Origin: Bacteroidaceae bacterium
Lineage (GTDB): Bacteria; Bacteroidota; Bacteroidia; Bacteroidales; Bacteroidaceae
Direction of reading: 5' to 3'
Length of the DNA stretch: 41,529 nt
Assembly: GCA_024398495.1 (NCBI GenBank)
Contig: JAKSJA010000016.1
Coordinates: 1 to 41,529, forward strand
Shown here one piece after another: positions 1-41,529 of the stretch (the first letter of the stretch is position 1; each line of letters begins with the position of its first letter). The notes under the pieces were generated by a model, which saw nothing but the letters and a program-made list of their open reading frames with translations, was not told where the DNA came from and searched no databases. The translations under genes were made by a program, and so were the position numbers.

Positions 1-130
1 GAACTATAATGTATGTATCTCCTCACAGAGTTTTTAGTATAAGTTAAGCTCGGGTAACTTGAAAGTTGCACGTGCGTAGGTAGAGATTGCAAATGCGGTC
101 ACTCGTATTTTCTATTTCGCCTGGTTGCAT

Positions 131-287
131 CATCAATTACGGCTGGTTTGCTCATCAATTGCGGTTGGTCTCATTTTTAATTTTGGTTGCACACATCTGC
201 AATTGCGGTTGCACGCATCACCAATTACGGTTACTAACATCTGCATTTACGGCTACTAACATAATCAATTATGGTAGATGGTAGGAA
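131..287. repeat. 22-bp degenerate tandem repeat, seven copies
   Basis: Seven units keep an exact 22-bp register: the core CAATTACGG or a variant begins at 134, 156, 178, 200, 222, 244 and 266. Between cores the units carry GGTTGCAC.CAT or GGCTACTAACAT. Copies differ at several positions, so the array is old or under selection only for its core. An open frame across it (87-284) is a by-product of the repeat and is not called as a gene. No spacers of CRISPR type are present. Confidence 0.8.
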
Positions 288-346
288 TGGGTGTGGCTGG
301 CCTTAAAGAGCTTTTTTATTGCATAGGGTGCGGTTTTATGTTAGAT

Positions 347-373
347 AAAAATAAAATTCTAAAATAATCTATT
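347..373. repeat. 27-bp direct repeat, copy A (upstream of promoter-like box)
   Basis: The A+T-rich 27-bp segment here is repeated identically at 602-628. Each copy is followed by a TGTAACTTTG box (386-393 after this copy, 658-665 after the second). The second copy lies at the promoter of tRNA-Ser. This points to duplication of a tRNA promoter region, with the gene that once followed copy A no longer recognisable. Confidence 0.75.
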
Positions 374-403
374 TGTGGTTTGCTGTAACTTTGGTTTCAC
401 CGG

Positions 404-447
404 ACTTACACTGCATCTCAGTACTACCTACAAAACTGCGTTTTTAC
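404..447. repeat. Imperfect direct repeat pair with 514-555
   Basis: ACTTACACTGCA at 404-415 and AAAACTGCGTTTTTAC at 432-447 recur in the same order at 514-525 and 540-555. A TAACTTTG box also precedes each unit (386-393 and 494-501). Together with the 27-bp repeat, this makes 340-665 a region of stacked duplications of one promoter-like module. No gene of credible length is seen in 288-691. Confidence 0.65.
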
Positions 448-601
448 TTTTATTATCACAATAATTCGCTGAAACAAATTTCGTGACTTTTTGTAACTTT
501 GACCTTTGGTCTAACTTACACTGCACCTCAACAAAAACAAAAACTGCGTTTTTACGATTTTCCTTTTTTGAAATCATCAGAGTAAACTCTATGCTTTCTA
601 A

Positions 602-628
602 AAAAATAAAATTCTAAAATAATCTATT
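602..628. repeat. 27-bp direct repeat, copy B
   Basis: Identical to 347-373. It abuts the tRNA-Ser promoter, so it may be upstream promoter DNA (an A/T-rich UP-like segment) as well as a duplication footprint. Confidence 0.75.
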
Positions 629-633
629 ATTTT

Positions 634-665
634 TTTGTTTTTGTTTCCGGTTTGTTGTAACTTTG
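634..665 (+). promoter_or_regulatory. Bacteroidetes-type promoter of the tRNA genes
   Basis: TTTG at 634-637, a 20-bp gap, then TAACTTTG at 658-665. This matches the Bacteroidetes -33/-7 consensus (TTTG and TAnnTTTG, 19-21 bp apart). Transcription would start near 670, about 20 nt before tRNA-Ser. Confidence 0.75.
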
Positions 666-691
666 CAGACGCAAAAATTCAGCTATATAAC

Positions 692-778
692 GGAAGTTTG
701 GGTGAGTGGCTGAAACCAGCAGTTTGCTAAACTGCCGTGCGGGTAACCGTACCGGGGGTTCGAATCCCCCAGCTTCCG
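692..778 (+). tRNA. tRNA-Ser (GCT)
   Basis: The 7-bp acceptor stem pairs GGAAGTT (692-698) with AGCTTCC (771-777), with G778 as discriminator. The anticodon arm reads CAGTTTGCTAAACTG, placing GCT in the loop, which decodes AGC/AGU serine codons. A long variable arm and the T-arm GGGGGTTCGAATCCCCC are typical of class II tRNA-Ser. CCA is not fully encoded (GCA follows the stem). It is transcribed from the promoter at 634-665, probably with the tRNA-Glu downstream. Confidence 0.95.
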
Positions 779-847
779 CAGAGTCAGAAGGCCTGAAGTT
801 CACTTCAAGGACAATGACCAAGGAAGCAAGGGGATCATGAAATAATT

Positions 848-869
848 CCAGCTTCCGCAGAGTCAGAAG
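848..869. repeat. Duplicate of the tRNA-Ser 3' end and its flank
   Basis: The 22 bases 848-869 are identical to 769-790, which cover the last bases of the tRNA-Ser T-arm and acceptor stem plus 12 bases downstream. The two copies start 79 bp apart. A direct repeat of a tRNA 3' end is what integrase-type insertion leaves (attL/attR), but local slippage duplication is an equally simple explanation because no integrase or element lies between the copies. Confidence 0.7.
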
Positions 870-888
870 ACTTGAAATTTATTGATTC

Positions 889-960
889 GGTGGATTCATC
901 TAACGGTTAGGATACAAGATTCTCAATCTTGGCATAGGGGTTCGATTCCCCTATCCACTA
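889..960 (+). tRNA. tRNA-Glu (CTC)
   Basis: The acceptor stem GGTGGAT (889-895) pairs with ATCCACT (953-959), with a G-U first pair and A960 as discriminator. The anticodon arm CAAGA-TTCTCAA-TCTTG gives anticodon CTC, reading GAG. The T-arm AGGGGTTCGATTCCCCT is canonical. CCA is not encoded. There is no separate strong promoter in 779-888, so co-transcription with tRNA-Ser is likely. Confidence 0.93.
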
Positions 961-986
961 CTCGCAGAGGTAAAAGAAAAGAAAAG

Positions 987-1016
987 AAAAGAACGGCAAC
1001 AAAACGCCGTTCTTTT
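987..1016 (+). terminator. Rho-independent terminator after the tRNA genes
   Basis: An 11-bp perfect stem, AAAAGAACGGC (987-997) with GCCGTTCTTTT (1006-1016), has an 8-nt loop and a T-rich 3' arm. Its 5' half belongs to a 20-bp sequence repeated at 1871-1890. Confidence 0.85.
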
Positions 1017-1168
1017 GCATTACAGAGGGGTTTTGGTGTTTTCCGTTGTTTTCCTAAAATTTGATATTTTTGATAGGTATTGCAAAAATTTAGCCCATAT
1101 TTGCACCCCAGAGCAAAAAAGTTCTGTATTTGCTTAACAAAAGAACAGCAACAAAAATTTCCGTTTTT

Positions 1169-1199
1169 TTTGTTTTTTTAAGAAAAACACCTACCTTTG
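1169..1199 (+). promoter_or_regulatory. Promoter of the outer-membrane barrel gene
   Basis: TTTG at 1169-1172, 19 bp, then TACCTTTG at 1192-1199. The predicted start of transcription is near 1205, leaving a 5' leader of about 45 nt before the ATG at 1249. Confidence 0.8.
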
Positions 1200-1248
1200 C
1201 AACCGTTTTTAGGTAACACTAATGTTTAACAAGAAAATTAAATTAAAA

Positions 1249-1854
1249 ATGAAAAAATTTTTTGCTATTGTAGCATTGATGCTGTCTGTTATGACTGTTA
1301 ATGCTCAGAACAATGAGGTTTACATTCAGATCAACCCAAGTACATTGCATGCTGATGGTGCTGATGGCTTTTCACCTTTCGGTCTTGCAGCTGGTTACAA
1401 CAGACTGTTCGGTATTGGTTGTGAGGATAACCTCAAACTCATCGCCGGTGGTAAGTTCAGCTATTCTTGGAAGAGCGAGAATGGTGCTGACTGGAGTTTC
1501 ATGAAGATTGCTATTCCTGTTAGCGTTGGTTATCACTTCCAGGCTGGTAAAATCGGTATCATGCCTTTCGCTGGTATTGACTGCTCTTTCTACCCTCTTG
1601 CAAAGCTGAAGATAAACGGTGAAAGCGGAAACCTATTTGATGAAGATGAGGTTGGAGAACTTCTGAAAGCTTCTCGTTTACAGATTGGTGGTCATATTGG
1701 TGTTGACGCTGACTATAAGAACTTCGTTCTTGGCGTTGCTTACCAGAGTGACTTCACAAAGTTCCAGGACAACACTATCATGTCTGGTTCAGAAGGTGTA
1801 AAATGCAAGACTTACTTCTCTGAATTTGAAATTAAGCTCGGTTACAGATTCTAA
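1249..1854 (+). CDS. Small outer-membrane beta-barrel protein
   Basis: A 201-aa predicted outer-membrane protein. I start at ATG 1249 because translation there opens directly with a signal peptide (basic MKK, hydrophobic core, cleavage after NAQ near residue 20); the in-frame ATG at 1222 would add nine charged residues in front of it. The mature part alternates polar and hydrophobic residues, has repeated Gly-aromatic turns, and ends in KLGYRF with a terminal Phe, the usual last strand of a BAM-inserted barrel. Size fits the PorT/OmpW-like 8-strand class. It has its own promoter (1169-1199) and terminator (1877-1909), so it is monocistronic. Ligand or function cannot be read from the sequence. 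Confidence 0.85.
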   Translation: MKKFFAIVALMLSVMTVNAQNNEVYIQINPSTLHADGADGFSPFGLAAGYNRLFGIGCEDNLKLIAGGKFSYSWKSENGADWSFMKIAIPVSVGYHFQAGKIGIMPFAGIDCSFYPLAKLKINGESGNLFDEDEVGELLKASRLQIGGHIGVDADYKNFVLGVAYQSDFTKFQDNTIMSGSEGVKCKTYFSEFEIKLGYRF

Positions 1855-1876
1855 TCTCTAACTTCTTAATAAAAGA

Positions 1877-1909
1877 AAAGAACGGCAACATTTCGTTGTC
1901 GTTCTTTTT
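1877..1909. terminator. Bidirectional terminator between convergent genes
   Basis: A 13-bp stem (1877-1889 with 1895-1907, one G-U pair) with a 5-nt loop ATTTC and T-runs on both strands. It can end the barrel gene on the plus strand and the TPR gene (stop at 1912) on the minus strand. Confidence 0.85.
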
Positions 1910-1911
1910 GT

Positions 1912-3258
1912 TTACTGTATTGCATCGGCTTTTGCCTGATACTCTTTGCCTGTCTCCACATCTCCGAGTTTCTTATGGCAGTTGCCCATATATGAATATG
2001 CTGCCTTGAGATATGGCTTATTCACACCGCTTGCCTCTATGATCTCCGCTGCCTTGCCGAATGATTCGAGTGCACCAGCAGGATTATGGAAAGCATACTG
2101 TGCCACACCTTTATTATAATAGCCAAGGAAGCTGTTTGGTTTCTTTGCTATTGCCTTGTCATAGGCTTCAAAGGCTGCCTCTACGGCTGTCTGCATGGCG
2201 ATAGTATCCGTCTCTTCAAGGGCTCTTGCCTTTGCCATATAGATGTCGCCAACAGTACTGTAGTTGTCAAATGTCTCTGCATCAGCACCTACAATAGAGA
2301 AATATTCATTCATCGTTGATACGGCAGAATCAAAGTCTTTCATAAGACTGTAAGATGCTGCAACCTTGGTGAGTATTTCGTGTCTCTCCGGTGCAACCTT
2401 ATATGCCTGACGGAATGCATCGATGGCTTCCGCATTCTTGCCAAGACCATTGAGAGCACTACCGAGGAACTGATAGTCGAGGAAGTTTGGCTTGTTGCTG
2501 CCTATTGTAGCAAACAAGGTCTTTGATGCCTCTACTGCCTTTTCATTTTCGCCGAGTGATGTCAATGCATAAAGACGCAGACGAGGAAATACAGATGCAG
2601 TATCATTCTTTGCAGCACCGAAGTCTGCCAAGTTGAGAGCCTTCTGTGAGTCTCCGCTCATGAATGCAGCAAAAGCATAGTCAGAGATGTCGTCAATGCC
2701 CATCACGTCTTTGTTACATTTATCAAAAGCGAGGACTGCGCGTTTCATGTGGTTTCCTTTTGACATACACCGACCGATGAGCAGGTTTACATCGAGGTCA
2801 GGACGCTCAACGGCAAGTGCTTCGAGTTTTGCGACAGCCTCATCCGGAAACTTGTCCTTATACACGTTTGCATATTTGATATATGCTGCAGGGTCCTTAG
2901 GGTCAAGTTCTATGGCTTGCAGATATTCCTGAGTAGCATTTCCTGCATCGTCTTTTGTGTACCAGATATCACCGAGGATGAGATGTGCTGCTGCGGATTT
3001 ATTTTTTGATGCCTCCTGTGCTTTGAGTGCAAAGTCTGTAGCTCCGTCAAGGTCTTTGTTTGCCAAGAACTGACGGGCTATGGCACAGATAATATCTGGA
3101 TTTTTCTTGTTTTTCTTATACAATGCGGTAGCAGCCTTTACTGCTTCTACATTCTGTCCCTTACCAAGCATTTCACCTATCTCCTCAGGTGTTGCCAACT
3201 GTGCGAATGCTGTCTGCCCTATAAAGAGTACGGACAACAATAATAGAATCTTTTTCAT
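1912..3258 (-). CDS. Periplasmic tetratricopeptide-repeat protein
   Basis: A 448-aa protein with a signal peptide (MKKILLLL..., cleavage after AFAQ, about residue 20) followed almost entirely by TPR-type helix pairs. Clear repeats lie around residues 90-130 (...LGDIWYTKDD...YLQAIELDP), 245-300 (FLGSALNGLGKNAEAIDAF) and 365-440 (GYYNKGVAQYAFHNPAGALE). It is the last gene of the exbB-exbD-exbD-tonB-pstS-like operon, 20 bp after the PBP gene. This gene order, with a terminal TPR gene, is familiar in Bacteroidales. TPR proteins are scaffolds, so a role in assembling or tuning the Ton complex in the periplasm is an inference from context. The partner is unknown. Confidence 0.85.
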   Translation of the reverse strand: MKKILLLLSVLFIGQTAFAQLATPEEIGEMLGKGQNVEAVKAATALYKKNKKNPDIICAIARQFLANKDLDGATDFALKAQEASKNKSAAAHLILGDIWYTKDDAGNATQEYLQAIELDPKDPAAYIKYANVYKDKFPDEAVAKLEALAVERPDLDVNLLIGRCMSKGNHMKRAVLAFDKCNKDVMGIDDISDYAFAAFMSGDSQKALNLADFGAAKNDTASVFPRLRLYALTSLGENEKAVEASKTLFATIGSNKPNFLDYQFLGSALNGLGKNAEAIDAFRQAYKVAPERHEILTKVAASYSLMKDFDSAVSTMNEYFSIVGADAETFDNYSTVGDIYMAKARALEETDTIAMQTAVEAAFEAYDKAIAKKPNSFLGYYNKGVAQYAFHNPAGALESFGKAAEIIEASGVNKPYLKAAYSYMGNCHKKLGDVETGKEYQAKADAIQ

Positions 3259-3278
3259 ATTTGTAAAATTTTATTTAT

Positions 3279-4244
3279 TCATTGTTTTATCACTACTTCC
3301 TGTCCTTGCTGTATGATTGCCGGCAGCAATCCGGATTTCAGGATGACCTTCTGCGCCTTGTATGTCTGGAGGAACTGGCAGAATCCCCACGACAAGCCAC
3401 GTTTCGGGTCGGAGAGTATCATATATATTGGTCGTGCCAATGGATATTCGTTTGTATATAGATAATACTGATATGGTTTGAAGCTGTCTGCAGGGCGTGC
3501 TGTAGGTTGACTTGACACGGACATGATACGTACATTACTCATGAATGTGAGATGTGTGGTATCTCTATCGTCTGTCACCCAGTTTGCCCCCACCACTCCG
3601 ATGGTATTAGGTGTCTTTGACACATAATCCACAACTTCCTTTGCGCTGCCAGCAACGAAGAGGTGTTTGTCATAGAGCGGTTTTCCGTAACACACAGAGT
3701 CCATGACGAACTGTATTGTGCTGGAGTTGTTCATGTCGAAGACCACTTCGATGTCTGCTGATGGTGCATTTGGATAGATGTCATTCCAGCGATGGGCTTT
3801 ACCTGTGAGTATATCCCTCAACTGGTTGGTGGAGATGAGCGTGTCACGCTGTGCCTTATTGACGATGAGTGCGAGAGCATCTTTCGCCAACAGTATTTCC
3901 TTCGGTCGGAATTGCTTCTGTCTGAAGAATTCCATTTCTCCTTCTTTCAATTTTCGTGCAGTAATGCAGAGCCTTACGCTGTCTTTCATAAGAAGGTTGA
4001 TACCTTCCACCTCATCTGTATAGAGGGGGGTTATCTTCGCCTTGCGGTACTGATAATGGAAAACAGCCAGTTCTTCATCTATGATAGGACTGAAACTGGC
4101 ATCGACTGCAATCTTTATATCTCCCGAAGAGTAAGTGTCGGGCCACTTAGGGTCTTTAGGCGTTTTATCACCGCACGAGGCGGTGATAAAACCCATAGAC
4201 ACTATCAATAATCCTACAATTATGTAGAATGAGAATCTTTTCAT
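3279..4244 (-). CDS. PstS-like substrate-binding lipoprotein
   Basis: A 321-aa periplasmic-binding-protein-like domain of the phosphate-binding (PstS/PBP-like 2) type. The N-terminus is a lipoprotein signal with Cys24 (ITASC), so it is membrane-anchored in the periplasm. Motifs typical of the fold include the N-terminal GDIKIAVDASF strand, a central NQLRDILTGKAHRWNDI segment (the PstS-family 'I-F-G...W' region) and GVVGANW. No PstC, PstA or PstB gene is near, so it is unlikely to feed an ABC importer; it sits instead inside the Ton operon, its ATG overlapping the tonB stop by one base (TAATG). It may sense or deliver a ligand to the Ton machinery, but this is inference. Confidence 0.8.
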   Translation of the reverse strand: MKRFSFYIIVGLLIVSMGFITASCGDKTPKDPKWPDTYSSGDIKIAVDASFSPIIDEELAVFHYQYRKAKITPLYTDEVEGINLLMKDSVRLCITARKLKEGEMEFFRQKQFRPKEILLAKDALALIVNKAQRDTLISTNQLRDILTGKAHRWNDIYPNAPSADIEVVFDMNNSSTIQFVMDSVCYGKPLYDKHLFVAGSAKEVVDYVSKTPNTIGVVGANWVTDDRDTTHLTFMSNVRIMSVSSQPTARPADSFKPYQYYLYTNEYPLARPIYMILSDPKRGLSWGFCQFLQTYKAQKVILKSGLLPAIIQQGQEVVIKQ

Positions 4245-5068
4245 TACTGTAATCTAAATACTACAGGTAATGTGAACCAAACGCGTACTGCTGAACCGTT
4301 CTGCTTACCCGGAATCCATGTTGGCATTGATTTAACAACGCGAACAGCTTCCTTGTCGAGAGATGGGTCAACAGACCTTGCCACCTGCACTTCGCCGATA
4401 GAGCCATTACGTTCTACGACGAATCTGACGATGACACGTCCTTGAATACCGTTTTCCTCAGCGATAACCGGGTAACGGATATTCTTGCCGAGCCAAGCCA
4501 TCAATGCTGCGTCACCACCTTTGAACTGAGGCATCTGTTCTACGACATCAAAGACTTTGTTGTCTTCCTCTTTTACCTCAACAGGCTCTACGACAACCTT
4601 TTTCACATCGGCTATGTCGGCACCGTTTTCATCATTTCCCTGAACGTCAGCTATAGAGATAGCGGCCTTCTTGTTCATCAGTTCATCCTGTGACTTGAAT
4701 TCTTCCTTTACCAACTCATCTTTCATGATCTTTGGCTCGGTGAACTTTACAGTCGTCTTGAGTTTCTGCTCTTCAGGCTTCTTCTGTTCTACCTCGAACT
4801 TCTTCTGTTCTACCTTAGGTTTTTTCTTCTGAAGCTGTGAAAGTTCAGTTACTTCTGTAACAGCCACATTATCGCGTCCATTGCTTGCCAACTGATAGAG
4901 GCCGGCAATACCAACTATTGCCGCAATACCAAGAACAACACAAACAGCGGCGATATTATAACGTCTGGCACTGTCTCTACGTATTGCATACGCACCATAC
5001 TCCTTATTTCTTCCATCGAAGATAAGGTCGCACCATTTCTGGTCATTCAAATTCATTGAATTTGCCAT
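4244..5068 (-). CDS. tonB: TonB-family energy transducer
   Basis: A 274-aa inner-membrane protein that transmits proton-motive force from ExbB/ExbD to outer-membrane receptors. It has a cytoplasmic N-terminus of about 37 residues with the motif DGRNKEYGAYAIRR seen in Bacteroidetes TonB proteins, one transmembrane helix at about 38-60, a Lys/Glu/Val-rich periplasmic linker (about 80-170), and a C-terminal TonB domain (about 185-274) with YPVIAEENGIQGRVIVRFVV and the terminal SMPTWIPGKQNG...WFTLPVVF signature. It lies 25 bp after the second exbD. A second TonB-family gene is at 17954-18670. Confidence 0.93.
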   Translation of the reverse strand: MANSMNLNDQKWCDLIFDGRNKEYGAYAIRRDSARRYNIAAVCVVLGIAAIVGIAGLYQLASNGRDNVAVTEVTELSQLQKKKPKVEQKKFEVEQKKPEEQKLKTTVKFTEPKIMKDELVKEEFKSQDELMNKKAAISIADVQGNDENGADIADVKKVVVEPVEVKEEDNKVFDVVEQMPQFKGGDAALMAWLGKNIRYPVIAEENGIQGRVIVRFVVERNGSIGEVQVARSVDPSLDKEAVRVVKSMPTWIPGKQNGSAVRVWFTLPVVFRLQ

Positions 5069-5093
5069 AATCTTTCTGTTTTTATTCTTGATA

Positions 5094-5711
5094 TTAATTC
5101 TCCTCAGGAGCTTTTCCCGTAAGGTTCTTTATAAGAGTTCTGTCAACGTCTTCAACCTTTCCGATGACATACTTACCGATAGCACATATCTGCATTTCGT
5201 CCAATGCGTCAACGAGGTTTCTGTAAGAAGCACCCGGGAATGCCTTGATAATTACAGTAGGAGTTTCCTTGTCGCCCTTGATGGCACTGAGTTCGGTCTT
5301 GTATTCCTCATCAGAAATCTTATTGTCAAGCTTTTTCTTGTCGAGTTCAGCTTTCTTTTCGAGAGCGTCAAGGTTTCTTTCCATCTGATATGCTCTCAGA
5401 CCATTTGCGGAATAGTCGGTCTCCTTGAGAGACTTAGGGTCTTCTGTGTTGGCTTCTCCACTGAAGTAATAGAGTTTATTATCTTTGTCGAGGAGCAACG
5501 TGATAGCCTTTGATGCCTTAACTTCAGACTTATCCTCGTCTTGGATTTTCTTATCGTTGGAAGGCATTGAAAGCTCCATTGTCTGAGGCTTTACGAGAGA
5601 TGTACAGAGCATGAAGAAAGTGATAAGCAACATGTTCATATCGACCATTGGTGTAAAGTCGACGCGTACATTCTTTTTCTTTTGTTTACTTTTACCAGTA
5701 CTTGTTGCCAT
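5094..5711 (-). CDS. exbD: ExbD/TolR-family biopolymer transport protein (second copy)
   Basis: A 205-aa ExbD protein. A basic N-terminus leads into a single transmembrane helix (about 22-40) that carries the conserved proton-path aspartate, here Asp24 in PMVDMNMLLITFFM. The periplasmic part contains a Lys/Glu-rich stretch around residues 105-135, longer than in E. coli ExbD, and ends with the ExbD fold (TVIIKAFPGASYRNLVDALDEM). It follows the first exbD by only two bases, so the two are surely co-translated. Tandem, divergent ExbD genes are common in Bacteroidetes Ton operons and may form a mixed dimer inside the ExbB pentamer. Confidence 0.92.
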   Translation of the reverse strand: MATSTGKSKQKKKNVRVDFTPMVDMNMLLITFFMLCTSLVKPQTMELSMPSNDKKIQDEDKSEVKASKAITLLLDKDNKLYYFSGEANTEDPKSLKETDYSANGLRAYQMERNLDALEKKAELDKKKLDNKISDEEYKTELSAIKGDKETPTVIIKAFPGASYRNLVDALDEMQICAIGKYVIGKVEDVDRTLIKNLTGKAPEEN

Positions 5712-5713
5712 AG

Positions 5714-6322
5714 TTATTCTACTTTCTTTAATGATGTTAACAGGTAATAACGGTTTTCACGGATATCCTGAAGTTGCGTCATCACCTTACTAATAATAGA
5801 ATACGGAGTCGTTGCATCAGCCTTGATAGCGAGTTTGATGTCCGGATTAATAGCATGAGTAGATTTTATCCACTCTTGGAACTGACTATTTCCGCCATTG
5901 ATACTATCCATAGGAATTCCGAGATTTGCGAGTTCATTGTCTCTGGCTTTTTCATCCATAGAGTAGAAATCGTTTATCTCTTCCAACTTACAGCCAAATG
6001 TCTGTGACTTGATGAATGCTGTCTGTTGTTTCTGTGGCATATTCACATTAAACTTTGTCAGCATGTCATTCAAGACAGCGGATGCATTGTCCTGCGTATC
6101 AAATCCCATAAAGACTTTTCCTGTCTTATCTACGAGTATAGAAAGTACTTCCTTGTCCGGAACCTTGATTTCGGAGACTGATGAAGGAGTGACCACCTGC
6201 ACAGGCTCTTTCTTTACGAATGTTGATGTCAACATGAAGAAAGTAAGCAAGAGCACAGTCACGTCCGACATGGCAGTCATGTCGATGAAAGTATCTTTCT
6301 TTGCTATTTTCACTTTACCCAT
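5714..6322 (-). CDS. exbD: ExbD/TolR-family biopolymer transport protein (first copy)
   Basis: A 202-aa ExbD protein. The N-terminal transmembrane helix (about 13-36) contains IDMTAMSDVTVLLLTFFM; Asp20 aligns with the essential membrane aspartate of ExbD. The periplasmic domain is 165 residues and ends with the usual ExbD pattern (IKADATTPYSIISKVMTQLQDI). It stands between exbB (gap of 41 bp) and the second exbD (gap of 2 bp). Sequence differs clearly from the second copy, so this is an old duplication and not a recent one. Confidence 0.92.
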   Translation of the reverse strand: MGKVKIAKKDTFIDMTAMSDVTVLLLTFFMLTSTFVKKEPVQVVTPSSVSEIKVPDKEVLSILVDKTGKVFMGFDTQDNASAVLNDMLTKFNVNMPQKQQTAFIKSQTFGCKLEEINDFYSMDEKARDNELANLGIPMDSINGGNSQFQEWIKSTHAINPDIKLAIKADATTPYSIISKVMTQLQDIRENRYYLLTSLKKVE

Positions 6323-6363
6323 AATTTTCAGTTTTTGAGATTAGAAAAATTAAGGTAAATCAA

Positions 6364-7221
6364 TTAAGCCTCTTCTATATGAGTTGCTGCGTATGTATTT
6401 ACAATAGAGAAACCAATTTCGTCAAGAGCGAAAGTGAGGTGGTCAATCTTATTTGTAAAATAGTTATAAGTGATAATTGCGAGAGCACCAGTTGCGATAC
6501 CGCAAGCAGTATTTACAAGTGCCTCAGAAATACCTGTTGACAATGCTACTGAGTCAGCGCCACCACCTGAAGCCAGAGCAGCGAATGACTTGATCATACC
6601 GGTTACAGTTCCGAGAAGTCCGAACAGAGTACCGAGAGAAGAAATAGCAGCGATGATAGGCAGGTTCATCTGCAATGTAGGCATCTCGAGTGCTGTAGCC
6701 TCTTCGAGTTCCTGACGGATAGAGATGATCTTCTGTTCCTTCTTCATCTTGTGGTCTTCTTCACATTCTTTGTATTTCTTCAAAGTTGCACCAACAACGT
6801 TTGCAACAGAACCTCTCTGCTTGTCGCAAAGCTTGTTACATGTTTCGAGGTCGCCTTTCTTCAGCGCTTCCTTGACGTTCTCAACGAACTTCTGGATGCT
6901 ACCCTTACCAAAGGCTGTACGGAGAGCAAACCAACGCTCGATAGAGATTGCCAGTACTGTAAGGAACAGACCCTGGATAAGTGGCACGATAACACCACCT
7001 TTGTAAACTGTACCGAGGAGGTTACCATCGAGAACTTCTCCGTCAGGATTGCCACCTACGAAATGGTCTGGGTTACCATAGATGAAGTGATAAACCAATG
7101 CTGCAATGACGATACATGCGATAATGATCCAAATTGCTGATTCAATTCCCTGAAATCCTTGCTTTTTCTTAGCAGGAGCGGCTTTCTTAGCAGGAGCCGT
7201 CTTAATTTCTTGTGTTGCCAT
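6364..7221 (-). CDS. exbB: ExbB/TolQ/MotA-family proton channel
   Basis: A 285-aa first gene of the Ton operon. The protein starts with an Ala/Lys-rich cytoplasmic tail (APAKKAAPAKKK, residues 10-20), then a transmembrane helix at about 28-48, a second at about 75-97, a cytoplasmic domain, and the conserved pair of helices near 190-215 (SSLGTLFGLLGTVTGMIKSF) and 228-252 (ISEALVNTACGIATGALAI). The last two hold the ExbB/TolQ signature that lines the proton path with ExbD. The N-terminal tail and extra helix are usual in Bacteroidetes ExbB. A -7 box (TATCTTTG) lies at 7306-7313, about 85 bp upstream. Confidence 0.95.
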   Translation of the reverse strand: MATQEIKTAPAKKAAPAKKKQGFQGIESAIWIIIACIVIAALVYHFIYGNPDHFVGGNPDGEVLDGNLLGTVYKGGVIVPLIQGLFLTVLAISIERWFALRTAFGKGSIQKFVENVKEALKKGDLETCNKLCDKQRGSVANVVGATLKKYKECEEDHKMKKEQKIISIRQELEEATALEMPTLQMNLPIIAAISSLGTLFGLLGTVTGMIKSFAALASGGGADSVALSTGISEALVNTACGIATGALAIITYNYFTNKIDHLTFALDEIGFSIVNTYAATHIEEA

Positions 7222-7305
7222 AAATAATTGTTTTTTAAAGTTGTAAATATTAAATTGGTTATTAAATTAAAATTTTTCGCCTATTGTTTTAGTCTCATTA
7301 TTCTG

Positions 7306-7313
7306 CAAAGATA
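7306..7313 (-). promoter_or_regulatory. -7 promoter box for the exbB operon
   Basis: TATCTTTG on the minus strand, matching TAnnTTTG. No good TTTG lies 19-21 bp upstream, so the -33 element is weak or absent. The implied leader is about 80 nt. Confidence 0.5.
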
Positions 7314-7350
7314 GCAATAAAGTTTATTTCCGACTTGCTTTTAACAAATT

Positions 7351-9276
7351 TTAAGAGTTTTTATTTTCATCGTCAAGTAATTCATTTATCCGCGCTATCA
7401 CTTCTTGATTAACGTGTCTTATCTGTCGGATATTGCGCAGCAGTATCAGACGGAAACGCCAGATACGGAAATAAAGGAATATGCCTACTGGCAAAATGAT
7501 GCCTGCAATGACGTTCAGACGATGGTCTTTGAACGGTGCCGTGTGTGCATCTGTCAAGATAACAGGATAACGGTTAATGGCTGACAGGATATGTTTGTCA
7601 CGGGTATTGCCTAAATCTTCTATTATAGTCTCCTGACGTTCATTGATGGACTCTATAACCATATCTGGTTGAGAACGGAAGAAAATTTTCACAACACTTG
7701 GGGCAGTAAACAGCTTGTGAGCCCTTGCATATTCAGCTAAATCTTCGTTTATTTGCAGGAGCTGCTCTGCATCCGCAGCATAGTCAGGTGCATGAAGGAT
7801 GACCTCCTTACTTGCAACATAACGTTTTGGCATAATACCAAACATTCTACGGAACAGGTTCGTATAGAAATCTGCATTCAAGATAGCAGAATCCTTGTTT
7901 GCCTTTATGGTAAAGAACACGGACAACGGTGTCAGTACTGCTGTTGAAAGGAATGCACCAAACCATAGAGGCCATGCCCCTTCACGCACCATCTTCGTTC
8001 CCATATTCTCCAGTATAAAATAAACAATGAACACCAACACACTAACGATGAGCGGCATTCCAAGTCCACCTTTTCTAATAATTGCCCCAAGTGGTGCACC
8101 TATAAAGAAGAAGATGATACAGGAGAAGGCCAACGTGAATTTCGCTATAGCTTCCAATCTATGCTTACGCAAATAGAACTCATTATCATTCGTGATGTAA
8201 GTTTTGAATTCCATATCCGTATTTGCCATGTTCACTTTGTCCAACGCCGCAGACACCACCTCACGTTTCTTCTCTTCTGACAACTTTGAGAATGCGCTGT
8301 CTATATCAATCTCCGTAACAGCAATCGTTTTTTTTGCCACGCCACTATTCTGAGGAGTTGATGCTGGTATATACAGAAGTCCCGAACGTTCTTGAGAATA
8401 ATATGTCATACCGAGTGTATCATAAGAATTGTTCATGGAATCTATATCGACAAGTATCTTTCCAAGACTTTTTGTTCGCGGATCATGAGAAAAGACATCT
8501 TCATCAGCAAGATTGAACCCTGCATCGAAATCGATGACAATATCCCTCTGAGTAAACGTCTCTCTTCGATACGGAACGTTTGATGCACCGGCGACAACAT
8601 CCGATGAGCGCATATTCTCAAACCATTCACCGCTGTAAAGATGAAGGATGAGATGTTTCTTTTCCTCAGTCATCGCAATACTTCCAGAGTCCGCAAGAAT
8701 TATGGCGGCATCCTCAAACGAAGATGTCAGGCGATATATCATCACGCCATAAAGCATGCGGCGGTCCATGTCTTTCTTCTGCACGTATACATTGCAATTC
8801 GGTATGCCTCCATAGAAAACGCCTTCAGGTATTTCCAACTCCGGATTTGTCTGTTTCATGGATATGAGAAGACGCCCGAAGGCCCTATTGGCATTAGGGG
8901 TAACAACATTCTGGAAATAAAAAGACATCAGCGCAATGCCCACGACAAAGATTATCATGCCACGGAACACCTGCAACAAGGAAACACCCGCCGCCTTGAT
9001 AGCCGTAAGTTCCGAACTTTCTCCAAGATTACCAAAAGTTATGAGTGATGCGAGCAGAATAGCCAATGGGAATGCCTGTGGCATAAGCATTAGCCCCATA
9101 TACCAGAAAAACTCGCCGAGAATATCAATGGTCAGTCCCTTCCCTATCATCTCGTCTACAGACCTCCATACGAACTGCATCATGAGTACGAACAGACAGA
9201 TGAAGAATGTTCCCACAAACAGAAGCAGGAACTGTTTCATCACGAAGATATCCAGTTTTTTAGGCTTAATAACCAT
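7351..9276 (-). CDS. LptF/LptG-family (YjgP/YjgQ) LPS export permease
   Basis: A 641-aa inner-membrane permease. ATG at 9276 is preferred; a TTG codon immediately before it is also open. The N-terminal half has the family's first helices (about 13-35, 50-75, 90-115) and the conserved KAAGVSLLQVFRGM coupling region. A large periplasmic jellyroll-like segment (about 135-370) follows, then three more helices (about 378-465) containing SCIIFFFIGAPLGAIIRKGGLG, the hallmark of YjgP/YjgQ proteins, and an extra C-terminal soluble region ending in a helix pair near 595-625. The long form is usual in Bacteroidetes. It works with LptB in pulling LPS out of the inner membrane. LptF cannot be told from LptG here. 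Confidence 0.92.
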   Translation of the reverse strand: MVIKPKKLDIFVMKQFLLLFVGTFFICLFVLMMQFVWRSVDEMIGKGLTIDILGEFFWYMGLMLMPQAFPLAILLASLITFGNLGESSELTAIKAAGVSLLQVFRGMIIFVVGIALMSFYFQNVVTPNANRAFGRLLISMKQTNPELEIPEGVFYGGIPNCNVYVQKKDMDRRMLYGVMIYRLTSSFEDAAIILADSGSIAMTEEKKHLILHLYSGEWFENMRSSDVVAGASNVPYRRETFTQRDIVIDFDAGFNLADEDVFSHDPRTKSLGKILVDIDSMNNSYDTLGMTYYSQERSGLLYIPASTPQNSGVAKKTIAVTEIDIDSAFSKLSEEKKREVVSAALDKVNMANTDMEFKTYITNDNEFYLRKHRLEAIAKFTLAFSCIIFFFIGAPLGAIIRKGGLGMPLIVSVLVFIVYFILENMGTKMVREGAWPLWFGAFLSTAVLTPLSVFFTIKANKDSAILNADFYTNLFRRMFGIMPKRYVASKEVILHAPDYAADAEQLLQINEDLAEYARAHKLFTAPSVVKIFFRSQPDMVIESINERQETIIEDLGNTRDKHILSAINRYPVILTDAHTAPFKDHRLNVIAGIILPVGIFLYFRIWRFRLILLRNIRQIRHVNQEVIARINELLDDENKNS

Positions 9277-9298
9277 CAAAAAAACTCTTTTAAGCGTA

Positions 9299-9306
9299 CA
9301 AAATTA
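9299..9306 (-). promoter_or_regulatory. -7 promoter box for the LPS permease
   Basis: TAATTTTG on the minus strand, 22 bp upstream of the ATG at 9276. No clear -33 TTTG. It lies back to back with the plus-strand box at 9319-9326. Confidence 0.45.
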
Positions 9307-9318
9307 CAAAAACTTTCA

Positions 9319-9326
9319 TACTTTTG
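9319..9326 (+). promoter_or_regulatory. -7 promoter box for the thioredoxin-like gene
   Basis: TACTTTTG, 20 bp upstream of ATG 9347. No good -33 element, so this is a tentative call. Confidence 0.45.
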
Positions 9327-9346
9327 CATTATTAAACTATTTTTTT

Positions 9347-9859
9347 ATGAAAAAGCTGATTTTATTGTTTATAGCCGTCTTTGCGCTATCTGTTTCAAGT
9401 GATGCACAACGTATTTCCGCTAACAGAGCTCCGGGAAAAAAGATTACAAATGTGAAATTACCAAACATGAAAAACAAGATATGCAACCTGACAGACTTTG
9501 TCGGCAAAGGAAAGAAAAATGTTGTACTCATCGACTTCTGGGCGACATGGTGCGGTCCTTGTATGAGAGAGATGCCTAATGTCAAAGCAGCTTATGACAA
9601 GTACCACAGGAGTGGATTCAATGTTGTAGGAATATCTTTCGACGAAGATGCTGACAGATGGAAGAGTACTGTAAAGAAAAACAAATGGAACTGGATTCAC
9701 CTATCAGATCTCAAAGGATGGAACTGTGCCGCAGGCAAGGTTTATAACATAATGGGGATACCGTCATCAATACTCGTCGATGGAAACGGAATAATCATTG
9801 CCAATGACCTTCGCGGAGAAGAATTGAATAACATGCTAAAAAAAATATACGGTTTTTAG
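9347..9859 (+). CDS. Exported thioredoxin-fold (TlpA-like) oxidoreductase
   Basis: A 170-aa periplasmic thiol-disulfide oxidoreductase. I start at ATG 9347, which gives a clean signal peptide (MKKLILLFIAVFALSVSSDAQ); a longer frame from 8936 runs back over the LPS permease and is not credible. The thioredoxin domain has the active site WCGPC with Cys69 and Cys72, preceded by LIDFWAT, and the cis-proline loop GIPSS near residue 140. The spacing and the AYDKYHRSGFNVVGISFD strand-helix fit the TlpA/ResA subgroup, which reduces cytochrome c or other periplasmic disulfides. Its stop codon touches the ATG of the exchanger gene (TAGATG), so the two are in one operon. Confidence 0.92.
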   Translation: MKKLILLFIAVFALSVSSDAQRISANRAPGKKITNVKLPNMKNKICNLTDFVGKGKKNVVLIDFWATWCGPCMREMPNVKAAYDKYHRSGFNVVGISFDEDADRWKSTVKKNKWNWIHLSDLKGWNCAAGKVYNIMGIPSSILVDGNGIIIANDLRGEELNNMLKKIYGF

Positions 9860-10819
9860 ATGTCCGTTATAGCAAGCATATTAGGTATCATCATCGGCGG
9901 GGCAATGGTAATATACGGAGCCGACCGTCTGACGGAGGGGAGTGTAGCACTTGCCAGACGTCTTAAAATGAGCGAAATGGTTATAGGATTAACCATCGTT
10001 GCTTTCGGAACGTCCATGCCAGAATTTGTTATCAGTCTTGTATCTGGGATAAAAGGCAGTGCAGACCTCGCTGTCGGAAACATCGTGGGAAGCAACATCT
10101 TCAACACCCTTATGATTGTTGGAATGTCAGCACTTGTTTGTCCGATAACGATAGCCCGTGCCACAATAAAAAAAGATATACCGTTTACTGTCATAGCCTC
10201 GATAGTTATGATTATCCTATGCTACAGAAACGGATGGTCAAACACCACAGGAAGTCAACTTACCGCCATTGATGGCAGCATATTATTGCTCCTGTTTACC
10301 GCGTTTATGTTTATCACATTCAAAGGCAATAGCAATAGTATACAAAACAACGGTGAAATCAAGAAAAACATAACCTTATTCCATACAATCATATATATTA
10401 TTTTAGGATTGATTTTACTTATCGGCGGTAGTGAGATTTTCGTCAGTTGCGCAAAAAAAATAGCATTGTCACTCAATGTCAGCGAGAGCGTTATCGGTCT
10501 CACCATCGTTGCATGCGGGACATCACTTCCCGAATTGGCAACAAGTGTTGTCGCTGCAAAAAAAGGCCGTTCAGAACTCGCCATCGGCAACGTGATAGGA
10601 AGCAATGTGTTCAATATACTGTGGATTCTCGGATTTACATCTTTGATATGTCCTTTGAATATCCAGGGAATGAACATCACAGACTTTGCCGTTATGCTTG
10701 GCAGCATATTGCTTGTATGGTTGTTCGCATTCACTTCATATAAAATAAAAAGATGGGAAGGGGCGGTATTGGTCACTATCTTCCTTCTATATACGATATA
10801 CCTTATAATAAAAGCATAA
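9860..10819 (+). CDS. CaCA-family Na+/Ca2+ (cation) antiporter, YrbG-like
   Basis: A 319-aa integral membrane protein made of two homologous halves of about five helices. Both alpha repeats are intact: GLTIVAFGTSMPEFVIS with GNIVGSNIFN (about residues 43-90) and GLTIVACGTSLPELATS with GNVIGSNVFN (about 211-257). The Glu in each S-x-PE motif is the cation-binding acid. An AT-rich linker around 150-170 divides the halves, as in bacterial YrbG proteins. Ion specificity (Ca2+, Na+, K+) cannot be inferred. It starts directly after the stop of the thioredoxin-like gene. Confidence 0.94.
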   Translation: MSVIASILGIIIGGAMVIYGADRLTEGSVALARRLKMSEMVIGLTIVAFGTSMPEFVISLVSGIKGSADLAVGNIVGSNIFNTLMIVGMSALVCPITIARATIKKDIPFTVIASIVMIILCYRNGWSNTTGSQLTAIDGSILLLLFTAFMFITFKGNSNSIQNNGEIKKNITLFHTIIYIILGLILLIGGSEIFVSCAKKIALSLNVSESVIGLTIVACGTSLPELATSVVAAKKGRSELAIGNVIGSNVFNILWILGFTSLICPLNIQGMNITDFAVMLGSILLVWLFAFTSYKIKRWEGAVLVTIFLLYTIYLIIKA

Positions 10820-10833
10820 AAAACACACTAATC

Positions 10834-11919
10834 ATGACCCACAAAAACAGAATATTATTATTTTGCGGCATAATAATTGTTTTTTCCTTACCTGCAAAAG
10901 GAGAAAACATTTTTCAAAAGGCATCCTATTTCATAAAAAAGTTCAATGCTGTTGACTCCAATTATATTGAACCCAAGAAATATGACTTCAAAGTAGGCAT
11001 AACGTACGTTTTCGGGCAAGAGAACTATAATATCTATACGGATAAAGATGTAGAATTAAAGTTTCGTTCACATACATCCCAGAAAATAGGTCCATCTATC
11101 GGGTATAAGATGTTCTCTGGCACGTTGGGATTAAGTCTCAATGCGCAGGATGTACAAAACAAGGACAAGATAGAACTTGAAGCCAGCATATTTACCCTAC
11201 GTTTTAATCTTGACCTATTCTACCGTAAGACTGGTGGCGATTTTATCTTGAGAGACTGGGAAGCACCATTCGCAAATAACTACATACCGGAAGACTGTCC
11301 TAAGAGTTGGAATATGGGTGGATTTGTTACATCAAAGATGGTGGGAGGCAATTTCTATTATGTCTTTAACCACAAGAAATTTTCATATCCATCAGCCGTC
11401 AGGAGTGTGGGTGTACAACTACGTTCTGCAGGCAGCGTATTGGCAGGAATTGGTTATACACATCGATTCATGACAAACCAACTGTCTAATTTCAGTAACA
11501 TGACAGAATGGTACTACAGAGGTTTGCCATCTGAATTCAACGAGTTTTCAAGTATCAACAATGACCTCTGCAGCAAAATGACATACAACGATTTTATCCT
11601 GTGGGGAGGGTACGCATACAATTGGGTTCCTGCAAGAAACGTACTCATCTCTGCTGCAGGCATGTTAGGTCCTGCAATAAAGACAGAAAAGGGAGATAAC
11701 AAAGAATCATGGAACAGAGATATTGTGCAGATTGACATCTCCGACACAATGGTTGACTTCAATTTCACAGGACGTATCTCTGCACAGTATAACAGCGGGA
11801 AATGGTTTGCCGGTGCACTTGCAAACATAAACCATTATCGATACCGCAACGGCAGCATTTCATTCCATACAGACAATACGTTTTGGAATGTACGTCTGTT
11901 CACAGGTCTGCGCTTCTGA
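10834..11919 (+). CDS. DUF4421-type exported protein, probably outer-membrane
   Basis: A 361-aa protein starting at ATG 10834, where a signal peptide begins (MTHKNRILLFCGIIIVFSL, cleavage near AKGE). An in-frame extension to 10753 overlaps the exchanger gene and is rejected. The sequence is rich in aromatic beta-strands (YDFKVGITYVFGQ, GPSIGYKMFSGTLGLSLN, GFVTSKMVGGNFYYVFNHKKFS) and ends with NVRLFTGLRF, a terminal-Phe barrel end. It resembles DUF4421 proteins of Bacteroidetes from memory. It follows the exchanger by 14 bp and is likely co-transcribed. It converges on the large barrel gene with only two bases between stop codons and no visible terminator. Confidence 0.75.
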   Translation: MTHKNRILLFCGIIIVFSLPAKGENIFQKASYFIKKFNAVDSNYIEPKKYDFKVGITYVFGQENYNIYTDKDVELKFRSHTSQKIGPSIGYKMFSGTLGLSLNAQDVQNKDKIELEASIFTLRFNLDLFYRKTGGDFILRDWEAPFANNYIPEDCPKSWNMGGFVTSKMVGGNFYYVFNHKKFSYPSAVRSVGVQLRSAGSVLAGIGYTHRFMTNQLSNFSNMTEWYYRGLPSEFNEFSSINNDLCSKMTYNDFILWGGYAYNWVPARNVLISAAGMLGPAIKTEKGDNKESWNRDIVQIDISDTMVDFNFTGRISAQYNSGKWFAGALANINHYRYRNGSISFHTDNTFWNVRLFTGLRF

Positions 11920-11921
11920 TT

Positions 11922-14918
11922 TTATCTTGGTCCACCGAAACCACCACGCATTCCGCCACCACGCATTCCGCTATCTGACGGTCTTCTACCACCGTTTGGA
12001 GGAGGGATGACACCATCAATACCACCCGGTACAACACTCTGAATAATCTCACGCGTCTTCTTGTTTCCAAAGGCTGTAAATCTGAATGAGGCACGCAGCA
12101 TCACGTAACTATTTATACCATTCGTTTCTGTATCACTACGCATCAAAGCATTGATACTGCGTGATATGTTGCTCTGTTGGTGAAGCAAATCATAGAACTG
12201 CAGACGTACCGTCAGAGGCTTTCCTTTGAGGAAGCTATGAGATATCTGAGCATTCCAAAGCAATTCATTTGTATTCATCGCCGCATCATTGTAACCACGG
12301 CGTGAGTTCTGGTTAAGCGATGTAGAGATGGCAGTACCCCAAGGGGCTGTCGCCTGTATGCTACCACCATAGGAGAACTGCCATGTATCCATGTTGTTAT
12401 TCTCCTGAAGCATATTGCGGGAGTGGTTATAGTTTAGTGTTCCATTCAATTCCACTTCCAACCATGAATTGCGGTAACTGCCAGCAAGACGTTCTCCAAT
12501 ATTTGTGGAACGAGTGGTATTCTTCTGTGGGTCAGAATACTTGTCTTTTGTATAATAACTCACATAATTGTTATAGCCGATGTTTGTGAATGTGTTTACA
12601 TTCCATGTGCCGACAGAATCTATTGACGCATTATACATAAACCCACCATTAGCACTCCAGTTGCCATTGATATTCATCGGCATGCTTGTCCTACCACCTG
12701 TCGCAGGGTCATAAGTAACCATATTTGACACACTATTCTGCGTAGTATTGAAATTGACGTTTGCCATTATCGCCTGATTATGGGAGGTGATATAATCATT
12801 GAAAAACAGTCGGACATAATGAGAGAATGAAGGTTTCAAGCCAGGGTTACCTTTCGTTATGTTCAACGGGTTACTGTCATCCGTAATAGGAATCATATCC
12901 GTCATAGAAGGCTCTGATGAGGCACCATTATACTGGATACGCATCTGGCTGACTTTCGAGAATTTATAACGGAAGTTTATCTGAGGAGACCAATTGAACA
13001 CATTACGGTTTATCACTGTATCTACATTTTGATAACGATATGTAAATTCTGTCTTCTGAGGAGTAAAAACCACACCAGCATTCAAATTAAAATTGTCACG
13101 TACCATACGGAACATCAAACGAAGAGTATGGGTATAGTCATGATATTGTGTAAACTTGGATAGATTTGCACTCAACAGACTATCCAGAGGTGCTACCATC
13201 TGTATTCTGTCAATATAATCTGCCCAGTTACGATACTGAAGAGGAATATCCATCAACCCCAAGTCGCGGAAGCGTTCATCAGAGAAATCGTAAGTACTCC
13301 TGTCATTCTGTTTAAAAGAATGTTGGAAAGTATAACTGAACTGCAGATATGTCTTCTTAAATATCGGTTCGCTGTATGTTGCCTGCATGCTGTAATCCCA
13401 GTTTTTTGCAGGAGTCAGGTTATAACGATTGTTTGAATACAGAGAATCAACGTATTGACCACTGGCATCTTTCTTCGTATGATACAAGCCCACATCCGAT
13501 AATGATATTGATTTGTTGTCGCCACTTCCCGTAGTACCTGTCAGACGCAGAGTTACGTTTCTGCCTTCGTTATTCAGTTTTCGATTCAACTGCAGAGTAC
13601 CCCTCAAAGATTTATTGTCAGAATATGAAATAGATTTGTTAATCTTATCATTCACGAGATATCCCAAGTCTTTCAGATGTTTCTTGTATTGCTCTTCCAG
13701 AGGATTATCTCCGCCACCCTCTGGTGCATATTCGTATGGATCGTGATCGAATGTTGCACTCATGTCCTGTGTTGTTCCATCACTTGAAGAATATGTGAAA
13801 GACGGACGGAAAAGGATATTAGTCATCGTATCTGGAGTCCACTCTATTCGTGCCTGTCCATTCCAACTATTACTGCGAGAGAAGCGTTGGTTGATACTGT
13901 TGGAATAGGACATATTGTCACCCACGAAGTTTTGTGTAGAGTTTTTACTCCACATATCTCCGTCAGAATGATTCCACCTCACAGAGCCATCCACCTTTAT
14001 AACGTCTTTCTTCTCATAGTTCATATTAACAGCAGCCATCTTAGAGTAATGATCTCCGCTATTGCCTCCGAAATCGCCACCACGAGAACTGAATCCCCTG
14101 TCGTTGACATTATTCAGACTTCCGATACCCATAACACGAAGACCTGGCTGAAACCATCCTCCCATGGCACGACCTGCATAACGGTCTTCCGTACCGATAC
14201 CGAAATCAACATTTCCCATATATCCCTTACTGACATCAGCGCCTTTTTTCAATCCTATGTCCAACACAGTCTGTTCTTCCCCATCATCAATGCCAGTAAC
14301 TTTTGTCAAATCACTCTTCTCGTCATACGACTTAATCTTCTCTATCACCGATGTAGGGATGTTCTTCATCGCTGTCTTTGTATCGCCGGTCATGAACTCT
14401 TTACCATCAACAAGAATCTTTTTGACATCCTTGCCATTGACCTTGACAGCACCATCAGAAGACACTTCTGCCCCCGGAATCTTTTTTACCAATTCTTCCA
14501 GCACAGACCCTTCTGGCACACGATAGGCATCAGCATTATATATAAAAGTATCCTCTTTCAGTACCACCTTCTTTGCGACACCGGCAATCTCTGCCGCTTT
14601 CAACATTACGCTATTGGTAGCAAGTGATATTGTTCCAACATTCATATCACCAGAAATGTTCAATGGCCTATAATAACTCTTGTACCCCACATACGAGATA
14701 CGAAGGATATAAGAACCCTTTTTCGCTTTAAGCGAGAAAGCACCATTATAATCAGTTGTCGTGCCGGAAACAAGCGAACTATCCGTTTTCAGCAGAGATA
14801 CTGTTGCTGAGATAACACTTTCGTTTGAAGTCTTATCGAACACCTTACCCGTGACCACCTGAGCCATACTCAGTTGCGTAATGACAATCGCCACAATAAA
14901 AAGAGAAAATCGTTTCAT
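11922..14918 (-). CDS. TonB-receptor-like outer-membrane beta-barrel protein (OMP_b-brl_3 type)
   Basis: A 998-aa protein. I prefer ATG 14918 (MKRFSLFIVAIVITQLSMAQ, a full signal peptide); ATG 14930 adds four residues. Domains in order are a CarboxypepD_reg-like beta-sandwich (about 22-105, VVTGKVFDKTSNESVISATV), a plug-like segment (about 115-230, with VNGKDVKKILVDGKEFMTGD), and a long barrel with many YxxxF strands. The C-terminus is a Gly/Arg/Met-rich tail (GMRGGGMRGGFGG) lying beyond the barrel. Such OMP_b-brl_3 proteins are TonB-dependent-receptor relatives that usually stand alone without a SusD partner, as here. The substrate is unknown. Confidence 0.88.
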   Translation of the reverse strand: MKRFSLFIVAIVITQLSMAQVVTGKVFDKTSNESVISATVSLLKTDSSLVSGTTTDYNGAFSLKAKKGSYILRISYVGYKSYYRPLNISGDMNVGTISLATNSVMLKAAEIAGVAKKVVLKEDTFIYNADAYRVPEGSVLEELVKKIPGAEVSSDGAVKVNGKDVKKILVDGKEFMTGDTKTAMKNIPTSVIEKIKSYDEKSDLTKVTGIDDGEEQTVLDIGLKKGADVSKGYMGNVDFGIGTEDRYAGRAMGGWFQPGLRVMGIGSLNNVNDRGFSSRGGDFGGNSGDHYSKMAAVNMNYEKKDVIKVDGSVRWNHSDGDMWSKNSTQNFVGDNMSYSNSINQRFSRSNSWNGQARIEWTPDTMTNILFRPSFTYSSSDGTTQDMSATFDHDPYEYAPEGGGDNPLEEQYKKHLKDLGYLVNDKINKSISYSDNKSLRGTLQLNRKLNNEGRNVTLRLTGTTGSGDNKSISLSDVGLYHTKKDASGQYVDSLYSNNRYNLTPAKNWDYSMQATYSEPIFKKTYLQFSYTFQHSFKQNDRSTYDFSDERFRDLGLMDIPLQYRNWADYIDRIQMVAPLDSLLSANLSKFTQYHDYTHTLRLMFRMVRDNFNLNAGVVFTPQKTEFTYRYQNVDTVINRNVFNWSPQINFRYKFSKVSQMRIQYNGASSEPSMTDMIPITDDSNPLNITKGNPGLKPSFSHYVRLFFNDYITSHNQAIMANVNFNTTQNSVSNMVTYDPATGGRTSMPMNINGNWSANGGFMYNASIDSVGTWNVNTFTNIGYNNYVSYYTKDKYSDPQKNTTRSTNIGERLAGSYRNSWLEVELNGTLNYNHSRNMLQENNNMDTWQFSYGGSIQATAPWGTAISTSLNQNSRRGYNDAAMNTNELLWNAQISHSFLKGKPLTVRLQFYDLLHQQSNISRSINALMRSDTETNGINSYVMLRASFRFTAFGNKKTREIIQSVVPGGIDGVIPPPNGGRRPSDSGMRGGGMRGGFGGPR

Positions 14919-15013
14919 GTACTTTATCATCCAATTATTCAACTCTGCAAAAAGCGAAAAGTTGTCAACATTCTGTCATCTATTGATACCTTCAAATAAC
15001 CTATTAATTTTTC

Positions 15014-15021
15014 CAAAATTA
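15014..15021 (-). promoter_or_regulatory. -7 promoter box for the large barrel gene
   Basis: TAATTTTG on the minus strand, 95 bp upstream of ATG 14918. The -33 element is not clear. Confidence 0.35.
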
Positions 15022-15073
15022 TTTCTTTGACGAAAATTCCTCCTTTTCGTTTAATTAGATCATATATTTTTTT

Positions 15074-15081
15074 TAATTTTG
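15074..15081 (+). promoter_or_regulatory. -7 promoter box of aroB, very close to the start codon
   Basis: TAATTTTG ends six bases before the aroB ATG (15088). With the usual spacing of this box to the transcription start, the mRNA would begin at or within a base or two of the ATG (leaderless). Confidence 0.5.
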
Positions 15082-15087
15082 TCATCC

Positions 15088-16116
15088 ATGAGACTAATAA
15101 ACACCATAAACATACCAAAGACCATTGCTGAGATAATCAGCAAGAAGTCCTACGACTGCATCTTTACGTTATCTGATACCACCACGTCAAAACTATGCCT
15201 GCCACTGCTCAAACTTGACTGTACAGAAGACATTGTCATTGGCGAAGGAGATGGTAACAAAAGTATTGACACCCTACAATATATTTGGAAGATGCTAACA
15301 GACAAAGGTGCCACGCGTCACTCTCTCGTCATCAATGTTGGTGGTGGTATGGTCTCCGACATCGGTGGATTTGCAGCCGCAACATTCAAACGCGGAATAG
15401 ATTATATCAACATACCCACCACCTTATTGGCAATGGTAGATGCCTCCATTGGCGGAAAGACAAGCATAAACTTCAACGGACTTAAAAACGAGATTGGTGC
15501 ATTCCGTATGCCAGAATACATCATCATTCACACACCATACCTTTCGACACTCAGCACAGAAGCAATCTTGTCAGGAATGGCAGAGATGTTGAAACACTCG
15601 TTGTTGAGCAACAAGAAAGATTGGGCAACAATAATCAATTCGGAAATAACGAAAGAAACCATACAAACGCTACCTATTTTTGAAAATATACAAATAAAAA
15701 ACGATTTCATAGAGAAAGATCCTTTTGAAAGAAACATTCGCAAAGCCCTCAACCTTGGTCACACATTTGGACATGCCATTGAAAGTTGGAGTTTCGGAGA
15801 AGGGCGCAAACCACTTTCTCACGGCTATGCCGTAGCATACGGACTTATCTGTTCACTTTACATGAGCACCCTGCGGAAAGGATTTCCACAAGACACATTA
15901 CGACAGACAGTGCGTTTCATCAACGAAAACTATGGTAAGACATCTATCGGTTGTAATGATTATGATGAAATCATCCGTCTCATGCACCATGACAAAAAGA
16001 ACAATGGAGACACCATCAACATGGTCATGCTGTCCGATTTCGGCAAATATCATCTTGACCAGCCTATAAATGATGAAGAAATAAAAGAAGCACTCGATTT
16101 CCTAAGAGAGGGATAG
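15088..16116 (+). CDS. aroB: 3-dehydroquinate synthase
   Basis: A 342-aa enzyme converting DAHP to 3-dehydroquinate in the shikimate pathway, NAD+- and metal-dependent, cytosolic. ATG 15088 is chosen over an in-frame TTG nine bases upstream. The NAD-binding region GGGMVSDIGGFAAATFKRG (about 88-106) and IPTTLLAMVDASIGGKTSIN (about 112-131) are intact. Metal-ligand motifs are present: the Glu in SGMAEMLKHSLL, GHTFGHAIE and HGYAVAYG. The following HDKKN is also typical. Length is normal. It converges with the TatD gene 18 bp downstream; no other aro gene is nearby. Confidence 0.97.
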   Translation: MRLINTINIPKTIAEIISKKSYDCIFTLSDTTTSKLCLPLLKLDCTEDIVIGEGDGNKSIDTLQYIWKMLTDKGATRHSLVINVGGGMVSDIGGFAAATFKRGIDYINIPTTLLAMVDASIGGKTSINFNGLKNEIGAFRMPEYIIIHTPYLSTLSTEAILSGMAEMLKHSLLSNKKDWATIINSEITKETIQTLPIFENIQIKNDFIEKDPFERNIRKALNLGHTFGHAIESWSFGEGRKPLSHGYAVAYGLICSLYMSTLRKGFPQDTLRQTVRFINENYGKTSIGCNDYDEIIRLMHHDKKNNGDTINMVMLSDFGKYHLDQPINDEEIKEALDFLREG

Positions 16117-16134
16117 ATTGTTAACGAATTTTAT

Positions 16135-16920
16135 CTAACTCTGAAAGAAGATACGCAGAGTATTGGCTGTGGTGTAGGTACAGATATCTTCTTCTGATAC
16201 TCCGTAGGCTTCTGCAAGGCGTGTGATGATGTAAGGTATGAAAGCACTTTCGTTTCGTTCGCCACGTTTTGGAACTGGTGCCATGTAAGGTGCATCCGTC
16301 TCAAGGACAAGACGATCAAGAGGTACGACCTTTGGCAATACTTCCGGAAGATGGCTTTTCTTAAACGTACTTACGCCACCTATGCCAAGTGAAAAACGAG
16401 AAAACGACAATAATTCGCATGCCTCATGCTCGTTGCCAGTAAAACAATGGAATACTCCGCCAACAACATCACCCTCATACTTACGCAGTATCTTCACCAT
16501 CTCTGCCTGTCCCTTACGGCAATGTATCATCAACGGAAGACGCATCTCTACTGCCAATTTCACTTGTTCTTCAAAACACAGCAACTGTTCATCGTAATAA
16601 TCTCTTGACCAATAGAAATCCAGCCCCACCTCACCGATGGCTATGGGAGAAGGGGTGAGGGTCTGGCTATTTTTTATCTTTTGCAACTGTTCTGCCCAGT
16701 CTTCTCTCACTTCTTCCGGATGAAGTCCAAACATTGGAAATGCGAAACCTTCATTGTCACGACAGATCTGCTGTATGCGCGGAATGCCTGCAACGTCAAT
16801 ACCCGGAATGAACACCTTTGAGCAACCGGCTGCCTTTGCTCTTTCGATGACTTGTTGCAGGTCGTCTGCAAACTCCTCACCATCCAGATGTGTGTGCGTA
16901 TCTATGAAGGATTTGATCAT
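16135..16920 (-). CDS. TatD-family metal-dependent DNase
   Basis: A 261-aa TIM-barrel hydrolase. All TatD metal ligands can be placed: DTHTHLD at residues 8-14, the bridging Glu in AIGEVGLDFYW (about 93-103), MIHCRKGQ (about 131), FHCFTG (about 157) and ETDAPYMAP (about 207-215). TatD enzymes are 3'-5' exonucleases or nucleotide-end repair enzymes in the cytosol. The stretch just before AIGEVG reads TLTPSP and its DNA (16641-16665 region) matches the G-rich half of a repeat motif common in Bacteroidetes intergenic DNA, so a few residues of this loop may have come from a repeat. It is the last gene of the operon tonB-like, polyprenyl synthase, tatD. Confidence 0.94.
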   Translation of the reverse strand: MIKSFIDTHTHLDGEEFADDLQQVIERAKAAGCSKVFIPGIDVAGIPRIQQICRDNEGFAFPMFGLHPEEVREDWAEQLQKIKNSQTLTPSPIAIGEVGLDFYWSRDYYDEQLLCFEEQVKLAVEMRLPLMIHCRKGQAEMVKILRKYEGDVVGGVFHCFTGNEHEACELLSFSRFSLGIGGVSTFKKSHLPEVLPKVVPLDRLVLETDAPYMAPVPKRGERNESAFIPYIITRLAEAYGVSEEDICTYTTANTLRIFFQS

Positions 16921-16962
16921 TGAGAGTTCTGAGGGTTAAGAAGGTTCTGAGTGTTATGAGAG

Positions 16963-17934
16963 TTAATATTCTCTGTTAGTGAGATTTGCGATATAGGACC
17001 GCAAAATATGCTTTCGATTTTCATCTACATTTACAGCATCCAGATATTTCTGAGCAGCATTGAAACACTCTGTGACCTTGGCTTCGCTGAGTTGGCGTAT
17101 TCCTATCTCATCATACAAACGAGTGACAGCGGTAATCTTCTCATCACGGTCAAAATCTTTTTTCATGCACCAACTCTGCAATTCTGCACGCTGACGGTCG
17201 TCAGCAAGATTGAAGGCATTGATGAGCATATAGGTCTTCTTGTTAGAAACGATGTCGCCACCGAGTTTCTTCTTGAACACTTTGTCATCGCCATACACAT
17301 CAAGGTAATCATCCTGCAACTGATATGCCAAACCTACCATTTCACCGAACTTATAAAGATTTTCAATATCTTCCTGAGGGGCATTGGCAAGAAGTGCTCC
17401 TATCTTCATAGAACAAGCCAAAAGGACACTCGTCTTGAGGCGTATCATCTCTATATATTCTGCCTCTGTCACCGTTTCACGAGTTTCAAATTCCATATCA
17501 TATTCTTGTCCTTCGCCTATCTCCAATGCCGTTTCCGTGAAACAGTCAAGAACAGAATGTAGATTGTTTGGGTTCTGCTGCATCATCTTGAAAGCAAGCA
17601 CAAGCATTGCATCACCGGAAAGTATCGCCTTGTTGGGGCTCCATCGCTTATGAACGGTAGGATAACCACGGCGGACATCACTATCATCCATGAGGTCATC
17701 ATGAAGAAGAGTATAGTTATGATAGGTCTCTATGGCAGCAGCAGATGACAATATGTTATCAACATCTTCCCTATAAAGATTATAGCTCATAAGCATCAGC
17801 ACTGGACGCACACGTTTTCCACCGATGGAAAGGACATATTTCACCGGTTCGTAAAGACTTTGCGGTCGTCTGTCGTATGGAAGACATTCAAGATAAGTAT
17901 TTATCTTTGAGAGGATTTCAGTTGATGAGTACAT
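16963..17934 (-). CDS. Polyprenyl diphosphate synthase
   Basis: A 323-aa all-helical trans-prenyltransferase that condenses IPP with allylic diphosphates. The first aspartate-rich motif is D79-D80-L-M-D83 with RRG at 88-90, and the second is D208-D209-Y-L-D212. GGKRVRP at 38-44 binds IPP. The first motif lacks the two-residue insertion of E. coli IspA-type farnesyl synthases, and Tyr74 stands five residues before it, so product length (C15, C20 or longer) is uncertain. The product would feed menaquinone or undecaprenyl synthesis. It lies 19 bp after the TonB-like gene and 42 bp before tatD. Confidence 0.93.
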   Translation of the reverse strand: MYSSTEILSKINTYLECLPYDRRPQSLYEPVKYVLSIGGKRVRPVLMLMSYNLYREDVDNILSSAAAIETYHNYTLLHDDLMDDSDVRRGYPTVHKRWSPNKAILSGDAMLVLAFKMMQQNPNNLHSVLDCFTETALEIGEGQEYDMEFETRETVTEAEYIEMIRLKTSVLLACSMKIGALLANAPQEDIENLYKFGEMVGLAYQLQDDYLDVYGDDKVFKKKLGGDIVSNKKTYMLINAFNLADDRQRAELQSWCMKKDFDRDEKITAVTRLYDEIGIRQLSEAKVTECFNAAQKYLDAVNVDENRKHILRSYIANLTNREY

Positions 17935-17953
17935 AATATATTTATACTTGAAA

Positions 17954-18670
17954 TTATAATTTGAAAACTATTGGTATCATTATCTTGGTGCATACCGGCT
18001 TTCCTTTGTGTTTGCCCGGTTGCCACGACGGCATGGATTTTATGACACGCAACGCTTCTGCGTCACATAACTTACTGACATGTTTTACTACTTTTACATT
18101 TGAGACAGATCCGTCTTTATTGATAATGAATGTAACCTTGCATGTGCCTTGGATATTCTGACGTTGTGCCGATGCAGGATATTTGAGGTTTGCCGTAAGC
18201 CATTTCATAAATTCCACCATACCACCTGGGAAAGACGGAAGTTCTTCCACAATACGAAACACAGAATCCTTCTGCTGTTCTGTCATCTCCACCTGAGAAA
18301 TGGGGTCATTATGGAGTTGATCTTCCGGCAGGAGTTCCCTAACAGAAGTCTGATTGTCAGCAACTTCCGGTGTTTCCATATTCACCGCCTCCTGTTTGGT
18401 ATTGTCAACGATGTTAATATCCTCTATTTTCTTTACTTCCTGTTGTGGCTTGGGGGCGGTGATGACAGGGTCTTCTTTCAGCAACGGAATCATATCCAAT
18501 TCACGAGCAATATCCTGATGTATATTGCGTTGAAGTGCCTCATTTCCAGAGGATGCCCCACCCCATTCCAAGGCAATATACAATGCCAAAAGTGCAACAA
18601 CTATACCCACCAGAAAAAAGGTAAGTCTATAGTTGTCAAGATTCGCTTTCGGAGATTTTTTCGTTTCCAC
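17954..18670 (-). CDS. Second TonB-family protein
   Basis: A 238-aa protein with GTG start at 18670; no in-frame ATG occurs before the membrane helix, so the GTG is needed. One transmembrane helix at about 15-35, a periplasmic linker rich in Glu, Gln and Pro (about 45-140), and a C-terminal TonB domain (about 150-238) with ELPSFPGGMVEFMKWLTANL, YPASAQRQNIQGTCKVTFII and SMPSWQPGKHKGKPV. It has no ExbB/ExbD neighbours, so it may borrow those encoded at 5094-7221. A -7 box ends only five bases before its GTG. It heads the operon with polyprenyl synthase and tatD. Confidence 0.9.
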   Translation of the reverse strand: METKKSPKANLDNYRLTFFLVGIVVALLALYIALEWGGASSGNEALQRNIHQDIARELDMIPLLKEDPVITAPKPQQEVKKIEDINIVDNTKQEAVNMETPEVADNQTSVRELLPEDQLHNDPISQVEMTEQQKDSVFRIVEELPSFPGGMVEFMKWLTANLKYPASAQRQNIQGTCKVTFIINKDGSVSNVKVVKHVSKLCDAEALRVIKSMPSWQPGKHKGKPVCTKIMIPIVFKL

Positions 18671-18675
18671 GAATG

Positions 18676-18683
18676 CAAAAATA
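18676..18683 (-). promoter_or_regulatory. -7 box of the second tonB-like gene, adjacent to its start codon
   Basis: TATTTTTG on the minus strand, ending five bases before GTG 18670. It implies a leaderless or nearly leaderless mRNA. No clear -33 TTTG. Confidence 0.45.
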
Positions 18684-18703
18684 ATAAAACTTTCGTTTTT
18701 ACG

Positions 18704-18734
18704 TTTGATAATTATATATTTTTAATTAAATTTG
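18704..18734 (+). promoter_or_regulatory. Promoter of the porQ-cmk-glycogen operon
   Basis: TTTG at 18704-18707, 19 bp, TAAATTTG at 18727-18734: a full consensus match. The box ends four bases before the GTG start codon of porQ, so the message is predicted to start at or next to the codon. Confidence 0.75.
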
Positions 18735-18738
18735 CAAC

Positions 18739-19728
18739 GTGAGTATAACAGAACGAAAGCAACACACAAATGCAGATGCAAACTACTACAGACGGTACTT
18801 GACGAGTATTGTCTGTCTTGTATTTACTCTCATCACTCTTTCTGCCCAGGAAAGTCAGACGGATTATAATTTTTTACATCTGCCAGCCAGTGCGCATGTA
18901 GGAGGATTAGGTGGCGACAACATCTCTATCATCAACGATGATGCCTCGCTCATGTTCAGCAATCCTGCACTCGTAAGTTGTGTCAGCGACAAGACAATAA
19001 ACCTAAACTTCATGACCTATATGCAAGGAAGCGTGACTGGCAGTGCTTCGTTTACCAAGATTATCGGCAAACGTTCCACATTAGGCATCGGAGCACAGTT
19101 CATTGACTATGGGAGCATGAAGGAAACGAATGCAGACAATGTCGAGTTGGGAAACTTCTCCGCCAGCGACTTTGCGTTATCCGGAGTATTTGCATACAAC
19201 CTTACTGACAGAATTGTTGGTGGTGTCACAGCGAAAGCCATATACTCACATATAGGCAGTTATAATTCTTTTGCCATGGGTGTAGATTTGGGACTGAATT
19301 ACTTCAATGAAAACTCTGATTTCTCCGCATCCATTGTGGCACGTAACCTCGGTGGCCAACTGAAAGCGTACGACGACACTTACGAAGCAATACCGTTCAA
19401 TATGTCTGTCGGTATCACAAAACGTCTGAAAGGAGCACCTTTTCGCCCTTCCGTGACATTCATCGACATCACCGACTGGACATACGACAAATTACTTGAG
19501 CATATTATCATCGGCACGGACGTGCTGTTAGGGAACACCATATATATATGTGCGGCATATAACTTCAAGCGCGCAGAAGAGATGAAACTTGTCGATGAGA
19601 GCACTCATGGTGCAGGATGGTCATTTGGCGGTGGTCTTGAACTGCAAAAGTTCAAACTGCAGATGGCATACGCAAAATACCATGTATCATCCTCATCGTT
19701 TCTCATAAATATCAGTTATTCATTATGA
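18739..19728 (+). CDS. porQ: Type IX secretion system protein PorQ
   Basis: A 329-aa outer-membrane barrel protein of the T9SS attachment machinery, where PorQ acts with PorU, PorV and PorZ to join cargo to the cell surface. GTG 18739 is the only start that keeps the signal segment ([18 protein letters not shown], ending near residue 37). The mature start ([32 protein letters not shown]) is the characteristic PorQ/PorV-like N-terminal region, and the protein ends with LINISYSL. Placement directly before cmk, with an ATGA overlap, is the order I know for porQ in Bacteroidales. No other T9SS gene is in the window. Confidence 0.88.
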
Positions 19729-20423
19729 AAAAAATAGTAATAGCAATAGACGGTCATTCCTCATGCGGGAAGAGTACAATGGCAAAGTCACTTGCCAAGA
19801 AAATCGGTTATGTGTATATTGATACTGGAGCCATGTACAGAGCTGTCACCTTGTATGCCATGCGCAACAACATTATTACTGATGACAACAGCATTGATGA
19901 GGACAGGTTAAGACAGGAACTTAAGAATATCATCATCAGTTTTAAGCTCAATGGTGAGAAAGTTCCAGAAACATATCTCAACGGAGAAAACGTGGAAAAG
20001 GAAATCCGTGGCATAGAAGTATCCGGACACGTAAGTCCGATTGCTGCGGTAGGTTTTGTACGCGAGTTCCTTGTTGCACAACAGCAACGAATGGGTACGG
20101 AAAAGGGAATTGTCATGGACGGCAGAGACATCGGGACAATAGTATTTCCTGATGCAGAACTGAAAATATTTGTAACAGCCTCAGCAGAGATTCGTGCTCA
20201 AAGACGTTTTGACGAGATGAAAGCAAAAGGCATGGAGGCTGATTACGAAAAGATACTTGAAAACGTCAAGACACGTGACCACATAGATTCGCATCGTGCG
20301 GTAGGTCCTCTGAAAAAAGCCGATGACGCTTTGTTGTTGGATAACTCTGACATGACATTGGAACAACAGGACACGTGGCTGATGGAGAAATTTAACGAGA
20401 TAACAAAAAAACAAACAACATAA
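19725..20423 (+). CDS. cmk: Cytidylate kinase
   Basis: A 232-aa cytosolic kinase phosphorylating CMP and dCMP with ATP. The P-loop GHSSCGKST is at residues 9-17, [15 protein letters not shown] at about 31-45 binds CMP, and [19 protein letters not shown] (about 128-146) and RFDEMKAKG (lid) are intact. An additional 40-residue insert domain after the CMP site is normal for bacterial Cmk. Its ATG overlaps the porQ stop by four bases, and the debranching gene follows after four bases. Confidence 0.97.
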
Positions 20424-20427
20424 AGAT

Positions 20428-22422
20428 ATGGGATATTTGCGTTTTGAAAAAGCCCTGATGACAAACCTCGAATATTCGCTAAAAAAGGAATATCTGAGGA
20501 CAAACAGGACAGGAGCATACGCGAGCAGCACTATCGTTGACTGCAATACGCGAAAATACCATGGACTGCTGGTAACACACGCACCAGATGTAGGACCAGG
20601 GCGTTTCGTATTGTTGTCCACTTTGGATATCAGCGTAGAACAACACGGTGCATTATTTAATTTAGGGATACACAAATACGGAGGAAATGTATTCAATCCT
20701 ACGGGACATAAGTATATCCGAGAGTTTGACGGTGACTGCATACTGACGACAACATATCGCGTTGGTGGCGTCGTCCTGAAGAAGGAACTGATACTGCAAA
20801 AGGACGAAGACCGCGTATTGCTCCGATACACGTTGACAGAAAGTACGGGAGGTGGAGTAAAACTGCGTTTCCAACCTTATATGGCATTCCGTTCGGTACG
20901 TACCTACACACACGAAAATGGTGCTGCAAGCAGAGATTATGAGAATGTCGACAATGGCATCAGCATGTCAATGTATAACAAATTCCCTACCCTTTTCATG
21001 CAGTTGTCGAAACAAAATGAATTTGTGTATGAGCCCGACTGGTACAGAGGTGTAGAATATCCAAAAGAACAGGAACGTGGATATGCCACACAGGAAGACT
21101 TGTATGTTCCAGGGTATTTTGTGGTTCCTATGCGAAAAGGCGAGAGTGTAATCTTCGCTGCAGGGACATCAGAGTATGCCAGCGACAAACTGAAACGACT
21201 GTTTGAAGAAGAGGCTACAAAACAAGATAAATGGGATAATTATTATCATTGTCTGAAAAGTAGTGCTCATCAATTCCATTTCACACGTAATAACGACAGT
21301 TACATATTGTCTGGTTATCCTTGGTTTGACTGTCGTGCAAGAGATGAGTTCATCGCCTTACCTGGGCTGACACTTTCTACTGGAGAGACAGAGTATTTTG
21401 AAGACTGTATGAAGACTGCCCAAAAAGCGATCAAGGACTTCATCAAAAACACAAAGAAAACAGTAAGCCTTCGAGAGCTCGACCGTCCTGACGTATTCTT
21501 ATGGGTAATATGGGCAATACAGCAATATGCAAAACACGCTGGCACAAGTGTCTGCAAGAAGAAATACAGCAAACTGGTCACAGATATCATTGATTTTATA
21601 ATGAGTAACAAGCATCCAAATCTGGAGTTGCACAAAAACGGCCTTGTAAGCACAAACGGTCGTGATATCGCTATGACATGGATGAACTCGAGCAATGACA
21701 ACAGACGACCTATACTACCTCGTTCAGGATATGTAGTGGAATTCAATGCATTATGGTACAATGCACTCCTATTTGCAAATGACTTACTTCCTCAGTCGGA
21801 AAAAGAGAAAAGCAAGACATATATCAAAACAGCAGAGAAGTGCCAGTCATCATTCATCTCTACATTCTTGAATAAATACGGATATCTATATGACTATGTT
21901 GATGGTTTCACCATCGACTGGAGCGTAAGGCCTAACATGATATTTGCTGTAGCCTTCGACTATTCTCCGCTTGACAACAATCAAAAGAAGAATGTCCTGG
22001 ATATATGCACAAGAGAATTGCTCACACCAAAGGGAATACGTTCCCTATCTCCAAAAAGCGGTGGTTACAATCCGCTTTATGTTGGTCCTCAGCATGAAAG
22101 AGACTATGCATATCATCAGGGGACAGCATGGCCGTGGTTAGAAGGTTTCTATCTTGAGGCCTGTCTGAAAGTGTATAAGCGTTCACGACTGAGTTTCGTA
22201 CAACGACAGATAATAGGATTCGAAGAAGAAATTGCATATCACGCAATAGGTACTATACCGGAACTCTTTGACGGGAACCCACCGTTCCATGGCAGAGGAG
22301 CATACGCCTTTGCTATCAACGTGGCAGAACTTCTCAGAATAAATGAAATCATATCTCAGTTCAACACAATGTCACAAGTCGCCACTACGACCTCTGACCA
22401 TAAAATAAGCAAGGAACTATGA
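20428..22422 (+). CDS. Glycogen debranching enzyme (amylo-alpha-1,6-glucosidase, GH133-like)
   Basis: A 664-aa cytosolic enzyme with an N-terminal beta-sandwich domain of the bacterial/archaeal GDE type (about 15-230, with TNRTGAYASSTIVDCNTRKYHGLLV) and a C-terminal alpha/alpha-barrel (about 280-650). In the barrel GYPWFDCRARDEFIALPGL, GRDIAMTWMNSS and GYNPLYVGPQHERDYAYHQG hold the Asp/Glu residues expected for the active centre. It removes alpha-1,6 branch points from glycogen or limit dextrins. It is followed, with overlap, by a glycosyltransferase and a GH57 gene, a trio seen as a glycogen module in Bacteroidetes. Confidence 0.93.
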   Translation: MGYLRFEKALMTNLEYSLKKEYLRTNRTGAYASSTIVDCNTRKYHGLLVTHAPDVGPGRFVLLSTLDISVEQHGALFNLGIHKYGGNVFNPTGHKYIREFDGDCILTTTYRVGGVVLKKELILQKDEDRVLLRYTLTESTGGGVKLRFQPYMAFRSVRTYTHENGAASRDYENVDNGISMSMYNKFPTLFMQLSKQNEFVYEPDWYRGVEYPKEQERGYATQEDLYVPGYFVVPMRKGESVIFAAGTSEYASDKLKRLFEEEATKQDKWDNYYHCLKSSAHQFHFTRNNDSYILSGYPWFDCRARDEFIALPGLTLSTGETEYFEDCMKTAQKAIKDFIKNTKKTVSLRELDRPDVFLWVIWAIQQYAKHAGTSVCKKKYSKLVTDIIDFIMSNKHPNLELHKNGLVSTNGRDIAMTWMNSSNDNRRPILPRSGYVVEFNALWYNALLFANDLLPQSEKEKSKTYIKTAEKCQSSFISTFLNKYGYLYDYVDGFTIDWSVRPNMIFAVAFDYSPLDNNQKKNVLDICTRELLTPKGIRSLSPKSGGYNPLYVGPQHERDYAYHQGTAWPWLEGFYLEACLKVYKRSRLSFVQRQIIGFEEEIAYHAIGTIPELFDGNPPFHGRGAYAFAINVAELLRINEIISQFNTMSQVATTTSDHKISKEL

Positions 22423-23696
22423 AAGTATTGATGTTTGGATGGGAGTTTCCTCCTCACATTCTCGGGGGACTGGGAACGGCAAGTTACGGATTGACAAAAG
22501 GCTTGGCTGCACAAAATGACATGGACATTACCTTCTGTCTTCCAGCCCCATGGGGTGATGAGGACAAGTCGTTCATGAACATCATACCGATGAACTGCGT
22601 GCCTATAGTATGGAGAAATGCAGACTATGACTATGTGAACGGGCGAATAGGGAAACTCATTGATCCTAACCTATATTATTCTTTACGTGACCATATTTAT
22701 GCCGATTTCAATTATAGATACGTAAATGATTTGGGCTGCATCGAGTTCAGTGGAAGGTATCCAGAAAACCTACACGAAGAAATAAATAATTACAGTATAG
22801 TTGCCGGTGTCGTAGCACGCCAACAGGAGTTTGACATCATACATGCACACGACTGGCTGACATATCCGGCAGGTATCCATGCAAAACAGGTTAGTGGAAA
22901 ACCACTTGTCATACATGTCCATGCAACAGATTTCGACCGATCAAGAGGAAATGTAAACCCTACTGTCTATGGCATAGAGAAGAATGGTATGGACCATGCA
23001 GACTGCATAATGTGCGTCAGCGAACTGACACGACAGACGGTAATAAATCAGTATCATCAAGATCCTAACAAGTGTTTTGCAATGCACAACGCAGTATATC
23101 CGCTTGCACAGGAATATCAAGATATACCACGTCCTGACCACACAGGAAAAGAAAAGGTTGTGACATTCCTCGGACGTCTTACCATGCAGAAAGGTCCAGA
23201 ATATTTTGTCGAAGCAGCAAGTCTTGTACTGCACCGTACTCACAACATTCGTTTTTGTATGGCAGGAAATGGTGATATGATGCAACAGATGATATGGTTG
23301 GTGGCAGAGCGCGGAATTGCTGACCGTTTCCACTTCCCAGGCTTTATGCGAGGGAAACAGGTATACGAATGCTTAAAAGACTCTGATGTGTATGTGATGC
23401 CATCAGTAAGTGAACCTTTCGGCATTTCACCTCTGGAAGCAATGCAATGTGGAACACCAAGTATAATATCCAAACAGAGTGGTTGTGGAGAAATACTGAC
23501 AAACTGCATAAAGGTAGATTATTGGGATATTCATTCTATGGCAGATGCCATTTACTCTATATGTAACAACGAATCTCTCTTCCGCTATCTGCAGGAAGAA
23601 GGAAAGAAGGAAGTTGACCAGATTACATGGGAAAAGGTGGGGATGCGCATTCGCCATCTATATGAGAAAACTATACAAAAATATTACGGACAATAA
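22419..23696 (+). CDS. GT-B glycosyltransferase, glycogen/starch-synthase-like
   Basis: A 425-aa two-domain GT-B enzyme. The N-terminal domain starts MKVLMFGWEFPPHILGGLGTASYGL, the starch/glycogen-synthase-type nucleotide-sugar loop with Gly-Gly-Leu-Gly, and contains DIIHAHDWLTYPAG. The C-terminal domain (about 240-420) has VVTFLGRLTMQKGPEYFVEA and the E-x7-E motif EPFGISPLE used by GT4/GT5 retaining enzymes. Neighbours (debranching enzyme before, four-base overlap; GH57 after, 12 bp) make alpha-glucan synthesis the likely role. Strict GT5 versus GT4 assignment needs a profile search. Confidence 0.9.
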   Translation: MKVLMFGWEFPPHILGGLGTASYGLTKGLAAQNDMDITFCLPAPWGDEDKSFMNIIPMNCVPIVWRNADYDYVNGRIGKLIDPNLYYSLRDHIYADFNYRYVNDLGCIEFSGRYPENLHEEINNYSIVAGVVARQQEFDIIHAHDWLTYPAGIHAKQVSGKPLVIHVHATDFDRSRGNVNPTVYGIEKNGMDHADCIMCVSELTRQTVINQYHQDPNKCFAMHNAVYPLAQEYQDIPRPDHTGKEKVVTFLGRLTMQKGPEYFVEAASLVLHRTHNIRFCMAGNGDMMQQMIWLVAERGIADRFHFPGFMRGKQVYECLKDSDVYVMPSVSEPFGISPLEAMQCGTPSIISKQSGCGEILTNCIKVDYWDIHSMADAIYSICNNESLFRYLQEEGKKEVDQITWEKVGMRIRHLYEKTIQKYYGQ

Positions 23697-23708
23697 TAAC
23701 ACAAAGAT

Positions 23709-25055
23709 ATGAAGACAGTATGTTTATATTTCGAGATGCACCAGATAATACATCTCAAGAGGTATCGCTTCTTTGACATTGGTACTGACGCATATTATTA
23801 CGATGACTTTGAAAACGAGCGCAGTATATCGGAGATTGCAGAGAAGTCATACATCCCAACCTTGACATGTCTGCTGAGAATGGTAAAAGACAATAAAAAA
23901 GATTTCAAATTTGCCATCTCTCTGTCAGGATGCGGAATAGAACAATTGGAGATGCATGCTCCAAAGGTTTTGGACTTGCTGAAAGAACTTGCAGATACAG
24001 GATGTGTAGAATTCCTTGCTGAACCATATTCACACGGTCTTGCTTCACTGGCTAATGAAGACTGTTTCCGCATCGAAGTCAAAGAACAGATGCAGAAGAT
24101 GAAAGAATACTTTGGGCAGACACCAAAGGTATTCAGAAATTCGTCACTCATCTACTCCAATGACATCGGAAGACAAGTTGCAGAAATGGGATTCAAAGGT
24201 ATGTTAACAGAAGGTGCAGAGCATGTACTTGGATGGAAATCACCACATTACATTTATTCATGCACAGAAGCTCCAAAACTGAAACTATTGTTGCGCGATG
24301 TCAATCTGTCTGATGACATATCACTACGTTTCAACGACAGCAGTTGGAGTGAATATCCACTCTTTGCTGATAAATACGTAAAGAAAATCGCAGACCTTCC
24401 TAAAGAGGAACAGGTTATAAATATCTTTATGGAATTATCTGCATTGGGCATGTCACAGCCATTGTCATCCAACATACTGCAGTTCTTGGAAGCACTTCCT
24501 GCAGAAATGAAGAAACAGGGAATAACATTCTCTACGCCATCGGAAGTGTTTACAAAACTAAAGGCTGTCGATACCCTTGACGTACCTGACACATTGTCAT
24601 GGGTTGATGAAGAACGAGATGTCAGTTGCTGGCTGGGAAATACCATGCAGAGAGAAGCCTTCAACAAACTCTATTCATTGGCAGACCGTCTGATGGTGAC
24701 ACGCGATGCACACCTGATACAGGAATGGTACTATCTGCAGGCATCAAACAATTTCCGTTTCATGACCACAAAACCGAATTATGTGGGATTCAACCGCGGT
24801 ATATATACTGATGCATTCGACGCATTCACCAATTATATGAACATTCTTAGCGATTTCATCAATCGTGTCAACACTCTCTACCCACCAGAGATAGACAATG
24901 AGGAACTGAACAGTTATCTCACCACCATAGAAAACATGGGCAAAGAGTTAGAAAACCGCGACAAGGAGATACTCAGTCTGAGAACAGAATTGGAAAAATA
25001 TGCTAAGAATAAAGAAAAAACACATCCTGGAAAAAGCAATTCAGTAAAGAAATGA
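23709..25055 (+). CDS. GH57-family alpha-amylase or glucanotransferase
   Basis: A 448-aa protein beginning KTVCLYFEMHQ, the GH57 N-terminal strand with the conserved His. Further family features are FKFAISLSGCGIEQL (about 62-76), VEFLAEPYSHGLASL (about 99-113, conserved region with Glu and His), FRNSSLIYSNDIG (about 140) and a Trp-rich LGWKSPHYIYS segment. The last 50 residues form a predicted coiled coil (NEELNSYLTTIENMGKELEN...). GH57 enzymes act on alpha-1,4 glucans, and the neighbours fit glycogen or maltodextrin turnover. No signal peptide, so cytosolic. I could not place the nucleophile with certainty. Confidence 0.88.
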   Translation: MKTVCLYFEMHQIIHLKRYRFFDIGTDAYYYDDFENERSISEIAEKSYIPTLTCLLRMVKDNKKDFKFAISLSGCGIEQLEMHAPKVLDLLKELADTGCVEFLAEPYSHGLASLANEDCFRIEVKEQMQKMKEYFGQTPKVFRNSSLIYSNDIGRQVAEMGFKGMLTEGAEHVLGWKSPHYIYSCTEAPKLKLLLRDVNLSDDISLRFNDSSWSEYPLFADKYVKKIADLPKEEQVINIFMELSALGMSQPLSSNILQFLEALPAEMKKQGITFSTPSEVFTKLKAVDTLDVPDTLSWVDEERDVSCWLGNTMQREAFNKLYSLADRLMVTRDAHLIQEWYYLQASNNFRFMTTKPNYVGFNRGIYTDAFDAFTNYMNILSDFINRVNTLYPPEIDNEELNSYLTTIENMGKELENRDKEILSLRTELEKYAKNKEKTHPGKSNSVKK

Positions 25056-26359
25056 AAAAATCATTTTTTGTAATCATCCTGTCACTGACATTTGTTGTGT
25101 CTGTTTCAGCTGAGAATTATCCATATCGAAACGATGTTCTGTGGATAACAAAACCTGATCATACAAATTGGCTCTACCAATGCGGTGAACAGGCAAAGAT
25201 AACAGTAGAGTTCTTCAAATATGGAATACCTGCTGACGGAAAACTTATCTATACCATTGCCACGGATATGCTGGATGCTGACATTAAAGACAGCGTCATG
25301 CTCGTTGGTGGTGAAGCCGTCATCAATGCTGGTACTAAACAGACTCCGGGGTTCCGTGACATAAGGTTGACTGCAAAAGTAAATGGGCAATCATATACTC
25401 ATCATGTAAAGATAGGTTTTGATGCAGACAAGATTGTACCATATACAAAAATGCCTGATGATTTCAAGATATTCTGGAATAAGCAGATTTCCGATATGCG
25501 GAAAACACCTATTCAATACACAAAAGAATATCTGCCACAAAATTCATCCGATGAGTTTGACTGCTACAGAATAAAACTGAACACTGTCGGCACATCATTT
25601 ATATATGCAAACCTCTTCATACCAAAACATAAAGTAAATTCTGCTGACAAATGTACATATCCGGTTGTACTATGCCCCCCTGGTGCAGGTATCAAGACTA
25701 TTCGTGAACCTATGCGTCACAAATACTATGCTGAAAACGGCATGATACGTATGGAGATGGAAATACACGGTCTTTTACCAGAAACAGAAGAGTCCGTATT
25801 CAAGACAATGGCACATGATTTCGACTACATCACATTCAACATACAGGATAAGGACAAATACTATATGAAGAATGTCTATCTTGCTTGTATCCGAGCTATG
25901 GACTTTCTGTGTTCTCTCCCTGAATGGGATGGTAAGAATGCCATAGTACAGGGTGGCAGCCAAGGAGGAGCACTGAGCATCATCACTGGCGCGCTGCATG
26001 AAAAGGTGACGCAAAGCATTGTCAATCATCCGGCATTAAGTGATATGGCTGCATATCGTGAAGAGGGCAGGACTGGAGGATGGCCACATTTACAAAAAAA
26101 GAAGCACATCGTCCTTACAGATGAAGTAACAAACACACTGCAATATTACGATGTTGTAAACTTTGCCCGCACCATCGCATGTCCTGTCTATATGACGTGG
26201 GGATATAATGACAATTCATGTCCTCCTACCACATCGTATGCAGTATGGAACAGCATCAATGCTCCGAAAGAATGTCTCTTGACACCTATAAATGAACATT
26301 GGGCATCAGATGCAACAGAATATACACACATGCTGTGGATAAAAAAGCATCTGAAATAA
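25052..26359 (+). CDS. Exported acetyl xylan esterase (CE7/AXE1-like)
   Basis: A 435-aa alpha/beta-hydrolase with signal peptide (MKKSFFVIILSLTFVVSVSA). An N-terminal beta-domain of about 130 residues precedes the catalytic domain. The triad can be placed as Ser303 in GGSQGG, Asp387 in GYNDNSCPP and His416 in NEHWAS; the RTGGWPHL loop is also typical of CE7. CE7 enzymes deacetylate xylo-oligosaccharides and cephalosporins. Its start overlaps the stop of the GH57 gene (ATGA), so it is the last gene of the porQ operon although its substrate differs from that of the glycogen enzymes. Confidence 0.88.
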   Translation: MKKSFFVIILSLTFVVSVSAENYPYRNDVLWITKPDHTNWLYQCGEQAKITVEFFKYGIPADGKLIYTIATDMLDADIKDSVMLVGGEAVINAGTKQTPGFRDIRLTAKVNGQSYTHHVKIGFDADKIVPYTKMPDDFKIFWNKQISDMRKTPIQYTKEYLPQNSSDEFDCYRIKLNTVGTSFIYANLFIPKHKVNSADKCTYPVVLCPPGAGIKTIREPMRHKYYAENGMIRMEMEIHGLLPETEESVFKTMAHDFDYITFNIQDKDKYYMKNVYLACIRAMDFLCSLPEWDGKNAIVQGGSQGGALSIITGALHEKVTQSIVNHPALSDMAAYREEGRTGGWPHLQKKKHIVLTDEVTNTLQYYDVVNFARTIACPVYMTWGYNDNSCPPTTSYAVWNSINAPKECLLTPINEHWASDATEYTHMLWIKKHLK

Positions 26360-26424
26360 ATGGCACGGGATTTGTTGTCTCATAAATACAGAAAATTTTA
26401 ATTTTTAACCAAAAACTATAAAAT

Positions 26425-26694
26425 ATGAAAATACAACCATTAGCAGACAGAGTTTTAGTAAAACCAACTCCTGCAGAAGAAAAAGTTGGTGGCATCATCA
26501 TTCCTGACACTGCCAAAGAAAAACCGCTTCAAGGCGAAATCATTGCTACAGGCAAGGGAACAAAAGACGAACCTATGGAACTCAAAGAGGGAGACGTAAT
26601 CCTTTATGGAAAGTATTCGGGCAATGAGATAGAGTTTGAAGGAGAGAAATATCTGATGATGCGTCAGAGCGATGTATTGGCAATCGTTTCGTAA
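26425..26694 (+). CDS. groES: Co-chaperonin GroES (Hsp10)
   Basis: An 89-aa lid subunit of the GroEL chaperonin, cytosolic. [20 protein letters not shown], the mobile loop [13 protein letters not shown] (about 20-35) and the C-terminal [13 protein letters not shown] are all conserved. It is slightly shorter than E. coli GroES (97 aa), as in other Bacteroidetes. I see no CIRCE inverted repeat upstream, and only a weak TTTG at 26371 without a matching -7 box, so heat control is not explained by the sequence. groEL follows after 120 bp holding a repeat element. Confidence 0.98.
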
Positions 26695-26708
26695 CGATAA
26701 CGATAAGA

Positions 26709-26778
26709 AGACCCTCTAAATCTCCCTTAAAGGGAGACTTATCTAGCCCTCCCCCTTTAAGGGGGAACGAGGGGGTCT
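26709..26778. repeat. Palindromic repeat element inside the groES-groEL gap
   Basis: An outer inverted pair (AGACCCTC at 26709-26716, GAGGGGGTCT at 26769-26778) encloses two perfect hairpins: TCTCCCTT-A-AAGGGAGA (26721-26737) and CCCCCTT-T-AAGGGGG (26751-26765). There are no T-runs, so it is not a normal terminator. The wording (CTCCCTTAAAGGGAG, CCCCCTTTAAGGGGG) matches a repeat type common between genes in Bacteroidetes. As part of the groESL message it would fold as a double hairpin. Confidence 0.85.
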
Positions 26779-26796
26779 CCTTAAATAACCGTATAA

Positions 26797-28440
<1,644 letters not shown>

Positions 28441-28459
28441 TGATCAATTGATAATTGAT

Positions 28460-28493
28460 AAAGGATATTCAATCATTGGATATCCTTTTTTTT
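28460..28493 (+). terminator. Rho-independent terminator of groESL
   Basis: AAAGGATAT (28460-28468) pairs with ATATCCTTT (28480-28488), extended by eight T residues. It lies 20 bp after the groEL stop. Confidence 0.88.
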
Positions 28494-28532
28494 ATTCTAT
28501 TCTATAACCGCATATCCGAATTATCGTATGGG

Positions 28533-28564
28533 AAAAAGGAAGTCCACCAAGTTAATGATGGACT
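28533..28564 (-). terminator. Terminator of the GTPase island operon
   Basis: On the minus strand AGTCCATCA (28564-28556) pairs with TGGTGGACT (28549-28541), one G-U pair, loop of six, followed by TCCTTTTT. The stem overlaps the stop codon of the last small gene. Confidence 0.7.
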
Positions 28565-28805
28565 AGAATTTTACTGCAACGGCAAATGGAATCACTGTGG
28601 CATCCGTATGGAGCAATATGTCGTAAGCCTCACGGAAAGCATCAACATGGTCATGAAACTGTTTGTCTGCCTTTACGTATTCTGCTATTTTGCTGAAATC
28701 ACAAGTTGATAGCAATTCACGCAAAGTCATTCCATATTTTATGTCTTCTTTATTTTCCATATACGACGTATTTCTTTGTTCTGCATATCCGTACGCGATT
28801 ATCAC
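28563..28805 (-). CDS. Small protein at the end of the GTPase island operon
   Basis: Up to 80 aa if it starts at GTG 28805, whose GTGA overlaps the TGA of the upstream gene, as for other genes of this operon; ATG 28760 would give 65 aa. The core TLRELLSTCDFSKIAEYVKA with a following FREAYDILL looks like the start of DUF6557-type small proteins as I remember them, but those are longer, so this may be a C-terminally truncated version. The stop lies inside the terminator hairpin. No signal peptide or membrane segment. Function unknown. Confidence 0.5.
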   Translation of the reverse strand: MIIAYGYAEQRNTSYMENKEDIKYGMTLRELLSTCDFSKIAEYVKADKQFHDHVDAFREAYDILLHTDATVIPFAVAVKF

Positions 28806-29173
28806 CTAAACGTTATCGTAGGTTTGGTGATTTTTATTTCACCAGGTTGGGTCAACTTATACACCTCGTTGTTGATGTAGTCACTCAAATCCGATACGTT
28901 GCCCTTGTTTGCACCGAAGTTCAGCAGGTTCAATATCGAACGTGAGGAGGATTCAACCACAACGTGACATGATGTGGAACTCGTTGCAGCTACCTTTATT
29001 TTTATCTTCTCCGAGAAGGGAGATACCCATGCTCCATGACGTGCTTCAATGATAAACAGGTCATCGTTGTATTTTATGCTACTGAACTTTGTACGTTTCA
29101 GCTCAAAGAGATGCTTGATTGCCGTATAAGTAGTTCGAGTGCTATGGGGAAATTCAAGAGTTGAGGTTTGCAT
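28802..29173 (-). CDS. Uncharacterised 123-aa protein of the GTPase island
   Basis: A protein without signal peptide or membrane helix. The pattern is a short N-terminal strand, a helix (TTYTAIKHLFELKRTKF), then strands (LFIIEARHGAWVSPFSEKIKIKVAA, HVVVESSSRSILN) and a C-terminal helix (NVSDLSDYINNEVYKL). This alpha-beta layout, with a 'GaNkgNv' turn before the last helix, recalls small single-domain proteins of the BamC or DUF1499 kind, but that is only a shape comparison. It starts seven bp after the preceding gene and overlaps the next one by four bases. Not recognised. Confidence 0.7.
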   Translation of the reverse strand: MQTSTLEFPHSTRTTYTAIKHLFELKRTKFSSIKYNDDLFIIEARHGAWVSPFSEKIKIKVAATSSTSCHVVVESSSRSILNLLNFGANKGNVSDLSDYINNEVYKLTQPGEIKITKPTITFR

Positions 29174-29180
29174 AGTCCTA

Positions 29181-29489
29181 TCAAGATATTATTTTGCCTT
29201 CAAAGGTTTCTTTACCGAAAAAAACATCTGTCACGCAAACAGACACCTTACAACCAGCAAGTTCCTTTGAAAGGATTGCACTTCGTTTCTCGGTCTTCTT
29301 AACCCAGTCGGGATGCATGGTAGATGCCAACCTATCTACAACTGCTATTCCGTTTGGGTATTCCCTGAAACGTGCAACGTAATTGGAAGTATAACTTCCG
29401 AATAAAGCACCTTGAACCATCCGCTCTTCTTTGTGAAGCCGAACGTCTTTGATGGTTAATGATAAATTATTGTAACGTTCTATTTGCAT
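29181..29489 (-). CDS. Uncharacterised 102-aa protein of the GTPase island
   Basis: A soluble protein, start ATG 29489. The N-terminal part is strand-rich (NNLSLTIKDVRLHKEERMVQG), the middle holds YVARFREYPNGIAVVDRL, and the C-terminal part has a helix with many Lys/Glu followed by KVSVCVTDVFFG. No motif I recognise. Its first 23 bases lie inside the 3' end of the zinc-ribbon gene in another frame, an unusually long overlap that implies coupled translation. Confidence 0.65.
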   Translation of the reverse strand: MQIERYNNLSLTIKDVRLHKEERMVQGALFGSYTSNYVARFREYPNGIAVVDRLASTMHPDWVKKTEKRSAILSKELAGCKVSVCVTDVFFGKETFEGKIIS

Positions 29490-30393
29490 CTGACAAATTT
29501 CCTTTCAAATTTTCTTTGATATTATTCATTCCTTTGGGATAAGCTCGGTTTGTATTACAGCTTGGACATTGTCTGAGGGCATCTTCCTCCCATCCTGGAG
29601 TTAGTCCGACAAACTCATTTCCACATTCTTCGCATTTAAAAATTGTGCCAAAATCAATTTCTAAAGACTCTGTTTGAGTAGAAACATATGTGGTTTCAGC
29701 AGAAAAGTCTATATTGCCACTAAAAATCTTGCACTGCATATTAGACAATATATTAATTGCTGATTGTACTTCGCTTAAATATGTTAATATGTATTTTTCT
29801 TTCTTATGCAATACACCATTGTTCTTGAATTGTTCAAGATAAAACGATAGGAGTCTGTCATCCATAAGTCCATGGATAATCATATATGACCTTATTTTAT
29901 CATATTTTTTAGGAGATTCATTATAGTTAATTGTTTCAATTACTTCCTTTATGTTGACATTTAATTGATTGGCAATCTTTCCGTTAACAGAAACTTTTGC
30001 TTTTAGAGGGACCTTCACATTCATTTCACCTTCTTTTAAAGACTTCTCCTCAAAACCTTTTGAAGATTTCAATATAATATGTTTTGCTCCCATCATTTCC
30101 AAAACAACTCTAACCGCTTGGCTTTTACCCTTTACGAAGATATTTACAATATCAGTATCAAAGAGTGATTCATATCTACAATCATATGCATTCCAAACAT
30201 AAATATCTGCCCCATTACCATTTGGTTTAGTTTGGGGGTTAATAGGGTATTTTTCTACATCTGATATATTAGCAATCTTTATTTCACCTCTATTAACACG
30301 TGTCTCAAGTTCCCCGTAATATCCATATTTCATTCCGTTGATGATATCTTCATCCGCAAATATCAACAACTGTGATCTTTGTTCAGTTTGCAT
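29467..30393 (-). CDS. Zinc-ribbon protein of the GTPase island
   Basis: A 308-aa soluble protein. The N-terminal 240 residues are not recognised; they hold a predicted alpha/beta part (QLLIFADEDIINGMKYG, DIYVWNAYDCRYESLFDTD) and a strand-rich middle (EMNVKVPLKAKVSVNGKIA). Near the C-terminus four cysteines form a zinc ribbon: Cys254-x2-Cys257 and Cys276-x2-Cys279 (KCEECGNEF and CPSCN). It overlaps the tail-anchored gene by 11 bases and the 102-aa gene by 23. Base composition is clearly A+T-rich. Zinc ribbons often bind nucleic acid or proteins; which applies here is unknown. Confidence 0.75.
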   Translation of the reverse strand: MQTEQRSQLLIFADEDIINGMKYGYYGELETRVNRGEIKIANISDVEKYPINPQTKPNGNGADIYVWNAYDCRYESLFDTDIVNIFVKGKSQAVRVVLEMMGAKHIILKSSKGFEEKSLKEGEMNVKVPLKAKVSVNGKIANQLNVNIKEVIETINYNESPKKYDKIRSYMIIHGLMDDRLLSFYLEQFKNNGVLHKKEKYILTYLSEVQSAINILSNMQCKIFSGNIDFSAETTYVSTQTESLEIDFGTIFKCEECGNEFVGLTPGWEEDALRQCPSCNTNRAYPKGMNNIKENLKGNLSDANRTLQ

Positions 30394-30817
30394 ATTTATA
30401 TAAAATTAATGTTAAAGCAAAAATAATCAAAAGCAACAATATAAGCTTTTTATAAGAATGTTTTTTTCTGACCTTCTTCCCCTGCAGACATAAAGTTGAA
30501 TTTTCATCTAATTCGTAACCAATTGTTTTCAGCTCTTTGTCCAAAGCAGATTTGTAATTAGAATCGTCTGTCAAAAACATAAAACTTAAAATCCTTCCAA
30601 GTTCATCTCTTTCATTCAAATGACCTTTGAAAAAGAACTTATCACCAACTTTGCCACACCATGGCTCTTTATTCCACAATGCCTGATCAGCCGCTTTTTT
30701 AATTTGGTCGAAAATTTCTCGATATTCGATAGTGTCTTTTATGATTACGCCATTACACGTAATAACATCTTTTTCGGAAAGACGTTTTGGTTGATACCAT
30801 AATAAACTATTACTCAT
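30383..30817 (-). CDS. Tail-anchored membrane protein of the GTPase island
   Basis: A 144-aa protein. Residues 1-112 are soluble (LWYQPKRLSEKDVITCNGVII, CGKVGDKFFFKGHLNERDELGRILSFMF). A basic stretch (KKVRKKHSYKK, 114-124) precedes a single C-terminal hydrophobic helix at about 124-140 with a four-residue tail, so the soluble part should face the cytosol. The start overlaps the GTPase stop by four bases (ATGA), tying its synthesis to the GTPase. It could be the membrane partner or effector of the GTPase; no known family recognised. Confidence 0.75.
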   Translation of the reverse strand: MSNSLLWYQPKRLSEKDVITCNGVIIKDTIEYREIFDQIKKAADQALWNKEPWCGKVGDKFFFKGHLNERDELGRILSFMFLTDDSNYKSALDKELKTIGYELDENSTLCLQGKKVRKKHSYKKLILLLLIIFALTLILYKYAN

Positions 30818-31497
30818 AAAGCAACAATGTCATTTTTTATTTTACTATAATTTTTAATTAAATTCAACGCATAAACCTCTGTTTTGATAGAAATACCTTC
30901 CACTTTAAAAGTACTCATCCCAATCGCATGTTTTATGTCTGCAGCGGCTTTTAGTTCATCATTTGTTTCGTATTTATCCAATTTCGTTCCAATAATTCGG
31001 CAAGAAACTTGATTGTAGTATTCTTTATTTTCTAGTATCGTATTGACACTGATCGCTTTTAGTCTTGCTTTGCATCGTTTTATTTGCTCATTCCATTTAT
31101 AGTCGTTATAATCTTCTAAATTAATTAGATAATAAATTCTTGTGTTGGGCTTCAAAGCTTCTTTATAATAAGGCACCCATTCATCGTCACCACCAAAATC
31201 TTTAGTTTCTTCTATTCGTACAGTTTTTAATCCTGAACGAATCTTCTTAGTTTCTACCCCTACTTGACCCGTATTGTGATATACATTTGGGTCGAAATGT
31301 TCTTTTTTCAATTGGTTCCATAATGTAGTCTTTCCAGATCCTTTATCACCTAAAATCATAACACTTACTGTAGGAGGTTTAATAGGATTATATTTTCCTC
31401 CTTTACCATCTTTTTTAGAAACAGTACTTGTACAAATCATATTAACCCCATCTATCTCTATCGAGAAAGATTCTGGGCGAAGATATTTCCTTTTCAT
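30814..31497 (-). CDS. Small P-loop GTPase of the island operon
   Basis: A 227-aa Ras-like NTPase. The G1/Walker A motif is G50-DKGSG-K56-T57-T58 in VMILGDKGSGKTTLWNQL. A G2-type Thr may lie in NTGQVGVET (75-83). G3 is D100-F-G-G103 in EETKDFGGDDEW. G4 is IIGTKLDKYE, with Thr171-K-L-D174 replacing the usual Asn. Together these suggest GTP specificity in a compact single-domain switch of the Arf/Rab size class, with a 45-residue N-terminal extension. It is soluble. It sits among a tail-anchored protein, a zinc-ribbon protein and small proteins, and a signalling role is the natural inference. Not assigned to a named family. Confidence 0.85.
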   Translation of the reverse strand: MKRKYLRPESFSIEIDGVNMICTSTVSKKDGKGGKYNPIKPPTVSVMILGDKGSGKTTLWNQLKKEHFDPNVYHNTGQVGVETKKIRSGLKTVRIEETKDFGGDDEWVPYYKEALKPNTRIYYLINLEDYNDYKWNEQIKRCKARLKAISVNTILENKEYYNQVSCRIIGTKLDKYETNDELKAAADIKHAIGMSTFKVEGISIKTEVYALNLIKNYSKIKNDIVAL

Positions 31498-31551
31498 CTT
31501 AATAATTTATTTGTTCGACATCTAATTCTGTCATATTCAAATACATAGTTT

Positions 31552-31896
31552 TTACTTATACTTGACTTTGATAATAGTATCATTGTCATTACCTGCAACG
31601 AAATCGACTTTTATATCCTCTGTAGGGATATTTAACTTTAGACCACGCGTATCTTTGGTCTTAATCTCCATTTCATCAACGCCTTGTTCTTTACCACTTC
31701 TAATCAAACACTCAATGGTTTCTCTTTTTGATTTATCTAAGCTTTCTGGCCCGTTCCCAAAAATTTTATCAAGTCCCTTTTCGATTATTTTAAGCACTGC
31801 TCCATAAGGGGAAAGAGGCATAGAAGAATTTATGAATTCTTTTGCTAATCTTAACCCTACTGAATTTGAAAGGTCAAACTGTTTTTTCATAATCAT
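31552..31896 (-). CDS. Uncharacterised 114-aa protein before the GTPase gene
   Basis: Start ATG 31896 (ATG 31890 is an alternative two codons later). The N-terminal half is helical (LRLAKEFINSSMPLSPYGAVLKIIEKGLDKIFG) and the C-terminal half is strand-rich and acidic/basic (LKLNIPTEDIKVDFVAGND, IIKVKYK). It has no signal peptide and no clear membrane helix, though the segment around 25-45 could be amphipathic. It lies 54 bp before the GTPase. Its ATG overlaps the stop of an 11-codon ORF (31893-31928). Not recognised. Confidence 0.65.
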   Translation of the reverse strand: MIMKKQFDLSNSVGLRLAKEFINSSMPLSPYGAVLKIIEKGLDKIFGNGPESLDKSKRETIECLIRSGKEQGVDEMEIKTKDTRGLKLNIPTEDIKVDFVAGNDNDTIIKVKYK

Positions 31897-31924
31897 ATAT
31901 TTGAATCTTTAATCAGTTTATCTG

Positions 31925-32068
31925 TCATATCTCTAATTTATTGATTTTGATTTCTTTCTTCACGTCTGACAAGGTTTTCCTTGTCCAAGCGATAAAGTCT
32001 TTGTGTTACTCATTCCATTCGGCATCGCATGTGTCGAAATATCTCGAAGCCTCGATAAATGTTTTCAT
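31925..32068 (-). pseudogene. Small gene interrupted by an in-frame TAA
   Basis: Reading from ATG 32068, 20 codons (MKTFIEASRYFDTCDAEWNE) end in TAA at 32006-32008, but the same frame continues for 26 sense codons (HKDFIAWTRKTLSDVKKEI...) to TGA at 31925-31927. The two parts read as one coherent 47-residue helical protein if the TAA were a sense codon such as TAC. Start is two bases after the stop of the DUF6140-like gene, and the final TGA overlaps a following ATG, so the whole unit fits the operon spacing. A nonsense mutation or recoding explains it; too short to identify. Confidence 0.6.
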
Positions 32069-32070
32069 GT

Positions 32071-32292
32071 CTATCCTATTCTTTCTACTTTAAGATAGGC
32101 ACTGCTCAATGCTCCTGCACGCTTAATATCCACTCCGTAAATACGCATAAACGCATCTACTACACTTTGCCCACCATTAGTATGGACAGGGTCATCAAAT
32201 CTGTTGCTTACTACATCAACACTCATTCCAGGCTCTAAACGAACACCATTGGTATTGATTCTCGACTTAACTGTTACTCTAAACAAAGGCAT
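32071..32292 (-). CDS. DUF6140-like small conserved protein
   Basis: A 73-aa protein from ATG 32292 (ATG 32298 adds two residues). The sequence PLFRVTVKSRINTNGVRLEPGMSV, with NGGQSVVDAFMRIYGVDIKRAGAL and a final LKVERIG, matches what I recall of DUF6140 proteins of Bacteroidetes: start MxLFRVTVK, a Gly-Met-Ser-Val turn, and an IYGxDxKKAGAL helix. It is probably a small beta-alpha cytosolic protein of unknown role. The frame is open 35 codons further upstream through a hairpin, but those residues look like RNA sequence and not the conserved protein. It is the first gene of the island operon. Confidence 0.75.
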   Translation of the reverse strand: MPLFRVTVKSRINTNGVRLEPGMSVDVVSNRFDDPVHTNGGQSVVDAFMRIYGVDIKRAGALSSAYLKVERIG

Positions 32293-32363
32293 AACCATCT
32301 CATTTGTTTTTGCCAGGTTAAGCCCAAACAAGGCAGGATTAGTAATCTGATGTATATATATAC

Positions 32364-32399
32364 AAAAAGTGTGGGCTTCGTACATCACTAATCCCACAC
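32364..32399 (-). terminator. Terminator-like hairpin in the island leader
   Basis: On the minus strand GTGTGGG (32399-32393) pairs with CCCACAC (32375-32369), loop of 17 with a further TT/AA pair, followed by five T residues (32368-32364). It lies about 70 nt before the DUF6140-like start codon. Its 5' arm shares ACAC (32396-32399) with the 3' arm of a long-range helix, so the two structures exclude one another. Confidence 0.6.
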
Positions 32400-32421
32400 G
32401 TCTAGGTCTCGCATTACCTCT

Positions 32422-32514
32422 CTAGTCAGGACAAGCAATGCGAACACCCACACCGAATATGATAAATCCTGTTACATCGAAACCTAAAATTACAATGCTA
32501 CAGTCCAATTTCAT
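32422..32514 (-). CDS. 30-codon hydrophobic ORF inside the leader RNA
   Basis: ATG 32514 to TAG 32424-32422 encodes MKLDCSIVILGFDVTGFIIF and ten further residues (GVGVRIACPD), a single strongly hydrophobic segment. The frame is the same as that of the DUF6140-like gene: apart from this TAG, it is open from about 32562 down to 32071. It may be a leader peptide, a small membrane peptide of the type I toxin sort, or a chance reading of conserved RNA. No ribosome-binding site is visible, as usual here. Confidence 0.35.
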   Translation of the reverse strand: MKLDCSIVILGFDVTGFIIFGVGVRIACPD

Positions 32515-32677
32515 ACCCAGAGTGATGTCACAGTTGCTTTTTTGACTAGAGATTCAGCTTTATTGACCTTATCTCATCTAAGTTGCGAGTTTTAGACGTG
32601 TATCAAATCAGCGTTGTAACACCAATCATATATATGCTTCCTGCCTATCCATACAACAGAAGAACAGTCTGCAAATG

Positions 32678-32685
32678 CAAAGTTA
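32678..32685 (-). promoter_or_regulatory. -7 promoter box of the GTPase island
   Basis: TAACTTTG on the minus strand, followed by GCA as at the tRNA promoter (658-665). No TTTG lies at the correct upstream distance (nearest is 30 bp away). Predicted start near 32672, giving a leader of about 375 nt to the first gene. Confidence 0.5.
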
Positions 32686-32801
32686 CAAAAAAATCTCATT
32701 TTAGTTTCGTTTTAACAAAAATAGAATATTTTTTTGGTGATTTTTACAATTAAGAGGTAAGATATTGATTATTTTTGTTTTATGCTAAAAGCAAAGATAA
32801 T

Positions 32802-32837
32802 CAAAAGGGGCTGATACATCGTGAGAAGTGTCAGCCC
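32802..32837 (-). terminator. Terminator after the secreted multidomain protein
   Basis: GGGCTGACAC (32837-32828) pairs with GTATCAGCCC (32817-32808), one mismatch, ten-base loop, then CTTTTGATTAT on the minus strand. It separates the gene at 32893 from the island promoter region. Confidence 0.65.
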
Positions 32838-32892
32838 TAAATTTATCAAAAAGTTTTTCCGAATAATATTTTTATATTCCAAGTTCTAACCG

Positions 32893-34872
32893 TTATTTCG
32901 CCAGATACTTTCTATCACCCCTTATTATTATACCACGATAGTTGGTGTCTGCATCATTCAACCTCTGTCCCTGAAGGTTATAGACAGAATTGTCAATTGT
33001 CAATTGTCCATTATCAATTACAGGTGTAACCCCTGTCACCACCTCTATCAGTGTAGGACACAGCACGGGCTCATCATAGTAATAAACGATTCCTTCCACG
33101 TTATAGTTTACATTATCTGGGTACGTCTGTCCTCCCATATACTTGAACAAATCATATAATCTGATTGTACTTATATTTATATCTTCCATCCGTACGAATC
33201 TGCACACATCAGCAGAATCGAACTTCTCAACGATATCCGGCACAACTTCATTCTGTCCTTTCACCTCAAACTGACTACTTAGGCATACTTCTGGATTTCC
33301 ATAATAATTCTTTGTGTAACCCGTAACTCCTGTCAGCACATCGCCTTTCTTTATTCCCTGTCCATACATATTTCCGGCATCGTACAGAAGGATGGCTCCT
33401 GTCTCGTCTTTTGCAAAGATGTGCATATCGTATTTCTTCGTCACGGTGACATCATTCAGCCAGCACATAGTAAGGTCGTTCATCTTACGTGCTTCTGCTA
33501 TGCTGACAGTCTTATCTACATGCAACAATACTGCTACTGTCATCACCGTTTCGCCACTGCGTAATATCAGAGAGTCCATATAGTCGCCAGTATCATTGAC
33601 CTCATACGAGATTATTACATCATCCCCATCACGGTCCAAGATGGTCCTATCCAGTTTGAATACCGTGCCATCCTTCAAAGAAGCAGTAATATCTTCTTTC
33701 AAGTTCATGGCCTGTACGGTGAGTTTCTTACTGTCCTCCATCTTCCCCTCTGTCAGCACCCGAGTACCAAAGTTGACGAAGTTACATTGTATCAAAGGTT
33801 TTGTGATATCTACCGAATCCTGACGGCGGTATATTGCCACTGGTGTATATTGTGCCTCTGCATAGCACGCAAAGATAGGTCTTGAATTTGAACCATTTGG
33901 ATTAAACTGTATCAGGTTGCTGCGTGATTTTCCGTAACTCTTCACGACAGCCTTACCATCAGCACTTATCTGCACATTCCACAAGCCATAATTACCGTAA
34001 TTCTCACTACGATATTTATCCCATACCGTCAAATAGTTGTTTGCACCACGGTTAGGATTACCGCCACTTGCAACAAGATACCAATTATATATATCCAGAA
34101 AGGCTATGCTGTCGCCATGACGCTCCACCATGTAAGAATACTCCTCCCCTGCCGTCACCACTTGACGGTCTTCATCATAGAGTGCCTTTACTGCAGCGAT
34201 ATTGTTTTTTGAGAAACTGTCATCCCATATCCCCATGACATAGTTTACATCTGGTTTTGCCACGCCGAAGAAGATCTCGTCGCCATCCTGTAACTGAGTA
34301 GCATCTGTCACCAGTTTGAACACACTACCCGTCACAGAAGGATTGTTAGGGCTGCCATTATCAGCCTTTATCGTTATGGTATTGATATATATTCCGTTTT
34401 CCGTACAATCCACGGACATCGTCACTTGCCCGCTCTCCTCACCAAACACCAGTTCCGCATCACGATTATATACCCCCTCGCCAGACACCTCTGGTTTTGT
34501 CACTGTGATACTTTTCTTGTTTCCGCCAACACTGATATTTATCGAACCCTTTCCCTTCGATGCGTTCTGGCAGAAGTTTACGATAACCTTACGAACCTTA
34601 TTGAAGGTGATGACAGACGTACATCCTGCCCCTGTCGTCCCTGTCTTCACCCCCACTCCACGAGAGTACAGAGCCCCCTTCGCATCCGTACGTCCTTCGT
34701 TATAGTCGGTAGCCTCCTTGTTGCATATCCAGCCATCCGTCTTTGCATCTGTCACCACAGTGCCCACCTTCGACTTCCACGTAGTAGAAGTAAAGACGTA
34801 AGTTGTAGTAGCGGCATCAATCCCTACTGTCACACAGAAAATAAGTAGAATCAATATCAGAGACCTTTTCAT
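32893..34872 (-). CDS. Secreted multidomain protein, probable T9SS cargo
   Basis: A 659-aa exported protein: signal peptide (MKRSLILILLIFCVTVGIDA), an N-terminal beta-sandwich of about 150 residues (TTTYVFTSTTW, KVRKVIVNFCQNASKG), a second domain (about 185-360), and an OB-fold-like DUF5689-type domain (about 480-600, AEARKMNDLTMCWLNDVTV). The last 30 residues (SVYNLQGQRLNDAD, GIIIRGDRKYL) resemble the short C-terminal sorting tail of Prevotella exported proteins. Just before it the protein reads VIDNGQLTIDNS, encoded by an in-frame copy of an AATTGACAATTGACAATT repeat. Promoter at 34897-34928, so it is a separate transcript. Its substrate is unknown. Confidence 0.75.
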   Translation of the reverse strand: MKRSLILILLIFCVTVGIDAATTTYVFTSTTWKSKVGTVVTDAKTDGWICNKEATDYNEGRTDAKGALYSRGVGVKTGTTGAGCTSVITFNKVRKVIVNFCQNASKGKGSINISVGGNKKSITVTKPEVSGEGVYNRDAELVFGEESGQVTMSVDCTENGIYINTITIKADNGSPNNPSVTGSVFKLVTDATQLQDGDEIFFGVAKPDVNYVMGIWDDSFSKNNIAAVKALYDEDRQVVTAGEEYSYMVERHGDSIAFLDIYNWYLVASGGNPNRGANNYLTVWDKYRSENYGNYGLWNVQISADGKAVVKSYGKSRSNLIQFNPNGSNSRPIFACYAEAQYTPVAIYRRQDSVDITKPLIQCNFVNFGTRVLTEGKMEDSKKLTVQAMNLKEDITASLKDGTVFKLDRTILDRDGDDVIISYEVNDTGDYMDSLILRSGETVMTVAVLLHVDKTVSIAEARKMNDLTMCWLNDVTVTKKYDMHIFAKDETGAILLYDAGNMYGQGIKKGDVLTGVTGYTKNYYGNPEVCLSSQFEVKGQNEVVPDIVEKFDSADVCRFVRMEDINISTIRLYDLFKYMGGQTYPDNVNYNVEGIVYYYDEPVLCPTLIEVVTGVTPVIDNGQLTIDNSVYNLQGQRLNDADTNYRGIIIRGDRKYLAK

Positions 34873-34896
34873 ATAGTATTAAATTATTTATTTCTG

Positions 34897-34928
34897 CAAA
34901 GATACGATTAAGTGAGCGATTTAGCAAA
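34897..34928 (-). promoter_or_regulatory. Promoter of the secreted multidomain protein
   Basis: Minus strand TTTG (34928-34925), 20 bp, TATCTTTG (34904-34897): full Bacteroidetes consensus, 24 bp before the ATG at 34872. Confidence 0.8.
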
Positions 34929-34988
34929 ATTCATTTTGATAAATCCGAACGTGAGTATTAAGAAGGTCAACGGTCAACGGCTTTTTTT

Positions 34989-35160
34989 GCCTCTCGCAGA
35001 GAGCAGAGAGCAATCTAAGATTGCTACGCAGAGTTCCCCACAGGGGAATTGGTAATTAATAATTAATAATTAATAATTAATAATTGTAAGTGTATTTACT
35101 CTCTGCATTCTCTGCTCGTATGGAAAAAAATCTCTGCGTAGCAAGCAAAGCTTGCCTCTG
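34989..35160. repeat. Cluster of small palindromes and AATTAAT tandem repeats
   Basis: The 479-bp gap 34873-35351 holds no gene. Within it are AGCAATCT-A-AGATTGCT (35009-35025), TTCCCC-ACA-GGGGAA (35034-35048), five tandem AATTAAT-type units (about 35049-35085) and GCAAGC-AAA-GCTTGC (35141-35155), embedded in repeated CTCTGCG/CGCAGAG words (35000-35160 and again at 35288-35298). These words recur in Prevotella and Bacteroides intergenic DNA as I remember it, and look like a dispersed non-coding repeat family. Confidence 0.7.
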
Positions 35161-35302
35161 CCCTCTGCGTAAAAATTCCGAAGGACTATGAAATAGGACT
35201 TGTATAGAATAAGAAATCAGGAATAGAAATTTATTTATAGGCATGATTTATTATTATAGACAATACTTGCAAAGCAAGCGGAATTTTCTCTGCGAGAGAT
35301 AA

Positions 35303-35335
35303 CAAAAAAAAAGAGTCTTCAAGCGAAGACTCTTT
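35303..35335 (-). terminator. Terminator of the susCD operon
   Basis: Minus strand AAAGAGTCTTC (35335-35325) with GAAGACTCTTT (35320-35310), loop GCTT, then seven T residues. Perfect 11-bp stem, 16 bp after the susD stop. Confidence 0.92.
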
Positions 35336-35351
35336 CTTTTAAGATTGATTT

Positions 35352-36971
35352 TTAATTTACTGGTTTATTATCAGGATTCTGTTCCAGTGCTGGGTTACTG
35401 TCAAGGTCTGTCTGAGGAATCTTGAACAGGAAGTTCTTACCTGCCCTGAAGTTCAGCTTACTTTCGAAGTAAGGCATACCCTCTGCCAATCCTCTTGCGC
35501 ATTTTTCTTCACAATATTGTCCTAAGACACCACGACGGAGTTCATCAAAGAAGATCTTGCCTTCACCAACAAACTCATAACGACGCTGCTGGAAGATTTC
35601 TTCATCAACGGCAGCCTTGTCTGTTTTTGTGAAGTTTGTCAAACCTGCACGGTTACGTACCATGTTGAGATATTTCAAAGGATCACCGTCATTGAGAAGG
35701 TTCAATGCTTCAGCATAGTTCAGCAACACCTCTGAATAACGCAGCATCGGGAAGTTTGCACATGGATGCTGGAGAGAAAAATCTGTATGCTGGTCGAAAT
35801 ATTTGCAGTTGAATGGGCAACGAAGTTCCATGTTCTTGTCGTTAGTAACAATCTTTGATGGATCTGTTGGGCAATACCACTTGATCTTATCTGCATCGAA
35901 TAGATACGAATAACCTGCATCATCCTCGAAATAGGTAAGATGTGCATTTGCACGCTTGTCACCGTTTTTAACCATTTCCTGATGGAGGTAAGAGCTGACG
36001 CCCATACGTGCATACTGGTAGCAACCCATATAATGGTTGTATGTACGACCTAAACCGAAGCGGATGTGCATACCGTTGTCCTGTCCGTACTCTGGGCTGA
36101 ACTGCAGTTCGAATACTGCTTCGACATTGTTCTTTGCACCAGCCTCATTGAACCAATAGAACTGATCTGTAAAGTTCTCCATCAGTTGATACTTACCAGA
36201 TTTGATGACAGCTTCACTGTATGAAACAGCAGCTCTCAGATCACTTTCGTATTCACTATAACTTCCACCCTTGATTGTTGCACGATAGAGATATACTTCA
36301 CCGAGGAGAGCCTGTGCTGATGCTTTTGTAGCACGCCAGATTTCATATCCTGATGTTCCGCGTTCAGGAAGCATCTCAATTGCTGCTTCAAGGTCTTTGA
36401 TGATACGGTCGTATGTCTCTGCTTCTGTTGCACGAGGCATCTCAAGACCATCAAGACCTTTGGTATAATCCGTAGGCAGTGGCACTGGACCGAACAAACG
36501 CAGCAAGAACCAGTAAGAATAAGCACGAAGGAAGTATGCCTGTCCCTGTATCCATGCTTTGTGAGTTTCATCTTTGACAACATCTGCACGAGCAAGAACG
36601 ATATTTGCATCGTTGATAGTTACATAGTTGTATCCCCAAACCTTATAAACACCCATATCTCCAAAGCTGGCATTATTGATGTCATACCAGTAGTTAAGAG
36701 TCTGCATGCTATTTTTAGGATATGTAGGCCATGCCTGTTCTGTAAACAGTTCGAGATTTGCCAGGAACATCTGGTTATTATCTCTGTACATATTACGGAA
36801 GCGATTATATACCGTATTCAGGGCTGCATTCACTTCACCTTCTGTCTTATAATATGAACCCGGATCAATGAATGTATAAGGTGATTCATCAAGATTTCCA
36901 CAACTTGAAAATCCTCCAATGACAGCAGCAACTAATGTGGTGCCGATTAAAAATTTCTTTATAGTTTTCAT
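35352..36971 (-). CDS. SusD/RagB-family nutrient-binding lipoprotein
   Basis: A 539-aa outer-membrane lipoprotein forming the lid of the SusC channel. ATG 36971 is chosen (a GTG two codons upstream is also open). Lipobox Cys24 (GGFSSC), then the SusD TPR scaffold: DESPYTFIDPGSYYKTEGEV, AYFLRAYSYWFLLRLFGPVPLP (about 133-155), RATKASAQALLGEVYLYRA and the C-terminal RSEVLLNYAEALN-like segment (LRYSEVLLNYAEALN) with a final QNPDNKPVN. It follows susC after 11 bp. The bound glycan or peptide cannot be inferred. Confidence 0.96.
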   Translation of the reverse strand: MKTIKKFLIGTTLVAAVIGGFSSCGNLDESPYTFIDPGSYYKTEGEVNAALNTVYNRFRNMYRDNNQMFLANLELFTEQAWPTYPKNSMQTLNYWYDINNASFGDMGVYKVWGYNYVTINDANIVLARADVVKDETHKAWIQGQAYFLRAYSYWFLLRLFGPVPLPTDYTKGLDGLEMPRATEAETYDRIIKDLEAAIEMLPERGTSGYEIWRATKASAQALLGEVYLYRATIKGGSYSEYESDLRAAVSYSEAVIKSGKYQLMENFTDQFYWFNEAGAKNNVEAVFELQFSPEYGQDNGMHIRFGLGRTYNHYMGCYQYARMGVSSYLHQEMVKNGDKRANAHLTYFEDDAGYSYLFDADKIKWYCPTDPSKIVTNDKNMELRCPFNCKYFDQHTDFSLQHPCANFPMLRYSEVLLNYAEALNLLNDGDPLKYLNMVRNRAGLTNFTKTDKAAVDEEIFQQRRYEFVGEGKIFFDELRRGVLGQYCEEKCARGLAEGMPYFESKLNFRAGKNFLFKIPQTDLDSNPALEQNPDNKPVN

Positions 36972-36982
36972 AATCACGTAAT

Positions 36983-39900
36983 TTAGAATTTAGCACTGAT
37001 ACCGAAGAGAATAGTCTTTGCGAATGGGTTACCAACGTCACCATTCTCTGGGTTGTATCCACGATGATTAGCCCATGAAACGAAGTTCTGGAAGTTTACA
37101 GTAAACTTAACTTCCTTGAACAGATTACGTGGGATAAGATTTGAGAAGTCATAACCTACCTGGATATTTCTGAGAATGAAATATGCCCAGTCAGCATTTG
37201 TACGGTCACTCTGATAGATGCCGTTAGCACCTGGTCTTGGGAATGAGCCACCTGTATTTGTCTCGCTCCACATACGGTCATAAGCATACTGGCTTGGAAG
37301 ACCGATGAGGTCTCTTACGCTGTTCTCTGCCCACAGACAGTAACTACCTGTGTTCTGATAACCGATAGCCCATTTTGTGTTGTTAGCATACATATCTTCA
37401 GCACCTGCAATTGAAGCATATTTGAAAGCGCCCTGACCATAGATATCCAGAGTAAACTTCTTCCATGCTACATTTACGTTGAAACCATAGAAATAAGGAG
37501 GTTCTGCAGAGCCCATGCTCTTATAGTCCTTCTGAGTGATAGAACCGTCACCGTCAACGTCTTCATACATTTCTTCACCGAGTTTAGCATTTGCTGCTGT
37601 ATTAGGAACATAGCTCTTGTACCAGTCGAGAGTTTCCTGATCCTTGATGATACCAAGTGAATGACGTGCATAAATTGCGTTTACAGATTCACCTACAACC
37701 AACTTCTGGTCAATACCCGTGTTACCTGTCTGGATAAGAAGTTCATCCTTGCCGTTGTAGAGTTCAGTAATCTTGTTCTTGTTGTAAGTAAAGTTTGCAC
37801 CTACGTTGATCTTCCAGTCACTGTTATGGAATACGTCAGCGTTTACTGCAATTTCAAGACCCTTATTGTTCACTTCACCCACGTTGCTGAGCACTGAGCT
37901 GAAGCCAGAAGTTGAAGGAATTGGCACATTGAAGAGCAGGTCTGATGTATTACGGTTATAGTAATCAACAGTAAGGTTTACTCTGTCGAATAAACCGAGG
38001 TCGATACCGAGGTCAAACTCTGTTGTACGTTCCCATTTCAGCTTGTCATTACCAACTGATTCATAGTAACCAGTAAGAGTGTTGTAACCGTCAGAGTAGC
38101 TTGCCATCTTAGGGTCTGTTGCCAGACGTGCGAGTGACTGATAGTTACCGATTTCCTGGTTTCCGGCAACACCATAGCTCAAACGTACCTTCAGGTCTGA
38201 GATAGGCTTAACATTCTGCATGAACTTTTCCTGAGAAACACGCCAAGCAGCACCGATTGATGGGAATGTAGCCCACTTGTTGTCCTTACCGAAACGTGAA
38301 GAACCGTCAAAACGTATTGTTGCTGTCAAGAGATATTTGTCTGCATAAGCATAAGATGCACGGCCAACCCAAGACATCAGCTTGTTTGAATAAATGTCAC
38401 TTTCCTGCTTGAGGTTTGTAGCACTTGCAAATGAATATGCACCAAGTTCGTCATTGTCAAAGTTTCCTGACATTGAGCTTGAATTGAACTTATAATCCTG
38501 CCAAGAATAAACAGCAGTAGCAGTCAGGCGATGAACATCATTCCAAAGGTTTGTATAAGTCAGGATGTTATCAACCAGAACGCTGCGTCCTCTCCACCAT
38601 GCCTGTGAACCATCACTTGTCGTGTCACCGGAAGAAAGTCTCTTTGGTGTCTGTGAAGAACTGAACTGATAGTTGTGAGAATCCTTGATATCATAACCGA
38701 GATTCAGTCTGTAGTTCAAATGTTTTGTGAAATTCAACTGTCCGAAGAAGTTACCCAAGAAACGGATATTCTTTGTTCTGTTAGTCTGAGCATTGATACT
38801 TGCGATAGAGTTGAACTTTTCACTGTGATCAAGGATATTGTAAGAACCATCCTCTTTATATACAGGGTCAGTAGGCCATGCACCACGGAAGATATCATTC
38901 GTTACGACCTCTCTCAACTTATGCTTGTGAGAAGTTGTGAACTGCATGCTTGAACCGACAGTGATAAGATCATTTATCTTGTGTTCGATGTTGTTATGAA
39001 TCATGAACTTATCAAAACCTGTTGACTTGATAAGACCGTCCTGATCATAGTAACCGAAAGATACCATGTACTTTGTTCTGTCTGTAGCACCGTCAACAGT
39101 TACACCATAATCCTGCAGAAGAGCAGAACTTTCTATTGTTTCTTTCTGCCAGTCTGTGAAAGGACCATTGTAGCCATTAGGGAACGGACGAGTATCCTTT
39201 CCTGTAATATCATCATTATTCTTATATGCGTATGCAGAATTGATGTAGTTGACAAAATCCTGACCGGAAATAGTCTCTACGAGACGACCGCGCATCTGAA
39301 CACCGAGGTTAGCATGTGCGCTCACGTTTGCACGTCCGCGCGCGCCCTTCTTTGTTGTAATGAGGATGACACCGTTAGTACCGCGAGAACCATAGATAGC
39401 CGTTGAAGAAGCATCCTTCAAGATTTCCATAGACTCAACGTCCTGTGGGTTGATGTCATTGAGGTCTGCGTCAACGAGTGGGAAACCGTCAACAACCAGC
39501 AACGGGTCTGTTCCTGCATTGATGGAACTGCTACCACGTACACGGATTGTCGGAGCCTCACCGACCAAGTTATTTGACATCACTGACACACCGGCTGCCT
39601 TACCCTGAATACCTTCAAGGACGTTTGCACCAACTTTCACGTTGAGTGCCTCCGGAGACAGTGACGTTGCAGAACCAGTGAGGTCTGTCTTGCGGGCAGT
39701 ACCGTAACCGATTGCAACAACCTCGTCAAGAGCGAAGCTTGTGCTCTTCAGCACTACGTTAACGTTTGACTTGCCGCTTACATTGAGATCCTGAGATTCC
39801 ATACCAACGTAAGAAACAATCACATGACTTTTTGAGGAAACATTCAAACTGAACTCACCGTTCAAGTTTGTAGTAGTAGCATTTGTTGTACCCTTTTCGA

Positions 39901-40033
39901 TGATTGTTGCACCGATGATAGGTTCACCATCTGCATCCTTAACTGTTCCCTTCAGCGTGTCTGCTGATATTGCTGTTGTGATAAACAAACACAGTAACGC
40001 CAGCGAAATACGAAAAAATTTCATTTTTGACAT
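36983..40033 (-). CDS. SusC/RagA-family TonB-linked outer-membrane transporter
   Basis: A 1016-aa TonB-dependent importer. Signal peptide (about 1-24; ATG 40024 is an alternative start), a CarboxypepD_reg-like domain (about 27-105, TLKGTVKDADGEPIIGATIIE), the SusC signature LDEVVAIGYGTARKTDLTGS around 103-122, a plug domain with LEGIQGKAAGVSVMSN and LLVVDGFPLVDADLNDINP, GSRGTNGVILITTKKG (about 215-230), and a 22-strand barrel ending in ISAKF. It pairs with the downstream SusD and is energised by Ton proteins such as those at 4244-7221. No glycosidase, SusE/F or regulator is linked, so this is an orphan pair. Confidence 0.97.
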   Translation of the reverse strand: MSKMKFFRISLALLCLFITTAISADTLKGTVKDADGEPIIGATIIEKGTTNATTTNLNGEFSLNVSSKSHVIVSYVGMESQDLNVSGKSNVNVVLKSTSFALDEVVAIGYGTARKTDLTGSATSLSPEALNVKVGANVLEGIQGKAAGVSVMSNNLVGEAPTIRVRGSSSINAGTDPLLVVDGFPLVDADLNDINPQDVESMEILKDASSTAIYGSRGTNGVILITTKKGARGRANVSAHANLGVQMRGRLVETISGQDFVNYINSAYAYKNNDDITGKDTRPFPNGYNGPFTDWQKETIESSALLQDYGVTVDGATDRTKYMVSFGYYDQDGLIKSTGFDKFMIHNNIEHKINDLITVGSSMQFTTSHKHKLREVVTNDIFRGAWPTDPVYKEDGSYNILDHSEKFNSIASINAQTNRTKNIRFLGNFFGQLNFTKHLNYRLNLGYDIKDSHNYQFSSSQTPKRLSSGDTTSDGSQAWWRGRSVLVDNILTYTNLWNDVHRLTATAVYSWQDYKFNSSSMSGNFDNDELGAYSFASATNLKQESDIYSNKLMSWVGRASYAYADKYLLTATIRFDGSSRFGKDNKWATFPSIGAAWRVSQEKFMQNVKPISDLKVRLSYGVAGNQEIGNYQSLARLATDPKMASYSDGYNTLTGYYESVGNDKLKWERTTEFDLGIDLGLFDRVNLTVDYYNRNTSDLLFNVPIPSTSGFSSVLSNVGEVNNKGLEIAVNADVFHNSDWKINVGANFTYNKNKITELYNGKDELLIQTGNTGIDQKLVVGESVNAIYARHSLGIIKDQETLDWYKSYVPNTAANAKLGEEMYEDVDGDGSITQKDYKSMGSAEPPYFYGFNVNVAWKKFTLDIYGQGAFKYASIAGAEDMYANNTKWAIGYQNTGSYCLWAENSVRDLIGLPSQYAYDRMWSETNTGGSFPRPGANGIYQSDRTNADWAYFILRNIQVGYDFSNLIPRNLFKEVKFTVNFQNFVSWANHRGYNPENGDVGNPFAKTILFGISAKF

Positions 40034-40093
40034 AACATTGTAAGGTTTTAGTTAATAAATAGGTTTAATTAGTAAAATAAGTTAATTGTCGTT

Positions 40094-40125
40094 CAAAGGT
40101 AACTACATTTTTTCATACTGCCAAA
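40094..40125 (-). promoter_or_regulatory. Promoter of susC-susD
   Basis: Minus strand TTTG (40125-40122), 20 bp, TACCTTTG (40101-40094). Start predicted near 40088, leader about 55 nt. It lies between the lipoprotein gene (stop at 40167) and susC, so susCD has its own promoter. Confidence 0.82.
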
Positions 40126-40166
40126 CATTTTTTAATATTTTTTTAACATTTCCCAATAGAAAGCAT

Positions 40167-40739
40167 TTATTCCGCTTTATAGACAGTCCCATCTGAGAGT
40201 TTATATTCTACTATGCCTTTATATTTATGCCATTTCAATGACTCAAATAAAAAATGCTGGTCAGAAGAATTATTTTGATGAGAATTCATGCTATCTACGA
40301 CAATTACATCTTTGTATATTCCCGGTTTAACAAAATTTCTTGAATCCTCAACAGGCATAGCATAACGTTCAGCCAAGATAATGGTTATTTCCGGATCTTG
40401 ATTGTCTTTTATTTTCTCAAATGAAATATAAAATTCTTCATCGTTACCATTATGTCTTAACAGTCCTTCGCAGTATGAATATGCTTCAAAAGTAGAGCCA
40501 GGAGTGCCTTCCAAAAAGAAGTACCATTCATCATATCTTTCTATTACATACTTTTCAGTAATTCGTAATGTATCGATTCCGTTATTCGTCTTGAATGTAT
40601 AGGACTGTAATGTGTCGTATATGTTAAAATACAAACTGTCATGTTGAGTGAAATGGTACATTTCCGTTCTTTTCAAACATGATGACATGAATACACCTGC
40701 AACCAATAAAAATACTATATAGATACTGTGATTTTTCAT
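40167..40739 (-). CDS. Uncharacterised lipoprotein upstream of susC
   Basis: A 190-aa exported protein with a lipoprotein signal peptide, Cys21 in FMSSC. The mature part is strand-rich and Tyr/acidic-rich (FNIYDTLQSYTF, YDEWYFFLEGTPGSTFEAYSY), with no recognised domain. It is not a SusE or SusF by length. It lies 134 bp upstream of susC on the same strand, but a complete promoter (40094-40125) sits between, so co-transcription is only partial at best. A cell-surface partner of SusCD is possible but not shown. Confidence 0.7.
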   Translation of the reverse strand: MKNHSIYIVFLLVAGVFMSSCLKRTEMYHFTQHDSLYFNIYDTLQSYTFKTNNGIDTLRITEKYVIERYDEWYFFLEGTPGSTFEAYSYCEGLLRHNGNDEEFYISFEKIKDNQDPEITIILAERYAMPVEDSRNFVKPGIYKDVIVVDSMNSHQNNSSDQHFLFESLKWHKYKGIVEYKLSDGTVYKAE

Positions 40740-41099
40740 TATCTTTTGTTTTTCTTAAATGTTTCTATCATATCTTTAATTCTGTGCGAGAGACCGACTC
40801 TTGTACCAATTCCCATTGTATATCAATCTCATAGTCGCAAGTATTCAACCCATTCATCGTCTCGTATTCTTTGATGTTGTATATCTCTCTGCGAAAGTAC
40901 ATAAAAACAAAAACAAAAAAAACAATTTCTCAAACCATTCAACCGTTATTTGTGCTTTTTCCGATAACTTTTTCATTTTCCACATTTTGGGTAGTCTCAT
41001 TTATCGTCCCAACAATTAATTTTAATACCACAAAGATAACAATTTATTTTCGCTTCTGCAAGATAGAATGTAAATATATTGCAAGGTGCAAGCAACAAA
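40740..41099. other. A+T-rich intergenic stretch without a gene
   Basis: No credible reading frame. A minus-strand TATCTTTG (41038-41031) and a weaker TACTTTCG near 40892-40899 could drive the lipoprotein gene; neither has a good -33 partner. Otherwise nothing notable. Confidence 0.5.
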
Positions 41100-41231
41100 A
41101 CTTGAAGATGCGGCACACCATACGTGAAGATGCGGTACACCATATGTGAAGATGTGGCCTACCGTACGTGAAGATGCGGGTAACGATACGTGAAGATGTG
41201 GCACACTATACGTGAAGGTGCAACCTACACA
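41100..41231. repeat. 22-bp tandem repeat, six copies
   Basis: Units start at 41100, 41122, 41144, 41166, 41188 and 41210, consensus ACGTGAAGATGCGGYACACCAT. Register is exact; the last unit is more diverged. The period equals that of the array at 131-287 and both contain TGCGG with nearby CAC and CAT words. Confidence 0.88.
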
Positions 41232-41235
41232 ACGG

Positions 41236-41269
41236 GCTTTTAGCTGTCACCTGACGTGCTTTTAGCTGC
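41236..41269. repeat. 34-bp inverted repeat, left arm
   Basis: Reverse complement of 41494-41527 with 31 of 34 bases matching (first 23 bases: 22 of 23). Core word GCTTTTAGCTGTCAC. It encloses the 23-bp array. The window ends two bases beyond the right arm, so the full extent is unknown. Confidence 0.85.
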
Positions 41270-41313
41270 TATTCATCCCAACGAGAGCTGTCGGTTGAGC
41301 GAAGGGTAGCTGT

Positions 41314-41497
41314 CGAACATCTAAGATGTCAGCTCTCGAACATCTAAGATGTTAGGTCTCGAACATTTAAGATGTTAGGCAACGAACATTTAAGATGTTA
41401 GGCAACGAACATTTAAGATGTTAGGCAGCGAGCATTTAAGATGTTCGGCAACGAGCATTTAAGATGTTCGACAACGAGCATTTAAGATGTTCGGCAG
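41314..41497. repeat. 23-bp tandem array of dyad-symmetric units, eight copies
   Basis: Units begin at 41314, 41337, 41360, 41383, 41406, 41429, 41452 and 41475. Each has AACATYTAAGATGTT or GCATTTAAGATGTT, a near-perfect palindrome (AACATCT-A-AGATGTT in the first copies), followed by CGGCAAC or AGGCAAC. Copies change gradually from left to right (GAACATCT to GAACATTT to GAGCATTT), the mark of stepwise duplication. Not CRISPR: there are no spacers. Confidence 0.9.
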
Positions 41498-41527
41498 CTA
41501 AGAACACGTCAAGTGACAGCTAAAAGC
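41494..41527. repeat. 34-bp inverted repeat, right arm
   Basis: Right partner of 41236-41269; see that entry. With the left arm it makes a 292-bp block that could form a large cruciform with the array in the loop. Confidence 0.85.
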
Positions 41528-41529
41528 AC

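What the first reader, a model, noticed from the sequence alone, without database searches (positions are those of the whole stretch)
28563..32298. Candidate undescribed GTPase-centred membrane system in a compact island
Seven to nine minus-strand genes follow each other with overlaps of 4, 11, 23 and 4 bases: DUF6140-like protein, broken small gene, 114-aa protein, P-loop GTPase, tail-anchored protein, zinc-ribbon protein and three small proteins. The GTPase has G1, G3 and a variant G4 motif, and is translationally coupled to a membrane-anchored partner. The stretch is visibly A+T-richer than groEL or susC on either side and ends at its own terminator, which suggests acquisition as a unit. 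A small GTPase coupled to a membrane protein and a metal-binding protein resembles the layout of bacterial signalling or conflict systems, but no member matches a defence family I know.
Basis: partly seen in the sequence, partly recalled or inferred. Interest (0 to 1): 0.8.

Follow-up and report, generated by a model that had tools for sequence, protein, structure and literature searches.

The report
RNA-led bacterial membrane GTPase island
A gut-type bacterium carries a small gene island whose core is an apparently undescribed three-protein set built around a GTPase switch at the membrane; the same set turns up in other Bacteroidales, often behind a small marker gene and a folded leader RNA that also precede islands carrying relatives of proteins catalogued as anti-phage.

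Summary
The gene layout is real and correctly read. Three genes (GTPase, tail-anchored protein, 308-aa "third" protein) form a recurrent module: 10 distinct Bacteroidales loci, always in one order, 12-42% identical to the window. The GTPase is Arf/G-alpha-like; neither partner has a clear family in Pfam, NCBIfam, PADLOC or PHROGs. The zinc ribbon is peculiar to this copy. DUF6140 lies upstream, with at most one small gene between, in 6 of 10 loci (5 of 9 found without using it). DUF6140 heads many islands with interchangeable cargo, some matching LeoA/LeoBC or IetA of PADLOC, and the window's 123-aa and 114-aa satellites recur in some of them. Upstream of DUF6140 (window 32357-32462, minus) lies a structured RNA with outer stem, pseudoknot and U-run, supported by covariation, without an Rfam match; 34 of 50 DUF6140 genes have one. 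The RNA is a dispersed 5' leader (38 of 40 other copies precede a same-strand gene), also on surface-protein genes. Best reading: a membrane-associated GTPase switch in a modular conflict or envelope-stress island under leader-RNA control. Defence is inferred from context only; no fold or phage test could be run.

The parts
32357..32462 (-). structured leader RNA (type A): outer stem, hairpin, pseudoknot, then U-run; ends about 64 nt before the DUF6140 ATG
   Evidence: covariance model 81.9 bits, E 3.4e-18 (it is one of the model's training sequences); covariation; fold z -4.46, though the lowest-energy fold of this copy uses an alternative pairing; no Rfam match above threshold
32071..32292 (-). 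DUF6140 protein (73 aa), head gene of the island
   Evidence: PF19637 E 3.1e-32
31897..32070 (-). stretch without a long open frame, possibly a decayed small gene
   Evidence: longest stop-free run 34 codons; no relative found
31552..31896 (-). 114-aa satellite protein
   Evidence: 44% identical relative directly after a DUF6140 copy in L102, an island with a LeoA homologue
30814..31497 (-). Arf/G-alpha-like GTPase (227 aa); this copy lacks the N-terminal hydrophobic segment of several relatives
   Evidence: PF08477 27.6 bits (cut-off 27) and PF00025 Arf 24 bits (cut-off 22.3); profile against PDB led by G-alpha and Arl3-type chains
30383..30817 (-). tail-anchored partner (144 aa, begins ..LLWYQ..)
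   Evidence: C-terminal hydrophobic segment in 8 of 8 members tested; adjacent to the GTPase at all 10 loci
29467..30393 (-). third core protein (308 aa): conserved domain of about 250 aa plus a zinc-ribbon tail found only here
   Evidence: same domain in large proteins of sister islands, profile-profile probability 98.3
29181..29489 (-). 102-aa satellite
   Evidence: 67% identical in L011, 44% in L012, both module loci; sub-threshold DUF896-like match
28802..29173 (-). 123-aa satellite, strongly conserved between islands of different cargo
   Evidence: 71-80% identical in L102, L011, L111, L105 and (in two pieces) L099; 31% in L088
28563..28805 (-). 80-aa protein, no relative found in the loci held
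28541..28564 (-). terminator-like hairpin at the end of the gene run
   Evidence: such hairpins are as frequent in shuffles

Best explanation
A three-protein, membrane-associated GTPase switch carried as interchangeable cargo of a modular conflict or envelope-stress island. Shown: (1) GTPase, tail-anchored protein and third protein form one conserved unit; (2) the tail-anchored protein has a membrane anchor, and 5 of 8 GTPase relatives tested a clear N-terminal hydrophobic segment; (3) the third protein's domain also occurs in sister islands inside larger proteins, some with zinc ribbons, two with a C-terminal hydrophobic segment of their own; (4) a covarying leader RNA ending in a U-run precedes the head gene DUF6140. 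Inferred: a signal (phage entry, membrane damage or another element) relieves the RNA attenuator and/or moves the GTPase into its GTP state; the GTPase and tail-anchored protein then hold or release the third protein at the inner membrane, where it acts as effector or sensor-effector. DUF6140 and the 123/102/114-aa proteins are accessories shared by several islands.
For: Module in one order at 10 loci. G-domain profile best matches a G-alpha construct, a 'GTP-binding protein' and Arl3 chains. Tail anchors in 8 of 8. Third domain without the GTPase in L093, L101, L102, L103, L110 (found through DUF6140), L050 (found through the domain itself), L159 (found through the RNA) and L220. DUF6140 upstream in 5 of 9 module loci found without using it. 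Satellites shared with islands carrying LeoA-type proteins (L102 strong, L099 weak). Cargo matching PADLOC: LeoA 1.6e-149 and 1.7e-146, LeoBC 1.5e-99 and 2.2e-82, IetA 9.2e-31; an IetA-like AAA downstream of the module in L012 and AbiEi/AbiEii beside it in L011. RNA covariation, leader position.
Against: No fold, biochemistry or phage test. The window GTPase lacks the N-terminal hydrophobic segment and the island holds an interrupted stretch, so this copy may be degenerate. Four module loci have no adjacent DUF6140 (three of those genomes have none at all; the fourth, L051, begins at a contig end). Five of the 10 module loci (L013, L048, L049, L051, L109) show no leader RNA ahead of the module. 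The RNA also precedes many secreted and surface-protein genes, which points to an envelope or surface regulon as much as to defence. Six of 19 island proteins scanned had no PADLOC match and five only weak ones; the IetA matches may in part reflect the general AAA fold. No PADLOC match for any window protein (best E 0.017). No match of the GTPase in the phage or plasmid collections.
Confidence: 0.5

Rival explanations
1. An envelope or surface-adaptation switch, not defence: the GTPase controls placement or turnover of surface proteins at the membrane, and the leader RNA marks a surface/stress regulon.
For: Many of the 40 other RNA copies precede genes that look secreted, lipoprotein or LRR-type surface genes (by eye); an SPFH-like protein follows one copy (L140, by eye); Arf-like domain with membrane partners.
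Against: The module is rare and patchy (5 of 399 genomes of the family match, own included, four of them modules) and two module loci have IetA-like or AbiE genes beside them.
Confidence: 0.27
2. A selfish stabilisation or addiction cassette of mobile islands, with the third protein toxic and the GTPase pair restraining it.
For: Tight coupling by overlaps; AbiE genes beside the module in L011; patchy spread; an unannotated record (L220) pairs DUF6140 and a third-domain protein with genes that look like an integrase and mobilisation genes (by eye).
Against: Three conserved proteins plus several satellites is unlike two-gene addiction modules; no toxin family among the matches.
Confidence: 0.13
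3. A decaying remnant with no present function in this genome.
For: No N-terminal hydrophobic segment on the GTPase; interrupted stretch at 31897-32070.
Against: All three core frames and four satellites are open with overlaps kept; G1, G3 and a G4 variant kept.
Confidence: 0.1

Closest known systems
DO-GTPase/GAP1 GTPase-centric conflict systems (eLife 2020, PMC7159879; passages read)
   Same: GTPase plus a conserved partner at the centre of variable islands, often with membrane segments and zinc ribbons
   Different: single Arf-like GTPase, not a DO-GTPase; no GAP1 or DO-GTPase family among the matches
LeoA/LeoB/LeoC dynamin-like proteins (PMC4159319, search listing seen)
   Same: sister DUF6140 islands carry homologues, and L102 shares the 123-aa and 114-aa satellites with the window
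   Different: the window GTPase is a small Arf-like domain, with no Dynamin_N or Leo match
MglA/MglB small-GTPase switches of bacteria (recalled)
   Same: small GTPase with a cognate partner in one operon
   Different: no roadblock partner matched; the tail-anchored partner, and 5 of 8 GTPase relatives, have membrane segments
Eukaryotic Arf/SR-beta-type GTPases
   Same: DxGG G3 motif, best profile matches to Arl3/Arf/G-alpha chains; N-terminal membrane attachment in several relatives (the SR-beta comparison is recalled)
   Different: G4 is a THxD/TKxD variant; bacterial operon with two unrelated partners
FopS paralogous sRNAs of Bacteroides (PMC11697453; passages read)
   Same: multicopy small structured RNAs in Bacteroidaceae
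   Different: FopS are classed there as intergenic, antisense or 3'UTR sRNAs that act on other mRNAs; ours lies ahead of a same-strand gene in 38 of 40 copies

Membership tests
DO-GTPase/GAP1 system | GTPase of the DO-GTPase family | tested here: not met
   no DO-GTPase family among the 18 listed for the GTPase at E up to 5 (DO-GTPase2 is in that library, as one search shows)
DO-GTPase/GAP1 system | GAP1 protein encoded next to it | tested here: not met
   no GAP1-type family for the partners; that GAP1 models are in this library is recalled
DO-GTPase/GAP1 system | conserved glutamate in Walker B | not tested
   feature read; not compared residue by residue
Leo/bacterial dynamin-like system | Dynamin_N domain and large helical domain | tested here: not met
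   for the window proteins; met by sister-island proteins
MglA/MglB switch | roadblock-domain partner (recalled) | tested here: not met
   no roadblock family for either partner
Arf/Ras-like GTPase superfamily | G1, G3 and G4 motifs and profile similarity to solved members | tested here: met
   G4 is a TKLD/THxD variant, and not every relative keeps its last Asp
Arf/Ras-like GTPase superfamily | GTP binding and hydrolysis | not testable with these tools
   needs purified protein
cis-regulatory leader RNA | conserved secondary structure with compensatory changes | tested here: met
   0 of 500 shuffles reach the covariation score; slid structures score less than half. The count of further pair types is weaker (19 and 33 of 500 shuffles reach it), and related sequences can exceed shuffles
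cis-regulatory leader RNA | same-strand position ahead of genes | tested here: met
   38 of 40 copies, p 1.5e-9
cis-regulatory leader RNA | two exclusive states (attenuator switch) | tested here: inconclusive
   an alternative 3' hairpin is in the lowest-energy fold of two of six RNAs, but its covariation is not above shuffles (90 of 500)
known RNA families (Rfam 15) | match to a curated family | tested here: not met
   the best overlap is a sub-threshold mir-92 match at window 32387-32466 (20 bits, threshold 47)
anti-phage defence system | protection against phage | not testable with these tools
   context only

The most novel reading that the evidence does not exclude
DUF6140-headed islands behind a pseudoknotted leader RNA are an undescribed class of modular conflict islands in Bacteroidales: one RNA switch senses infection or membrane damage and turns on interchangeable cargo (Leo-type dynamins, IetA-like AAA proteins, third-domain proteins), of which the Arf-like GTPase, tail-anchored protein and third protein are a new immune system with a G-protein-like membrane switch.
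Probability: 0.35. Interest if true: 0.87.

Novelty: new variant of a known kind. Interest (0 to 1): 0.68.

Why it matters
If right, bacteria of the gut and mouth use an Arf/G-alpha-like membrane switch in a defence or stress operon, a layout best known from eukaryotic signalling. The shared head gene and leader RNA would give a search handle for a whole class of island cargo of which I found only parts in the PADLOC catalogue, and the RNA itself, present in many copies in some Prevotella-like genomes and without an Rfam match, would be a testable regulator.

Tried and rejected
Profiles of the third protein against solved structures gave only short matches to designed proteins and an insignificant match to a 'Crystal protein' chain (2ztb, E 0.33 and 0.17); that this chain is an aerolysin-type pore former is recalled, and the profile of the long forms did not repeat it, so a pore-forming role was not adopted. 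The tail-anchored profile gave nothing below E 0.45. A scan of named genomes with the GTPase alone and scans of viral contigs found no relative. A GTPase profile across 395 genomes of the phylum gave 35 genomes, own included, but none of the 29 other loci held matched the partner profiles: no module seen outside the order. Two weak hits were dropped as chance: L005 (no profile match) and L009 (only a weak tail-anchored-profile match, no GTPase or third protein). The idea that the RNA is a mobile palindrome without a role in expression was put aside because 38 of 40 copies point into a gene. The idea that it belongs to DUF6140 alone was rejected because 11 of 20 genomes without DUF6140 carry it (type A model, two of the 11 weakly). 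FopS sRNAs were considered and differ in position. A second hairpin as a riboswitch-like alternative was not supported by covariation. 'TerB-like' tails seen by eye in some third-domain proteins were not confirmed: Pfam gave only sub-threshold ENT matches; TerB itself matched another island protein (L125).
Full report
Where it is. The window is one contig of an incomplete assembly (1.43 Mb in 37 contigs, 62.7% complete). A genome that the tool calls 'same genus', G178, carries its module on a contig of 363,250 bases, the length of the contig on which the named collection has the same locus of Hoylesella loescheii, so this is a Prevotella-like bacterium.

The named genes exist at the stated places with the stated overlaps. 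The stretch is A+T-rich (34.7% GC against 41.8% for the rest of the window). GroEL lies on one side. In 15 same-genus relatives whose groEL was fetched, profiles of DUF6140 and the three core proteins match nothing around it; 12 of these have about 1.5 kb of sequence after groEL, three only 192-640 bases. This fits a unit gained at this site, but only 1.5 kb could be seen.

A three-gene module. Starting from the GTPase alone, 5 of 399 genomes of the family match at E 1e-3, own included: three others are true relatives and one (L005) matched none of the later profiles. The tail-anchored profile added two more in the order (4 of 393 genomes, own included; the fourth, L009, rejected) and one named assembly (L011, where the other three of four loci were known already). 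The third-protein profile added two full modules and one lone domain in the genus (4 of 200 genomes, own included). A tenth locus (L109) came from the DUF6140 search. At each of the 10 loci with a strong GTPase match the order is GTPase, tail-anchored protein, third protein. Identities to the window run from 12 to 42% by protein and alignment, so the module evolves fast. Across 395 genomes of the phylum no module was seen outside the order in the 29 other loci held.

The proteins. The GTPase has G1, a DxGG G3 and a THxD-type G4 (TKLD here); some relatives depart at G3 or G4. Its profile against solved structures is led by a G-alpha construct, a 'GTP-binding protein' and Arl3 chains, with Roc of LRRK2 further down. 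An N-terminal hydrophobic segment is clear (mean hydropathy over 19 residues 2.0 or more) in 5 of 9 members, weaker (1.2-1.3) in three, and absent in the window copy (0.53). The partner has a C-terminal hydrophobic anchor in 8 of 8 members tested. The third protein has a domain of about 250 residues; a zinc ribbon follows it only in the window. The same domain (profile-profile probability 98.3) forms part of large proteins elsewhere: L093, L101, L102, L103 and L110 (found through DUF6140), L050 (found through the domain), L159 (found through the RNA, E 9.2e-7) and L220. L093 has an N-terminal zinc ribbon by Pfam; L101, L103 and L159 have cysteine pairs, and L101 and L103 a C-terminal hydrophobic segment, by eye. 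I infer that this domain acts at the membrane, brought there either by its own segment or by the tail-anchored partner.

The island class. DUF6140 lies upstream of the module in 5 of 9 loci found without using it, and in L109: directly before the GTPase in L010, L011, L052 and L109, with one small gene between in L012, and with the 114-aa gene and the interrupted stretch between in the window. It occurs in 56 of 301 genomes of the family and in none of 14 control genomes; a search of the paper library found no paper that names it. Three module genomes lack it altogether. In 40 longer stretches fetched around DUF6140 (mostly the better matches) it is followed by different cargo. I scanned 19 proteins against PADLOC, 17 of them from the 356 collected and two from other loci. 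Eight match well: LeoA 1.6e-149 (L102) and 1.7e-146 (L091), LeoBC 1.5e-99 (L091) and 2.2e-82 (L125), IetA 9.2e-31 (L097) and 7.4e-26 (L012, downstream of the module itself; part of this may be the general AAA fold), and AbiEi/AbiEii beside the module in L011. Five match weakly and six not at all. The window's 123-aa protein is 71-80% identical in islands of other cargo (L102, L111, L105, L099) and in L011, while the core proteins shared with L011 are only 30-42% identical; the 114-aa protein recurs after DUF6140 in L102. So accessories are shared between island types while the core varies.

The leader RNA. Regions upstream of DUF6140 hold an element of about 90 nt. Type A (12 sequences, window included): a 7-pair outer stem, a hairpin and a 5-pair pseudoknot, then a U-run. 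Of 263 cells 92.8% pair; 10 of 22 pairs show changes on both sides; the covariation score is 0.355, against 0.083-0.137 when slid, and 0 of 500 shuffles reach it. Types B/C (19 sequences): 91.4%, 0.309, against 0.098-0.140, 0 of 500. The structures were derived from these same sequences, which favours them against slid versions, and one measure (further pair types) is less clear (19 and 33 of 500). In the window copy the pseudoknot has one mismatch. Of 50 DUF6140 genes 34 have an element (E 0.01) within 700 nt upstream on the same strand, 25 of them in loci used for training and 9 not; 16 have none. A control of 202 kb gave one weak hit (23.5 bits) and none for the other model. No Rfam family matched above threshold. 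The window RNA folds with z -4.46, but its lowest-energy fold is the alternative pairing, not the consensus, which a nested fold cannot show in full.

The RNA is wider than DUF6140. In 55 genomes (35 with DUF6140, 20 without) each model hit 39; the type A model hit 28 of 35 and 11 of 20 (two of the 11 below 35 bits), with up to 16 copies in one genome. In 80 genomes of the order it hit 15, with strong matches (60 bits or more) in the own genome and five others; the remaining nine were at most 34.1 bits. I fetched 40 of the higher-scoring copies away from the DUF6140 hits; none of the 40 stretches matches the DUF6140, GTPase or tail-anchored profiles. In 38 the next gene lies on the same strand, in 33 of these 40-210 nt on (automatic gene calls; p 1.5e-9). 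These genes include secreted and surface proteins as well as conflict-type ones (named by eye), so the RNA looks like a cis-acting leader of a regulon, perhaps an attenuator. Its trigger is unknown.

Mechanism and limits. The best-supported model is a membrane GTPase switch that controls the third protein, in half of the loci under leader-RNA control, in islands that share accessories and cargo types with defence-like systems. Steps shown: module, anchors, domain sharing, RNA structure and position. Steps inferred: switch, effector role, trigger, defence. An envelope-stress role is a serious rival because of the RNA's other targets. No experiment or fold was available.

Novelty. The module meets no tested definition of DO-GTPase/GAP1, Leo or MglA/MglB systems, yet is laid out like a GTPase-centred conflict system: a new variant of a known kind. 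The island class with its RNA may be more than that. The claim that it is not in print rests only; PMC8040213 (search listing seen) reports thousands of candidate RNAs from human microbiomes, whose supplements I could not read and which may include this one.

Noticed in passing
L146-L185: The leader RNA precedes many genes outside these islands, including ones that look like secreted proteins, LRR-type surface proteins, a vWA protein and a radical-SAM-like protein (named by eye); up to 16 copies in one genome.
   Followed up: partly
L012 4191-4304 and 4541-4650; L088 3652-3766 and 3308-3417; L091 10006-10121 and 9588-9695: Two leader RNAs in tandem upstream of DUF6140: a C type about 420-480 nt ahead and a B type about 65-90 nt ahead.
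   Followed up: no
L012 2337-3950, L088 4311-5732, L091 10576-12033, L093 10763-12190, also L090, L095, L098: A divergent gene (about 400-540 aa, HTH-like start by eye) upstream of DUF6140 in seven islands, a possible island regulator; no Pfam match for the L093 copy.
   Followed up: partly
L220 (MT836227.1) 1-14848: A record called 'Bacteriophage sp.' begins inside DUF6140, followed by a protein 61% identical to the L093 third-domain protein and by genes that look like an integrase and mobilisation genes by eye; more likely an integrative element than a phage.
   Followed up: partly
window 31369-31497 (GTPase N terminus): The first 43 residues lack the hydrophobic segment of relatives and recall short Prevotella/Bacteroides peptides (from memory); may be a replaced N terminus. 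No relative in the loci held.
   Followed up: partly
L050 4725-5904: Transposase-like frames (by eye) lie between DUF6140 and a third-domain protein, which is shortened at its N terminus.
   Followed up: no
L048 3539-3886 and L013 509-901: Small BNR-like proteins (sub-threshold Pfam match for L048; L013 by eye) precede two modules that lack DUF6140; a 60-aa zinc-ribbon protein lies next to the L048 one.
   Followed up: partly
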